Notes under the pieces: model-generated | Database searches by the model: none | Told to the model about the DNA's origin: nothing | What the model saw: only the letters and a program-made list of their open reading frames with translations | NCBI GenBank assembly: GCA_017431035.1 | Contig: JAFRLW010000031.1 | Span: forward strand, 1 to 44,169 | Reading direction: 5' to 3' | DNA from: Clostridia bacterium | Lineage (GTDB): Bacteria > Bacillota > Clostridia > Oscillospirales > Acutalibacteraceae | Length of the DNA: 44,169 bases | Made by a program: the position numbers and the translations under genes | Part shown: positions 1-44,169 of the stretch, piece after piece | Position numbering within the stretch: position 1 is the stretch's first letter | How the letters are laid out: the number at the start of each line of letters is the position of its first letter

Positions 1-980
1 CCACGTCCGTTAGCGTCGCCCTCAATCATAATCTCGATAAAGGCATGGTTTACCATATCCATTTCTTTTTTACAGTCTTTGTATTTATAGTCCATCTCTT
101 TGCCGCCGACGATACAGTTGAGTTCTGCAAGGTCGTTAGGAACGGTCCAGTCAAGAGTTACGTTTGTAAAGGGTGACTGTGTACCCCAACGAGAAGGAGT
201 ATTAACGCCGTATATAAACGACTGTATGCACTGTTTAACCTCTTTATAGGTGAGGTTATCAGCCTTTACGAAAGGCGCAAGATAGGTGTCAAATGAGGAG
301 AACGCCTGTGCGCCTGCCCACTCGTTCTGCATAATACCGAGGAAGTTAACCATCTGGTTGCAAAGGGTGGAAAGGTGGGATGCCGGTGCGGAAGTAATCT
401 TTCCGGGAACACCGCCGAGACCCTCTTGAATAAGTTGTTTAAGCGACCAACCTGCGCAGTAACCTGTGAGCATGGAAAGGTCGTGAATATGGATGTCGGC
501 ATTGCGGTGTGCGTTGCCTATCTCATCATCATATATTTCAGACAGCCAGTAGTTTGCGGTGATAGCGCCGGAGTTTGAAAGGATAAGACCGCCTACTGAA
601 TAGGTAACGGTCGAGTTTTCCTTAACACGCCAGTCATTAACGTTAAGATAGTTGTCTACTATTGATTTGTAGTCAACCATTGTATTGCTGATGTTACGGA
701 TTTTTTCGTGCTGACGACGATAAAGAATATATGCTTTTGATACGTCGTCATAACCTGCCTTTGAGAGTACCGACTCAACACTGTCCTGTATTTTTTCAAC
801 AGTTATTGTGCCGTTCTCTATTTTAGGCTCAAAGTCAGAAGTAACCTTTAATACCAAAAAGTCGATTACCTCAGGATTATATTCTCTCTCACAAGCATCA
901 AACGCTTTGAGAATTGCGTCTTTAATCTTGTCAAGTTCAAATCCGACTATTTTTCCGTCTCGTTTTGTAACTGAATACAT
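1..980 (-). CDS. nrdD: Anaerobic ribonucleoside-triphosphate reductase, N-terminal part
   Basis: Class III glycyl-radical enzyme that reduces ribonucleoside triphosphates to dNTPs under anoxia. The gene runs off the left edge, leaving about 326 N-terminal residues; the glycyl-radical loop and zinc cysteines lie outside. Residues 1-95 form an ATP-cone allosteric domain (starts MYSVTKRDGKIVGFELDKI), followed by the reductase barrel with NADIHIHDLSMLTGYCAGW. The ATG at 980 is preceded by GGGGGAAAG. It lies downstream of its activase gene nrdG on the same strand but has its own promoter and NrdR-like boxes in the 90-bp gap. Family assignment is secure. Confidence 0.96.
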   Translation of the reverse strand, partial: MYSVTKRDGKIVGFELDKIKDAILKAFDACEREYNPEVIDFLVLKVTSDFEPKIENGTITVEKIQDSVESVLSKAGYDDVSKAYILYRRQHEKIRNISNTMVDYKSIVDNYLNVNDWRVKENSTVTYSVGGLILSNSGAITANYWLSEIYDDEIGNAHRNADIHIHDLSMLTGYCAGWSLKQLIQEGLGGVPGKITSAPASHLSTLCNQMVNFLGIMQNEWAGAQAFSSFDTYLAPFVKADNLTYKEVKQCIQSFIYGVNTPSRWGTQSPFTNVTLDWTVPNDLAELNCIVGGKEMDYKYKDCKKEMDMVNHAFIEIMIEGDANGR

Positions 981-1015
981 ATTCTTTCCCCCATTTATAA
1001 TTAGTGTGCTTATAT

Positions 1016-1066
1016 AAAATACCACATCTTTTGTCTTTTGTCAAGAGAAAACACAAGATATTGTGT
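1016..1066 (-). promoter_or_regulatory. nrdD promoter with paired NrdR-like boxes
   Basis: On the minus strand, TTGACA (1044-1039), a 17-bp spacer and TATTTT (1021-1016). Just upstream is the palindrome ACACAATATCTTGTGT (1066-1051), which fits the NrdR box consensus acaCwAtATaTwGtgt at all but one position. A weaker box, ACAAAAGATGTGGTAT (1034-1019), has its centre 32 bp away, about three helical turns, as NrdR box pairs usually do. The first palindrome could also serve as the nrdG terminator stem (AAAACACAA/TTGTGTTTT). Confidence 0.65.
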
Positions 1067-1070
1067 TTTT

Positions 1071-1763
1071 TTATATTCCCCTTATGCCTACATTTTGAAA
1101 ATAAGGCATGGCGGTTTCTTTCATTTTTTCAAGAGTTTCTCTTGAAACGGCTGAAAATCCCTCGCCTATCAGATTTCCGCTATCGACAAAGTTTTGCAGA
1201 TAATAGTTCTTTTCACCATTTATCCACTCGCCTATTTTTTTTATGTCTTCAACGGTATGCAGTTCCTTTACAACCGTTGTTCGAAACTCGTGTTCAATAT
1301 CGGTATTTCGCAAAATATCAAGAGAAAGTTCAAAGGGTTTTAAGTCATAGTTTTTTATACCGGTTGTAAGAGCATATTTCTCTTTGCTGTTTTTTATATC
1401 AACCGCAATATATTCTACAAGCCTCTGCTCCACAATCTCGTTTAATTTATCGGGATAACTGCCGTTGGTGTCAAGTTTAACTTTGTATCCCATTTCACGA
1501 ATTTTTTTGATAAAACCGCAAATATCAACCTGCATAAGCGGCTCACCGCCCGTGATAGCCACGCCGTCTAACAGGTTTGTCCTTTTAGAAAGAAAAGCGA
1601 GTATATCGTCGGGATTATATATTGAAGAAGGGTCAATCTCGGTAACAAGCGCCGCATTATGACAAAACGGACAACGAAGATTACATCCTCCCGTAAAGAC
1701 GGTTGCGGCGACATGGCCCGGAAAATCAAGCAACGTCATCTTCTGAAAACCGTATATTTTCAC
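1071..1763 (-). CDS. nrdG: Anaerobic RNR-activating radical SAM protein (NrdG2 type)
   Basis: Uses S-adenosylmethionine and a 4Fe-4S cluster to generate the glycyl radical on NrdD. The cluster motif is C27-x3-C31-x2-C34 (GGCNLRCPFCHN), followed by GGEPL. The opening KIYGFQKMTLLDFPG is typical of the roughly 230-residue clostridial NrdG2 group. I chose the GTG at 1763 (230 residues) because GGGGGTGAAAAG sits just upstream and homologues begin there; an ATG further upstream at 1835 would add 24 unconserved residues. The gene precedes nrdD in the same direction. Confidence 0.93.
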   Translation of the reverse strand: MKIYGFQKMTLLDFPGHVAATVFTGGCNLRCPFCHNAALVTEIDPSSIYNPDDILAFLSKRTNLLDGVAITGGEPLMQVDICGFIKKIREMGYKVKLDTNGSYPDKLNEIVEQRLVEYIAVDIKNSKEKYALTTGIKNYDLKPFELSLDILRNTDIEHEFRTTVVKELHTVEDIKKIGEWINGEKNYYLQNFVDSGNLIGEGFSAVSRETLEKMKETAMPYFQNVGIRGI

Positions 1764-1806
1764 CTTTTCACCCCCGACAAATTGTATTATTTTAGTGGCA
1801 AAAAGT

Positions 1807-1861
1807 ATTTTACCACAATATATCGTGGTTTGCAATATGTCATAAGCACTAGATATAAAAA
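1807..1861 (-). promoter_or_regulatory. nrdG promoter with NrdR-like boxes
   Basis: On the minus strand, TTGCAA (1835-1830), 17-bp spacer, TAAAAT (1812-1807). The spacer is filled by the palindrome ACCACGATATATTGTGGT (1829-1812), an NrdR-box match. A weaker box, TTTTTATATCTAGTGC (1861-1846), is centred 33 bp upstream. NrdR is known to repress nrd operons through such pairs; no nrdR gene is in the window. Confidence 0.6.
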
Positions 1862-1893
1862 TTATTTTTAGTCAGTTTTTATAAAAATACCGC

Positions 1894-1922
1894 TTGACTA
1901 AAGAGAAACTTTTCGTTATAAT
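1894..1922 (+). promoter_or_regulatory. tRNA-Arg promoter
   Basis: TTGACT (1894-1899), 17-bp spacer, TATAAT (1917-1922), placed 10 bp before the tRNA. Confidence 0.8.
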
Positions 1923-1932
1923 ATCATTACAC

Positions 1933-2009
1933 GCGCTGATAGCTCAGTTGGATAGAGCATCTGCCTTCTAAGCAGAGGGTCGGGGGTTCGAATCCCTTTC
2001 AGCGTGCCA
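1933..2009 (+). tRNA. tRNA-Arg (anticodon TCT)
   Basis: A 77-nt gene with encoded CCA. Acceptor stem GCGCTGA/TCAGCGT, anticodon loop CTTCTAA giving anticodon TCT (reads AGA), T-arm GGGGGTTCGAATCCC. All arms fold. Confidence 0.96.
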
Positions 2010-2050
2010 AAAAAGGAATGCTATACCGCAAGGTATGACATTCCTTTTTT
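2010..2050 (+). terminator. tRNA-Arg terminator
   Basis: A long hairpin, AAGGAATG...TATACC-GCAA-GGTAT...CATTCCTT, runs into a T-tract directly after the tRNA CCA. Confidence 0.85.
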
Positions 2051-2093
2051 ATTATAATGTAGATTATATACTTTGATAAACTTTACATTAGAA

Positions 2094-2124
2094 AAACACC
2101 GTACAAACTGTACGGTGTTTTATT
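2094..2124 (-). terminator. spoIVA terminator (bidirectional)
   Basis: Perfect stem AACACCGTAC/GTACGGTGTT with an AAACT-type loop and A/T tracts on both sides. It lies 22 bp past the spoIVA stop and can also stop read-through from the tRNA side. Confidence 0.75.
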
Positions 2125-2145
2125 ATCGGTAAAAATATTATATTA

Positions 2146-3621
2146 TTATAATATAATACATATAAGTCCGTTACAACCCTCATTGATCACCCTCTCTAAC
2201 GTTTCTTGAACACGGCTTCTTGCATCCGCCGGCATTTTGGCGAGTTTGGTATGAAGCCCCTCGTTTACGAGTTCGTGCAGTGATTTACCGAAGATATTAG
2301 AGTCCCAAATCTTAACGGGATCTTCCTCAAACTCACTAAGCAGGTATTTTACAAGATCCTCCGATTGTTTTTCGCTTCCGACTATGGGGTTGACTTCGGT
2401 ATTTATATTCGCACGCATAAGGTGTATTGACGGAGCCGAAGCGGAAAGTTTTACGCCGTAGCGTCCTCCCTGTTTTATTATTTCAGGCTCTTTAAGGGTC
2501 AGTTCGCTGATATCGGGCATAACTATTCCGTAACCGGTTGCTTCTACCTCATCAAGAGCGTCTTTAACTCGCATATAACTCTTTTTGATTTCGGCAAGTT
2601 CTTTAACGCCGGACATAAGTTCCTGTTCATCGTTTATATCAAGACCGGTTGTTTCGGCAAGTATTTTATAAAACAGTTCTTTTTTAGTTTCTATAAGTAC
2701 CGTGGCAACGCCTTTGCCGAGTTCGATATTCTCTACTACTGCCCTATCGACGTTTTCATCATTTTTGAAGCGTTCTTCAAAAGCGTTTACATCCCTTATA
2801 TGCTTTATATTCTCCGTAGCGGTTTTTATTGTATCGGTGATATCTCTTCTGAGCGGATGTTCAAGGGAGAGTGTGTTTATCCAGCGTGGGAAGTTTATTT
2901 CAATTTCTTTGACCGGGAACTCATAAAGAATACGTGAAAGTATTTTCTTTATCATATCCTCGCTGAGTTCCAAACAGTTTACGGGTATAACCGAAACCCC
3001 GTATTCACTACTCATTTTATCGGCGAGTTCCGCTGTTTCCTCTGAGTACGGGTCGGTGGAGTTGAGAAGGACTACAAACGGTTTATTTATGCCTTTAAGT
3101 TCGTCTATAACCCTTTTTTCCGCTTCCTTGTATTCTTCTCTCGGTATATCGCTGATACTGCCGTCGGTAGTGATTACAAGTCCTATAGTAGAGTGTTCGT
3201 TTATAACCTTGTTGGTGCCGACCTCAGCCGCCATATTAAAGGGTACCGGCTCGTCAAACCAAGGGGTTCTGACCATACGAGGCTCGTCATTTTCTATATA
3301 GCCGAGCGAACTCGGTACTATGTAGCCTACGCAGTCTATAAGCCGAACGTTCATATTTGCGGTATTATCAATAGTAATTTTTACACCCGTTTCCGGAACA
3401 AACTTCGGCTCGGTGGTCATAATAGTTCTGCCGGATGAGGACTGCGGCATTTCGTCAAGCGCACGGTCTCTGCCCGATTCGTCATCAATATTCGGCACAA
3501 CTATTTTTTCCATAAACTGCTTAATAAAGGTGGATTTACCTGTCCTGACGGGACCTACAATACCTATATAGATATCCCCTTTTGTCCGCTCTGCAATATC
3601 TTTATATATGTTTACTGCCAT
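2146..3621 (-). CDS. spoIVA: Stage IV sporulation protein A
   Basis: ATP-hydrolysing cytoskeletal protein that polymerises on the forespore outer membrane as the base of the spore coat. It is 491 residues, essentially the length of Bacillus subtilis SpoIVA (492). The N-terminal TRAFAC/AAA-like domain has the Walker A GIVGPVRTGKSTF, and the C-terminal domain ends in the family's short hydrophobic tail (NGLICIIL). I took the ATG at 3621 because GGAGGAAGATTT precedes it; an upstream ATG at 3672 lacks a site. The gene stands alone and should be under the mother-cell sigma-E regulon, although I did not resolve a promoter. It shows the organism descends from spore formers. Confidence 0.97.
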   Translation of the reverse strand: MAVNIYKDIAERTKGDIYIGIVGPVRTGKSTFIKQFMEKIVVPNIDDESGRDRALDEMPQSSSGRTIMTTEPKFVPETGVKITIDNTANMNVRLIDCVGYIVPSSLGYIENDEPRMVRTPWFDEPVPFNMAAEVGTNKVINEHSTIGLVITTDGSISDIPREEYKEAEKRVIDELKGINKPFVVLLNSTDPYSEETAELADKMSSEYGVSVIPVNCLELSEDMIKKILSRILYEFPVKEIEINFPRWINTLSLEHPLRRDITDTIKTATENIKHIRDVNAFEERFKNDENVDRAVVENIELGKGVATVLIETKKELFYKILAETTGLDINDEQELMSGVKELAEIKKSYMRVKDALDEVEATGYGIVMPDISELTLKEPEIIKQGGRYGVKLSASAPSIHLMRANINTEVNPIVGSEKQSEDLVKYLLSEFEEDPVKIWDSNIFGKSLHELVNEGLHTKLAKMPADARSRVQETLERVINEGCNGLICIIL

Positions 3622-3764
3622 AAATCTTCCTCCGAAAAGTATTTTATGGTTAATAGTATGATTTTTTATCAAAACATATACCTACCTTGCAGGCAATAAA
3701 TCTATTGTGTTTGACTAAAACAAGTTATTATTATATAATAGGTGTATCGAAACGGAGAGATTAT

Positions 3765-4214
3765 ATGACAAGAATACTTTTTGTCTGCCACGGGAATATT
3801 TGCAGAAGTCCTATGGCAGAGTTTATTTTCAAAAAACTGATAAAAGAAGCACATAAAGAAAATGATTTTTATGTAGAATCCGCCGCAACAAGCACCGAGG
3901 AACTCGGAAACCCGGTATATCCTCCTGCAAAGAAAGAACTGTTAAAACACGGCATAGACCCTACCGGTAAACACTCAAGACAAATGACTAAGTTTGACTA
4001 CGAAGAGTTTGATTACATCTTTATAATGGATGAAAATAACGCACGGAATATAAAATATATTATCGGTGAGGACGTTTGCAAAAAGGTTTATAAACTGCTC
4101 GATTTTGCGGAAATCGGCGGAGACGTTCCCGATCCGTGGTACTTTGGCAATTACGATACGGTTTATAATACTATATACACGGCGTGCAATAAAATAATCG
4201 AAAAGTTATCTTAA
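3765..4214 (+). CDS. Low-molecular-weight protein tyrosine phosphatase
   Basis: Cytoplasmic 149-residue phosphatase. The N-terminal P-loop CHGNICRS holds nucleophile Cys8 and Arg14 in the C-x5-R(S) pattern, and the general-acid aspartate sits in the PDP motif near residue 123 (GGDVPDPWYFG). Length and layout match YwlE/YfkJ-type enzymes, some of which dephosphorylate protein arginine, so the real substrate is open. The start at 3765 follows GGAGAG. The gene is monocistronic, divergent from spoIVA. Confidence 0.93.
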   Translation: MTRILFVCHGNICRSPMAEFIFKKLIKEAHKENDFYVESAATSTEELGNPVYPPAKKELLKHGIDPTGKHSRQMTKFDYEEFDYIFIMDENNARNIKYIIGEDVCKKVYKLLDFAEIGGDVPDPWYFGNYDTVYNTIYTACNKIIEKLS

Positions 4215-4217
4215 TTC

Positions 4218-4246
4218 TTGACTTTTTGAGTTGTTTTTTATATAAT
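4218..4246 (+). promoter_or_regulatory. Promoter upstream of the tRNA-Ser region
   Basis: TTGACT (4218-4223), 17-bp spacer, TATAAT (4241-4246). The transcript would cross the tRNA-Ser fragment and hairpin block before the intact tRNA at 4483. The TATAAT at 4473-4478 is too close to the tRNA 5' end to act as its -10. Confidence 0.6.
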
Positions 4247-4277
4247 TATTTTCGGTCGATTTTTATTCATATTATAC

Positions 4278-4421
4278 TCGGAGACGTATCGAAGTGGGGA
4301 CGTTTGTGAGCGCCGCCGGTGGCGGATGAAGCGAACAAAAAGGAGTGGCAGCGGTCGAAATTATGCGAAGCGAACAGCGAGCTGATAATTTCGGGCACCG
4401 CAACAGGACATAACGGGGCTG
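4278..4421 (+). pseudogene. Broken 5' copy of tRNA-Ser split by a 111-bp hairpin block
   Basis: Bases 4278-4297 are identical to 4481-4500, the start of tRNA-Ser. After a 111-bp block, 4409-4421 is identical to the next tRNA segment at 4502-4514 (CATAACGGGGCTG), then the copy diverges. The block folds: CCGCC-GGT-GGCGG, and GCGGT...GAAATTAT pairing with ATAATTTC...ACCGC. This looks like a tRNA copy interrupted by an insertion, or a repeat carrying tRNA pieces. Confidence 0.65.
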
Positions 4422-4456
4422 CCCCGTTAGAATACAAATCCTCATTTGTATGTTTT
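4412..4456 (+). terminator. Hairpin pair ending the broken tRNA copy
   Basis: AACGGGG-CTG-CCCCGTT is followed by ATACAAAT-CCTC-ATTTGTAT and then GTTTTT. The second hairpin with its T-run could end a transcript before the intact tRNA. Confidence 0.5.
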
Positions 4457-4482
4457 TCATATTTTTTTAAATTATAATATTC

Positions 4483-4571
4483 GGAGACGTATCGAAGTGG
4501 TCATAACGGGGCTGACTCGAAATCAGTTAGGGAGCAATCCCCCGCGAGTTCGAATCTCGCCGTCTCCGCCA
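4483..4571 (+). tRNA. tRNA-Ser (anticodon CGA)
   Basis: An 89-nt class II tRNA with encoded CCA. Acceptor GGAGACG/CGTCTCC, anticodon loop CTCGAAA (anticodon CGA, reads UCG), a long variable arm around GGGAGCAATCCCC, and T-arm GCGAGTTCGAATCTCGC. Confidence 0.95.
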
Positions 4572-4610
4572 AAAAAGACTCAGTTACACTTTTGTGTGGC
4601 TGAGTTTTTT
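4572..4610 (+). terminator. tRNA-Ser terminator
   Basis: Stem CTCAGTTACAC-TTTT-GTGTGGCTGAG followed by TTTTTT. Confidence 0.8.
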
Positions 4611-4619
4611 CAGTTTGTG

Positions 4620-4773
4620 GTGAGATTCGAACAGGACGTTCGGCGAAGCCGATGACAATCTTCCGGTGGATGATTGCAAAGTCCGCATGCGTGCCGAGGC
4701 GACAGTCGCCTCGGGCGAATCTCGCATCTTAGCCAAAAAAACTCAGTTACACTTTTGAGTGGCTGAGTTTTTT
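4620..4773 (+). repeat. Degenerate tRNA-Ser 3' end plus second terminator copy, bounded by inverted T-arm sequence
   Basis: The block opens with GTGAGATTCGAAC, the T-arm in reverse complement, and closes with GGCGAATCTCGC before a decayed tRNA 3' end and a second terminator (4735-4773) that is near-identical to the one at 4572-4610. Inside is a strong hairpin CCGAGGCGA-CAG-TCGCCTCGG. No ORF is credible. Confidence 0.6.
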
Positions 4774-4805
4774 ATTGTGAGATTATTTTGCCGAAAGATT
4801 TTTAA

Positions 4806-4835
4806 TTGAAAAGTTATAAAATAATATGATATAAT
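4806..4835 (+). promoter_or_regulatory. Promoter of the aldo/keto reductase
   Basis: TTGAAA (4806-4811), 18-bp spacer, TATAAT (4830-4835), 24 bp ahead of the ATG. Confidence 0.65.
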
Positions 4836-4859
4836 TAAAAAAACAAAAAGGAGGACGAA

Positions 4860-5990
4860 ATGGACAACAACAAGTTTTTTCCTGAAATTAAAGGCAATTT
4901 CGGTTTTGGTTGTATGCGACTTCCTATGGCAGAGGGCAAAGTGTCACTAAAAGAGTTTTGTGAAATGGCTGATATATTTTTAGACGCCGGTTTTAACTAT
5001 TTTGACACGGCTCACGGGTATCTTGACGGACAGAGCGAACCTGCGATAAGGGAGTGCGTTTCCAAAAGATATAGCAGAGAAAAGTTTGTACTGACTGATA
5101 AACTATCTACCTTTCATTTTAACAAAAATGAAGAGATTTTCCCTCTTTTTGAAAAGCAACTGCGTAATGCCGGTGTAGAGTATTTTGATTTTTATCTTAT
5201 GCACGCACAAGATAAAAGAATATACGAAAAATACAAGCGACTAAAAGCTTATGAAACGGCATATAAACTAAAAGAAAAAGGTATTATTCGTCATTTCGGT
5301 ATCTCTTTTCACGATAAGGCTGACGTTCTTGATATGATACTTACCGAACATCCCGAAATAGAAGTTGTTCAAATACAGTTAAACTACATAGATTACGAGG
5401 ACGCCTCGGTTGAAAGCAAAAAGGTTTATGAGGTGTGCGAAAAGCACGGAAAACCCGCTATTGCTATGGAGCCTGTAAAGGGCGGAAGTCTTGTAAACCT
5501 ACCCCCTGCCGCCGACCAAATACTAAAAGAGTTAAAGGGCGGAAGTAACGCAAGTTATGCCCTGCGGTTTGCGGCGAGTTTTCCTAATATGGCAATGGTT
5601 ATTTCCGGTATGAGCGATATATCGCAGGTAAAAGACAACGTATCATTTATGAAAGATTTCAAACCTATTAACCATAAAGAAAAGGAAGCCATAAAAAAAG
5701 TTTGTGAAATATTCCGCTCGCAAAACCTGATACCTTGTACCGGTTGCAGATACTGCGTTCTTGACAACGACTGCCCGAAAGACATACAAATACCCGACCT
5801 TTTTGCCGCACTAAACGCAAACAACGCTTTCCACAGTTGGAACACCGAATACTATTACAATAACGTATTAACTGTAGGTCACGGCAAAGCGTCCGACTGT
5901 ATAAAATGCGGAAAATGTGAAAACATTTGCCCTCAACATTTAGAGATTAGAAAACTGCTAACAGACGTGGCAAAAGTTTTTGAAAACTAA
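4860..5990 (+). CDS. Aldo/keto reductase with C-terminal 4Fe-4S domain
   Basis: 376-residue cytoplasmic oxidoreductase. The N-terminal AKR barrel (FGFGCMRLP, then FDTAHGY with Asp49 and Tyr54 of the catalytic tetrad) is followed by a bacterial ferredoxin-like tail with two cysteine clusters: C-x2-C-x2-C near 293-299 with a further CP near 305, and CIKCGKCENICP near 347. Such iron-sulfur AKRs are common in anaerobes; the electron route and carbonyl substrate are not known. AAAAGGAGG lies 6 bp before the ATG. It is a single-gene unit with its own promoter and terminator. Confidence 0.93.
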   Translation: MDNNKFFPEIKGNFGFGCMRLPMAEGKVSLKEFCEMADIFLDAGFNYFDTAHGYLDGQSEPAIRECVSKRYSREKFVLTDKLSTFHFNKNEEIFPLFEKQLRNAGVEYFDFYLMHAQDKRIYEKYKRLKAYETAYKLKEKGIIRHFGISFHDKADVLDMILTEHPEIEVVQIQLNYIDYEDASVESKKVYEVCEKHGKPAIAMEPVKGGSLVNLPPAADQILKELKGGSNASYALRFAASFPNMAMVISGMSDISQVKDNVSFMKDFKPINHKEKEAIKKVCEIFRSQNLIPCTGCRYCVLDNDCPKDIQIPDLFAALNANNAFHSWNTEYYYNNVLTVGHGKASDCIKCGKCENICPQHLEIRKLLTDVAKVFEN

Positions 5991-5997
5991 AGTATAA

Positions 5998-6037
5998 AAA
6001 TCACCCTCGGTTATTTTGAAATAATCGAGGGATTTTT
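5998..6037 (+). terminator. Terminator after the aldo/keto reductase
   Basis: Stem CCCTCGGTTATTT/AATAATCGAGGG followed by ATTTTTC. Confidence 0.8.
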
Positions 6038-6038
6038 C

Positions 6039-6067
6039 TTGACATAATATATACTTCGTGATATGAT
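6039..6067 (+). promoter_or_regulatory. Promoter of the PadR-DUF1700-DUF4097 operon
   Basis: TTGACA (6039-6044), 17-bp spacer, TATGAT (6062-6067). Confidence 0.75.
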
Positions 6068-6091
6068 GTATTATGTAACAGGAGGTAATTT

Positions 6092-6409
6092 ATGGACGCT
6101 CAATTAAAAAGAGGTTTGCTTGACGTGTGCGTTCTTGCCGCTATTAAAAACGAGGATTCCTACGGATATAAGATTATAAAAGATTTAAGCGAGTATATCA
6201 AACTGTCCGAATCCACCCTTTATACCATATTAAAACGGCTTGAGGGCGGCGGAATGCTGACGGTAAGAAGCGCTGAACACTTCGGCAGACTAAGAAAATA
6301 CTATCATATAACCAAGAGCGGTATAAACCGCATAGAAGAGTTCAAAAGCGAGTGGAAAGAGATAATTTCCATTTATGAGTTTGTCACAAAGGAGGATAAT
6401 AATGAATAA
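6092..6409 (+). CDS. PadR-family transcriptional regulator
   Basis: 105-residue winged-helix repressor: LKRGLLDVCVLAAIKNEDSYGY then STLYTILKRLEGGGML, the PadR recognition region. Family members bind their own promoter and release it in response to phenolics or membrane-active compounds; the ligand here is unknown. AGGAGGT precedes the ATG. Its last codons overlap the next gene by 8 bp, so it is translationally coupled to the membrane protein it probably controls. Confidence 0.93.
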   Translation: MDAQLKRGLLDVCVLAAIKNEDSYGYKIIKDLSEYIKLSESTLYTILKRLEGGGMLTVRSAEHFGRLRKYYHITKSGINRIEEFKSEWKEIISIYEFVTKEDNNE

Positions 6410-7004
6410 AACCGAATTTTTATCCCGGCTGAAATCTGCACTTACGGGACTTCCGGAAGAAGATATAGCCGAGCGAATAGAGTTTTACAGCGAGATAATA
6501 GACGACCGTATCGAAGAAGGTATGAGCGAGGAAGAAGCGGTTTCGAAAATCGGAACTATAGACGAAGTAAAGGCGCAAATACTATCCGACATCCCCTTTC
6601 CGAAAATAATAAAGGATAGAATAAAACCAAAGAGAAAGTTAAGTGCGATAGAAATCGTTTTGATTATTTTAGGATTTCCCGTTTGGTTTCCCGTAATCGT
6701 ATCACTCATTACCGTAGCGCTTTCTTTATACGTCGTGGTTTTATCGCTCATCATTTCCCTTTGGGCAGTTTTCTTGTCTTTAGCAATCACCACAGTTGCG
6801 GGAATTATCATAGGGGTATTTTATTGCACACAAAAAGACTATATCAGAGGCGTTATGCTGATAGGCGCCTCTCTATGTATAGCAGGCGTTTCGATTTTTG
6901 TATATTACGGTTGTCTTGCGGCTACTAAAGGCATTATTAAACTCACGAAAAAAGCCGGTATCGCTATCAAGTCTTTATTTGTGGGAAAGGAGAAAACAAA
7001 ATGA
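6402..7004 (+). CDS. DUF1700 family membrane protein
   Basis: 200 residues. The first 85 are a soluble, acidic HAAS-like domain (MNKTEFLSRLKSALTGLPEE and GMSEEEAVSKIG), followed by three or four hydrophobic segments between about residues 90 and 180. The start at 6402 follows AAAGGAGG and overlaps the PadR stop. PadR-DUF1700-DUF4097 is a widespread Firmicutes trio thought to act at the envelope; the molecular role is not established. Confidence 0.9.
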   Translation: MNKTEFLSRLKSALTGLPEEDIAERIEFYSEIIDDRIEEGMSEEEAVSKIGTIDEVKAQILSDIPFPKIIKDRIKPKRKLSAIEIVLIILGFPVWFPVIVSLITVALSLYVVVLSLIISLWAVFLSLAITTVAGIIIGVFYCTQKDYIRGVMLIGASLCIAGVSIFVYYGCLAATKGIIKLTKKAGIAIKSLFVGKEKTK

Positions 7005-7903
7005 AAAAAGGTTTTATTATCGCCGCCACTGTACTTATAGTCATAGGCGCTGTGCTTTTCGTTTTCGCTTTCAGAGAAACCGGTTATGATCTAAAAAAAC
7101 TTGACGCCACCGAATACGAAACCAATACATATACATTAAATGAAGATTATTCCTCTATAAAAATAAAAACATACGAGGCAGACGTAGTATTTACCCCCTC
7201 GGAAAACGGACAGACAAAGGTAGTTCTATTAGAGTCTAAAAAAGAAAAATACGACGTTTTAGTAGAAAATAACACTTTGACAATAACTGCAAAAGATACA
7301 CGTGAGTGGTATGATCATATATCGTTTTTTTCGGTAAAACAGGCAATAGTAACGGTATCAATTCCGCTTAAAGCATATAATTCATTAGATATTTCTTCAG
7401 GCACGGGCGACGTTGTTCTTACTAATAATTTTTCTACTCATACAGGAAAAATCAAAGTTTCCACAGGCGATATAAATATAAAAAATATAGATGCTAAAAG
7501 CCTTGACCTATCGGTTTCCACCGGAACGATAAACTGTAAAAATGTAAACTGTAATGAAGATATTGTCTCAATTGTGAGCACCGGGCAAACAAACTTTACA
7601 AATACTGTTTGCCGCACACTTAAATCAAAAGGAAGCACAGGAGATATAAAACTTAAAAACGTTGTCGCTAAAGATTGTTTTTCTATTAAAAGAAGTACAG
7701 GCGAAGTTTATTTTGATAACTGTGACGCAAATGAGATTGAGGTTAAAACTTCAACGGGAGATGTGAGCGGTACGCTTAAAACCGAAAAGGTGTTTATAAC
7801 AAAAACCTCAACAGGAACTGTAAACGTGCCAAAAACCATTTCGGGCGGAAAATGCGAGATAACAACATCCACAGGTGATATAATAATTGATATAGCAAAA
7901 TAA
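7001..7903 (+). CDS. DUF4097 beta-repeat surface protein
   Basis: 300 residues. One N-terminal membrane anchor (residues 4-24) precedes an extracytoplasmic right-handed beta-repeat domain built from many STGD/STGT repeats, the hallmark of DUF4097. Its ATG overlaps the DUF1700 stop (ATGA), so it is the third member of the PadR operon. Function is unknown; the pairing suggests membrane-stress or envelope sensing. Confidence 0.9.
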   Translation: MKKGFIIAATVLIVIGAVLFVFAFRETGYDLKKLDATEYETNTYTLNEDYSSIKIKTYEADVVFTPSENGQTKVVLLESKKEKYDVLVENNTLTITAKDTREWYDHISFFSVKQAIVTVSIPLKAYNSLDISSGTGDVVLTNNFSTHTGKIKVSTGDINIKNIDAKSLDLSVSTGTINCKNVNCNEDIVSIVSTGQTNFTNTVCRTLKSKGSTGDIKLKNVVAKDCFSIKRSTGEVYFDNCDANEIEVKTSTGDVSGTLKTEKVFITKTSTGTVNVPKTISGGKCEITTSTGDIIIDIAK

Positions 7904-7906
7904 CAA

Positions 7907-7942
7907 CTGAAAAAAGCCGTGTTTTTAACACGGCTTTTTTAT
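7907..7942 (+). terminator. Operon terminator
   Basis: AAAAAGCCGTGTT-TTT-AACACGGCTTTTTT, symmetrical, so it can also serve the convergent Veg-like gene. Confidence 0.85.
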
Positions 7943-8178
7943 TATTCTTCATTTAGTTCGGTTATTTTAACTTTGTCGGTAAAAAAATCAGTATACTGTA
8001 AAGTGTAGCGTTTACTATCTACCTCTATTTGAAAAATATTCGGATAAACCCCTACAACCCTTGCCTTAGCGGATTCGACGTGAACACGAGGTTTTGACAT
8101 ATCGACCGAAATATGTATTACGGTTTTTTCGTTAAAAAAGGTTTTAATTTTATTCTTTATGTTTTCAAGTGTAGTCAT
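7942..8178 (-). CDS. Veg-like protein
   Basis: 78 residues, matching Veg of Bacillus (about 86 aa) in its layout: an N-terminal helix (LENIKNKIKTFF), then a small beta barrel with VVGVYPNIFQIEV and a closing VKITEL. Veg is a highly expressed small protein linked to biofilm and matrix gene induction in B. subtilis; its role in Clostridia is unknown. I chose ATG 8178 because AGAAGGAGAGG sits directly upstream; an in-frame ATG at 8241 has no site. Confidence 0.8.
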   Translation of the reverse strand: MTTLENIKNKIKTFFNEKTVIHISVDMSKPRVHVESAKARVVGVYPNIFQIEVDSKRYTLQYTDFFTDKVKITELNEE

Positions 8179-8308
8179 TTTCCCTCTCCTTCTGTTATTG
8201 ACAGAGAGATGATTACGCAAGATTTTTTTCGCCGAATACACTCTCGTGATAGCATTTGCTATGTGTATATTATATCATATTATTTTTTTTGATGTAATAT
8301 TTTTTTGA

Positions 8309-8339
8309 AAAAACCGCCCAAAAGGGCGGTTTTTATTTT
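8309..8339 (-). terminator. Terminator of the dockerin protein gene
   Basis: AAAAACCGCCC-AAAA-GGGCGGTTTTT, at the end of the leftward 8339-10987 gene. Confidence 0.85.
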
Positions 8340-10987
8340 TAATGAAGTGGGTAGCTATCGTTAAAGTAATAGTAGAACAAAAGGTAGATTGCATCCTGGT
8401 CGGTAAACGAGCCGTCACCGTTGAAGTCGCAAGGCTGATTTACAGGATAATTTTCACCGAAGTAATAATGGAACAAGGTGTAAATTGCATCCTGATCGGT
8501 GATAGTTCCGTCGTTATTCACATCGCCTTTAATATAATCATTTGAGAGTTCAACGTTTTCTATAACGTCAGAGTCGGTCACCGATATTATTTTTGAAACG
8601 GTAGTATAACCGCTTTTAGTGACCTTTAGTATATAATTGCCCGCTGATACCGAGTCAAAGGAATATTTGGCGTTTGTGCCATAGGTTGTGGTTTCATAAG
8701 ACGGCGACACCTCACCGGTTTTATATAGCCCTACCGTTATAGGAGAGGTCGGATTTTTGGTGGAAACCACCGAGCCTGACACCTTGTAACTATTTGCGCT
8801 GCCGCAAACAAAGGTATAGGTTATACGCTGTTGGTAAATATAATCATATGAGTTGTTTCTGAGATTAGCCTCTTCGCCGTTTACGGTAGCCGTTGCCAAT
8901 ATACTATTATTTTTATCGTGATAAAACTCATATCCGTCATCGGCGTCTATGTATATTACCGCCGTATATCTATGACCTTCAACAAAAGTATCTGTTTCGT
9001 ACATATACTCGGGGTCACCCGGCTCGGCGCCGTACCACTGCACGCCGTTTCTACCGTAATAAGCATATGTTACCGGGTTATTCCAGTACTGCTCTGTTTT
9101 ACCTTCCCAAGTAGTTTTAATATGATAACCGCTTCCGGCATTTACGGCGGTATAGTGAGGTTTTTCACCTGCAACAGGCGGCGCTATTTTTACGGCAACT
9201 TCTTCAATTACCGAGTCGTTACATACTCCCATATCTACCGTCGCCCTGAAAGTATCCCACGGTCCTTTTCCGCTTTGATAATTAGGCAAATAAGATGCTT
9301 TCATATCACGGTTGCCGTTTATTACGTTTTCGGCTGTTTTTCCGTCAATATCAAGAAAACTGCCTTTTTTACCCGCCGGAAGATAGTAATTGGTACTTGA
9401 AGAAACTTCCACGTCAAATATAAGGGTATAGTGGTGGTTGGCTATAAACTTATCGCTTGAAGACAATGCTTTGTGATCGGTATCGTCATACCAATATGTG
9501 TTTTTAGCGCCGTATTTTGAGGAGCCGGTGGAAATAACTTTAGTACTGTTTACCTCTCCCTCTTTAGGTGTTTGAGCACTGAAAGAAATATCGGTTATCA
9601 TCTCTTTACAAGCGGGAAAGTCTATATACATATACGCTTGCTTTTCAGGGGTGTTATCGGGTGAAAACGCCTCAGTGGAAATAACCTCATTACCGATTTC
9701 AGGTATATAGGTTATCCATAGACTCGGATTTGTTTTGCCGTCTACGGTTTCGGTTTCAAAGTGAAAACCGTTGGTTGTTTTTACGGTCAATATCAAAGTG
9801 TATTTTTCACCTTTTTTGAAAGGCGTATCTTTCGGTACGGGATAATAGGTATCTGAATACACCCAACATACGTCATTATAAAACGCCCAGCCATTAGACT
9901 TTTCTATTTCAACAAAAGAACCGGCTGAGTTATTTGCAGTAACCTTCATACGAGGATAGTTTTCAGGTGTTGCTCCGGCAATAGGTCCTGCAATTCCGTA
10001 AACCTGAACCGAAGAATAGTCATAGGGCGCCGCTTTTATATTCTCAAAGGTGTATTCAAGATATGCCTCACTTGTCGTGCTTTGAGCATTAAAAGATGCA
10101 CCTTTGCCGTTTATAAAACCTAAAACTCGTATTAGTTGTTGATTATAATCAGGTCTTACACATATCGATACAAAGTAGGTATGCCCTGTTATAAACTTAT
10201 CCCCTACCTTTAGGACAGTACCGGTTGTTTCGTCACGCCAAACAACGCCGTTTACTCGGTAACCACTTGTAAATGTAGTTGCAACGTGATAACCGCCTTG
10301 GTAGCGTTTGCCGTCCTCATCTCCGCTTTTGGCGTCAAAAGAAACAGTGCGTCCGCCATAGGGGGCATCTATGCTTGTTTCAATAACATAAATATCATCT
10401 TTTGAATAGGGCAAAGTCTCACCAAACTCATAGGAAACTATAAGGAACATACCTATAGATTCGTCAAGATACGGTGAAACGGTCGCCTCGTTTCCGTTTA
10501 CGGTAGCCACAACGGCGGAAGACCAGTTATCGCCGTCGCCATAGCTTTTAAACCAGTTGCTTTCTTTTGTAACAATATCGGTAATGCGGACAACTATATC
10601 AACCCTATACCTATGCAAAAGGATATACTCTCCTGCTTTGTTGGCATATTTACTGTTTGTTGTAAAGCATTTATCGGTCATATCATACCAAGCCACGCCG
10701 TTTTTGAACTGGGTGGCATAAGGGGAACCGCTTGTGAAAATCTCATAACCGCTTGATTCTTCGGAAATAGAGGCGGAATATGAAATCTTTGACCAGTTAT
10801 GATTGTTGATATATCCTATTGCCGGAGTATCAACCGTAAGGTCTACCCGCTCTATTCTTCCCGCAAAATGATCCTCGGCGCTGACTGTCATCTTCGGAGT
10901 AAGTTCTAAAGTGAGCACCGCACAAATCACAAAAGCGAGCACTAAAGATAACGCTCCCAAAAACTTTTGTCCAATTATTTTTCTCAT
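8339..10987 (-). CDS. Secreted five-repeat protein with C-terminal dockerin
   Basis: 882 residues. A Sec signal peptide covers residues 1 to about 37 (cleavage near VSAED). About five tandem modules of 130-150 residues follow, each with a pattern like G-x2-W-Y/R-D, a D-K-F-x2-G-H-x-Y segment and a closing YTF, starting near 40, 200, 330, 465 and 610. Near 750-815 is a carboxypeptidase-regulatory/CnaB-like beta domain (KVSGSVVS...AGNYILKVTKSGY), then a type I dockerin from about 821 with two calcium loops, DVNNDGTITDQD and DFNGDGSFTDQD. Dockerins bind cohesins to build extracellular complexes; no cohesin is visible here. I do not recognise the module family, so ligand or enzyme function is unknown. 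Confidence 0.85.
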   Translation of the reverse strand: MRKIIGQKFLGALSLVLAFVICAVLTLELTPKMTVSAEDHFAGRIERVDLTVDTPAIGYINNHNWSKISYSASISEESSGYEIFTSGSPYATQFKNGVAWYDMTDKCFTTNSKYANKAGEYILLHRYRVDIVVRITDIVTKESNWFKSYGDGDNWSSAVVATVNGNEATVSPYLDESIGMFLIVSYEFGETLPYSKDDIYVIETSIDAPYGGRTVSFDAKSGDEDGKRYQGGYHVATTFTSGYRVNGVVWRDETTGTVLKVGDKFITGHTYFVSICVRPDYNQQLIRVLGFINGKGASFNAQSTTSEAYLEYTFENIKAAPYDYSSVQVYGIAGPIAGATPENYPRMKVTANNSAGSFVEIEKSNGWAFYNDVCWVYSDTYYPVPKDTPFKKGEKYTLILTVKTTNGFHFETETVDGKTNPSLWITYIPEIGNEVISTEAFSPDNTPEKQAYMYIDFPACKEMITDISFSAQTPKEGEVNSTKVISTGSSKYGAKNTYWYDDTDHKALSSSDKFIANHHYTLIFDVEVSSSTNYYLPAGKKGSFLDIDGKTAENVINGNRDMKASYLPNYQSGKGPWDTFRATVDMGVCNDSVIEEVAVKIAPPVAGEKPHYTAVNAGSGYHIKTTWEGKTEQYWNNPVTYAYYGRNGVQWYGAEPGDPEYMYETDTFVEGHRYTAVIYIDADDGYEFYHDKNNSILATATVNGEEANLRNNSYDYIYQQRITYTFVCGSANSYKVSGSVVSTKNPTSPITVGLYKTGEVSPSYETTTYGTNAKYSFDSVSAGNYILKVTKSGYTTVSKIISVTDSDVIENVELSNDYIKGDVNNDGTITDQDAIYTLFHYYFGENYPVNQPCDFNGDGSFTDQDAIYLLFYYYFNDSYPLH

Positions 10988-10998
10988 TTTTTACCCCT

Positions 10999-12471
10999 TT
11001 AATCGTTTTTGATTATATAAGCAAAATCTATATATCCGTTGCCGGTATCCATATAAACACTTTCTATTACGTTTGTATATGCAATATCGGTGCTTTGAAA
11101 GGCAAACGGCAGTATATTATAGTCTTTAAGCAGATTGTTTTGTGCCGTATTTATATTGCCCGAAAGCCCGAGCTGATTTAGGTATTCCTCACTTGAGGTG
11201 CTGTATGCCGTCACGGGAAAGAGTGCAAAAGGCAGGGTCCTTTCCCCTATTTCTTTTTGCAAAGCGTCAAGAGAGGTACTATCCTGCATATTGATAAACG
11301 CCGAAAGATTTTGTTGCCAGTGACCAAGCACGGCGTTTACGGCATCTTTTACAGAAGGGTCATCGTAATAATAAAGTGTTGAGGGCGGGAACTTTTCATC
11401 AGGTGAAGATTTTATAAGTTCGTTTATTATTTGTTTTGCGCTTTCTATATCATACTGCGGCAAGGGCAATTCACCCTCGGTTTTTAACCCCAAAATGCCC
11501 GGATAAATTGAGTCGGCATATTCAAGTCCGTCAGAAAGTTTGTTTTTATATACGTCGGCGGAAAAGGCTTTTAAGAGGGCGGTTTTTGTGTTTTTATCAA
11601 AACAGTCACCTATAGTTAAAAACCAGCATTTATTTTCTGAAGAGATAGTTTTTATCCCCTCCTCTTTTGCCGACGCTATCTCGTTTGAGGGAATAAACGC
11701 CATATCGCTTTCGGTCCGTTTTAATCTGTCAACCTGTTTTTTATCGGAAACAAGAGAGAAAAACACGCCTGCGTTTTGCGCCTTAAACTCGCCTTTATAA
11801 TACTCGTTTTTATATAGCCTTATGGCGAACTTTTCTTTATTCCATTTGAAAATATCATAACTGCCGTTGCAAATAATTGAAGATGCGTCCTGACAGTATT
11901 TGCCCTCGGTCTTTTGAAAATATTTTTCACTACAGGGCATAGCCACGCTGCTTGAGAGGGTTTCAAGTATGTTTTTATCCTCTTTTTTAAGAGTTATAAC
12001 AACCTTGTCGCCTCTGGCTTTAACGCCAAAGTTTGCCGCAAGTTTACCCTCATACATCTCTTTTGCGCCGACTATCGAAAAAAGGCGTGAGGCAAAGGGT
12101 GCGCCGGTTGACTTAGTAAGCGCTCTTTTTATGCCAAAAACAAAGTCATCCGCCTTGACCTTTGATTTGTCACTCCAGCAAAGTCCCTCTCTTAAAGTGA
12201 AAGTATAGGTCAGTCCGTCTTTTTTATAACTCTTTGCGGCGCCGCAAACAATTTCGCCCTTGTGGTTTTTTCTCATAAGTCCCTCAAAAAGATTGCGTAC
12301 AAGTAATAGTTCGCTATCCTCTTTCACAATTTGAGGGTCCAGGTTTGACGGCTCGCTTTGTATTTCAAAATATATAATCGCTTTTTTGCTTTTTGCTTTG
12401 CATCCGATTGATGAAACCAGCATCAAAAAGCAAAAAACAACCAAAAAAACTCTTTTTATCGTCTTCATCAT
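10999..12471 (-). CDS. Lipoprotein peptide-binding protein (SBP family 5)
   Basis: 490 residues. A lipoprotein signal with lipobox VSSIGC (Cys24) leads into an oligopeptide/nickel-type solute-binding fold: SEPSNLDPQI, LVRNLFEGLMRK and YTFTLREGLCWSD are the family signature region. It should be tethered outside the membrane and deliver peptides to an ABC importer, yet no permease or ATPase gene is adjacent. It lies 12 bp upstream of the dockerin gene on the same strand, so the two may be cotranscribed. GGGGAT precedes the first ATG; the second ATG (12468) is equally possible. Confidence 0.88.
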   Translation of the reverse strand: MMKTIKRVFLVVFCFLMLVSSIGCKAKSKKAIIYFEIQSEPSNLDPQIVKEDSELLLVRNLFEGLMRKNHKGEIVCGAAKSYKKDGLTYTFTLREGLCWSDKSKVKADDFVFGIKRALTKSTGAPFASRLFSIVGAKEMYEGKLAANFGVKARGDKVVITLKKEDKNILETLSSSVAMPCSEKYFQKTEGKYCQDASSIICNGSYDIFKWNKEKFAIRLYKNEYYKGEFKAQNAGVFFSLVSDKKQVDRLKRTESDMAFIPSNEIASAKEEGIKTISSENKCWFLTIGDCFDKNTKTALLKAFSADVYKNKLSDGLEYADSIYPGILGLKTEGELPLPQYDIESAKQIINELIKSSPDEKFPPSTLYYYDDPSVKDAVNAVLGHWQQNLSAFINMQDSTSLDALQKEIGERTLPFALFPVTAYSTSSEEYLNQLGLSGNINTAQNNLLKDYNILPFAFQSTDIAYTNVIESVYMDTGNGYIDFAYIIKND

Positions 12472-12534
12472 TTATCCCCATTACTTTAGTAATTTTATTA
12501 TACATTATAAATAATCCTTTTTCAACCGTAATTG

Positions 12535-12604
12535 TGTAAAGAAAAAAACTTGACAAAGTTGTACTTTGCCTTTATAATATCATTTGTAAAGAAAAAAACT
12601 TTAC
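12535..12604 (+). promoter_or_regulatory. ylxM-ffh promoter flanked by repeated dyads
   Basis: TTGACA (12550-12555), 17-bp spacer, TATAAT (12573-12578). A 17-bp repeat beginning TGTAAAGAAAAAAACTT occurs at 12535-12551, over the -35, and again at 12585-12601, just past the expected start. The second copy is a dyad, GTAAAG-A7-CTTTAC. The layout is that of a repressor operator pair. Confidence 0.65.
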
Positions 12605-12625
12605 AACAAAAGTGAGGTGCGCTAT

Positions 12626-12922
12626 ATGGCTAAAGATTTGCATATCGGCGCTTTGCTTGATGTTTACGGACCGTTTTTGAGCGAAAAACAGCGTGTTATC
12701 GCCGAGCATTACTATTTTGATGATTTATCGCTCTCGGAGATAGCCGAAAACGAGAATATCAGCAGGCAGGCAGTGCGTGACCTTATTCGTCGTGTGGGCG
12801 AAACGCTGGTCGCCTATGAAAAAAAATGCGGATATTTTGATAAGTTCAGCGCACTTAAAACGCTGTGCGAAAACGAAAATGCAGATATCGACGAGATAAA
12901 AAGAATTATCTATTCTTTATAA
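12626..12922 (+). CDS. ylxM: YlxM/UPF0122 HTH protein
   Basis: 98 residues with a sigma-70 region 4-like helix-turn-helix (LSLSEIAENENISRQAVRDLIRR written in part: SLSEIAENENISRQAVRD). YlxM genes sit directly upstream of ffh across Firmicutes and are thought to influence the SRP pathway; in streptococci a YlxM stimulates SRP GTPase. The ATG at 12626 follows GTGAGGTG. The gene ends 17 bp before ffh, in one operon. Confidence 0.92.
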   Translation: MAKDLHIGALLDVYGPFLSEKQRVIAEHYYFDDLSLSEIAENENISRQAVRDLIRRVGETLVAYEKKCGYFDKFSALKTLCENENADIDEIKRIIYSL

Positions 12923-12939
12923 TTCCGGAGTGACTGATA

Positions 12940-14316
12940 ATGGCTTTTAATAATCTGACCGACAAATTATCGGCCGTCTTTAAGAAACTTAAAAACAGAG
13001 GAAAACTTTCCGAGGCAGACGTTAAAGAGGCTATGCGTGAAGTGCGCTTGGCTTTACTTGAAGCGGACGTAAACTATAAAGTTGCAAAAGATTTTACAAA
13101 CAGCGTTGCCGAAAAATGCATAGGTCAAAACGTTATGGAAAGCCTGACCGCTCCGCAAATGGTTATAAAAATCGTTCGTGAAGAACTGACCGCCCTTATG
13201 GGTAGTGAGCAGGCAAGACTAAAGGTCTCCCCTAAAATACCTACCGTTATTATGATGTGCGGTTTACAGGGTTCAGGTAAAACCACCCACTCGGCAAAAC
13301 TTGCAAAACACCTTAAACAAAAAGGCAGCAGACCTTTGCTCGTGGCTTGTGACATATATCGTCCTGCCGCAATTGAGCAGTTGAAGGTTGTCGGCAGTCA
13401 GGTTTCCGTTCCCGTGTTTGAAATGGGAACCGAAAAACCTGAAAAAATAGCCAAAGAGGCAGTAAAAATGGCACGTGACCACGGCTATGATTACGTGATA
13501 CTCGACACCGCAGGCCGACTCCATATAGATGAAGAACTGATGGCGGAGTTAAAACGCATAACCGAGGCGGTAGAGGTCACCGATATACTGCTTGTTGTCG
13601 ACGCTATGGTGGGTCAGGACGCCGTTAATATAGCCAAAGCGTTTAATGATATACTTGAAATAGACGGTGTTATTCTCACAAAACTTGACGGTGATACAAG
13701 AGGCGGTGCGGCGCTCTCACTTCGTGCCGTAACCGGCAAACCGATTATGTTTACCGGCGTTGGTGAAAAACTTGACCAACTTGATGAGTTCCACCCCGAC
13801 CGTATGGCAACGAGAATACTCGGTATGGGCGACGTTCTCTCCTTTATTGAAAAGGTTGAAACCGAACTTGACGAGAAAAAGGCGGAAGAAGCCGCAAAAA
13901 GACTTTCTGAAAATAAGTTTGATATGAACGATTTGCTTGACCAGTTCCGTCAAATAAAGAAAATGGGCAGTCTTAAAAGCCTTATTTCAATGATACCGGG
14001 TATGGATAAACAACTTCGTGACGTTGATATAGACGACAGACAAATGCTAAGGGTTGAGGCTATTATAACCTCAATGACCAAAAAAGAGCGTGAACATCCT
14101 GATATTATCAATGCTTCCTGCCGCCGCAGAATTGCCGCGGGCAGCGGAATGAAGGTTGAGGATGTAAACCGCCTGATGAAACAATACGAACAAATGAAAA
14201 AAATGTTCCGCCAGATGAATACAAAAGGCGGAAAGAAAAAACTTATGCGCTCGTTTGGCAATATGGGTAATATGGGCGGCATGGGCGGTATGGGACCCGG
14301 TGGTTTTGGTTTCTAA
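12940..14316 (+). CDS. ffh: Signal recognition particle protein Ffh
   Basis: 458-residue SRP GTPase that binds signal sequences and 4.5S/6S RNA and docks with FtsY at the membrane. N domain 1-95; G domain with G1 GLQGSGKTT at 108-116, DTAGRLH and [11 protein letters not shown]-terminal methionine-rich M domain (MKKMFRQMN) ending in a Gly/Met tail ([13 protein letters not shown]). GGAG precedes the ATG. Followed by rpsP 46 bp later. Confidence 0.98.
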
Positions 14317-14362
14317 AGTTGATAAAACTTTTCTAATAACTAATCTTTTGGAGGTGTATACC

Positions 14363-14605
14363 ATGGCAGTAAAGATCAGACTTCGCAGAATGGGTGCTAA
14401 AAAGGCTCCTTTCTATCGCATTGTCGTTGCTGACTCTCGCTATCCTCGTGACGGCCGTTTTATTGAGGAAATCGGATACTTTGATCCGACCAAAGACCCG
14501 GCTGTTGTTGAGATAAATGCCGAGAGCGCAAAAAAATGGATCGGAAACGGCGCTCAGCCCACCGATACCGTTAAAGCCCTTCTTAAAAAGAACGGCGTAA
14601 TCTAA
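14363..14605 (+). CDS. rpsP: 30S ribosomal protein S16
   Basis: 80 residues, full length for bS16: [19 protein letters not shown] then [19 protein letters not shown]. Binds 16S rRNA early in 30S assembly. TTTGGAGGTG precedes the ATG at 14363. Between ffh and khpA in the usual order. Confidence 0.98.
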
Positions 14606-14620
14606 TAAGGAGAATATATA

Positions 14621-14854
14621 ATGAAAGAACTTCTTGTAGCGATAGCTTCAGGTCTTGTTGAAGATCCTTCGGCTGTCACAGTTGATGTTCACGAGCCCGA
14701 TGAAGAAGGCGTTATTGTTTATCACCTTCACGTTGCGGAAAACGATATGGGTCGTGTTATAGGCAAACAGGGTCGTATTGCTAAGGCTATACGTACTGTT
14801 ATGCGTGCTGCCGCAAATCGTAACAGCGAAAAAATCGCAGTTGAAATTGACTGA
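14621..14854 (+). CDS. khpA: KH-domain RNA-binding protein KhpA
   Basis: 77 residues, a single type II KH domain with the GxxG loop GKQGRIAKAIR. KhpA pairs with KhpB/EloR in Firmicutes and affects cell elongation and small RNA binding. Preceded by AAGGAGA, 15 bp after rpsP. Confidence 0.94.
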   Translation: MKELLVAIASGLVEDPSAVTVDVHEPDEEGVIVYHLHVAENDMGRVIGKQGRIAKAIRTVMRAAANRNSEKIAVEID

Positions 14855-14860
14855 TTTTTT

Positions 14861-14902
14861 AACAGCCTGCCTCGCCCTCACGGGCGGCAGGCTAAAACTT
14901 TT
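14861..14902 (+). terminator. Strong hairpin between khpA and rimM
   Basis: Stem AGCCTGCC(TC)GCCC-TCAC-GGGC(G)GCAGGCT with AAAACTTTTTT after it. It sits inside an operon, so it may be a partial terminator or processing site that lowers rimM-trmD relative to rpsP-khpA. Confidence 0.65.
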
Positions 14903-14917
14903 TTGGAAGAGTGTTTT

Positions 14918-15424
14918 ATGAAGAAAGAATACCTTAAAATAGGAAAAATTGTCGGAACACACGGTGTTCGTGGTATGGTAAAGATCGAGCCTTGGGCGGA
15001 CGAGCCTGCCTTTTTGAAACGTTTTTCTCACGCCTTTGTGGACGGTAAAGAGATAAAACTTTCCTCCCTTACGCCGCATAAAAACATAGTTCTTGCAAAA
15101 ATTGAGGGTGTTGAAACAATTGAGGCGGCAAAACTTTACAGAGGAAAAGAACTCGCCGTTAAGCGAAGCGAAATGCCCCTTGAAAACGGCAGATTTTTTA
15201 TAGAAGAAATACTCGGCGCCAAAGTAATTGATAAAAATACAAATAAAGAAATAGGCGTTTTAACCGATGTGTTAAAAACCGGCGCTAATGACGTTTGGCA
15301 GGTTACAAATAAAGGAAAAGACTATCTTTTTCCTGTTATAGATGATTTGGAAATTGACGTTGATATAGAAAACGATATTATAAAATTAGTACCTTTGAAA
15401 GGGATAATTGATGATGAAGATTGA
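14918..15424 (+). CDS. rimM: 16S rRNA processing protein RimM
   Basis: 168 residues: N-terminal beta barrel (LKIGKIVGTHGVRGMVKIEP), then a C-terminal PRC barrel (NDVWQV, YLFPVIDDLEIDVD). Binds S19 and helps mature the 30S head. ATG 14918 follows GGAAG. The 3' end overlaps trmD. Confidence 0.96.
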   Translation: MKKEYLKIGKIVGTHGVRGMVKIEPWADEPAFLKRFSHAFVDGKEIKLSSLTPHKNIVLAKIEGVETIEAAKLYRGKELAVKRSEMPLENGRFFIEEILGAKVIDKNTNKEIGVLTDVLKTGANDVWQVTNKGKDYLFPVIDDLEIDVDIENDIIKLVPLKGIIDDED

Positions 15425-16157
15425 TATTATGACCCTTTTCCCCGATATGTGTGAAACCGTACTAAATGAAAGCATTATAGGCAGGGCGAGAAAAAGCGGC
15501 GCCGTTAATATCGCCACCCATAATATCAGGGATTTTGCCGGGAATAAACACGGCAAAGTTGATGATACGCCCTATGGCGGCGGTATGGGTATGGTTATGT
15601 CCCCTTCCCCTATTTACGACTGCTATAACTCTCTTTTTGATAGAAAGACGGAGCCTAAGCCTCACCTTATTTATATGTCGCCAAAAGGCAAAACCCTCAC
15701 ACAAGAGAGGGTTAAAGAACTTTCAAAACTCGACCGTATCGTAATTCTTTGCGGTCACTATGAGGGCGTTGACGAGAGGGTTATAGAGGAAATAGTTGAT
15801 GAACAAATATCAGTCGGCGACTATGTGCTGACCGGCGGAGAACTCCCCGCTCTTGTGCTCAGCGACGCTGTTTGCAGGATGTTGCCTGGCGTTCTTTCCG
15901 ACCAAGAGTGTTTTACTGATGAAAGCCACTATAACGGTTTGCTTGAATACCCGCAGTATACAAAGCCGGCGGTTTGGAACGAAAAAGAAGTTCCGCCCGT
16001 TTTGCTTTCGGGTAATCATAAAGAAATAAACGCATATAGAAAAAAGATGTCCCTTGAAATAACAAAAAGTCTACGGCCGGATATGTATGAAAAATATATT
16101 TTAACCGATGAAGATAAAAAAATACTCGGTATAAAAGTTAATAAAAAGAAAAAATAG
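15414..16157 (+). CDS. trmD: tRNA (guanine-N1)-methyltransferase
   Basis: 247 residues, a SPOUT knotted methyltransferase making m1G37 in tRNAs with G36, including tRNA-Pro(GGG), which is encoded nearby. Motifs: KIDIMTLFPDM, DTPYGGGMGMVM, LCGHYEGVDERV, and the SAM-binding knot SVGDYVLTGGELPALVL. Adjacent ATGs at 15411 and 15414 are both possible; the gene overlaps rimM by about 11 bp. In most Firmicutes rplS follows; here it does not. Confidence 0.97.
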   Translation: MKIDIMTLFPDMCETVLNESIIGRARKSGAVNIATHNIRDFAGNKHGKVDDTPYGGGMGMVMSPSPIYDCYNSLFDRKTEPKPHLIYMSPKGKTLTQERVKELSKLDRIVILCGHYEGVDERVIEEIVDEQISVGDYVLTGGELPALVLSDAVCRMLPGVLSDQECFTDESHYNGLLEYPQYTKPAVWNEKEVPPVLLSGNHKEINAYRKKMSLEITKSLRPDMYEKYILTDEDKKILGIKVNKKKK

Positions 16158-16258
16158 AGTTTTTTAAGGTTTATCCCCCGTTTCTTATCATTTTTAACAA
16201 AATAATAGAGCGAAATACACAAAAAATTGGATAATTATTAGAACTTTTTAACAATATA

Positions 16259-16286
16259 TTGACTATTTCATTTGATGTAGTATAAT
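16259..16286 (+). promoter_or_regulatory. HPr promoter
   Basis: TTGACT (16259-16264), 16-bp spacer, TATAAT (16281-16286). Confidence 0.7.
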
Positions 16287-16316
16287 AATGATATATCATT
16301 TTAAGGAGAAAAAAAG

Positions 16317-16580
16317 ATGGTTGTAAAGGATATCGCTATTAAAAATACAGTAGGCTTGCATGCTCGCCCTGCTACATTTTTTATACAAAAAGCCAATGAG
16401 TTTTCCTCATTCATTTGGGTAGAAAAGGATGAGCGCAAGGTTAATGCAAAGAGTCTTCTCGGCGTTTTGTCACTTGGCATTGAGGGTGGCACCACCATTA
16501 AAATAATCGTTGACGGTCCCGATGAAAAAGAGGCTGTTGAGGCTCTCACAAAACTCGTTGAGTCCGGTTTCACCGATTGA
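16317..16580 (+). CDS. HPr-family phosphocarrier protein
   Basis: 87 residues. GLHARPA carries the PTS phospho-acceptor His15, and Ser46 (NAKSLLGVL) is the HPr-kinase site used for catabolite control in Firmicutes. Both residues are present, so it fits true HPr (PtsH) rather than Crh, which lacks His15. No ptsI adjacent. AAGGAG precedes the ATG, and it has its own promoter. Confidence 0.93.
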   Translation: MVVKDIAIKNTVGLHARPATFFIQKANEFSSFIWVEKDERKVNAKSLLGVLSLGIEGGTTIKIIVDGPDEKEAVEALTKLVESGFTD

Positions 16581-16601
16581 TAATTTCTTTCAAAAAACAA
16601 A

Positions 16602-16645
16602 TTGACAAAATCGCCTGACGGATGTATAATATATCGGTCAGGCGA
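16602..16645 (+). promoter_or_regulatory. tRNA-Pro promoter with a 9-bp dyad across the -10
   Basis: TTGACA (16602-16607), 17-bp spacer, TATAAT (16625-16630). A perfect 9-bp inverted repeat, TCGCCTGAC (16611-16619) and GTCAGGCGA (16637-16645), brackets the -10 element and start site. Confidence 0.75.
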
Positions 16646-16661
16646 TATTATGCCGATAAAT

Positions 16662-16737
16662 CCGGGTGTGGCGCAGCTGGTAGCGCGCTTGACTGGGGGT
16701 CAAGAGGCCGCAAGTTCAAGTCTTGTCACTCGGACCA
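16662..16737 (+). tRNA. tRNA-Pro (anticodon GGG), intact att-site copy
   Basis: 76 nt with encoded CCA. Acceptor CCGGGTG/CACTCGG, anticodon stem CTTGA/TCAAG with loop CTGGGGG (anticodon GGG), T-arm around AAGTTCAAGTCTT. Its last 45 bases, 16693-16737, from the first base of the anticodon loop to the CCA end, are repeated exactly at 43931-43975. Confidence 0.95.
16693..16737 (+). repeat. attL-side copy of the 45-bp direct repeat
   Basis: Identical to 43931-43975 and in the same orientation. Flanking bases differ on both sides (A versus G before, TCA versus AAT after). Confidence 0.85.
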
Positions 16738-16739
16738 TC

Positions 16740-16778
16740 AAAAAGGCTTTCCGTTTTATGCGGAAAGCCTTTTATTAT
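16740..16778 (+). terminator. tRNA-Pro terminator, first copy of a 39-bp repeat
   Basis: AAAAAGGCTTTCCG-hairpin-CGGAAAGCCTTTT directly after the tRNA. All 39 bases, including loop and tail, recur at 34119-34157. Confidence 0.85.
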
Positions 16779-16932
16779 GCCATTTTTCGGGTCTTTTCTC
16801 CCCTGTTAAGCTATTCCATATTTGTCCCGTTTTGTCTCGAAAAAATCTATTTAATTGTATATTTATTTGGGAAAATATATTTATTTTTTGGGGGCGTTTT
16901 TATCAAACAACACATCATATCATGGTAAATAA

Positions 16933-18114
16933 TTATAGTATTTTAATCAGCCTTTTTGCTGCTTCTACTGTATCGTGGGGGTCTCCAAATGAAGATAATC
17001 TGAAATACTTTTCACCGCATTTTCCAAATCCTGCGCCGGGCGTTCCGACAATTTGCGCCTTATTTAACAGATAATCAAAAAACTCCCAACTATTCATATT
17101 ATCAGGACACCTAAGCCACAGATACGGCGAGTTTTTACCACCTGTATACCAGGTGTTTGTCTTATCAAGAGCGTTGGTTAAAACTTTTGCATTTTCCTTG
17201 TAAACCTGTAGGTTTGCTTTTATTTGTTCTTGTCCTTTCCTAGTAAAAACAGCCATTGCACCTTTTTGAAGTATATATGATACTCCGTTTGTTTTTGACA
17301 ATCTGTTTCTTGTCCACATCTCGTTTATTGACATTTTTTCTCTGATTATATTTTTCGGAACAACCGTATAACCAAGTCTTGTTCCGGTAAAGCCTGCTGT
17401 TTTTGAAAGCGAACATATTTCAATGGCGCAAGTCTTAGCACCTTCTATTTCAAATATACTGCGTGGTAAATGAGGGCTATCAATAAAGACTTCATAAGCG
17501 GCGTCAAAGATAATTATAGAACCGTTTTGGTTAGCAAAATCAACCCATTTTTTCAAGTTTTCAAAATCAAACACGACTCCTGTCGGATTATTTGGAGAGC
17601 AGATATAAATTATATCTGCCTTTGTATTCTTTTCGGGAGTTGGCATAAAAAGATTTTCTTCACTTGAATTCATTCTTATTATTCTTCTGCCGGCTATAAC
17701 ATTTGTTTCCACATATGACGGGTATGCAGGCTCCATAACAAGCGCGCTATTTGAAATATCAAACAAATCGATTATATCTGCAAGTTCGTCACAGGCACCC
17801 GTTGAAATGAAAACTTCGTCCGGGGCAATTTTTATTCCTCTTTCTGCGTAATGGAGCGCTATCTTTTCTCTAAGAGCATAGTCACCGCACTCATACATAT
17901 ATCCGTGAAACGTTTCTTTTTTTGATTGATCATCCACAGCGTTATGTAGTGCTTCTATAACAACTTCAGGAAGCGGAAGCGTTACATCCCCCACTCCAAG
18001 ACGTAGTAAATGAGCGTTTGGATTATTTTTAAGATAATCTTTGCTTTTTTGTAAGATAGTATCAAAGAGATATGAGTCTTTGAGATTTTGATAATTGGTA
18101 TTTGGTTTTAACAT
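16933..18114 (-). CDS. dapL: LL-diaminopimelate aminotransferase
   Basis: 393 residues, PLP-dependent. Transfers the amino group of glutamate to tetrahydrodipicolinate to give LL-DAP for lysine and peptidoglycan. Signature segments: LRLGVGDVTLPLP, ICSPNNPTGVVF, FDAAYEVFI, and SLSKTAGFTGTRLGY with the PLP lysine. The GVGDVT/AGFTG pattern separates DapL from generic AATs. Last gene of the leftward nitrogen operon; its start overlaps the dapF stop. It uses glutamate, in keeping with the locus. Confidence 0.94.
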   Translation of the reverse strand: MLKPNTNYQNLKDSYLFDTILQKSKDYLKNNPNAHLLRLGVGDVTLPLPEVVIEALHNAVDDQSKKETFHGYMYECGDYALREKIALHYAERGIKIAPDEVFISTGACDELADIIDLFDISNSALVMEPAYPSYVETNVIAGRRIIRMNSSEENLFMPTPEKNTKADIIYICSPNNPTGVVFDFENLKKWVDFANQNGSIIIFDAAYEVFIDSPHLPRSIFEIEGAKTCAIEICSLSKTAGFTGTRLGYTVVPKNIIREKMSINEMWTRNRLSKTNGVSYILQKGAMAVFTRKGQEQIKANLQVYKENAKVLTNALDKTNTWYTGGKNSPYLWLRCPDNMNSWEFFDYLLNKAQIVGTPGAGFGKCGEKYFRLSSFGDPHDTVEAAKRLIKIL

Positions 18115-18899
18115 ACTATATCCCCTTCATACACAGTTTCGGCGGGTCCGGTCATTGTAATTTTATAATCTTTATGTACGGTTATTTCAAGCGTTCCGCC
18201 GTCTAGTATTACGGTAATAGGATTATCAAACCCGCACAAACCTTTTCTTACTGCTGCGGAAGCGGCAGCACACGCCCCGGTACCGCATGCCAGCGTTACA
18301 CCGCTGCCCCTCTCCCAAACACGCATTCTTATTGTGTTTTTACTTATTATTTCAGCAAATTCGACATTTACTCCGCCGGGGAAAATCTTGTTATGCTCAA
18401 TTTGCGGTCCTATGGTAGAAACATCTGCTTTTTTCACATCTTCTACAAAGGTAACGGCGTGTGGATTACCCATAGATATAGCCAAGCATAAAACTTCACC
18501 ATTTTTAAGCGGAACGATGATATCATCTAAAACCTTTGCATATCCCATATCCACAGAAACGGACTTCACCTTACCTTCTGCGAGGTGCAAATCAAGTGAT
18601 TTTATGCCGGAAAGCGTTTCTATCTTCAAGCCGGTTTTATTAGTATATCCTTTTTCGTAAACATATTTTCCGACACATCTTATTCCGTTTCCGCACATCA
18701 TTGCCTCACTGCCATCGGCATTGAATATTCGCATTTTAAAGTCAGCCACTTTAGAAGATGATATGAAAATCATACCGTCTGAGCCTGCGCCGAAATGCCT
18801 ATCTGACAGGTGAGTGCAAAGCTCTATAATATTTTCAGGAACATCTCCGAAAACATACAAATAGTCATTACCAAGCCCTTGCATCTTTGTAAAATGCAT
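18108..18899 (-). CDS. dapF: Diaminopimelate epimerase
   Basis: 263 residues. Converts LL-DAP to meso-DAP with two catalytic cysteines, one in MCGNGIRC and one in ACGTGACA. N-terminus MHFTKMQGLGNDY is typical. ATG 18899 follows GAGGTGA inside the pyrG 3' end; pyrG stops at 18902. Follows DapL biochemically: dapL makes its substrate and lies next in the operon. Confidence 0.96.
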   Translation of the reverse strand: MHFTKMQGLGNDYLYVFGDVPENIIELCTHLSDRHFGAGSDGMIFISSSKVADFKMRIFNADGSEAMMCGNGIRCVGKYVYEKGYTNKTGLKIETLSGIKSLDLHLAEGKVKSVSVDMGYAKVLDDIIVPLKNGEVLCLAISMGNPHAVTFVEDVKKADVSTIGPQIEHNKIFPGGVNVEFAEIISKNTIRMRVWERGSGVTLACGTGACAAASAAVRKGLCGFDNPITVILDGGTLEITVHKDYKITMTGPAETVYEGDIVC

Positions 18900-18901
18900 A
18901 A

Positions 18902-20521
<1,620 letters not shown>

Positions 20522-22048
20522 TTATTCCCATTCCACCGTTGCCGGAGGTTTTGATGTAATATCGTAAACGACCCTCGTTATTCCTGTTACTTCATTTGTT
20601 ATACGGCGACTTGCCTTTTCGAGAATTTCAAAAGGAATTCTTGTCCAATCGGCTGTCATAAAATCATCCGTATCAACCGAGCGAAGCGCAACAGTATATC
20701 CATATGCTCTGCTATCCCCTACAACGCCGACGCTTTTTGTATCAAGTATTACTGCAAAATATTGACTTGGGGTTAGTTTTGCTTTCTCTATTTCTGCTCT
20801 GAATATCTCATCGGCATCTTTTAATAATTCCAGTTTTTCTTTTGTTATTTCTCCTATTACCCTGACGGCGAGCCCCGGTCCCGGAAATGGTTGTCGCCAA
20901 ACAAGTTCGGGCGGTATGCCTAACCTTTCTCCAACCTCACGAACCTCGTCCTTAAAAAGTAAACGTAGTGGTTCAACTATACCGTCAAAAGCGATTACAG
21001 ACGGTATGCCGCCAACATTGTGATGACTTTTTATAACGGCGCTGTCTCCCTTTCCGCTTTCCACAACGTCGGGATAAATAGTCCCTTGTGCGAGATAGTC
21101 CATTTTACCTAATTTTTTTGATACTTTTTCAAAAGTATTTATAAACTCTTTGCCGATTATTCTTCGTTTGCTCTCCGGTTCGGTAACTCCTTTAAGTTTG
21201 TTCAAAAACTCCTCTTGTGCATTTATTCTCATAATATTTATTCCGATTTTTTCACCGAGGGTTTTTTCAACATAATCGCCCTCGTTTTTACGCAACATAC
21301 CGTGATCTACAAAAACACAAGTCAGATTATTTCCTATTGCCCTATGTAAAAGAACTGCGGTGACAGAAGAGTCAACTCCACCGGAAAGCGCAAGCAATAC
21401 CTTTTTACCTTTAAGTTCATTTTTATATTTTTGAATAGATGTATTTATAAAATCAGACATTAACCAGTCAGCCTTACAACCGCAAATGCCGAAAATAAAG
21501 TTTTTAAGTATTTGTTTGCCGTACTCTGTATGAGTAACCTCAGGATGAAATTGAACACCGTATAAGTTTTTTTCTTTATTATAGACCGCGGCATTTTCAC
21601 ATTTTTTTGTATGGGCTATACACTTAAAGCCTTTAGGTAAAACGCTTACACTATCGGTATGGCTCATCCAACAGTCGCTAACAAGAGGCATATTTTCAAA
21701 TAAAATATTCTTTTCACAATAAAGGGGAGTTTTACCGTATTCACTACCGCATTTGGCGGGTGTAATATCTCCGCCTGCAAGATAGTTTAGCAGCTGATGT
21801 CCATAACAAATACCGAGAATAGGTATACCGATATCAATTATTTCTTTGTCAAAATGCGGTGAGTCGCTTTTATATACACTGTTTGGCCCACCGGTAAAAA
21901 TAATTCCTTTATATCCTTTTTCGGTTATTTCTTTGACAGTTATGCTTTTGTAAGATACAATTTCCGCATAAACATTTTCACTTCTCACTCTTCGTGCAAT
22001 CAACTGATTGTATTGCCCGCCAAAATCCAAAACAAGTATTTTATCCAT
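20522..22048 (-). CDS. guaA: GMP synthase (glutamine-hydrolysing)
   Basis: 508 residues. Converts XMP to GMP. Class I amidotransferase domain (Cys in GICYGHQ, His in VQFHPEV), ATP pyrophosphatase with P-loop LSGGVDSSV, and dimerisation domain ending [17 protein letters not shown] precedes the ATG; 11 bp after purB. guaB is not in the window, so the locus gathers the amide-using step rather than the whole GMP pathway. Confidence 0.98.
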
Positions 22049-22059
22049 ATTTGCCCTCT

Positions 22060-23472
22060 TTACAACTCAATGGTATCGTGAGATTTTTCACCGTTAATCA
22101 GTTTTCTTACTTTATCAATATAGTTTATAACCTGCTCTTCGCTTCTTCCGATATAAAGCATCGGGTTTAACAGATTAGTCAACTCATTTTTACTTAAATC
22201 AAGTTCTTTTGTTTTGCTGAGTTTTTCAATGAGATTGCATTTGCCGCCGATTTTCATCTCTGCGGTGGTTTCCATTGAGCAGGTGCGAATTATTTCATGT
22301 ATTTTTTGTCTGTTACCCCCTCGTTTTACTGCCTCCATCATTATATTTTCCGTTGCAATAAAAGGCAGATATTCCATTACCGCACTTTCTATAACTTTTT
22401 CATTGACAACAAGCCCGGCTGTTACATTATCGGCAAGTCTCAAAATAGAATCCGCACAGAGAAAACTTTCAGGCATAGATATTCTTCTGTTAGCAGAATC
22501 ATCCAGTGAACGCTCAAGCCACTGAAGCGCCGCAGTATACGGTGCGTTTGAAGACTCTGATATAAGATACCTTGATAGTGAACATATACGCTCACAACGA
22601 ATGGGATTTCGTTTGTAAGCCATTGCAGAGGACCCTATCTGAGTATTTTCAAACGGTTCTTCCAACTGCCTATCGTGTTGTAAAAGCCTTATATCATTTG
22701 CCATTTTATATGTACTTTGCGCTATAGACGAAAGGCAGGAAAGAATCCTGCTGTCAAGTTTGCGCGGATATGTTTGTCCGCAAACATCAAACAATGTATC
22801 AAACCCGAAATCAAAAGCAATTTGCCGGTTCATTTCGTCAATTTTATCGGAATCTCCGCCAAAAAGTTCTAAAAAACTTGCCTCGGTGCCTGTTGTTCCC
22901 CTACAGCCGAGAAACTTTATACTCTCTATTGTAAAATCGAGTTCAGATAAATCGGAAGCAAAATTATCTATCCACAAACACGCTCTTTTACCTATTGTTG
23001 TGAGCTGCGCCGGTTGATAATGTGTATATGAAAGAGCCGGAACACTCTTATACTTTTCGGCAAAATTGCACAGATTGTCTAAAACGCCCAAAAGCTCCGC
23101 GCAAATAAGGCGCAGAGCATCTCTGTATATTATTAAATCGGAATTATCGGTAACATAACAACTTGTAGCACCAAGATGTATTATTCCGGCGGCAGAAGGT
23201 GCCGCCTTGCCATATGCATAGATATGCGCCATCACATCATGGCGTGTTTCTTTTTCTCGCTTTTCAACAACAGAATAATCAATATCGTTTATATGTTGTT
23301 CAAGGTCGGCTACCTGCTTCGAGTTTATCGGTAGTCCGAGCCTGCTTTCCGCCCTTGCAAGAGACGTCCATAGTTTACGCCAAGTGGTATAGCGGGTATT
23401 TGCGGAAAACAATTCTTTCATTTTTTTACTTGCATACCTTGATGAAAATGGTGATTCATAATATTCAGTCAT
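22060..23472 (-). CDS. purB: Adenylosuccinate lyase
   Basis: 470 residues. Cleaves adenylosuccinate and SAICAR, releasing fumarate. Fumarase/aspartase fold: [11 protein letters not shown], then the signature [16 protein letters not shown]-terminus [18 protein letters not shown] matches clostridial PurB. ATG 23472 follows AGGGGAG; an upstream in-frame ATG at 23517 overlaps purA. Follows purA, the preceding enzyme. Confidence 0.97.
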
Positions 23473-23482
23473 ATTTACTCCC

Positions 23483-24757
23483 CTATCTGATAATAATACT
23501 GTCTCGCTCGGCACCAACCGAAATATATTTTATTCTTGTTCCAATTGATTTTTCGATATATTCAACATAATCTCTTGCTTTTTGCGGCAATTTATCCCAT
23601 TTTTTGATTTTAGAAATATCACACTGCCAACCGTCAAGATATTCAATAATCGGTTTCGCACTTTCAAGCTTTGTCGGGAAAAGAAATCTGTCGGTTTTTT
23701 TGCCTTCTGAGATATAACCGGTACAAACGGGTATTTTTTTCATATAACTTAAAACATCAAGCTTTGTAAGCGCTATTTCAGTGGCGTTTTGCATTTTTAC
23801 TCCGTATTTTGTCGCAACAATATCGATAGGGCCTACCCTTCTCGGCCTGCCGGTTTTAGCGCCGAATTCCGCACCTGCTGTCCTGAGTTTTTCTGCTTCT
23901 TCGCCGAACATTTCACACACGAACGGACCCTCGCCCACACATGTTGAATATGCTTTAACAACACCGATTACACTGTCTATCCTCAAAAACGGTACTCCGG
24001 CGCCTATAGGTGCATACGCCGAAAGTGTATTAGATGAAGTAGTGTATGGATATATACCGAAATCAATATCACGCAAAGTACCGAGTTGCGCTTCAAATAA
24101 AATGTTTTTACCGTCCTTAACAGCTTTACTCAAAAACTCCCCCGTGTCACATATAAATGGTTTTATTTTATAGACATAGGTTCTATACCAAGTCTCAATA
24201 TCACCTAATGAGCAGGAATTATCATTATAAACGTTTTCGAGGATAAGTTTTTTCCATTTTGTAAGGTCTTTAATGTGCTCAATTGATTTTTCATCGTCAA
24301 GCAATTCACCTGCGAGAACGGTTTTCTTTTGAAACTTATCGGAATAAAACGGAGCAATTCCTTGCTTGGTTGAACCGTATTTTTTATCTTTAAGCCTGTC
24401 TTCTTCCAAAATATCCTGCTTTATGTGCCATGGCATAAGCAGTGATGCACGCTCGCTTATTTTAAGGTTTTCGGGCGTTATTTTTATTCCCTTTTCCTTA
24501 ACGTTTTCAATCTCTTTTATAAGATTTTCGGGATCAAGCGCAACACCGTTGCCGAGAATATTTACAACATTATCTCTAAATATTCCCGATGGCAAAAGGT
24601 GTAAAGCAAATTTCCCTTTTTCGTTGATTACAGTATGTCCGGCATTTCCGCCTCCTTGATACCTTACTACAACATCATATTTTTCGGTGAGAAGATCAAC
24701 CATTCGGCCTTTGCCTTCATCACCCCAGTTAACACCGACTATCACACAATTGCTCAT
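23483..24757 (-). CDS. purA: Adenylosuccinate synthetase
   Basis: 424 residues. Joins aspartate to IMP with GTP. Motifs GVNWGDEGKGRMVDLL, GGGNAGHTV and the GARRVG-region equivalent TGRPRRVGPID. It spends aspartate, the nitrogen carrier whose alternate fate, asparagine, is set by asnB directly upstream. 11 bp after asnB. Confidence 0.98.
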   Translation of the reverse strand: MSNCVIVGVNWGDEGKGRMVDLLTEKYDVVVRYQGGGNAGHTVINEKGKFALHLLPSGIFRDNVVNILGNGVALDPENLIKEIENVKEKGIKITPENLKISERASLLMPWHIKQDILEEDRLKDKKYGSTKQGIAPFYSDKFQKKTVLAGELLDDEKSIEHIKDLTKWKKLILENVYNDNSCSLGDIETWYRTYVYKIKPFICDTGEFLSKAVKDGKNILFEAQLGTLRDIDFGIYPYTTSSNTLSAYAPIGAGVPFLRIDSVIGVVKAYSTCVGEGPFVCEMFGEEAEKLRTAGAEFGAKTGRPRRVGPIDIVATKYGVKMQNATEIALTKLDVLSYMKKIPVCTGYISEGKKTDRFLFPTKLESAKPIIEYLDGWQCDISKIKKWDKLPQKARDYVEYIEKSIGTRIKYISVGAERDSIIIR

Positions 24758-24768
24758 AAAGTTCTCCC

Positions 24769-26352
24769 TTACTTTCCGCTATCTCCATAGTTTGCAAGAA
24801 CACGTGCCGACGGATCATTCACATCACAACCACTCCAGTTTTTATTCGGCATCCAGAAATCAACCACCATTTCCGATTGACCGGGATAGTACTTTTCAAA
24901 TATCTCTCTATATAAAAGTGATTCTTTTGTAAAAGGTGTAGCGTGTTTGTATTTTTTCCTTTTGTTTTCAAACTCTTCATCGGTATAAACGCTTTCGGCG
25001 TATTCTTTGAGATAATCAACCATTGAATGACCAACGGCGTCTGAAAATGCCGCCTTTTCACGCCATAAAATACTATCGGGCAAATAGTTTAAGCCTTCAA
25101 AAGCGTGACGCAAAAGGTATTTACCTTTGCCGTATTTATTCATTTTTATTTCAGGATCGATATTCATAACATACTTTGCAAAATCAAGGTCGCCAAACGG
25201 CACACGAGCTTCCAAAGAGTTTATGGAAATACAGCGATCAGCTCTGAGGACATCATACATATGTAGTTCTCTTATCCTTTTTTCAGACTCTTTTTGAAAC
25301 TCTTTTGCACTTGGAGCAAAATCGGTATATTTATACCCAAACAGTTCATCTGATATTTCACCTGTGAGTAGTACTCGGATATCTGTATTCTCGTGAATTG
25401 CTTTGCAGACAAGGTACATACCCATACTCGCACGAATAGTGGTAATATCATAAGTGCCAAGCAAATGAATTACATCATCAAGTGAAGATATAACCTCATC
25501 GGGTGTCATATAAACTTCGGTATGTTCAGCACCTATAAAATCAGCAACCTGGCGGGCGTATTTAAGGTCGATAGCGTCCTCGCTCATACCTATCGCGAAG
25601 GTCTTTATCGGCTTTTCGCTTTCCCTTGCGGCAATCGCACAAACAAGAGATGAATCAAGACCGCCCGAAAGCAGAAAGCCCACTTTCGCATCGGCTACAA
25701 GCCGCTTTTTCACGCCTGTGACAAGTTTTTCTCTGATGTTTTTGCATGCAGTTTCAATATCATCGCTGCAAACACTACTCGCTTTAGAAATGTTGTTATA
25801 ACAGATAAACTTACCGTCTTTATAATAATGACCCGGGGGAAACGGCATTATCTTTTCGCAAATACCAATAAGGTTTTTCGGCTCGCTTGCAAAAACTATA
25901 GTGCCGATTTTGTCATATCCGAAATACAGTGGTCTAATGCCAATTGGATCGCGAGCGGCAACCCAGGAATTAGTTTCGCCGTCATATATGATACAGGCGA
26001 ACTCTGCATCAAGCATTGCGAACATATCGGTTCCGTATTCCAAATAGAGCGGCAAAAGAATCTCACAGTCGCTGTCACTTTTGAATATGTATCCTTTTTC
26101 GATGAGTTTACGCTTTTGCTCGGCAAAGCCATATAACTCTCCATTACAAACGGCTACGCAACCGTTCATATAGAACGGTTGCATTCCTTCTTCATGCAGT
26201 CCCATAATGGAAAGACGGTGAAAACCTATTGTTCCGCCTTTAACATCTATTATTCTGCTGTCGTCGGGTCCGCGAGACTTAGTCTCGGCGAACCCTTTTT
26301 TTAATGCGGTCTCATCCTGAACTTTACCGCAATAACCTATCACTGAACACAT
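24769..26352 (-). CDS. asnB: Asparagine synthase (glutamine-hydrolysing)
   Basis: 527 residues. N-terminal class II amidotransferase with Cys2 (MCSVIGYCGK) and HRLSIMGL; C-terminal synthetase with the pyrophosphatase loop LLSGGLDSSLV. Length is close to E. coli AsnB (554). RBS AAAGGTGA before the ATG; 15 bp after glnN, clearly cotranscribed, with no T-box in the gap. Uses glutamine made by glnN. Confidence 0.96.
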   Translation of the reverse strand: MCSVIGYCGKVQDETALKKGFAETKSRGPDDSRIIDVKGGTIGFHRLSIMGLHEEGMQPFYMNGCVAVCNGELYGFAEQKRKLIEKGYIFKSDSDCEILLPLYLEYGTDMFAMLDAEFACIIYDGETNSWVAARDPIGIRPLYFGYDKIGTIVFASEPKNLIGICEKIMPFPPGHYYKDGKFICYNNISKASSVCSDDIETACKNIREKLVTGVKKRLVADAKVGFLLSGGLDSSLVCAIAARESEKPIKTFAIGMSEDAIDLKYARQVADFIGAEHTEVYMTPDEVISSLDDVIHLLGTYDITTIRASMGMYLVCKAIHENTDIRVLLTGEISDELFGYKYTDFAPSAKEFQKESEKRIRELHMYDVLRADRCISINSLEARVPFGDLDFAKYVMNIDPEIKMNKYGKGKYLLRHAFEGLNYLPDSILWREKAAFSDAVGHSMVDYLKEYAESVYTDEEFENKRKKYKHATPFTKESLLYREIFEKYYPGQSEMVVDFWMPNKNWSGCDVNDPSARVLANYGDSGK

Positions 26353-26367
26353 AAAATCACCTTTATA

Positions 26368-28464
26368 TTATTTCACACTAAAGAGAATATCCGCATATGA
26401 AGGATACGGCCAATAAGATTTTGCGGTAAGTGTTTCCGCTGTGTCTGCCGCAAGTCTTAACTCACACATTTTAGGTAATACACAATCTCTGATAATTTCA
26501 GATTCTTCTATGATACCTTTTGCTTCACCGAGTGTGACAATAGTGTCGTTCAATTCATCGGCATATATTGCAATTTTATCAGTAATATCTGAAAGTTTTG
26601 AGATAAGATCGGTTTCGTATTTGCAGGTTATGTCTGCAATCACTGCCTTTTTTGCCGCCGTATTTTTTGCAATATACGCAGTAAATGCTTCTATTGCCGG
26701 TGCAATTTGTGTCTTTGCCATATCAACCATTGTATTAGCTTCAATAGTTACCGACTTGCAATAGTTTTCAAGCATTATCTCGCAACGAGATTGCAATTCA
26801 GATACCGAAAAGACCTTATGAGAAGTAAGCATATCAACATTTTTCTTATCAAGCAGATGCGGCATACAGTCAGCAGTTGTGCGATAATTCAGAAGCCCTC
26901 TTGTCTTGGTTGCTTCTTTTATCCATGCATCATCATAGCCGTTTCCGTTAAATATAATCCGCTTATGGTCTTTAATCGTTTTCTTTATCATATTGTGTAA
27001 ATCGGTTTCAAAATCGGTTGATTTTTCTAATCTATCGGCATAAATTTTGAGACTTTCGGCTACTGCTGAGTTGAGCATAATGTTTGCACAAGCAATACTG
27101 TTTGAAGAACCGAGCATTCTAAACTCAAACTTATTGCCCGTAAATGCAAACGGAGATGTTCTGTTTCTGTCTGTGGTATCACGGTTAAATTTAGGAAGAA
27201 CATCAACGCCCAGCTTCATCTGTTTTTTCTCTATTCCCTCATAAGGTGTATCGGTTTCTATTGCTTTTAATACACCGTCAAGTTCATCACCTAAGAATAT
27301 AGATACAACCGCCGGAGGCGCTTCATTGGCGCCAAGTCTATGGTCATTACCTGCAGTTGCAACAGATATACGAAGCAAATCCTGATAATCATCAACCGCT
27401 TTAATAACCGCACAAAGAAACAGTAAAAATTGTGCATTTTCATATGGCGTATCTCCGGGCGACAACAGGTTTTGTCCTTCGTCTGTTGATATAGACCAGT
27501 TGTTGTGTTTTCCGCTGCCGTTAACCCCTGCAAAAGGTTTTTCGTGAAGCAAACATACAAGCCCGTGCTTTGCGGCAACCTTCTGCATAATTTCCATAGT
27601 CAGCTGGTTGTGGTCTGTGGCAATATTGGTAGTGGTATAAATAGGTGCTAATTCATGTTGAGCGGGTGCTACCTCGTTATGTTCAGTTTTTGCAAGAATG
27701 CCAAGTTTCCACAGCTCTTCATTTAACTCTTCCATATATGCTGCAACACGCGGTTTGATAACACCGAAATAGTGGTCATCCATTTCCTGACCCTTAGGCG
27801 GCTTGGCGCCAAAAAGAGTTCTGCCTGTGAAACGAAGATCCGGGCGGGCATCATACATCTCTTTTGTTATAAGGAAATATTCCTGTTCGGGGCCTACCGA
27901 AGAATGAACATATTTTGCCTTTTTGTTACCAAACAAACGTAATACTCTGAGCGCCTGACGGTTTAATGCTTCCATTGAACGCAAAAGAGGAGTCTTTTTA
28001 TCAAGTGCCTGACCGCTGTATGAACAAAAAGCGGTAGGAATACACAAAGTTTTTCCTTTAATAAACGCGTAAGATGTTGGATCCCAAGCAGTATAACCTC
28101 TTGCCTCAAAAGTAGCTCTGAGTCCGCCTGACGGGAAAGAGGAAGCATCCGGTTCGCCCTTTATGAGTTCTTTACCGGAAAACTCCATAATTACTCCACC
28201 ATCAAGTGATGGTGTGATAAAACTATCGTGCTTTTCAGCAGTAATGCCTGTCAGAGGCTGAAACCAGTGTGTAAAATGTGTGGCGCCGTTTTCTACTGCC
28301 CAGTCTTTCATTGCATCAGCGACCTCATTAGCTACACCGCTGTCAAGCGTTGCGCCCTCATCGATGGTCTTTTTGAGGGAAGCATAAACCTTGGCAGGTA
28401 GTTTAGCCTTCATTACGCGGTCATCAAACACCATACTTCCAAAATAATCCGGTACTTTCTTCAT
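26368..28464 (-). CDS. glnN: Glutamine synthetase type III
   Basis: 698 residues, the length of GSIII, found in Bacteroidetes, cyanobacteria and Clostridia. Assimilates ammonia into glutamate. Signatures: [18 protein letters not shown] near the N-terminus, [37 protein letters not shown] and [13 protein letters not shown]. First gene of the eight-gene leftward operon. Its leader carries two ANTAR-type hairpins, each tied to a terminator, so expression of the whole operon should depend on antitermination. RBS AAGGAAGAG. Confidence 0.97.
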
Positions 28465-28488
28465 AAATATCTCTTCCTTTCTTCAAAT

Positions 28489-28616
28489 AAAGGCAATGGC
28501 GCCTTTTATGTTTAAAACACAAAAGACGCCATTGCCTTTAAAAATATATAATTGTCGCAAAATAAAAGAAGAGCGTCTTCGAGCCTATAGACTCAAAGAC
28601 GCCATTGCCTTCAACA
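28489..28616 (-). promoter_or_regulatory. glnN leader: two tandem ANTAR hairpin/terminator modules
   Basis: Read leftward. Module 1: hairpin GAAGGC-AATGGC-GTCTTT (28612-28595) overlaps the 5' arm of a 13-bp terminator stem (28602-28573) with T-rich tail TCTTCTTTTATTTT. Module 2: AAAGGC-AATGGC-GTCTTT (28539-28522) overlaps a >20-bp hairpin (28539-28489) ending CCTTTATTT. In each, the six-base loop has A at 1 and G at 4, and forming it blocks the terminator. Together with the ANTAR gene at 33464, this is an antitermination leader. Confidence 0.85.
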
Positions 28617-28622
28617 AAGCAG

Positions 28623-28651
28623 ATTATACACTATACTTTTTTACTTGTCAA
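28623..28651 (-). promoter_or_regulatory. Consensus promoter of the leftward nitrogen operon
   Basis: TTGACA (28651-28646), 17-bp spacer, TATAAT (28628-28623), a perfect consensus. Transcription starts about 28616, just before ANTAR hairpin 1. So strong a promoter suits control by termination rather than initiation. Confidence 0.85.
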
Positions 28652-28739
28652 CAATTTTTTTAAAAAATTTTTTCAATGTTCAAATCAAAAATGATAATTT
28701 GCAAACCCATAGTTTTTGAGTTATATTCGATATTTGTTA

Positions 28740-28768
28740 TTGACAATACATTGCATTAGATGTAAAAT
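28740..28768 (+). promoter_or_regulatory. Promoter of the glutamate synthase operon
   Basis: TTGACA (28740-28745), 17-bp spacer, TAAAAT (28763-28768); start expected near 28775. Confidence 0.85.
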
Positions 28769-28775
28769 GCATTTG

Positions 28776-28836
28776 ATGAGCAATGGCGTTCATTTTTACA
28801 GGATAATTCTGTAAGAATGGACGCCTCTTTATATTT
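28776..28836 (+). promoter_or_regulatory. Glutamate synthase leader: one ANTAR hairpin/terminator module
   Basis: Hairpin ATGAGC-AATGGC-GTTCAT (28776-28793) with the same loop as the glnN leader. It overlaps the 5' arm of a terminator stem: GGCGT at 28785 pairs with ACGCC at 28821-28825, with inner CATT/AATG and TTACAG/CTGTAA, followed by TCTTTATATTT. The ANTAR hairpin starts at the first transcribed bases. Confidence 0.82.
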
Positions 28837-28854
28837 ATAAAGGAAGGGATAATA

Positions 28855-29949
28855 GTGAAAAAAGAAGGACAGATAAGAATACCCTCCGGTTGTGCTATTG
28901 CAGCGGTGATTTCAAGAAGCGGAAAGCTTATGTCCGGTGAAAGAATAATCAAGGCAATGGAGCCTATGCACGACCGTTCAAACGGACTCGGTGGCGGCTT
29001 TGCAGCTTATGGCATTTATCCTGATTACAAAGATTTTTATGCGTTTCATATATTTTTTGATTGCCGTGATACAAGGAAAAAGACAGAGGCATTTTTGAAG
29101 GAACATTTTGAAATTGTAAAAGGTGAAATTATACCTACAAGAAAAATACCGGAAATTACCGATGAGCCGATTATATGGCGATATTTTATAACACCATTAA
29201 AATCAGTACTTGCAGAGTTGCAACTTGATGAAAAAGAGTTTGTTGCGAGAACGGTAGTAAAAATAAACTCTGAAATAAGCGGTGCTTATGTCTTTTCAAG
29301 CGGAAAAAACATGGGAACATTCAAAGCAGTTGGTTTTCCTGAAGATGTCGGAAGGTTTTATAAACTTGATGAGTATGAAGCATACAGTTGGACATCCCAC
29401 GGCAGATATCCGACAAACACCCCCGGTTGGTGGGGCGGTGCTCATCCGTTTACTTTGCTCGACTACTCTGTAGTACACAACGGAGAAATATCATCCTACG
29501 ATGCTAACCGCAGATTTATTGAAATGTTCGGTTATAAATGCAATTTACAAACCGATACGGAGGTTATAACATATATACTCGATTACCTTGTAAGACGGCA
29601 GGGACTAACTTTAGGCGAAGCCGCAAGTGTTATAGCCGCACCTTTTTGGAGCACAATTCAAAACAAAACCGATATATATGATAAAGAAAAACATAAATAT
29701 TTACGAACCATATTTCCAAGTCTGCTTATAACCGGTCCGTTTTCCATTGTTTTAGGATTTAACGGCGGTCTTATGGCGTTAAATGACCGATTAAAGTTAA
29801 GATCAATGGTTGTGGGTGAAAAAGATGACAAGGTATTTATCGCAAGTGAAGAGGCGGCAATTAGGAAGATGGAACCTTATGCTGAAAACCTATGGTCGCC
29901 TGCCGGTGGTGAGCCGGTAATCATCAGAGTGGAAGAAGGAAAATACTAA
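28855..29949 (+). CDS. Glutamate synthase amidotransferase subunit (GltB1 type)
   Basis: 364 residues, class II glutamine amidotransferase module of a split glutamate synthase. SGCAIAAVISRSG holds the presumed nucleophile Cys13, which would need N-terminal processing to be the terminal residue; then NGLGGGFAAYGIYP, SHGRYPTNTP and VVHNGEISSYDANR. Starts at GTG 28855 after AAGGAAGGG. Releases ammonia for the synthase subunit next door; its stop and the next ATG overlap. Archaeal and clostridial genomes carry such split enzymes. Confidence 0.9.
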   Translation: MKKEGQIRIPSGCAIAAVISRSGKLMSGERIIKAMEPMHDRSNGLGGGFAAYGIYPDYKDFYAFHIFFDCRDTRKKTEAFLKEHFEIVKGEIIPTRKIPEITDEPIIWRYFITPLKSVLAELQLDEKEFVARTVVKINSEISGAYVFSSGKNMGTFKAVGFPEDVGRFYKLDEYEAYSWTSHGRYPTNTPGWWGGAHPFTLLDYSVVHNGEISSYDANRRFIEMFGYKCNLQTDTEVITYILDYLVRRQGLTLGEAASVIAAPFWSTIQNKTDIYDKEKHKYLRTIFPSLLITGPFSIVLGFNGGLMALNDRLKLRSMVVGEKDDKVFIASEEAAIRKMEPYAENLWSPAGGEPVIIRVEEGKY

Positions 29950-31454
29950 TGGATGTTAATTATATATATCCTGAATTTGAAATAATAAGAAATATGGACA
30001 GATGTATCTCCTGTAGGTTATGCGAAAAACAATGTGCTAACGAAGCTCATTTGTTTGACGCCGAACGCAAAATTATGATAAGTGACGAAACAAAGTGTGT
30101 TAACTGTCAACGATGTGTATCGTTTTGTCCTACAAGGGCGCTTAAAATAGTAAAAAGCGACTGCACATTAAAGGAAAATGCGAACTGGCAAAACGATACC
30201 ATAAGGGAGATTTATAAACAAGCAAACAGCGGCGGTGTTCTGCTTTCCTCTATGGGTACTCCAAAACCACTTCCGGTTTACTGGGATAGAATACTACTTA
30301 ACGCTTCACAGGTTACAAACCCGCCTATCGATCCGCTAAGAGAACCAATGGAGACCAAAGTGTTTTTAGGCAAAAAGCCGGACTCGATAAACAGAGACAA
30401 AACCGGAAAAATCATCTGCACTCTTCCCCCTCAAATCGAACTATCAATGCCGCTTATGTTTTCCGCTATGAGTTATGGCTCGATAAGTTATAATGCGCAC
30501 GAGTCTTTGGCACGGGCGGCGAGCAAACTCGGTATTTTATACAACACCGGCGAAGGCGGTTTGCACGAGGATTTCTACAAATACGGCGCCAACACAATAG
30601 TTCAAGTGGCTTCTGGGCGCTTTGGTGTTCATGAAGACTATTTGAGTTCAGGCGCTGCAATAGAAATAAAAATGGGACAAGGGGCAAAACCGGGTATAGG
30701 CGGCCACCTGCCCGGTGCAAAAATTGTTGGTGATGTATCAAAAACACGAATGATACCCGAAGGGTCTGACGCTATTTCTCCCGCGCCTCATCATGATATT
30801 TATTCTATAGAAGACTTAAGACAACTGGTTTTTTCATTAAAGGAAGCAACACAGTATAAAAAACCGGTAATTGTCAAGGTCGCCGCTGTACATAACATCG
30901 CCGCTATTGCGAGCGGCATTGCCCGTAGCGGTGCTGATATCATTGCTATAGACGGATATCGCGGAGGAACAGGTGCCGCACCCACAAGGATACGGGATAA
31001 TGTGGGAATACCTATTGAACTTGCTCTTGCCGCCGTTGACTCTAGGCTTCGTGAAGAAGGAATAAGAAATAATGTTTCTTTGGTTGTTGGCGGTTCAATT
31101 CGCAGTGCGGCAGATGTTGTAAAAGCAATCGCTTTAGGTGCTGATTCCTGTTATATTGCAACTGCGGCGCTTTTGGCACTTGGTTGTCATCTTTGCAGAA
31201 CATGTCAGAGCGGCAAATGCAACTGGGGTATTGCAACGCAACGCGCTGATCTTGTTAAACGGCTTAACCCCGATATAGGCGCCAAACGCCTTTTTAATTT
31301 AATGACAGCGTGGCAACACGAAATAAAAGAAATTATGGGCGGAATGGGCATTAACTCAATCGAAGCACTTCGCGGCAACAGACTTATGCTAAGAGGTGTT
31401 GGATTGACCTCAAAGGAACTTGAAATTTTGGGTATTGCCCACGCAGGAGAATAA
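29949..31454 (+). CDS. Glutamate synthase core subunit with ferredoxin domain (GltB2 type)
   Basis: 501 residues. Residues 15-60 hold two 4Fe-4S motifs (CISCRLCEKQC and CVNCQRCVSFCP). The rest is the FMN-binding glutamate synthase barrel: NTGEGGLHEDF, GQGAKPGIGGHLPGAKI, GYRGGTGAAPTRIRDNVG, VGGSIRSAADVV, and the 3Fe-4S-type cysteines CHLCRTCQSGKC. Reduces 2-oxoglutarate plus ammonia to glutamate. No NAD(P)H-binding GltD gene is adjacent, so electrons may come from ferredoxin or a distant partner. Confidence 0.93.
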   Translation: MDVNYIYPEFEIIRNMDRCISCRLCEKQCANEAHLFDAERKIMISDETKCVNCQRCVSFCPTRALKIVKSDCTLKENANWQNDTIREIYKQANSGGVLLSSMGTPKPLPVYWDRILLNASQVTNPPIDPLREPMETKVFLGKKPDSINRDKTGKIICTLPPQIELSMPLMFSAMSYGSISYNAHESLARAASKLGILYNTGEGGLHEDFYKYGANTIVQVASGRFGVHEDYLSSGAAIEIKMGQGAKPGIGGHLPGAKIVGDVSKTRMIPEGSDAISPAPHHDIYSIEDLRQLVFSLKEATQYKKPVIVKVAAVHNIAAIASGIARSGADIIAIDGYRGGTGAAPTRIRDNVGIPIELALAAVDSRLREEGIRNNVSLVVGGSIRSAADVVKAIALGADSCYIATAALLALGCHLCRTCQSGKCNWGIATQRADLVKRLNPDIGAKRLFNLMTAWQHEIKEIMGGMGINSIEALRGNRLMLRGVGLTSKELEILGIAHAGE

Positions 31455-31488
31455 AATAATAGAAATATAACAGAAAGTGTAGTATACT

Positions 31489-32208
31489 ATGATTATTAAT
31501 GCTGAAAATATAAAATATGATGATTTAAATACTGCAATTAGAAACGCAAAAGGAAATATTGAATTATTAAACGTTTGCGGACAACGGTTTATAGCGAGCG
31601 GTATGCAAGACAAAAGAATTATAATAAACGGTATTCCCGGTAACGCTCTCGGTGCATACTTAAATGGCGGAAAAATAAATGTTAAAGGTAACGCCCAGGA
31701 TGCCGTAGGCGATACAATGAACGCCGGCGAAATAATCATTCACGGAAATATCGGCGATGCTGCAGGATATGCTATGCGTGGGGGAAGTATTTTTGTAAAA
31801 GGCAATGCAGGATATCGCACCGGCATACATATGAAAGCTTACAAAGAAAAGGTGCCGTTGATTGTAATCGGCGGAACAGCCGGAAGCTTTTTAGGCGAAT
31901 ACCAAGCCGGTGGTGTTATCGTTGTGTTCGGACTAAACAAAAAATATAAAAAAATTGTCAGCAATTTTCCCGGCACCGGTATGCACGGAGGAAAAATGAT
32001 ACTGCGTTCTAATTGCAAAGATATTATATTTCCAAAACAGGTATCCGTTAATCCTGCCACAACAGAAGAACTTGAAGAAATCAAAAAGATTGCAGAAAAG
32101 TATTGTGATTTTTTTGATGAAGATATCAATATTATCATGAATTCCCCATTTACTATTATTACGCCAAATAGCAATAATCCATATAAACAACTATATGTTA
32201 CCAACTGA
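31489..32208 (+). CDS. Glutamate synthase beta-helix subunit (GltB3/GXGXG)
   Basis: 239 residues, the C-terminal beta-helix of GOGAT as a separate protein, with repeated G-x2-G-x-G turns (GIPGNALGAYLNGG, GNAQDAVGDTMNAG, GNIGDAAGYAMRGG, GTAGSFLGEYQAGG). Structural role between the amidotransferase and FMN domains. Weak upstream RBS (ACAGAAAG). Stop lies 10 bp before the next gene. Confidence 0.9.
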   Translation: MIINAENIKYDDLNTAIRNAKGNIELLNVCGQRFIASGMQDKRIIINGIPGNALGAYLNGGKINVKGNAQDAVGDTMNAGEIIIHGNIGDAAGYAMRGGSIFVKGNAGYRTGIHMKAYKEKVPLIVIGGTAGSFLGEYQAGGVIVVFGLNKKYKKIVSNFPGTGMHGGKMILRSNCKDIIFPKQVSVNPATTEELEEIKKIAEKYCDFFDEDINIIMNSPFTIITPNSNNPYKQLYVTN

Positions 32209-32218
32209 GGAGGACATT

Positions 32219-33430
32219 ATGAACTATTCAAAAGAAGAGGTTATGCAATACATTGTCGAAGAGGATGTAAAATTCATTCGTCTTGCTTTTTGCGATGTGT
32301 TCGGAAATCAAAAGAATATTTCCATTATGCCTGATGAACTTCCGCGTGCATTCAAATACGGAATAGCTTTTGATGCGTCGGCAATAGACGGATTTGCCGA
32401 TGAAACTCATTCCGATCTTTTCCTTTTCCCGGACCCCGAAACTCTTACGTGGCTTCCCTGGCGCCCCGAGCACGGAAAAGTTGTTAGAATGTTTTGCACT
32501 ATTAAATATCCCGACGGCAGGCAGTATGAGTGCGATACAAGAAATCTGCTGAAAAAGGCCGTTGAGGACGCAAAAGCAGCGGGATATACATTCTATTTCG
32601 GTGCGGAGCAGGAATTCTATTTGTTTAATCTCGATGAAAAGAATATGCCGACAAATATTCCGTATGACAACGCCGGATATATGGATATGGCGCCTGAAGA
32701 TAAGGGTGAAAATGTTAGGCGCGAGATTTGTCTTACTCTTGAACAGATGGGAATTCATCCCGAAAGTTCGCATCACGAAGAAGGCCCCGGGCAAAACGAA
32801 ATAGATTTTAGATATACCGAAGCTCTTGCTGCGGCAGATAATGTTATGACATTCCAAACGGTTGTAAAAACAGTTGCCCATCGCAACGGACTGTGCGCAG
32901 ATTTTTCTGCAAAACCTTTGGATAAAAAACCCGGAAACGGCTTTCATATAAATGTTTCCGTAAAACCCGATAATTCTCTTGATAATCTTCGCAATATGAT
33001 AGCGGGCGTGCTTAACAAGGCAAAGCAGATGACTGTTTTTCTAAATCCCACGCCTAATTCATACAAACGTCTTGGACAGATGAAAGCACCGCGATATGTA
33101 TCCTGGTCGGCTGAAAACCGTTCTCAGCTTATTCGCATTCCGGCAGCATCTGAGGAATATCGCCGTGCAGAACTTCGATCACCCGATCCAACCGCTAACC
33201 CGTATATAGCTTTTGCCATTATGATTTGGGCAGGTCTTTACGGAATAGAAAACCGAGTTGAACTGCCGGCACCGGTCGATAAAAACCTGTATGTAGCAGA
33301 TAAAGAAACCCTGTCTTTCCTTCAGGAATTACCTTCAAGTATTGAAGAAGCAAGGGAAACTGCGGCGGCTGATAATTTTATAAAAGAACACATTCCATCA
33401 AAAATATTAGATATTTACTGCAACAAATAA
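32219..33430 (+). CDS. glnA: Glutamine synthetase type I
   Basis: 403 residues, shorter than typical GSI (440-470). Beta-grasp N-terminus (FIRLAFCDVFGNQKN), then FGAEQEFYLF, GPGQNEIDFRY, NGFHINVSV, PNSYKRL, and RSPDPTANPYIAFA. ATG 32219 follows GAGGAGG. Second GS of the locus, placed with glutamate synthase to form a GS-GOGAT cycle. No adenylylation Tyr region could be confirmed, and the C-terminus is shortened. Confidence 0.95.
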   Translation: MNYSKEEVMQYIVEEDVKFIRLAFCDVFGNQKNISIMPDELPRAFKYGIAFDASAIDGFADETHSDLFLFPDPETLTWLPWRPEHGKVVRMFCTIKYPDGRQYECDTRNLLKKAVEDAKAAGYTFYFGAEQEFYLFNLDEKNMPTNIPYDNAGYMDMAPEDKGENVRREICLTLEQMGIHPESSHHEEGPGQNEIDFRYTEALAAADNVMTFQTVVKTVAHRNGLCADFSAKPLDKKPGNGFHINVSVKPDNSLDNLRNMIAGVLNKAKQMTVFLNPTPNSYKRLGQMKAPRYVSWSAENRSQLIRIPAASEEYRRAELRSPDPTANPYIAFAIMIWAGLYGIENRVELPAPVDKNLYVADKETLSFLQELPSSIEEARETAAADNFIKEHIPSKILDIYCNK

Positions 33431-33463
33431 TATTCATAGATCTTAAGGAGAGGAGGTCAGGGA

Positions 33464-34048
33464 ATGAACTTTTTAGAACGAGTATACAGTGTGTTATTAG
33501 TGTCTGCAAGCGAAAATTTGAACCGACATTTATTACAATCTTTCCCCGGCCATATTTTCTCTCCGATAAACACTGTGCGTAATATAAGCATTGCAAAGCG
33601 CGCTATGTTAGAGAAAAGTTTTGATTTTGTTATCATAAATTCTCCCCTGCCCGATGATACGGGCTTGCGTTTTGCAATAGATGTAGCAAACAATCATAAT
33701 TCTATTGTTCTTATCCTTATGGATTCAGAAAAATACGATGAAAGCTTTGATAAACTTGTAAAAAACGGCGTTTTCATATTGCAAAAGCCTACTACTATTT
33801 CTATAATCCGGATTGCATTCGACTGGATGATCAGCGCACGGGAAAGGATAAGACGGGCAGAAAAAAAGACCCTTTCAATAGAAGAAAAGATGGCAGAAAT
33901 CCGTCTTGTAAACCGTGCAAAATGGTTGCTTATAAGTGAACTGAAAATGACCGAACCCGATGCTCATAGATATATAGAAAAAAGCGCTATGGATAATTGT
34001 GTATCCCGAAAACATATCGCCGAGGAAATCATTAAAACATATGGGTAA
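33464..34048 (+). CDS. ANTAR-domain antitermination regulator with degenerate receiver
   Basis: 194 residues. Residues 8-120 are a CheY-like fold, but the acidic pocket is gone: VLLVSASEN replaces the usual VDDE, and Asn59 (FDFVIINSPLP) replaces the phospho-Asp; the lysine in LQKP remains. Residues about 135-192 are an ANTAR RNA-binding domain (VNRAKWLLISELKMTEPDAHRYI then KHIAEEII). Preceded by AGGAGAGGAGG. Last gene of the glutamate synthase operon. ANTAR proteins bind paired hairpins with A1/G4 hexaloops to block terminators; such loops occur in both leaders at 28489-28836. No histidine kinase nearby. Confidence 0.93.
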   Translation: MNFLERVYSVLLVSASENLNRHLLQSFPGHIFSPINTVRNISIAKRAMLEKSFDFVIINSPLPDDTGLRFAIDVANNHNSIVLILMDSEKYDESFDKLVKNGVFILQKPTTISIIRIAFDWMISARERIRRAEKKTLSIEEKMAEIRLVNRAKWLLISELKMTEPDAHRYIEKSAMDNCVSRKHIAEEIIKTYG

Positions 34049-34118
34049 ATTTTCTGTAATGACTTGATGTTTAGTAATGTATAAAGTTTAATTAAAAACT
34101 TATAATTGATAATAAACT

Positions 34119-34157
34119 AAAAAGGCTTTCCGTTTTATGCGGAAAGCCTTTTATTAT
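34119..34157 (+). terminator. Terminator after the ANTAR gene, second copy of the 39-bp repeat
   Basis: Identical over all 39 bases to the tRNA-Pro terminator at 16740-16778, with unrelated flanks. It ends the glutamate synthase operon. Confidence 0.85.
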
Positions 34158-34161
34158 TTCC

Positions 34162-34189
34162 TTGACACTCTCTTTTTTATGAATAAAAT
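34162..34189 (+). promoter_or_regulatory. Promoter at the element's left side
   Basis: TTGACA (34162-34167), 16-bp spacer, TAAAAT (34184-34189). Confidence 0.65.
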
Positions 34190-34620
34190 ATATCACCATT
34201 TAATTTTAGCCCGGGATTTTTTAATCACGGGCGGGTGATTTTTTATAAAAAAAGGGAGTGATTTATTTGAAAGAACTGAGCAAAAAATTATCAGTTCATA
34301 AATGAAAACCGGAAAGGTTTTCATGTCCTTTCGGACGCAAAAGACGATTGGTTTTTATTAAAACCACGCTCACTTTGTGAGTGAATTTGTCTGTGGCGCA
34401 CGTTAGCTTTTATGCAATTATTCGTGCGTCTTTACACATTAAACAGCCTATATTTTACATGGAAGACCTCGAGGCTGTTTCTTAAAAAATCTTTGATTTA
34501 GTAAGAAACAGCCGAGAATACAAAACGATTATATATTGAAAAGCCACTAACCATCGCATTTTGTAACAACGGAAAATATTAAAGAAAAGAGAAACGAGGG
34601 GGAAACAAAAGAAAAAGGAG
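34190..34620 (+). ncRNA. Structured 5' leader with a 12-codon ORF, ahead of recombinase gene
   Basis: About 430 nt without a long ORF. First an attenuator-like hairpin: ATCACC...GCCCG...CGGGC GGGTGAT then TTTTTT (34192-34247). Then AGGGAGTG and a TTG-started ORF (34269-34304) encoding MKELSKKLSVHK. After it come small hairpins (GAAAACC/GGTTTTC, GTCC/GGAC, CGCTCAC/GTGAGTG, CGCACG/CGTGCG). Near 34441-34513 three segments AAACAGCC / GGCTGTTTCTT / AAGAAACAGCC can form two exclusive hairpins. Whether it is a translation-sensing leader or a separate RNA is unknown. Confidence 0.5.
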
Positions 34621-34629
34621 GAAAAAATA

Positions 34630-35607
34630 ATGGGAAAAGATTTTGAGAAGTCAAATATATTAAATCAGTTCAAAAAACTGAACATCAGGCTCAACCAGAA
34701 GTCCTGGTCAAGCCGAAACACCTATCGAAAAAGTACGCAAAGAATATTAAAGTTTTGTTATGAAAATTACAATATTCAAAAAATTGAAAATGTTCAAAAT
34801 AAACACATAAGGGCATATGTTGAAGCCCAGGATGATAAGAGTCTATCCACGCTCAAAAAAGAGATAGCAGGATTTAGATTTTACATCAATACGCTTAATA
34901 CATTAAATGTATCTCGAGACCGTAAGGAATGTAAATTTAATCTTACAAATAAAGAACTCGGAATCGGTGGCAAAAAAGAATTCAACCAACGGACTGCCCC
35001 AACAATTGAAGAGTTTAACAATATTATAGATAAAATAAAAGAAGTTAGAGATGAGAATACAAGGGACACTCTATTATTTGGCACATATATGGGTGCTTAT
35101 TTGGGACTCCGGAGCAAAGAAATATTTTCGGTTAAAAAAAGTCAATTAAGGGACTGTGTTGAAAGTATGGGAGAAAATAAAAAAGTATATCTTAAACTTG
35201 ACGGTGAAGGCTGTAAAGGTGGAAGACCAAGAGAAATCGGTCCCCTATCTCAAAAGCAGCAACAAATCGTTTTGGAAATATATGAAAAGGCCTGCCGGAA
35301 AAAATATGTTGATGATTACGTTCTTCGGGAAAGGAACATTCCTCACTCACTTCAAAGCCGGCTATCGCTTTGGCACAATTTTTATTCACGAATTGGTTAC
35401 GATGTGGCAAGCAAAGAGCGAAGAAACAGACCTGAGTATGACAATCACCTCTCCGCCCATTCACTAAGACGATTTTTTGCGGTCAATCTGTATAAAAAAC
35501 TGCGTCGAGATATGTCTCACGAAAAGGCGTTTTCAAAGGTTGCCGAGAACCTCGGCCACGGTGCAAATTGTTTTGAGCTTGCAAAACATTATTTGGGGGA
35601 GTTATAA
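34630..35607 (+). CDS. Tyrosine recombinase/integrase-like protein (first)
   Basis: 325 residues. Core-binding helical domain 1-110 (SSRNTYRKSTQRILKFCYEN), then a catalytic domain with Arg in GLRSKEIF, HSLRRFFAVNLY (H-x2-R), LGHG, and Tyr in AKHYLGEL at the C-terminus. All key residues of the family are present. AGGAGGA precedes the ATG. Unlike the second integrase it lacks an arm-type N-domain and sits far from the attR repeat, so it may resolve multimers or belong to an older element. Preceded by the long structured leader. Confidence 0.88.
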   Translation: MGKDFEKSNILNQFKKLNIRLNQKSWSSRNTYRKSTQRILKFCYENYNIQKIENVQNKHIRAYVEAQDDKSLSTLKKEIAGFRFYINTLNTLNVSRDRKECKFNLTNKELGIGGKKEFNQRTAPTIEEFNNIIDKIKEVRDENTRDTLLFGTYMGAYLGLRSKEIFSVKKSQLRDCVESMGENKKVYLKLDGEGCKGGRPREIGPLSQKQQQIVLEIYEKACRKKYVDDYVLRERNIPHSLQSRLSLWHNFYSRIGYDVASKERRNRPEYDNHLSAHSLRRFFAVNLYKKLRRDMSHEKAFSKVAENLGHGANCFELAKHYLGEL

Positions 35608-35621
35608 ATCTAACAAAATTT

Positions 35622-35652
35622 TTAGGACGGCGATTTTCGCCGTCTTTTTTTG
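35622..35652 (+). terminator. Terminator of the first recombinase gene
   Basis: GACGGCG-ATTTT-CGCCGTC followed by TTTTTTT. Confidence 0.85.
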
Positions 35653-35721
35653 CTCTAAATCCGCATAAATAAAGGTTTTTAAACTTTTTAAAAAATTTTT
35701 AAAATTTTTTTCAAAAATCGC

Positions 35722-35749
35722 TTGACATTATTTTTAAAAAAAATAAACT
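35722..35749 (+). promoter_or_regulatory. Promoter of the MazF-like toxin genes
   Basis: TTGACA (35722-35727), 16-bp spacer, TAAACT (35744-35749), following long A/T tracts. Confidence 0.6.
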
Positions 35750-35771
35750 ATATCAGTTAGCTTTTTAAAAT

Positions 35772-35814
35772 AGGTTATTTTTTCGCTTTTTTAGCGGGAG
35801 AATAGCCTTTTTTT
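35772..35814 (+). terminator. Attenuator before the first MazF-like gene
   Basis: AGGTTATT/AATAGCCT outer stem with inner CGC/GCG, then seven T. Lies between promoter and RBS, so it should limit toxin transcripts. Confidence 0.6.
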
Positions 35815-35848
35815 ATTTATTTTTTATATATACAAGGAGGTTTTCGTA

Positions 35849-36193
35849 ATGGAAAACAAAATGTTATCAAAAGGTCAAGTGGTTTATGTGGATTTGCCGG
35901 TTATTGAGCAAGGAGTACAGGGAAAAAGACGTCCGTGTATCGTGCTTGGTAACAGTAAAGCCTGTCGCTACTCCCCTGTGGTTACGATTATCCCTATGTC
36001 TAGCGAATTAGCTAAATATAAGAGGATACCTAACCACGTGTGGATTAGCGAAATGCAAAAAAAGAGTTATGCTCTTATCGAGCAAATTCAAACTGTTCCC
36101 AAGAGCCTTATTAAAGGCAAACCGATAAAAACACTGACCGATGATGAGATGAATAACGTTAAAAACGCTATTTTATCTCAATTTGGTATATGA
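35849..36193 (+). CDS. MazF/PemK-family toxin-like protein (first)
   Basis: 114 residues of the MazF SH3-like endoribonuclease fold: GQVVYVDLPVIEQG at the N-terminus, RRPCIVLGN with the substrate-binding Arg/Pro region, SPVVTIIPMSS, and ALIEQIQTVPKSLI. Family members cut mRNA at short motifs. RBS AAGGAGG. No MazE-like gene is upstream or downstream; the 81-bp gap to the next gene has only hairpins. So it may be an antitoxin-free member, or its antitoxin may be elsewhere. Confidence 0.88.
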   Translation: MENKMLSKGQVVYVDLPVIEQGVQGKRRPCIVLGNSKACRYSPVVTIIPMSSELAKYKRIPNHVWISEMQKKSYALIEQIQTVPKSLIKGKPIKTLTDDEMNNVKNAILSQFGI

Positions 36194-36213
36194 CCCCTCG
36201 GTCATAGGTTAAA

Positions 36214-36240
36214 AGAAGGTCCTCCCCGGAGGACCTTCAT
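36214..36240 (+). terminator. Hairpin between the two MazF-like genes
   Basis: GAAGGTCCTCC-CCGG-AGGACCTTC with weak T content after, preceded by TGACC-CCTC-GGTCA. Could be a terminator or RNA-processing hairpin. Confidence 0.6.
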
Positions 36241-36273
36241 ATAAAAAAATATATTAAAAAAGGAGAAAAAAAT

Positions 36274-36609
36274 ATGATTAAAAATGCAAAAATTTGCTAC
36301 GTTGAGCTTCCAAAAACAAAGAAGGAATATCTAAAGGGCAAAACACCATGCATGATAATTGAAGAAATGCGTGATGGTTCCTATACCCCGTATGTAACGG
36401 CAATACCGATTACAGATAAAAAGCGGAGATATAACCCAAATGCATTTCATTATAAGCTTAGAATGCAAAAGAAAGAGTGTTATTTACTGATAAACCAGAT
36501 TCAGATAGTTGATAGAAATGCTATAAAAAGTAGACCTATAGCAACAATACCTGAAGAAGAGCTTATTGCTATCTATAACTGGTTAAAAGCACAATTGAAC
36601 CTCATATAG
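36274..36609 (+). CDS. MazF/PemK-like protein (second, divergent)
   Basis: 111 residues aligning with the previous protein along its length: AKICYVELP, KTPCMIIEE in place of RRPCIVLGN, TPYVTAIPITDK, and YLLINQIQIVD for the terminal strand. The Arg-Arg-Pro segment is altered (GKTPC), so nuclease activity is uncertain; it may be a degenerate paralogue acting as an immunity partner. RBS AAGGAG. Same operon direction. Confidence 0.75.
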   Translation: MIKNAKICYVELPKTKKEYLKGKTPCMIIEEMRDGSYTPYVTAIPITDKKRRYNPNAFHYKLRMQKKECYLLINQIQIVDRNAIKSRPIATIPEEELIAIYNWLKAQLNLI

Positions 36610-36627
36610 CAAATGCCTAAACCAACG

Positions 36628-36659
36628 GAAGCCCCTCGAAAGAGGGGCTTCTTTTTTTA
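36628..36659 (+). terminator. Terminator after the MazF-like pair, shared with the convergent cluster
   Basis: GAAGCCCCTC-GAAA-GAGGGGCTTC followed by TTTTTTT; also just past the stop of the leftward 36657-37325 gene. Confidence 0.85.
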
Positions 36660-37325
36660 AAAATTGATTATTCCTTTTTCTCGTCTTAAGTCATTTAACC
36701 ATATGCCATTATACTTAAAATAATCCGGTCCTGCAATATTGTTCTTAGGTTTGATAAACATTGTTGCTAATGCTGTCAATGTTAGCACCGTTTCATCATA
36801 AGTTACATGTTTATCATCGACGATTTCTACGTCAGTATTATCATATTTATTTCCGGGTTTGCAAAATGTAACTTTATCACCGGGACAAAGATCAATTGAA
36901 CTAAAAGTAAACATTTTTGCTCTAGACCTATGTTCAATTGTAATCTGCTCAGCTAATTGTTCTTCTTCTTTTTCCTCAGCCGTAGCTTTCCATTTTTTTA
37001 ATTTGCTTTTTAAGCCGTTTATTTCAGCTATTGCCTCAAGGATTGAATATGCGTCTTCCGGTGTCATAGCATAGAATTCTCTAATTCGTTCTTTGCCGTT
37101 TATTCTCTCTTTTGAGCGAAGGTCAGGATTTAGTTTATCAAGAATAGCATGAACTTTTTTATCAGATAATTCAGACGCTACCTCATATGTAGCATAGATT
37201 CGAAAAGCAAAAGGAACTGCAGAACTGCTGTTTAACTCGCTAAGTCTTTTTTTCACATCTTTTGCATAACCGATTTTAACATACTCCTCAAACGAGGGAT
37301 TTGTCATAATGTAAATGTAGCCCAT
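36657..37325 (-). CDS. GIY-YIG/T5orf172 protein with C-terminal RAMA-like domain
   Basis: 222 residues. N-terminal T5orf172-type GIY-YIG fold: GYIYIMTN, then VKIGYAKDVKKRLSELN with the conserved Gly and Arg. A charged coiled coil (about residues 110-135) links to a C-terminal segment, FSSIDLCPGDKVTF ... DYFKYNGIWLNDLRR, resembling RAMA/DUF4357 domains linked to restriction and modified DNA. Starts at ATG 37325, one base after the TIR gene stop; an overlapping ATG at 37340 is possible. Inferred role: nucleic-acid cutting or recognition partner of the TIR protein. Confidence 0.75.
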   Translation of the reverse strand: MGYIYIMTNPSFEEYVKIGYAKDVKKRLSELNSSSAVPFAFRIYATYEVASELSDKKVHAILDKLNPDLRSKERINGKERIREFYAMTPEDAYSILEAIAEINGLKSKLKKWKATAEEKEEEQLAEQITIEHRSRAKMFTFSSIDLCPGDKVTFCKPGNKYDNTDVEIVDDKHVTYDETVLTLTALATMFIKPKNNIAGPDYFKYNGIWLNDLRREKGIINF

Positions 37326-37326
37326 A

Positions 37327-38112
37327 TCAGTTTTCTCCATTTCCTTTGAGTCTGTTAATTAACTGACTTGCAAATTCTAACGCTATTTGTTCACACGAGT
37401 ATTTAGAAGAATCCAACGCTTGAATGTTTGCAATTGCCGGATACTTATCTTGTAATTGCTTAATTGTAATATTATGTACAATTGGAAGAATGATTTTTTG
37501 CCCACTGGCATTTTGCCGGTTCAAAAACTCATTTAATTCTTTTTCTGTCCATTCACGACCAAAATAGTTTTCTGAAATAACAATTATAGCAAACTCCGCC
37601 TTTTGAACACCTTCTAAAATCTTGTTCTTCATATTATCGCCCCAACCTATGGTATCCTTATCATAAAAAACTTTTATTTTCAATCTATCTAACGATTGTT
37701 TTAACTTGTCAACATATTCTATTTTATCTGCATTTGCATGGGAAATAAAAACATCATACATTGCCCTTTCTTTACCTGCTTGTATCTGTATTGCTACATT
37801 TTCTTGTCTGTCAAATGCATCCCAAAAAGTATAATCGTTATAAACATTTTCCAAATAGCGTAGTGTTGAAGTTATATATGATAAGCCCATCGTGTTTAGA
37901 GATTGTGTTATCAATTGGAATGCAAAATGACTCTTCAAGTATTTATTATTAAAAGCTTGAACATCACGTTTCCAATCGCGTATTGCAGTATCAGATGGAT
38001 AAACATTTATAAGTGATAATGCAGAATGAACACCATTAGCATTATACTGTGGCTTTTGTAGTGATTCGCCACGGTCAATTAGTTCTTTCAAATACTCTCT
38101 TCCAGAAACCAT
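37327..38112 (-). CDS. TIR-domain protein
   Basis: 261 residues. Residues 1-115 are a helical region I do not recognise. A TIR domain follows: YDVFISHANAD, then VFYDKDTIGWGDNM, and FAIIVISENYFGREWTEKEL with the acidic residue expected for NAD cleavage. Bacterial TIR proteins mostly deplete or convert NAD+ in antiphage systems. Start 38112 follows GAGGGT; an ATG at 38124 lacks a site. Translationally joined to the GIY-YIG gene, so the two likely form one unit. Confidence 0.88.
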   Translation of the reverse strand: MVSGREYLKELIDRGESLQKPQYNANGVHSALSLINVYPSDTAIRDWKRDVQAFNNKYLKSHFAFQLITQSLNTMGLSYITSTLRYLENVYNDYTFWDAFDRQENVAIQIQAGKERAMYDVFISHANADKIEYVDKLKQSLDRLKIKVFYDKDTIGWGDNMKNKILEGVQKAEFAIIVISENYFGREWTEKELNEFLNRQNASGQKIILPIVHNITIKQLQDKYPAIANIQALDSSKYSCEQIALEFASQLINRLKGNGEN

Positions 38113-38149
38113 TTCTACCCTCATTTCAAATATAATTGTTAGTAATTAT

Positions 38150-38682
38150 TTAATTGTTTTCTTCAAAGTTTTCCACTTGTTCCATTACCTTTTGGAACAC
38201 CTCAGGACTATACTGCGGTGGATACCCGTTTTTGACCAAGCAAACTTTAATATCAAATTTGAGTTTGTCACGCAACGCCATCAGAATATCATAAAACGCT
38301 TTTTCCTCGAAGGTCAGACCATTTTTTCTACATGGCGGTTCATCTTGTCGGCATCCACTTCGCTGGATCCGCTCATTTTGCGAACAAAGCCAGCTATAGC
38401 CATAAAGCATTGAGCAATAGCTGATTCCTCTTCTCTCAGTTCACCTGACGGCTGGCAAATGTCATATACCGCCCGCATTCTTTTTACGGTTTTTAGGAAA
38501 TATGTTTTGAAAGATACCTTACGAACACTTTTGCCATTACCGCTTTCTGTCTGTTATTCCTGTGTTGAAATAAAGACATACTCTGCCGCTTTTTCATTTT
38601 TCGGCTTACCGTTATTGTAAACTGTCTCTGCAATACGGTTTGGAAATAATGCGGCGATTTTTAAATATTCTGTTAGGTTACA
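38150..38682 (-). pseudogene. Decayed 3' end of type I restriction subunit hsdR
   Basis: Read leftward, three pieces in broken order. First KIAALFPNRIAETVYN ... YVFISTQE then an in-frame TAA. It continues in the same frame with KVSFKTYFLKTVKRM, RAVYDIC and MNRHVEKMV, then a stop. After a frameshift and deletion comes GLTFEEKAFYDILMALRDK and NGYPPQYSPEVFQKVMEQ, which match the extreme C-terminus of HsdR. The motor and nuclease domains, hsdM and hsdS are missing, so this is a relic. Confidence 0.8.
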
Positions 38683-38722
38683 TTAACCGAATCCATTCTC
38701 GTTTTTCTCAATATTTTGTTCA

Positions 38723-40945
38723 TCAATTCAACATTTTACATTGTCTGTAAAGTGATATTAGTTCTGCAATATCCATATCCATAATTGGCTCATACATAAA
38801 AGAGTTCAAATGAATATTTTCGGGCGTCATAATAGCAACTTCTTCTATCGTTCCGATTTTAGCGTTTTCGCCGAATTGTTTATATCCATTTAATAGTTCT
38901 CTGGTTTGATTAGCTTTTGATTCAATTGCAAGAAGAAACTGATTTGAAGTTCCTGTATTGTTAGTTCTACGATTCACACGCCACGTTATTTGTCCTGTAT
39001 ATTCTCTTATCTCTTTTTTCATAAAAGCTTCAGCCTTATGGCGTATCGCCATCGATAAAAGGACCTTATTCTCCAGTTCACTATGTTCTATCGTTATTGC
39101 ATCGCAAATTTCATACAGTGTATCCATAATCTTTTTATTTAAGTCAACAGATGTTTCAAATCTATCAATGCCAAGGTATGTGCTATATAATTCGTTCAAA
39201 TCCAAAAAACGCATATTATTAGTTTCTGCTTTTTCGTGAAGGAGGGTAGTCAAGAGACTATAGTCATTATTTGTTTCATCATCCCCAGGAACGGCAACAT
39301 GCATGTCTCTACCGTATTCAACCAAATTTCTAACAAACGGAATCATAGCAATAATATTTTGCTCATTTGGGTGCTTTTTCCATTGAATAAAAGGCTGGTT
39401 TTGATAAAACTCTTGAACAAAACATACACTGCCATCTTTAATATTAGCGCACAACCTATTCTCTCTTTTTAATCCTAATCTGCTTGATATAGTTCTATAA
39501 AAGTCAAAATTGTGTGACAGTACAATCATTGAGTATTTATCATTCTGAGCGATTTCATACAAGTATTCCACAATAGCATACTTATTCTTATAATCGAACG
39601 AGTCGGCTATATCATCTACAATAAAAAGCGCTTCACAACCACTATTTTTTATCTTTTCAATTTCAAAAATAATGTTAAGTAGGTATAAAGCACGTTTTTC
39701 GCCTTGACTTAAAACATCTAAATCATCTAATTCGTCACGACTAAGCTTTTTCATGTCTTTTCCATTAGTAAAGGAAAAGACTACTCGTGGGATGCTTTCA
39801 CCAATAATAGCACCTTTTAGGTTTTCGATTTCCATTTTGTATGGAACTGAAAACCTCTTATCATATATCTCAAGAGCTTTCTTCCAAGGCGTATCATCTA
39901 AATCGACATTATCTATCTCTCGCGATAAAGTCTCATATTTATCGCATAAGTCTTCGTATAGTATAGAATTCTTCTGAATATACGATAGCCATAAACACTT
40001 TTTTAATTCGGGAAGTCTTTCAATAGTAAGCCATTCGACAATATCAGGATTTACTTCAATAATATCTCGCAGTTGCGTTCCTTTTGCATCGCTTAACAGT
40101 TTTTCAATTTCCTGAAATTCCGGAACGGTACGAAGGTGTCCCTCAACTTCTTCAATTTTGGCACTTAGTTCATCAATATTCTCTATATTGCCACTTTCCG
40201 CAAGAAATATCTTATTTCCTTGACTAAAATATTTTTCATTCTTTAATGATTTATGCACATTTTTAAGTTTTGGAAGTGTTAGGTTGCCTTTACTTAAAAA
40301 AGCGTACGAGGAGTAAATCTCTTCGCTTCGAGATATATAGTCTCTAATTTTACTTTGAAATTCAGCGGAATTAATTTTTCTAATGACTCCTGCGTCAAAG
40401 ATTCTCTGATATGGTATAGATGAAAAATCAACCTCTGGTGCTTGCCCTCGAAAACTTAAAACATTTACTAAAAGGCTGCTTTCTTCGAATCCAAAATCCA
40501 AGATAATGGTAGGCTCTAATTCAAAAACGGTTTTACCTGAGCTTGTTTTCTTGATTTTTAATTCGGAGTCTTTTTCCAATGCTTTTAAAAATTTATCTCT
40601 TGCTTTAAGCACATCTTTAAGCCGAGTTTTTATATCCTCATTAATTAGAAGTGAAGTTATATCTGCTTGATATGAGTTCTCAAATGACTTTATTACGAAT
40701 ATATTTTCAGGCGCAATATCCATTCCGTCACACTTGACTTCTGCATTTCCGTCTATTCCAAATATTTCATCACGGATTTCTTTTGACTTAGACATTTGTA
40801 ACTTCTTAAAAACTTTTGCAAATGATGTCTTCATAAGCCCATTACGAGCATAAACTGCAAAAACATTTCCTTTTGTAAAGTCAAACTCATAATTCAGACT
40901 TTCTATTCCAAAACAATGTTCAAGATTTACGCTAAGAACGTCCAA
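38723..40945 (-). CDS. SMC/ABC-type ATPase with C-terminal effector-like region
   Basis: 740 residues. Walker A is atypical, VYARNGLMKTSFAKVF, keeping Lys-Thr-Ser. A central helical part (about 260-380) precedes the ABC signature LSQGEKRAL, Walker B ALFIVDDIADSFD and H-loop VLSHNF. The last 220 residues include MAIRHKAEAFM and TPENIHLNSFMYEP. N-terminal ABC ATPase plus C-terminal effector recalls PrrC/RloC, which are linked to type I restriction; an hsdR relic lies just downstream here. No CxxC zinc hook is seen. TTG start at 40945 after AGGAGG. Probable abortive-infection ATPase; activity unknown. Confidence 0.8.
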   Translation of the reverse strand: MDVLSVNLEHCFGIESLNYEFDFTKGNVFAVYARNGLMKTSFAKVFKKLQMSKSKEIRDEIFGIDGNAEVKCDGMDIAPENIFVIKSFENSYQADITSLLINEDIKTRLKDVLKARDKFLKALEKDSELKIKKTSSGKTVFELEPTIILDFGFEESSLLVNVLSFRGQAPEVDFSSIPYQRIFDAGVIRKINSAEFQSKIRDYISRSEEIYSSYAFLSKGNLTLPKLKNVHKSLKNEKYFSQGNKIFLAESGNIENIDELSAKIEEVEGHLRTVPEFQEIEKLLSDAKGTQLRDIIEVNPDIVEWLTIERLPELKKCLWLSYIQKNSILYEDLCDKYETLSREIDNVDLDDTPWKKALEIYDKRFSVPYKMEIENLKGAIIGESIPRVVFSFTNGKDMKKLSRDELDDLDVLSQGEKRALYLLNIIFEIEKIKNSGCEALFIVDDIADSFDYKNKYAIVEYLYEIAQNDKYSMIVLSHNFDFYRTISSRLGLKRENRLCANIKDGSVCFVQEFYQNQPFIQWKKHPNEQNIIAMIPFVRNLVEYGRDMHVAVPGDDETNNDYSLLTTLLHEKAETNNMRFLDLNELYSTYLGIDRFETSVDLNKKIMDTLYEICDAITIEHSELENKVLLSMAIRHKAEAFMKKEIREYTGQITWRVNRRTNNTGTSNQFLLAIESKANQTRELLNGYKQFGENAKIGTIEEVAIMTPENIHLNSFMYEPIMDMDIAELISLYRQCKMLN

Positions 40946-41051
40946 AACTAATCCTCCTTAATAATTCAGCTTTATCAAAACACCATGGATTCTTTTGATC
41001 CTGTATTAAGCTGGTTTTCTTTACTACTGTGTTTGTCAAATAACATTCTGG

Positions 41052-41267
41052 TTACTCTGCTTGGTTGTCAAGTATAAATTCCATAATATCATCCGCCTTG
41101 ACGCCGAGTGCCAGGCAAATACGACCGATGGTTTCTGTGGTAATATCTTCGCTATGATTTAAGCGGTACATCTGGTATTGAGTTAAGTGAGCCGCTTCTT
41201 GCAAATCTTTTTTCTTCATATTGCGATCGACAAGAATATGCCATAACTTTTTATAGCTTGTAGCCAT
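41052..41267 (-). CDS. XRE/Cro-type HTH regulator
   Basis: 71 residues, almost all a Cro-like domain: LWHILVDRNMKKKDLQEAA, then LTQYQMYRLNHSEDITTETI, ending ALGVKADDIMEFI. Such small regulators (YozG type) commonly head type I restriction and defence operons. ATG 41267 follows AGGAGGAACGG, which lies inside a longer reading frame starting at 41288. It leads the leftward cluster and likely represses it. Confidence 0.9.
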   Translation of the reverse strand: MATSYKKLWHILVDRNMKKKDLQEAAHLTQYQMYRLNHSEDITTETIGRICLALGVKADDIMEFILDNQAE

Positions 41268-41472
41268 ATCCGTTCCTCCTAAAGTCATAATGGAACCAAA
41301 TTATAATAATATGTATCTATTATATTATAATATATAAGTAAAAGCAACATTATTTTCGGTATTTCAACAATAATCTTACTATATCGATTAAAAATTGTAA
41401 TCTTTAACATTTAGGCCTCCAGACTTAAAAAAACACATAAATAATCTCACGCTATCCAATCATTTAATCAAC

Positions 41473-41500
41473 TTGACACCTTTAAAATAGTAAATATAAT
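41473..41500 (+). promoter_or_regulatory. Promoter of the 41532 gene
   Basis: TTGACA (41473-41478), 16-bp spacer, TATAAT (41495-41500), then GAAAGGAGG. Confidence 0.75.
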
Positions 41501-41531
41501 CTATTATCTTTACTTGAAAGGAGGTGTTAGT

Positions 41532-41933
41532 ATGAATCACAGGATTTATCGTGATTATATTTACTATGCGGTAATAGAGGACGAGAACTTTTTGCTTGCC
41601 CAAAATGGTTATTATGATGATGAAGGATATACCGAATATTATTTAATCAAAGACGGTAAAAAAGATACTTATTGTTTTGATATAAAAGCGGATTATTTGC
41701 AAACTGAAGATATGCCAAAACTAATGAGAATAATTAATGATATCGACTTTTATAACTACTTAAACGGAAATGCCACAGAGCGAAAAGATGAAATTGATGA
41801 ACTATTAGACGGAGATGAGCCGAGCGCATTTGTTATGTTTTGCAGTATATATGATAACTTTTATACTGATAATTGTTACAATGGTCTATGCATAATCACA
41901 AAAGATAAAATGGTACATATACCATTAAGCTAA
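41532..41933 (+). CDS. Hypothetical acidic protein
   Basis: 133 residues, not recognised. Rich in Asp, Glu and Tyr (NHRIYRDYIYYAVIED, YYDDEGYTEYYLI), without signal peptide or membrane segment. ATG 41532 follows AAAGGAGGTG at good spacing; a TTG 18 bases upstream would lack a site. It has its own consensus promoter and terminator and faces away from the XRE cluster. An acidic, DNA-mimic-like composition fits anti-defence or antitoxin proteins, but that is only composition. Confidence 0.75.
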   Translation: MNHRIYRDYIYYAVIEDENFLLAQNGYYDDEGYTEYYLIKDGKKDTYCFDIKADYLQTEDMPKLMRIINDIDFYNYLNGNATERKDEIDELLDGDEPSAFVMFCSIYDNFYTDNCYNGLCIITKDKMVHIPLS

Positions 41934-41936
41934 AGG

Positions 41937-41964
41937 AAAAGCGCCTAAATAGGCGCTTTTTTTA
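41937..41964 (+). terminator. Terminator after the hypothetical gene
   Basis: AAAGCGCCTA-AA-TAGGCGCTTTTTTT. Confidence 0.85.
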
Positions 41965-42012
41965 TGCCCCAAAATTTTTTTAAAAAATTTTAAAAAAATA
42001 TGCGATTTTTAC

Positions 42013-42040
42013 TTGACAGTTTTCTTTAAAAAAATAAAAT
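42013..42040 (+). promoter_or_regulatory. xis-int promoter
   Basis: TTGACA (42013-42018), 16-bp spacer, TAAAAT (42035-42040), set in long A/T tracts. Confidence 0.7.
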
Positions 42041-42095
42041 CTATTACTTTTAATTTTTAAAAAAAAATTATTTTTTTGAAAAGGAGGCTGTTATT

Positions 42096-42284
42096 ATGAA
42101 AGACAACGTCTATATTGAATGGAAAAATGTTCCTATTTTGCTTAACATTAAAGAGGTTGCAATCCTCTTTAATTGCTCTGAAAAAACCGTTAAAAGACGC
42201 CTTGAAAACGGTGATTTAAAAGGCAGCAAGATTACTGGCAAATGGATGGTTTCCAAAGAGTATCTTATGAACCTTGTGGCCTGA
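42096..42284 (+). CDS. Excisionase-type HTH protein
   Basis: 62 residues, MerR-like winged helix (HTH_17): LLNIKEVAILFNCSEKTVKRR, then GDLKGSKITGKWMVSKEYL. Small proteins of this kind directly before an integrase act as recombination directionality factors. AAAAGGAGG precedes the ATG; 15 bp before the integrase. Confidence 0.88.
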   Translation: MKDNVYIEWKNVPILLNIKEVAILFNCSEKTVKRRLENGDLKGSKITGKWMVSKEYLMNLVA

Positions 42285-42299
42285 TGGGAGGTGTGAAAT

Positions 42300-43454
42300 A
42301 TGAGCAAATTCCATACAACTGTTTATGCCGGCAAAGGTAAGAAATCAATAAACGTTTACGGCAAAACCAAGCGTGAAATGATGGATAAGGTCTATGAGAT
42401 TAAGGCCGACATCAAAAAGGCCAAATATGATTCAATCTCAGGCTCGTTTGAAGTCTGGGCTAAAAAATGGTTTGACGAACAGATTAAACCCCAGTATGAA
42501 AGCGGATACTTAAAGCCGCAGACTATTGATGCCTATAAATGCTCTATGCAACACCTGACCGGTAGATTTGGCAAGAGAAAGCTATATACTATTTCCCTCT
42601 CAGACTTTCAGCAATTTGTTAATAGGCTTGCAAAGTATAATCCGAACACCGGTGAACCGACATCAAAAAAGACCATCAGAGACGTTTTACAGGTTTGGGA
42701 CAGAATAATTCACTATGCCGAGTTAAACAGCATCAGGGTGCCGAATTTTCGCAAATCGGATGTTATAAACAATGGCAGGCCTGCCGTTGAAAGGACTGCC
42801 ATAACACTAAGCGAACAGGATATGATAATAGACACCCCTCACAGGGCGCAAATTGCTGCTATGATTATGCTTTTTGCCGGGCTTAGAAAATCCGAAGTCG
42901 GTGCGCTTAAATGGGAGAATATAGATTTTAACAACAACCTGATTGAAGTTAAAAACTCGGTATATTTCGACAAATCAAGGCCTGCCGAAAAGAAAGGCGG
43001 CAAGAGTAAGGCTGCAACAAGGGTTATTCCCCTGATGCCGATTTTGAAAGATTATCTTTTAAAGTATAAAAAAGAGCATTTTTGTAAGACGGGATATGTC
43101 TTTCTCAACACTAAAGGTGGCTTGCTATCAAAATCCGGCTGGAAAAAAGCTTGGGATTCCTATATGGATGAACTGAATATAAAATACGGATACGGTGGCA
43201 AAAAGCCAAAATGGAGAAACACAAAATATCCTTTTAAAATAAGGCGCTTCACCCCGCACTCGTTAAGGCACACCTTTGCGACAATTCTTTATCTGCAAGG
43301 TTTTAACGAGATTAACTCTATGCAGATACTGGGTCACAGCGATATAAAAACCACCGTCAATATTTATACCGACCTTAAAAACTATAACATCTATTCCCTA
43401 TCCGATGAGTATAAAAGACGGCTTAAAAATGAGTATCTTTTAGCGAAAGATTAA
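42300..43454 (+). CDS. int: Site-specific tyrosine integrase
   Basis: 384 residues, Tn916/phage-type. N-terminal arm-binding domain (about 1-60), SAM-like core-binding domain (70-170, SGSFEVWAKKWFDEQIKP), catalytic domain with Arg in FAGLRKSEVGALKW, HSLRHTFATILY, LGHSDIKTT and the nucleophile Tyr in VNIYTDLKN. GGGAGGTG precedes the ATG. Lies 477 bp from the 45-bp tRNA-Pro copy and reads toward it, the usual position for an integrase using that att site. Confidence 0.95.
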   Translation: MSKFHTTVYAGKGKKSINVYGKTKREMMDKVYEIKADIKKAKYDSISGSFEVWAKKWFDEQIKPQYESGYLKPQTIDAYKCSMQHLTGRFGKRKLYTISLSDFQQFVNRLAKYNPNTGEPTSKKTIRDVLQVWDRIIHYAELNSIRVPNFRKSDVINNGRPAVERTAITLSEQDMIIDTPHRAQIAAMIMLFAGLRKSEVGALKWENIDFNNNLIEVKNSVYFDKSRPAEKKGGKSKAATRVIPLMPILKDYLLKYKKEHFCKTGYVFLNTKGGLLSKSGWKKAWDSYMDELNIKYGYGGKKPKWRNTKYPFKIRRFTPHSLRHTFATILYLQGFNEINSMQILGHSDIKTTVNIYTDLKNYNIYSLSDEYKRRLKNEYLLAKD

Positions 43455-43459
43455 TTTAA

Positions 43460-43488
43460 CAAAAGCCACCCGTTCGGGTGGCTTTTTC
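43460..43488 (+). terminator. Integrase terminator
   Basis: AAAAGCCACCCG-TT-CGGGTGGCTTTTT. Confidence 0.85.
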
Positions 43489-43587
43489 TCATCTTCCGAA
43501 ATATTTGTATCAAGTTTTTAATAAGTTGAAAATTATCTTATTCTATGGTAAAATATAGAAAATTAAAAATAGATATTTGCATTCAGA

Positions 43588-43836
43588 TTGAATAGCAAAT
43601 CCCAAAGTGCAAACGCTGATGTTTCAAAGTGCAAAAATTGCACTTTGGAAGAAATGGCAATTTTAGAAGAATTAAAAGAAAATCCGACAATCACTCAAAA
43701 AGATTTGGCTAAAAAAATCGGAAAGTCAGAACGCACCATTAAATCACGAACGGTTGAGATGCAGAAAAAAGGAATAATAAAAAGATGCAACGGTAAAAGA
43801 AATGGCGCGCGGGAAATACTAATTGACTTCAAATAA
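43588..43836 (+). pseudogene. Winged-helix C-terminal remnant of an AlbA_2-type ATP-binding protein
   Basis: 82 residues from a TTG, with no clear RBS. The region ITQKDLAKKIGKSERTIKSR then KKGIIKRCNGKRNG is a winged helix like the C-terminus of AlbA_2/divergent-AAA proteins, which often carry VSKN-type repeats before it; here ADVSKCKNCT remains. The ATPase part is missing, so this is likely a truncated relic, although a short DNA-binding protein cannot be excluded. The 5' part holds three CAAAGTGCAA repeats. Confidence 0.55.
43603..43647 (+). repeat. CAAAGTGCAA repeats with a 10-bp perfect dyad
   Basis: CAAAGTGCAA at 43603-43612 and 43625-43634, and its reverse complement at 43638-43647, giving a hairpin with a three-base gap. 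It lies in the putative coding start. Confidence 0.7.
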
Positions 43837-43930
43837 ATAGAAAAAATATATATTATTCTATTTATTTTGATTTTTAAAATCGCCAAAAACGGCTTAAATT
43901 AGCGAAGAAATAAGATTTTGGGTATAATAG

Positions 43931-43975
43931 CTGGGGGTCAAGAGGCCGCAAGTTCAAGTCTTGTCACTCGGACCA
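43931..43975 (+). repeat. attR: 45-bp copy of the tRNA-Pro(GGG) 3' end
   Basis: Identical to 16693-16737, from the first anticodon-loop base through CCA. It has no 5' half, so it is not a functional tRNA. Placed 477 bp after int. Confidence 0.9.
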
Positions 43976-44014
43976 AATAGAGAGTGGTATCTTTTGATAC
44001 TGCTCTCTATTTTT
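43975..44014 (+). terminator. Terminator after the tRNA-Pro 3' copy
   Basis: AATAGAGAG(T)GGTATC-TTTT-GATAC(T)GCTCTCTATTTTT. It differs from the terminator at 16740, so it may be the chromosomal one that originally followed tRNA-Pro. Confidence 0.8.
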
Positions 44015-44054
44015 GTTTTAGTAATATGCTTTATCTTTGCGGACTCTTGACCCG

Positions 44055-44169
44055 AGAGGGTTTTGGCGTATAGTAAAATATGCCGGTGGCATATTTTATA
44101 GCCAAAAGCGGCGAAGACGGGTACTGAACACAATAGTGTTCGGTCGTCAAGCCTTGTGGATGCGAAGCA
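44055..44169 (+). other. Hairpin-rich DNA past attR, no gene seen
   Basis: A long fold-back TTTTGGC...TAAAATATGCC-GGT-GGCATATTTTA...GCCAAAA is followed by GAACAC-AATA-GTGTTC. The CCGGTGG apex recurs in the tRNA-Ser blocks near 4316 and 4662. Runs off the right edge. Confidence 0.5.

Follow-up and report, generated by a model that had tools for sequence, protein, structure and literature searches.

A nitrogen and nucleotide biosynthesis cluster with candidate ANTAR-controlled hexaloop attenuators in a tRNA-Pro island of a Clostridia bacterium

Introduction

ANTAR proteins such as EutV, NasR and AmiR act by antitermination on a two-hairpin target, in which the linker of the eut elements is 5–12 nt long and a 14-nt linker already impairs induction (Ramesh et al., 2012; PMC3369931). 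The targets described in the available part of that report include glutamate, glutamine and arginine synthase genes. In the EutV-RNA structure the ANTAR dimer touches one hexaloop at a time, and the available text does not settle what single-hexaloop targets do (PMC8934654). Further related systems are NitR of Clostridium and the ANTAR-GOGAT cluster Clo1313_2030-2036, for which antitermination according to ammonia status has been proposed (PMC4676874). Among the matches listed from the open-licence literature, none reports an ANTAR-nucleotide synthesis regulon.

Here we describe a locus of this kind in a 44,169-nt contig of a Clostridia bacterium (Acutalibacteraceae), referred to throughout as the window.

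Results

The locus comprises two divergent operons. All 13 genes of the original prediction are found as ORFs and identified by family profile matches, and its 17-kb extent is correct. The leftward chain is glnN-asnB-purA-purB-guaA-pyrG-dapF-dapL; the rightward chain consists of a split glutamate synthase (three genes), glnA and an ANTAR gene. Intergenic gaps of 10–15 bp, or overlaps, bear out the tight, operon-like spacing. The purB ORF as listed runs to 23517 and overlaps purA; by eye, the ATG at 23472 is the better start and has a ribosome-binding site.

16933..18114, minus strand: dapL, LL-diaminopimelate aminotransferase (TIGR03542, 467 bits)
18108..18905, minus strand: dapF, diaminopimelate epimerase (family match)
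18902..20509, minus strand: pyrG, CTP synthase (family match)
20522..22048, minus strand: guaA, glutamine-hydrolysing GMP synthase (family match)
22060..23472, minus strand: purB, adenylosuccinate lyase (family match; ATG at 23472 preferred)
23483..24757, minus strand: purA, adenylosuccinate synthetase (family match)
24769..26352, minus strand: asnB, glutamine-hydrolysing asparagine synthase (family match)
26368..28464, minus strand: glnN, type III glutamine synthetase (GSIII_N, 7e-81)
28855..29949, plus strand: glutamate synthase amidotransferase subunit (GATase_2)
29949..31454, plus strand: ferredoxin and FMN glutamate synthase subunit (Fd+Glu_synthase)
31489..32208, plus strand: GXGXG glutamate synthase subunit (GXGXG)
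32195..33430, plus strand: glnA, short type I glutamine synthetase of 411 aa (family match)
33464..34048, plus strand: pseudo-receiver and ANTAR regulator (ANTAR, 9e-15)

The pyrG, purA, dapF and ANTAR genes were each detected at one place in the genome, in every case within the window; for pyrG and purA this answers the question of copies elsewhere raised by the original prediction. For guaA a second homologue exists (C6) that comprises the C-terminal domain only. A second glnN copy (C9) is 56% identical; the idea that this resident gene is under the same switch was rejected, as it has no such hexaloop (L232).

Each operon starts from a near-consensus promoter with an ANTAR-type hexaloop directly behind it. 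The 3′ arm of this hairpin also belongs to an intrinsic terminator, the arrangement of an ANTAR-controlled attenuator.

28623..28651, minus strand: glnN promoter, TTGACA-17-TATAAT (12/12; promoter scan)
28542..28614, minus strand: glnN leader unit 1, hexaloop AATGGC, loop 28606-28601; the terminator-like hairpin 28603-28572 shares its 3′ arm
28491..28541, minus strand: glnN leader unit 2, hexaloop AATGGC, loop 28533-28528; the terminator 28537-28491 shares its 3′ arm
28740..28768, plus strand: glutamate synthase operon promoter, TTGACA-17-TAAAAT (11/12; promoter scan)
28774..28845, plus strand: glutamate synthase leader, single hexaloop GAGC[AATGGC]GTTC, loop 28782-28787, terminator 28785-28825

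The two leaders thus hold not the "one RNA switch" proposed previously but three hexaloop-terminator units of two sequence classes, a tandem pair before glnN and one before glutamate synthase. A1 and G4 of the hexaloop are present in all three, and the leaders fold far more stably than shuffled sequences (z −9.7 and −7.4). At the Rfam gathering score no family is assigned to the leaders, which give just hairpin-like matches below family thresholds, and the window yields three tRNAs only. Searched against its own genome, model R1 (E 0.001, strict filters) matches the window alone, and the next match of model R2 after the window has an E value of 1.5.

Units occur in 14 of 21 ANTAR-bearing relatives versus 1 of 38 lacking the gene; because the ANTAR-bearing genomes matched had, in 12 of 14 cases, themselves contributed units to the models, matches in that group are expected, and the informative part is the near absence elsewhere. 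The exception, G001, carries two units upstream of a probable gdhA. These counts bear on the alternative that the leaders act as simple terminators, or as attenuators answering to some other trans factor, with the nearby ANTAR gene incidental. The lack of any Rfam family at the gathering score, and the seven ANTAR-bearing relatives in which no unit was found, fit such a reading. Nevertheless we consider it very improbable, given the near absence of units where ANTAR is missing, the agreement of A1 and G4 with the ANTAR targets reported in the available parts of PMC3369931 and PMC8934654, and the position of the ANTAR gene in the same operon both here and in 33/80 named loci that share this divergent layout.

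Occurrence of pyrG follows the same division. Within the genus it is found in 6/8 ANTAR-bearing and 0/28 ANTAR-lacking genomes (undetected in 30/36 overall), and in other families in 11/13 and 0/10 relatives, respectively.

The one ANTAR protein detected in the genome belongs to this same locus. Its receiver acceptor position, which we take from the general anatomy of receiver domains, is Asn rather than the phosphorylatable Asp of an EutV-like response regulator; of 58 aligned proteins, 56 carry Asn there and 2 carry Asp. Because of this residue, ordinary phosphorylation is probably not the route of the signal, and we would guess at a partner protein, perhaps GlnA.

Exactly one unit is found by pattern in 63/65 glutamate-synthase leaders, its loop lying 13–16 nt past the −10 box; the other two (L057 and L072) have none by pattern and one model match each. 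In multi-unit glnN leaders the loop-to-loop distance is 49–180 nt (median 67), and neither type of leader contains a dual hexaloop with a short linker. Might the glutamate-synthase leader conceal a second, weak hexaloop, and so be an ordinary dual-hexaloop element? A possible second loop (at least 3 bp, starting within ∼20 nt) is present in 22/64 of these leaders, compared with a shuffle mean of 5.1 and maximum of 12, and in L061, L029 and L043 its stem reaches 7–11 bp, there forming the tip of the terminator itself. However, the remaining 42/64, the window included, have none, and the 22 candidates vary in both loop sequence and position. We regard this explanation as improbable and retain the single-hexaloop description.

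Since units were selected by a pattern requiring A1, G4 and a stem of four pairs, none of the three counts as independent evidence. In the alignments, selection accounts for the invariance of A1 and G4; A2 is invariant too, although the pattern did not demand it. Double changes affect 7/12 terminator pairs in the glutamate synthase class and 10/15 in the glnN class. For the hexaloop stem, the two classes together give 186 double-change cells versus a shuffle maximum of 113, an excess partly due to selection, and within the glutamate synthase class there is no covariation beyond shuffles.

Gene-neighborhood comparison recovers the same gene chain and layout in other Clostridia, as the original prediction had suggested checking; the breadth of the locus is not peculiar to this genome. 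Units that have a promoter of their own (11–12 of 12) directly precede, in other species, pyrG at two loci (L004, L076), purC at four (L022, L034, L055, L056) and carA at two (L063, L053). Cultured carriers include Merdimmobilis hominis An559, in which pyrG has a unit of its own, and Mediterraneibacter agrestimuris DSM 111629, in which a unit serves purC. Promoterless units precede purA (L016), guaA (L026) and purC (L073), and the unit before pyrG at L051 is weak and promoterless. Units also stand before dapF-dapL in G054 and before gdhA, gltB and gltD in other species. The units ahead of nucleotide genes support the earlier proposal of a nitrogen regulon that includes nucleotide synthesis.

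It could instead be argued that nitrogen control is limited to the glutamine and glutamate genes, with asnB through dapL as hitchhikers that are constitutive or nucleotide-responsive via internal promoters. Nine weak promoter-like sites lie within the leftward operon, the glnN-to-pyrG stretch holds a non-ORF gap of >120 nt in 18/35 other loci, and several relatives have nucleotide genes outside the chain. Yet the best internal site scores only 9/12, the complete scan yields about as many sites as chance would (57 found versus 52.6 expected), the window operon is tightly packed, and hexaloop-terminators directly precede nucleotide genes elsewhere. We judge this alternative to be quite unlikely.

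Integrative genomic islands borne on tRNA genes carry repeats of the tRNA 3′ end, an integrase near one end and defence-like cargo. In a separate observation that escaped the first reading, the nitrogen locus lies within such an island.

16662..16737, plus strand: tRNA-Pro(GGG); its 3′ part, 16693-16737, is the left attachment site
16693..43975, no strand: 27.3-kb island, bounded by direct repeats (45 bp) of the tRNA-Pro 3′ end
16740..16778, no strand: 39-bp bidirectional terminator, left copy (repeat search)
34119..34157, no strand: 39-bp bidirectional terminator, right copy, an exact repeat of 16740-16778
42300..43454, plus strand: tyrosine integrase (PF00589 8.5e-26, phrog_1 2e-52), near the right attachment site
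43931..43975, plus strand: right attachment site, 45-bp exact copy of the tRNA-Pro 3′ end

Besides the direct repeat and the integrase beside one end, an empty site is found in relatives. In G002 and G017, of the same genus, the island is absent from the tRNA-Pro site and its right flank follows ∼50–60 nt past the tRNA (76% identity over 147 nt and 82% over 121 nt, respectively); G017 has another partial tRNA copy ∼200 nt further. The right flank has no match in the other tRNA-Pro stretches compared. Contamination or misassembly was rejected, as both flanks match the genus (left, Ffh 93% identical to G008 with the same gene order; right, G002 and G017).

A native locus, next to or around which the tRNA-Pro element simply integrated, would account for several features. 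The G+C content of the nitrogen part (0.376–0.432 in 2-kb windows) equals that of the flanks, with the right part of the island at 0.32–0.36; the 39-bp repeats flank the nitrogen part alone; and a related cluster (glnN 91% over 329 aa) lies elsewhere in G012, of the same genus. Against this, the whole inter-repeat content is missing at the site in G002 and G017, and searches of G008, the nearest relative, detected no pyrG, purA, dapF or ANTAR gene. A native origin is therefore the less probable account, though one of some weight, and we continue with insertion or relocation of the cluster. High identity to other families is a mere hint of transfer, because across all 80 named loci GlnN of the window's type shows 77–85% identity. 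Of the stretches taken, the one from G055 comes closest to the window in gene order; a tRNA-Leu island considered for it was rejected, with only one 16-base tRNA repeat nearby; in G034 the tRNA repeat test gave none down to 12 bases.

Discussion

Considered from the sequence, these data are consistent with a model, to which we give a probability of roughly 0.75, in which a nitrogen-nucleotide cluster under ANTAR antitermination was horizontally inserted or relocated. RNA polymerase would start a few bases ahead of the hexaloop hairpin and, without aid, the 3′ half of the loop would join the terminator and transcription would halt. Under nitrogen shortage, the ANTAR protein, product of the last gene of the rightward operon, would bind the hexaloop via A1 and G4 and withhold its 3′ arm from the terminator, such that both operons are transcribed. 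The leftward operon would then supply glutamine (GlnN) together with consumers of glutamine, aspartate or glutamate (AsnB, GuaA, PyrG, PurA, DapL). The proposal that antitermination ties nucleotide synthesis to ammonia assimilation is supported in part, by comparison: ANTAR-type attenuators head both operons, the gene chain recurs, and units precede nucleotide genes in other species. ANTAR binding, the direction of the nitrogen response and read-through to dapL are predicted.

Synthesis of CTP, AMP and GMP is usually described as under nucleotide-level control. In gut Clostridia, the comparative evidence assigns some of the genes involved to the nitrogen regulon. More tentatively, and at somewhat less than even confidence, one ANTAR protein may in gut and rumen Clostridia join ammonia assimilation to the glutamine- or aspartate-consuming steps of PurC, PurA, GuaA, PyrG and CarA through a minimal switch, a single 5′ hexaloop with its terminator, and the package may move as an island that gives a lineage lacking CTP synthase the CTP, AMP, GMP and DAP steps at once. 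The island would exemplify a single event by which a nucleotide-dependent lineage might recover several essential steps along with their regulation. The single-hexaloop leaders offer a natural test of whether one hexaloop suffices, the question left by the available text of the EutV-RNA structure paper (PMC8934654).

The locus resembles described ANTAR antitermination in its A1/G4 hexaloop, the 3′ arm shared with a terminator, the nitrogen genes downstream and the presence of an ANTAR gene (PMC3369931, available part). Unlike the targets described there, the glutamate-synthase leader of the window carries a single loop, 5′-terminal in the transcript, and the glnN-leader loops are widely spaced, each of those in the window being accompanied by a separate terminator-like hairpin; nor does the available part of that report name CTP, AMP, GMP, Asn or DAP genes among the targets. 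As for NitR, a receiver-ANTAR protein is clustered with a split glutamate synthase, but the available account of Clo1313_2030-2036 makes no tie to pyrG, guaA, purA, asnB or dap genes (PMC4676874). For EutV, both hexaloops are required for antitermination according to the available text (PMC8934654), whereas here single-hexaloop leaders are the rule for glutamate synthase. The window's island resembles other tRNA-borne integrative islands in its tRNA 3′-end repeats, its integrase near one end and its defence-like cargo. In contrast to those islands, it also carries a pair of core-metabolism operons with the genome's sole detected CTP synthase and adenylosuccinate synthetase.

Gene content and leader sequences

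The window contains a divergent pair of nitrogen operons, a real and recurring locus that is probably regulated. The window is contig C41 of its own draft genome (1.48 Mb). All open reading frames of the original prediction are present, and Pfam and NCBIfam give identical names. Genes of the leftward operon (glnN-asnB-purA-purB-guaA-pyrG-dapF-dapL) lie 10–15 bp apart or overlap, with purB probably starting at the ATG at 23472. A promoter scan, which found 57 sites in total against 52.6 expected, places nine promoter-like sites within this operon, none above 9 of 12.

The genome-wide search for further copies, suggested by the original prediction for pyrG, guaA and purA, covered the ANTAR gene, pyrG, purA, dapF, glnN and guaA. 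The first four are single and lie inside the window. guaA has a second homolog, on contig C6, that is limited to the C-terminal domain (49% over 315 aa). glnN has two copies, the other being on contig C9 (56% identity).

Each operon is preceded by a promoter and by one or two units, a unit being a hexaloop hairpin whose 3′ arm is shared with a terminator.

Predicted regulatory features between the divergent operons
28651–28623, − strand: glnN promoter, 12 of 12
28603–28572, − strand: terminator-like hairpin of the glnN leader, opened by the 3′ arm of the first hexaloop, AAGGC[AATGGC]GTCTT
28537–28491, − strand: terminator of the glnN leader, at least 20 pairs, opened by the 3′ arm of the second hexaloop, AAAGGC[AATGGC]GTCTTT
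28740–28768, + strand: glutamate synthase promoter, 11 of 12
28785–28825, + strand: 19-pair terminator of the glutamate synthase leader, into which its one hexaloop, GAGC[AATGGC]GTTC, merges

The glnN transcript is predicted to start about 7 bases behind its promoter. Both leaders fold far better than their shuffled counterparts (z −9.73 for glnN, −7.35 for glutamate synthase).

The locus recurs in Clostridia

A protein search with GlnN yielded more named loci than the best 80 analyzed here, all of them Clostridia-type records and many cut by contig ends. In 54 of the 80, glnN and the glutamate synthase amidotransferase gene are transcribed divergently, and in 33 with this layout an ANTAR gene follows within the locus; 25 of those 33 carry at least one of purA, purB, guaA and pyrG downstream of glnN on its strand. 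Where present in named loci, the window's genes are mostly found in this position: pyrG in 35/38, guaA in 21/23, purA in 10/10, asnB in 56/58, dapF in 8/9 and dapL in 7/8, with purA, purB and guaA all downstream in seven loci. The largest non-ORF gap between glnN and pyrG is ≤120 nt in 17 of 35 loci and ≤250 nt in 26. In G055, a genome of another family in the same order, glnN-purA-purB-guaA-pyrG-dapF-dapL faces glutamate synthase-glnA-ANTAR, the window's order minus asnB. An alternative placement, with pyrG directly after the ANTAR gene (glnA-ANTAR-pyrG), occurs in six stretches from relatives (L212, L213, L225–L227 and L229).

Units precede nucleotide and nitrogen genes elsewhere

Two search models, R1 and R2, were built from aligned units. 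In the window's own genome R2 matches the window's leaders and no other site below E 1.5, and R1, at strict filters (E 0.001 only), has its sole match in this window. A weak R2 match within the window (12518–12575, 20 bits, E 0.04), just before a solute-binding protein gene (10999–12471), is probably due to chance.

Among 59 relatives, units occur in 14 of the 21 with an ANTAR gene versus 1 of the 38 lacking one. Because 12 of those 14 had supplied units to the models, matches there are expected, and the informative observation is that genomes lacking ANTAR have almost none. The one that departs from this, G001, carries two units ahead of the start of a probable glutamate dehydrogenase, read by eye (L297, contig C25); these units without a detected ANTAR gene possibly reflect contamination, since a contig end is near.

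Of the 80 named loci, 74 were searched for units outside glnN leaders. Such units lie ahead of pyrG in L004 (Merdimmobilis hominis, E 3e-9), L076 (1e-7) and, weakly, L051 (0.0065); purA in L016 (7e-5); guaA in L026 (1e-4); purC in L022, L034, L055, L056 and L073 (7e-9 to 2e-5); and carA in L063 (8e-6), L053 having the same leader (4e-4). Others stand before gdhA (ten loci, by eye), gltB (L080), gltD (L066 and L069, about 1e-3) and directly before glnA (four loci, R1), and in the relative G054 a unit of the glutamate synthase class precedes dapF-dapL (L334, contig C20, 1501–1565). NCBIfam confirmed the names of purC (5/5 given), carA (L063), gdhA (L056), gltD (L066) and gltB (L080); none was obtained for an 853-aa protein in L062. 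No clear nitrogen gene follows the matches in L015, in L022 at 8246 and in L062.

Promoters scoring 11–12 of 12 lie 7–12 nt ahead of the units before pyrG (L004, L076), purC (L022, L034, L055, L056) and carA (L063, L053). Those before purA in L016, guaA in L026, purC in L073 and pyrG in L051 score just 7–8 of 12, so these units are either attenuators within a longer transcript or doubtful. The original proposal that nucleotide genes would belong to the nitrogen regulon is best backed by the promoter-bearing units before pyrG, purC and carA, because these are independent of operon continuity. Among the matches listed from the open-licence literature, no title concerned ANTAR control of CTP, AMP or GMP synthesis.

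Regulator and GlnA

At the position that we take, from receiver anatomy, to be the phospho-acceptor, 56 of 58 aligned ANTAR proteins have Asn and 2 have Asp, so a classical phosphoryl group is unlikely to be the signal to the ANTAR protein. The glnA of the locus (32195–33430) is short, encoding 411 aa, and 43 of 58 full-length ANTAR-linked glnA ORFs (own included) fall at 400–412 aa. Most of GlnA can be aligned with solved type I glutamine synthetases; those enzymes are ∼25 residues longer at the C-terminal end. As a guess, GlnA may act as a sensor partner.

CTP synthase distribution and the tRNA-Pro island

Of the 59 relatives, 42 yielded no CTP synthase, and 25 of these 42 have a completeness of at least 90%, although genes absent from draft genomes may be assembly gaps; the enzyme was found in 14/14 control genomes. 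Every one of the 18 genomes with the enzyme, the window's own among them, carries an ANTAR gene as well. pyrG was found in 17 of 42 genomes with a completeness of 90% or more (again counting the window's own); within the genus 6 of 36 genomes have it, each alongside an ANTAR gene. In the nearest relative, G008 (93% complete), searches for pyrG, purA, dapF, the GMP synthase C domain and ANTAR were all negative.

Ffh identity to the window is 93% in G008, 79–84% in other same-genus matches and 56–67% in other families (G005, G025 and G030 gave no true match). The window glnN is 82–86% identical to those of other-family genomes G039, G051 and G055, and this high identity against low Ffh identity hints that the cluster moved between families. 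As a counterweight, GlnN of the window type is 77–85% identical in all 80 named loci.

The cluster lies in an island bounded by the 3′ 45 bp of tRNA-Pro (16693–16737) and an exact repeat at 43931–43975, which lies about 480 bp past a tyrosine integrase gene. Of ten tRNA-Pro regions examined from the same genus, nine show the order YlxM-Ffh-RimM-TrmD-HPr-tRNA-Pro, and the remaining one (G021) has RimM-TrmD-HPr. In G002 and G017 the sequence right of window position 43975 comes 50–60 nt after the tRNA; the remaining tRNA-Pro stretches taken gave no match to this flank. Partial second tRNA copies (∼200 nt further on in G017; also in G012) and contigs that stop at the tRNA (G012 and G008), seen in stretches L276 and L277 (G012), L281 (G017) and L274 (G008), suggest that other elements in the genus may use the site. 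An exact 39-bp bidirectional terminator repeat (16740–16778 and 34119–34157) flanks the nitrogen part, making a two-step insertion possible, in which the nitrogen segment entered the island separately. The right part of the island is A+T-richer (G+C 0.32–0.36). Its right half (34630–43836) holds a second tyrosine recombinase-like gene, two MazF-like toxins, a T5orf172 gene (PDC-S57), a TIR protein (PDC-S66/ThsB-like), a short type I restriction C-terminal piece and a large ATPase-like protein (740 aa) matching candidate defense family PDC-S46.

Architecture of the element and comparison with known systems

The pattern used to pick units required A1 and G4 of the loop, the loop-adjacent bases and a stem of 4 or more pairs; none of these features therefore counts as independent evidence. 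A looser first scan, specifying only A1, G4, 4 pairs and two G-C pairs, recovered identical loops. Alignments comprised 56 of 64 glutamate synthase units and 55 of 88 glnN units. The terminator, which lay outside the selection, covaries, with double changes in 7/12 pairs in the glutamate synthase class and 10/15 in the glnN class. Over 151 distinct 22-mers the hexaloop stem has 186 double-change cells, against an average of 88 and at most 113 in 1000 shuffles, partly a selection effect; within the glutamate synthase class alone, stem covariation is not above shuffles. The motif CAGA...TCTG is often at the terminator apex in the alignment of glutamate synthase leaders (alignment A1).

By pattern count, 63 of 65 glutamate synthase leaders have one unit, and L057 and L072, with none by pattern, have one model match each. 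Loop A1 lies 13–16 nt behind the −10 box in 62/62 leaders scored. A strict single-loop reading has to be weighed against the formation of a second hexaloop, which could occur in 22 of 64 glutamate synthase leaders (shuffle maximum 12), but the window's leader is not among these. The 89 glnN rows have two units in 51, one in 32, three in 3 and none in 3, one of the last being L032, whose leader is absent from its contig. A promoter of at least 9 of 12 precedes the first unit in 72/85 glnN rows, and the loops are 49–180 nt apart (median 67).

In the classical dual hexaloop of the eut genes the linker is 5–12 nt, and a 14-nt linker sharply lowered induction (PMC3369931); antitermination in vitro was lost with a 20-nt extension (PMC8934654). 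In contrast, the leaders here have a single loop (glutamate synthase) or widely spaced loops (glnN), and by unit count and loop distance they are not classical dual hexaloops. For glutamate and glutamine synthase genes, upstream ANTAR targets have been described (PMC3369931, PMC3369936), and in C. thermocellum an ANTAR gene with a glutamate synthase cluster has been likened to nitR (PMC4676874). The locus would be a variation on ANTAR control, rather than a separate kind of system.
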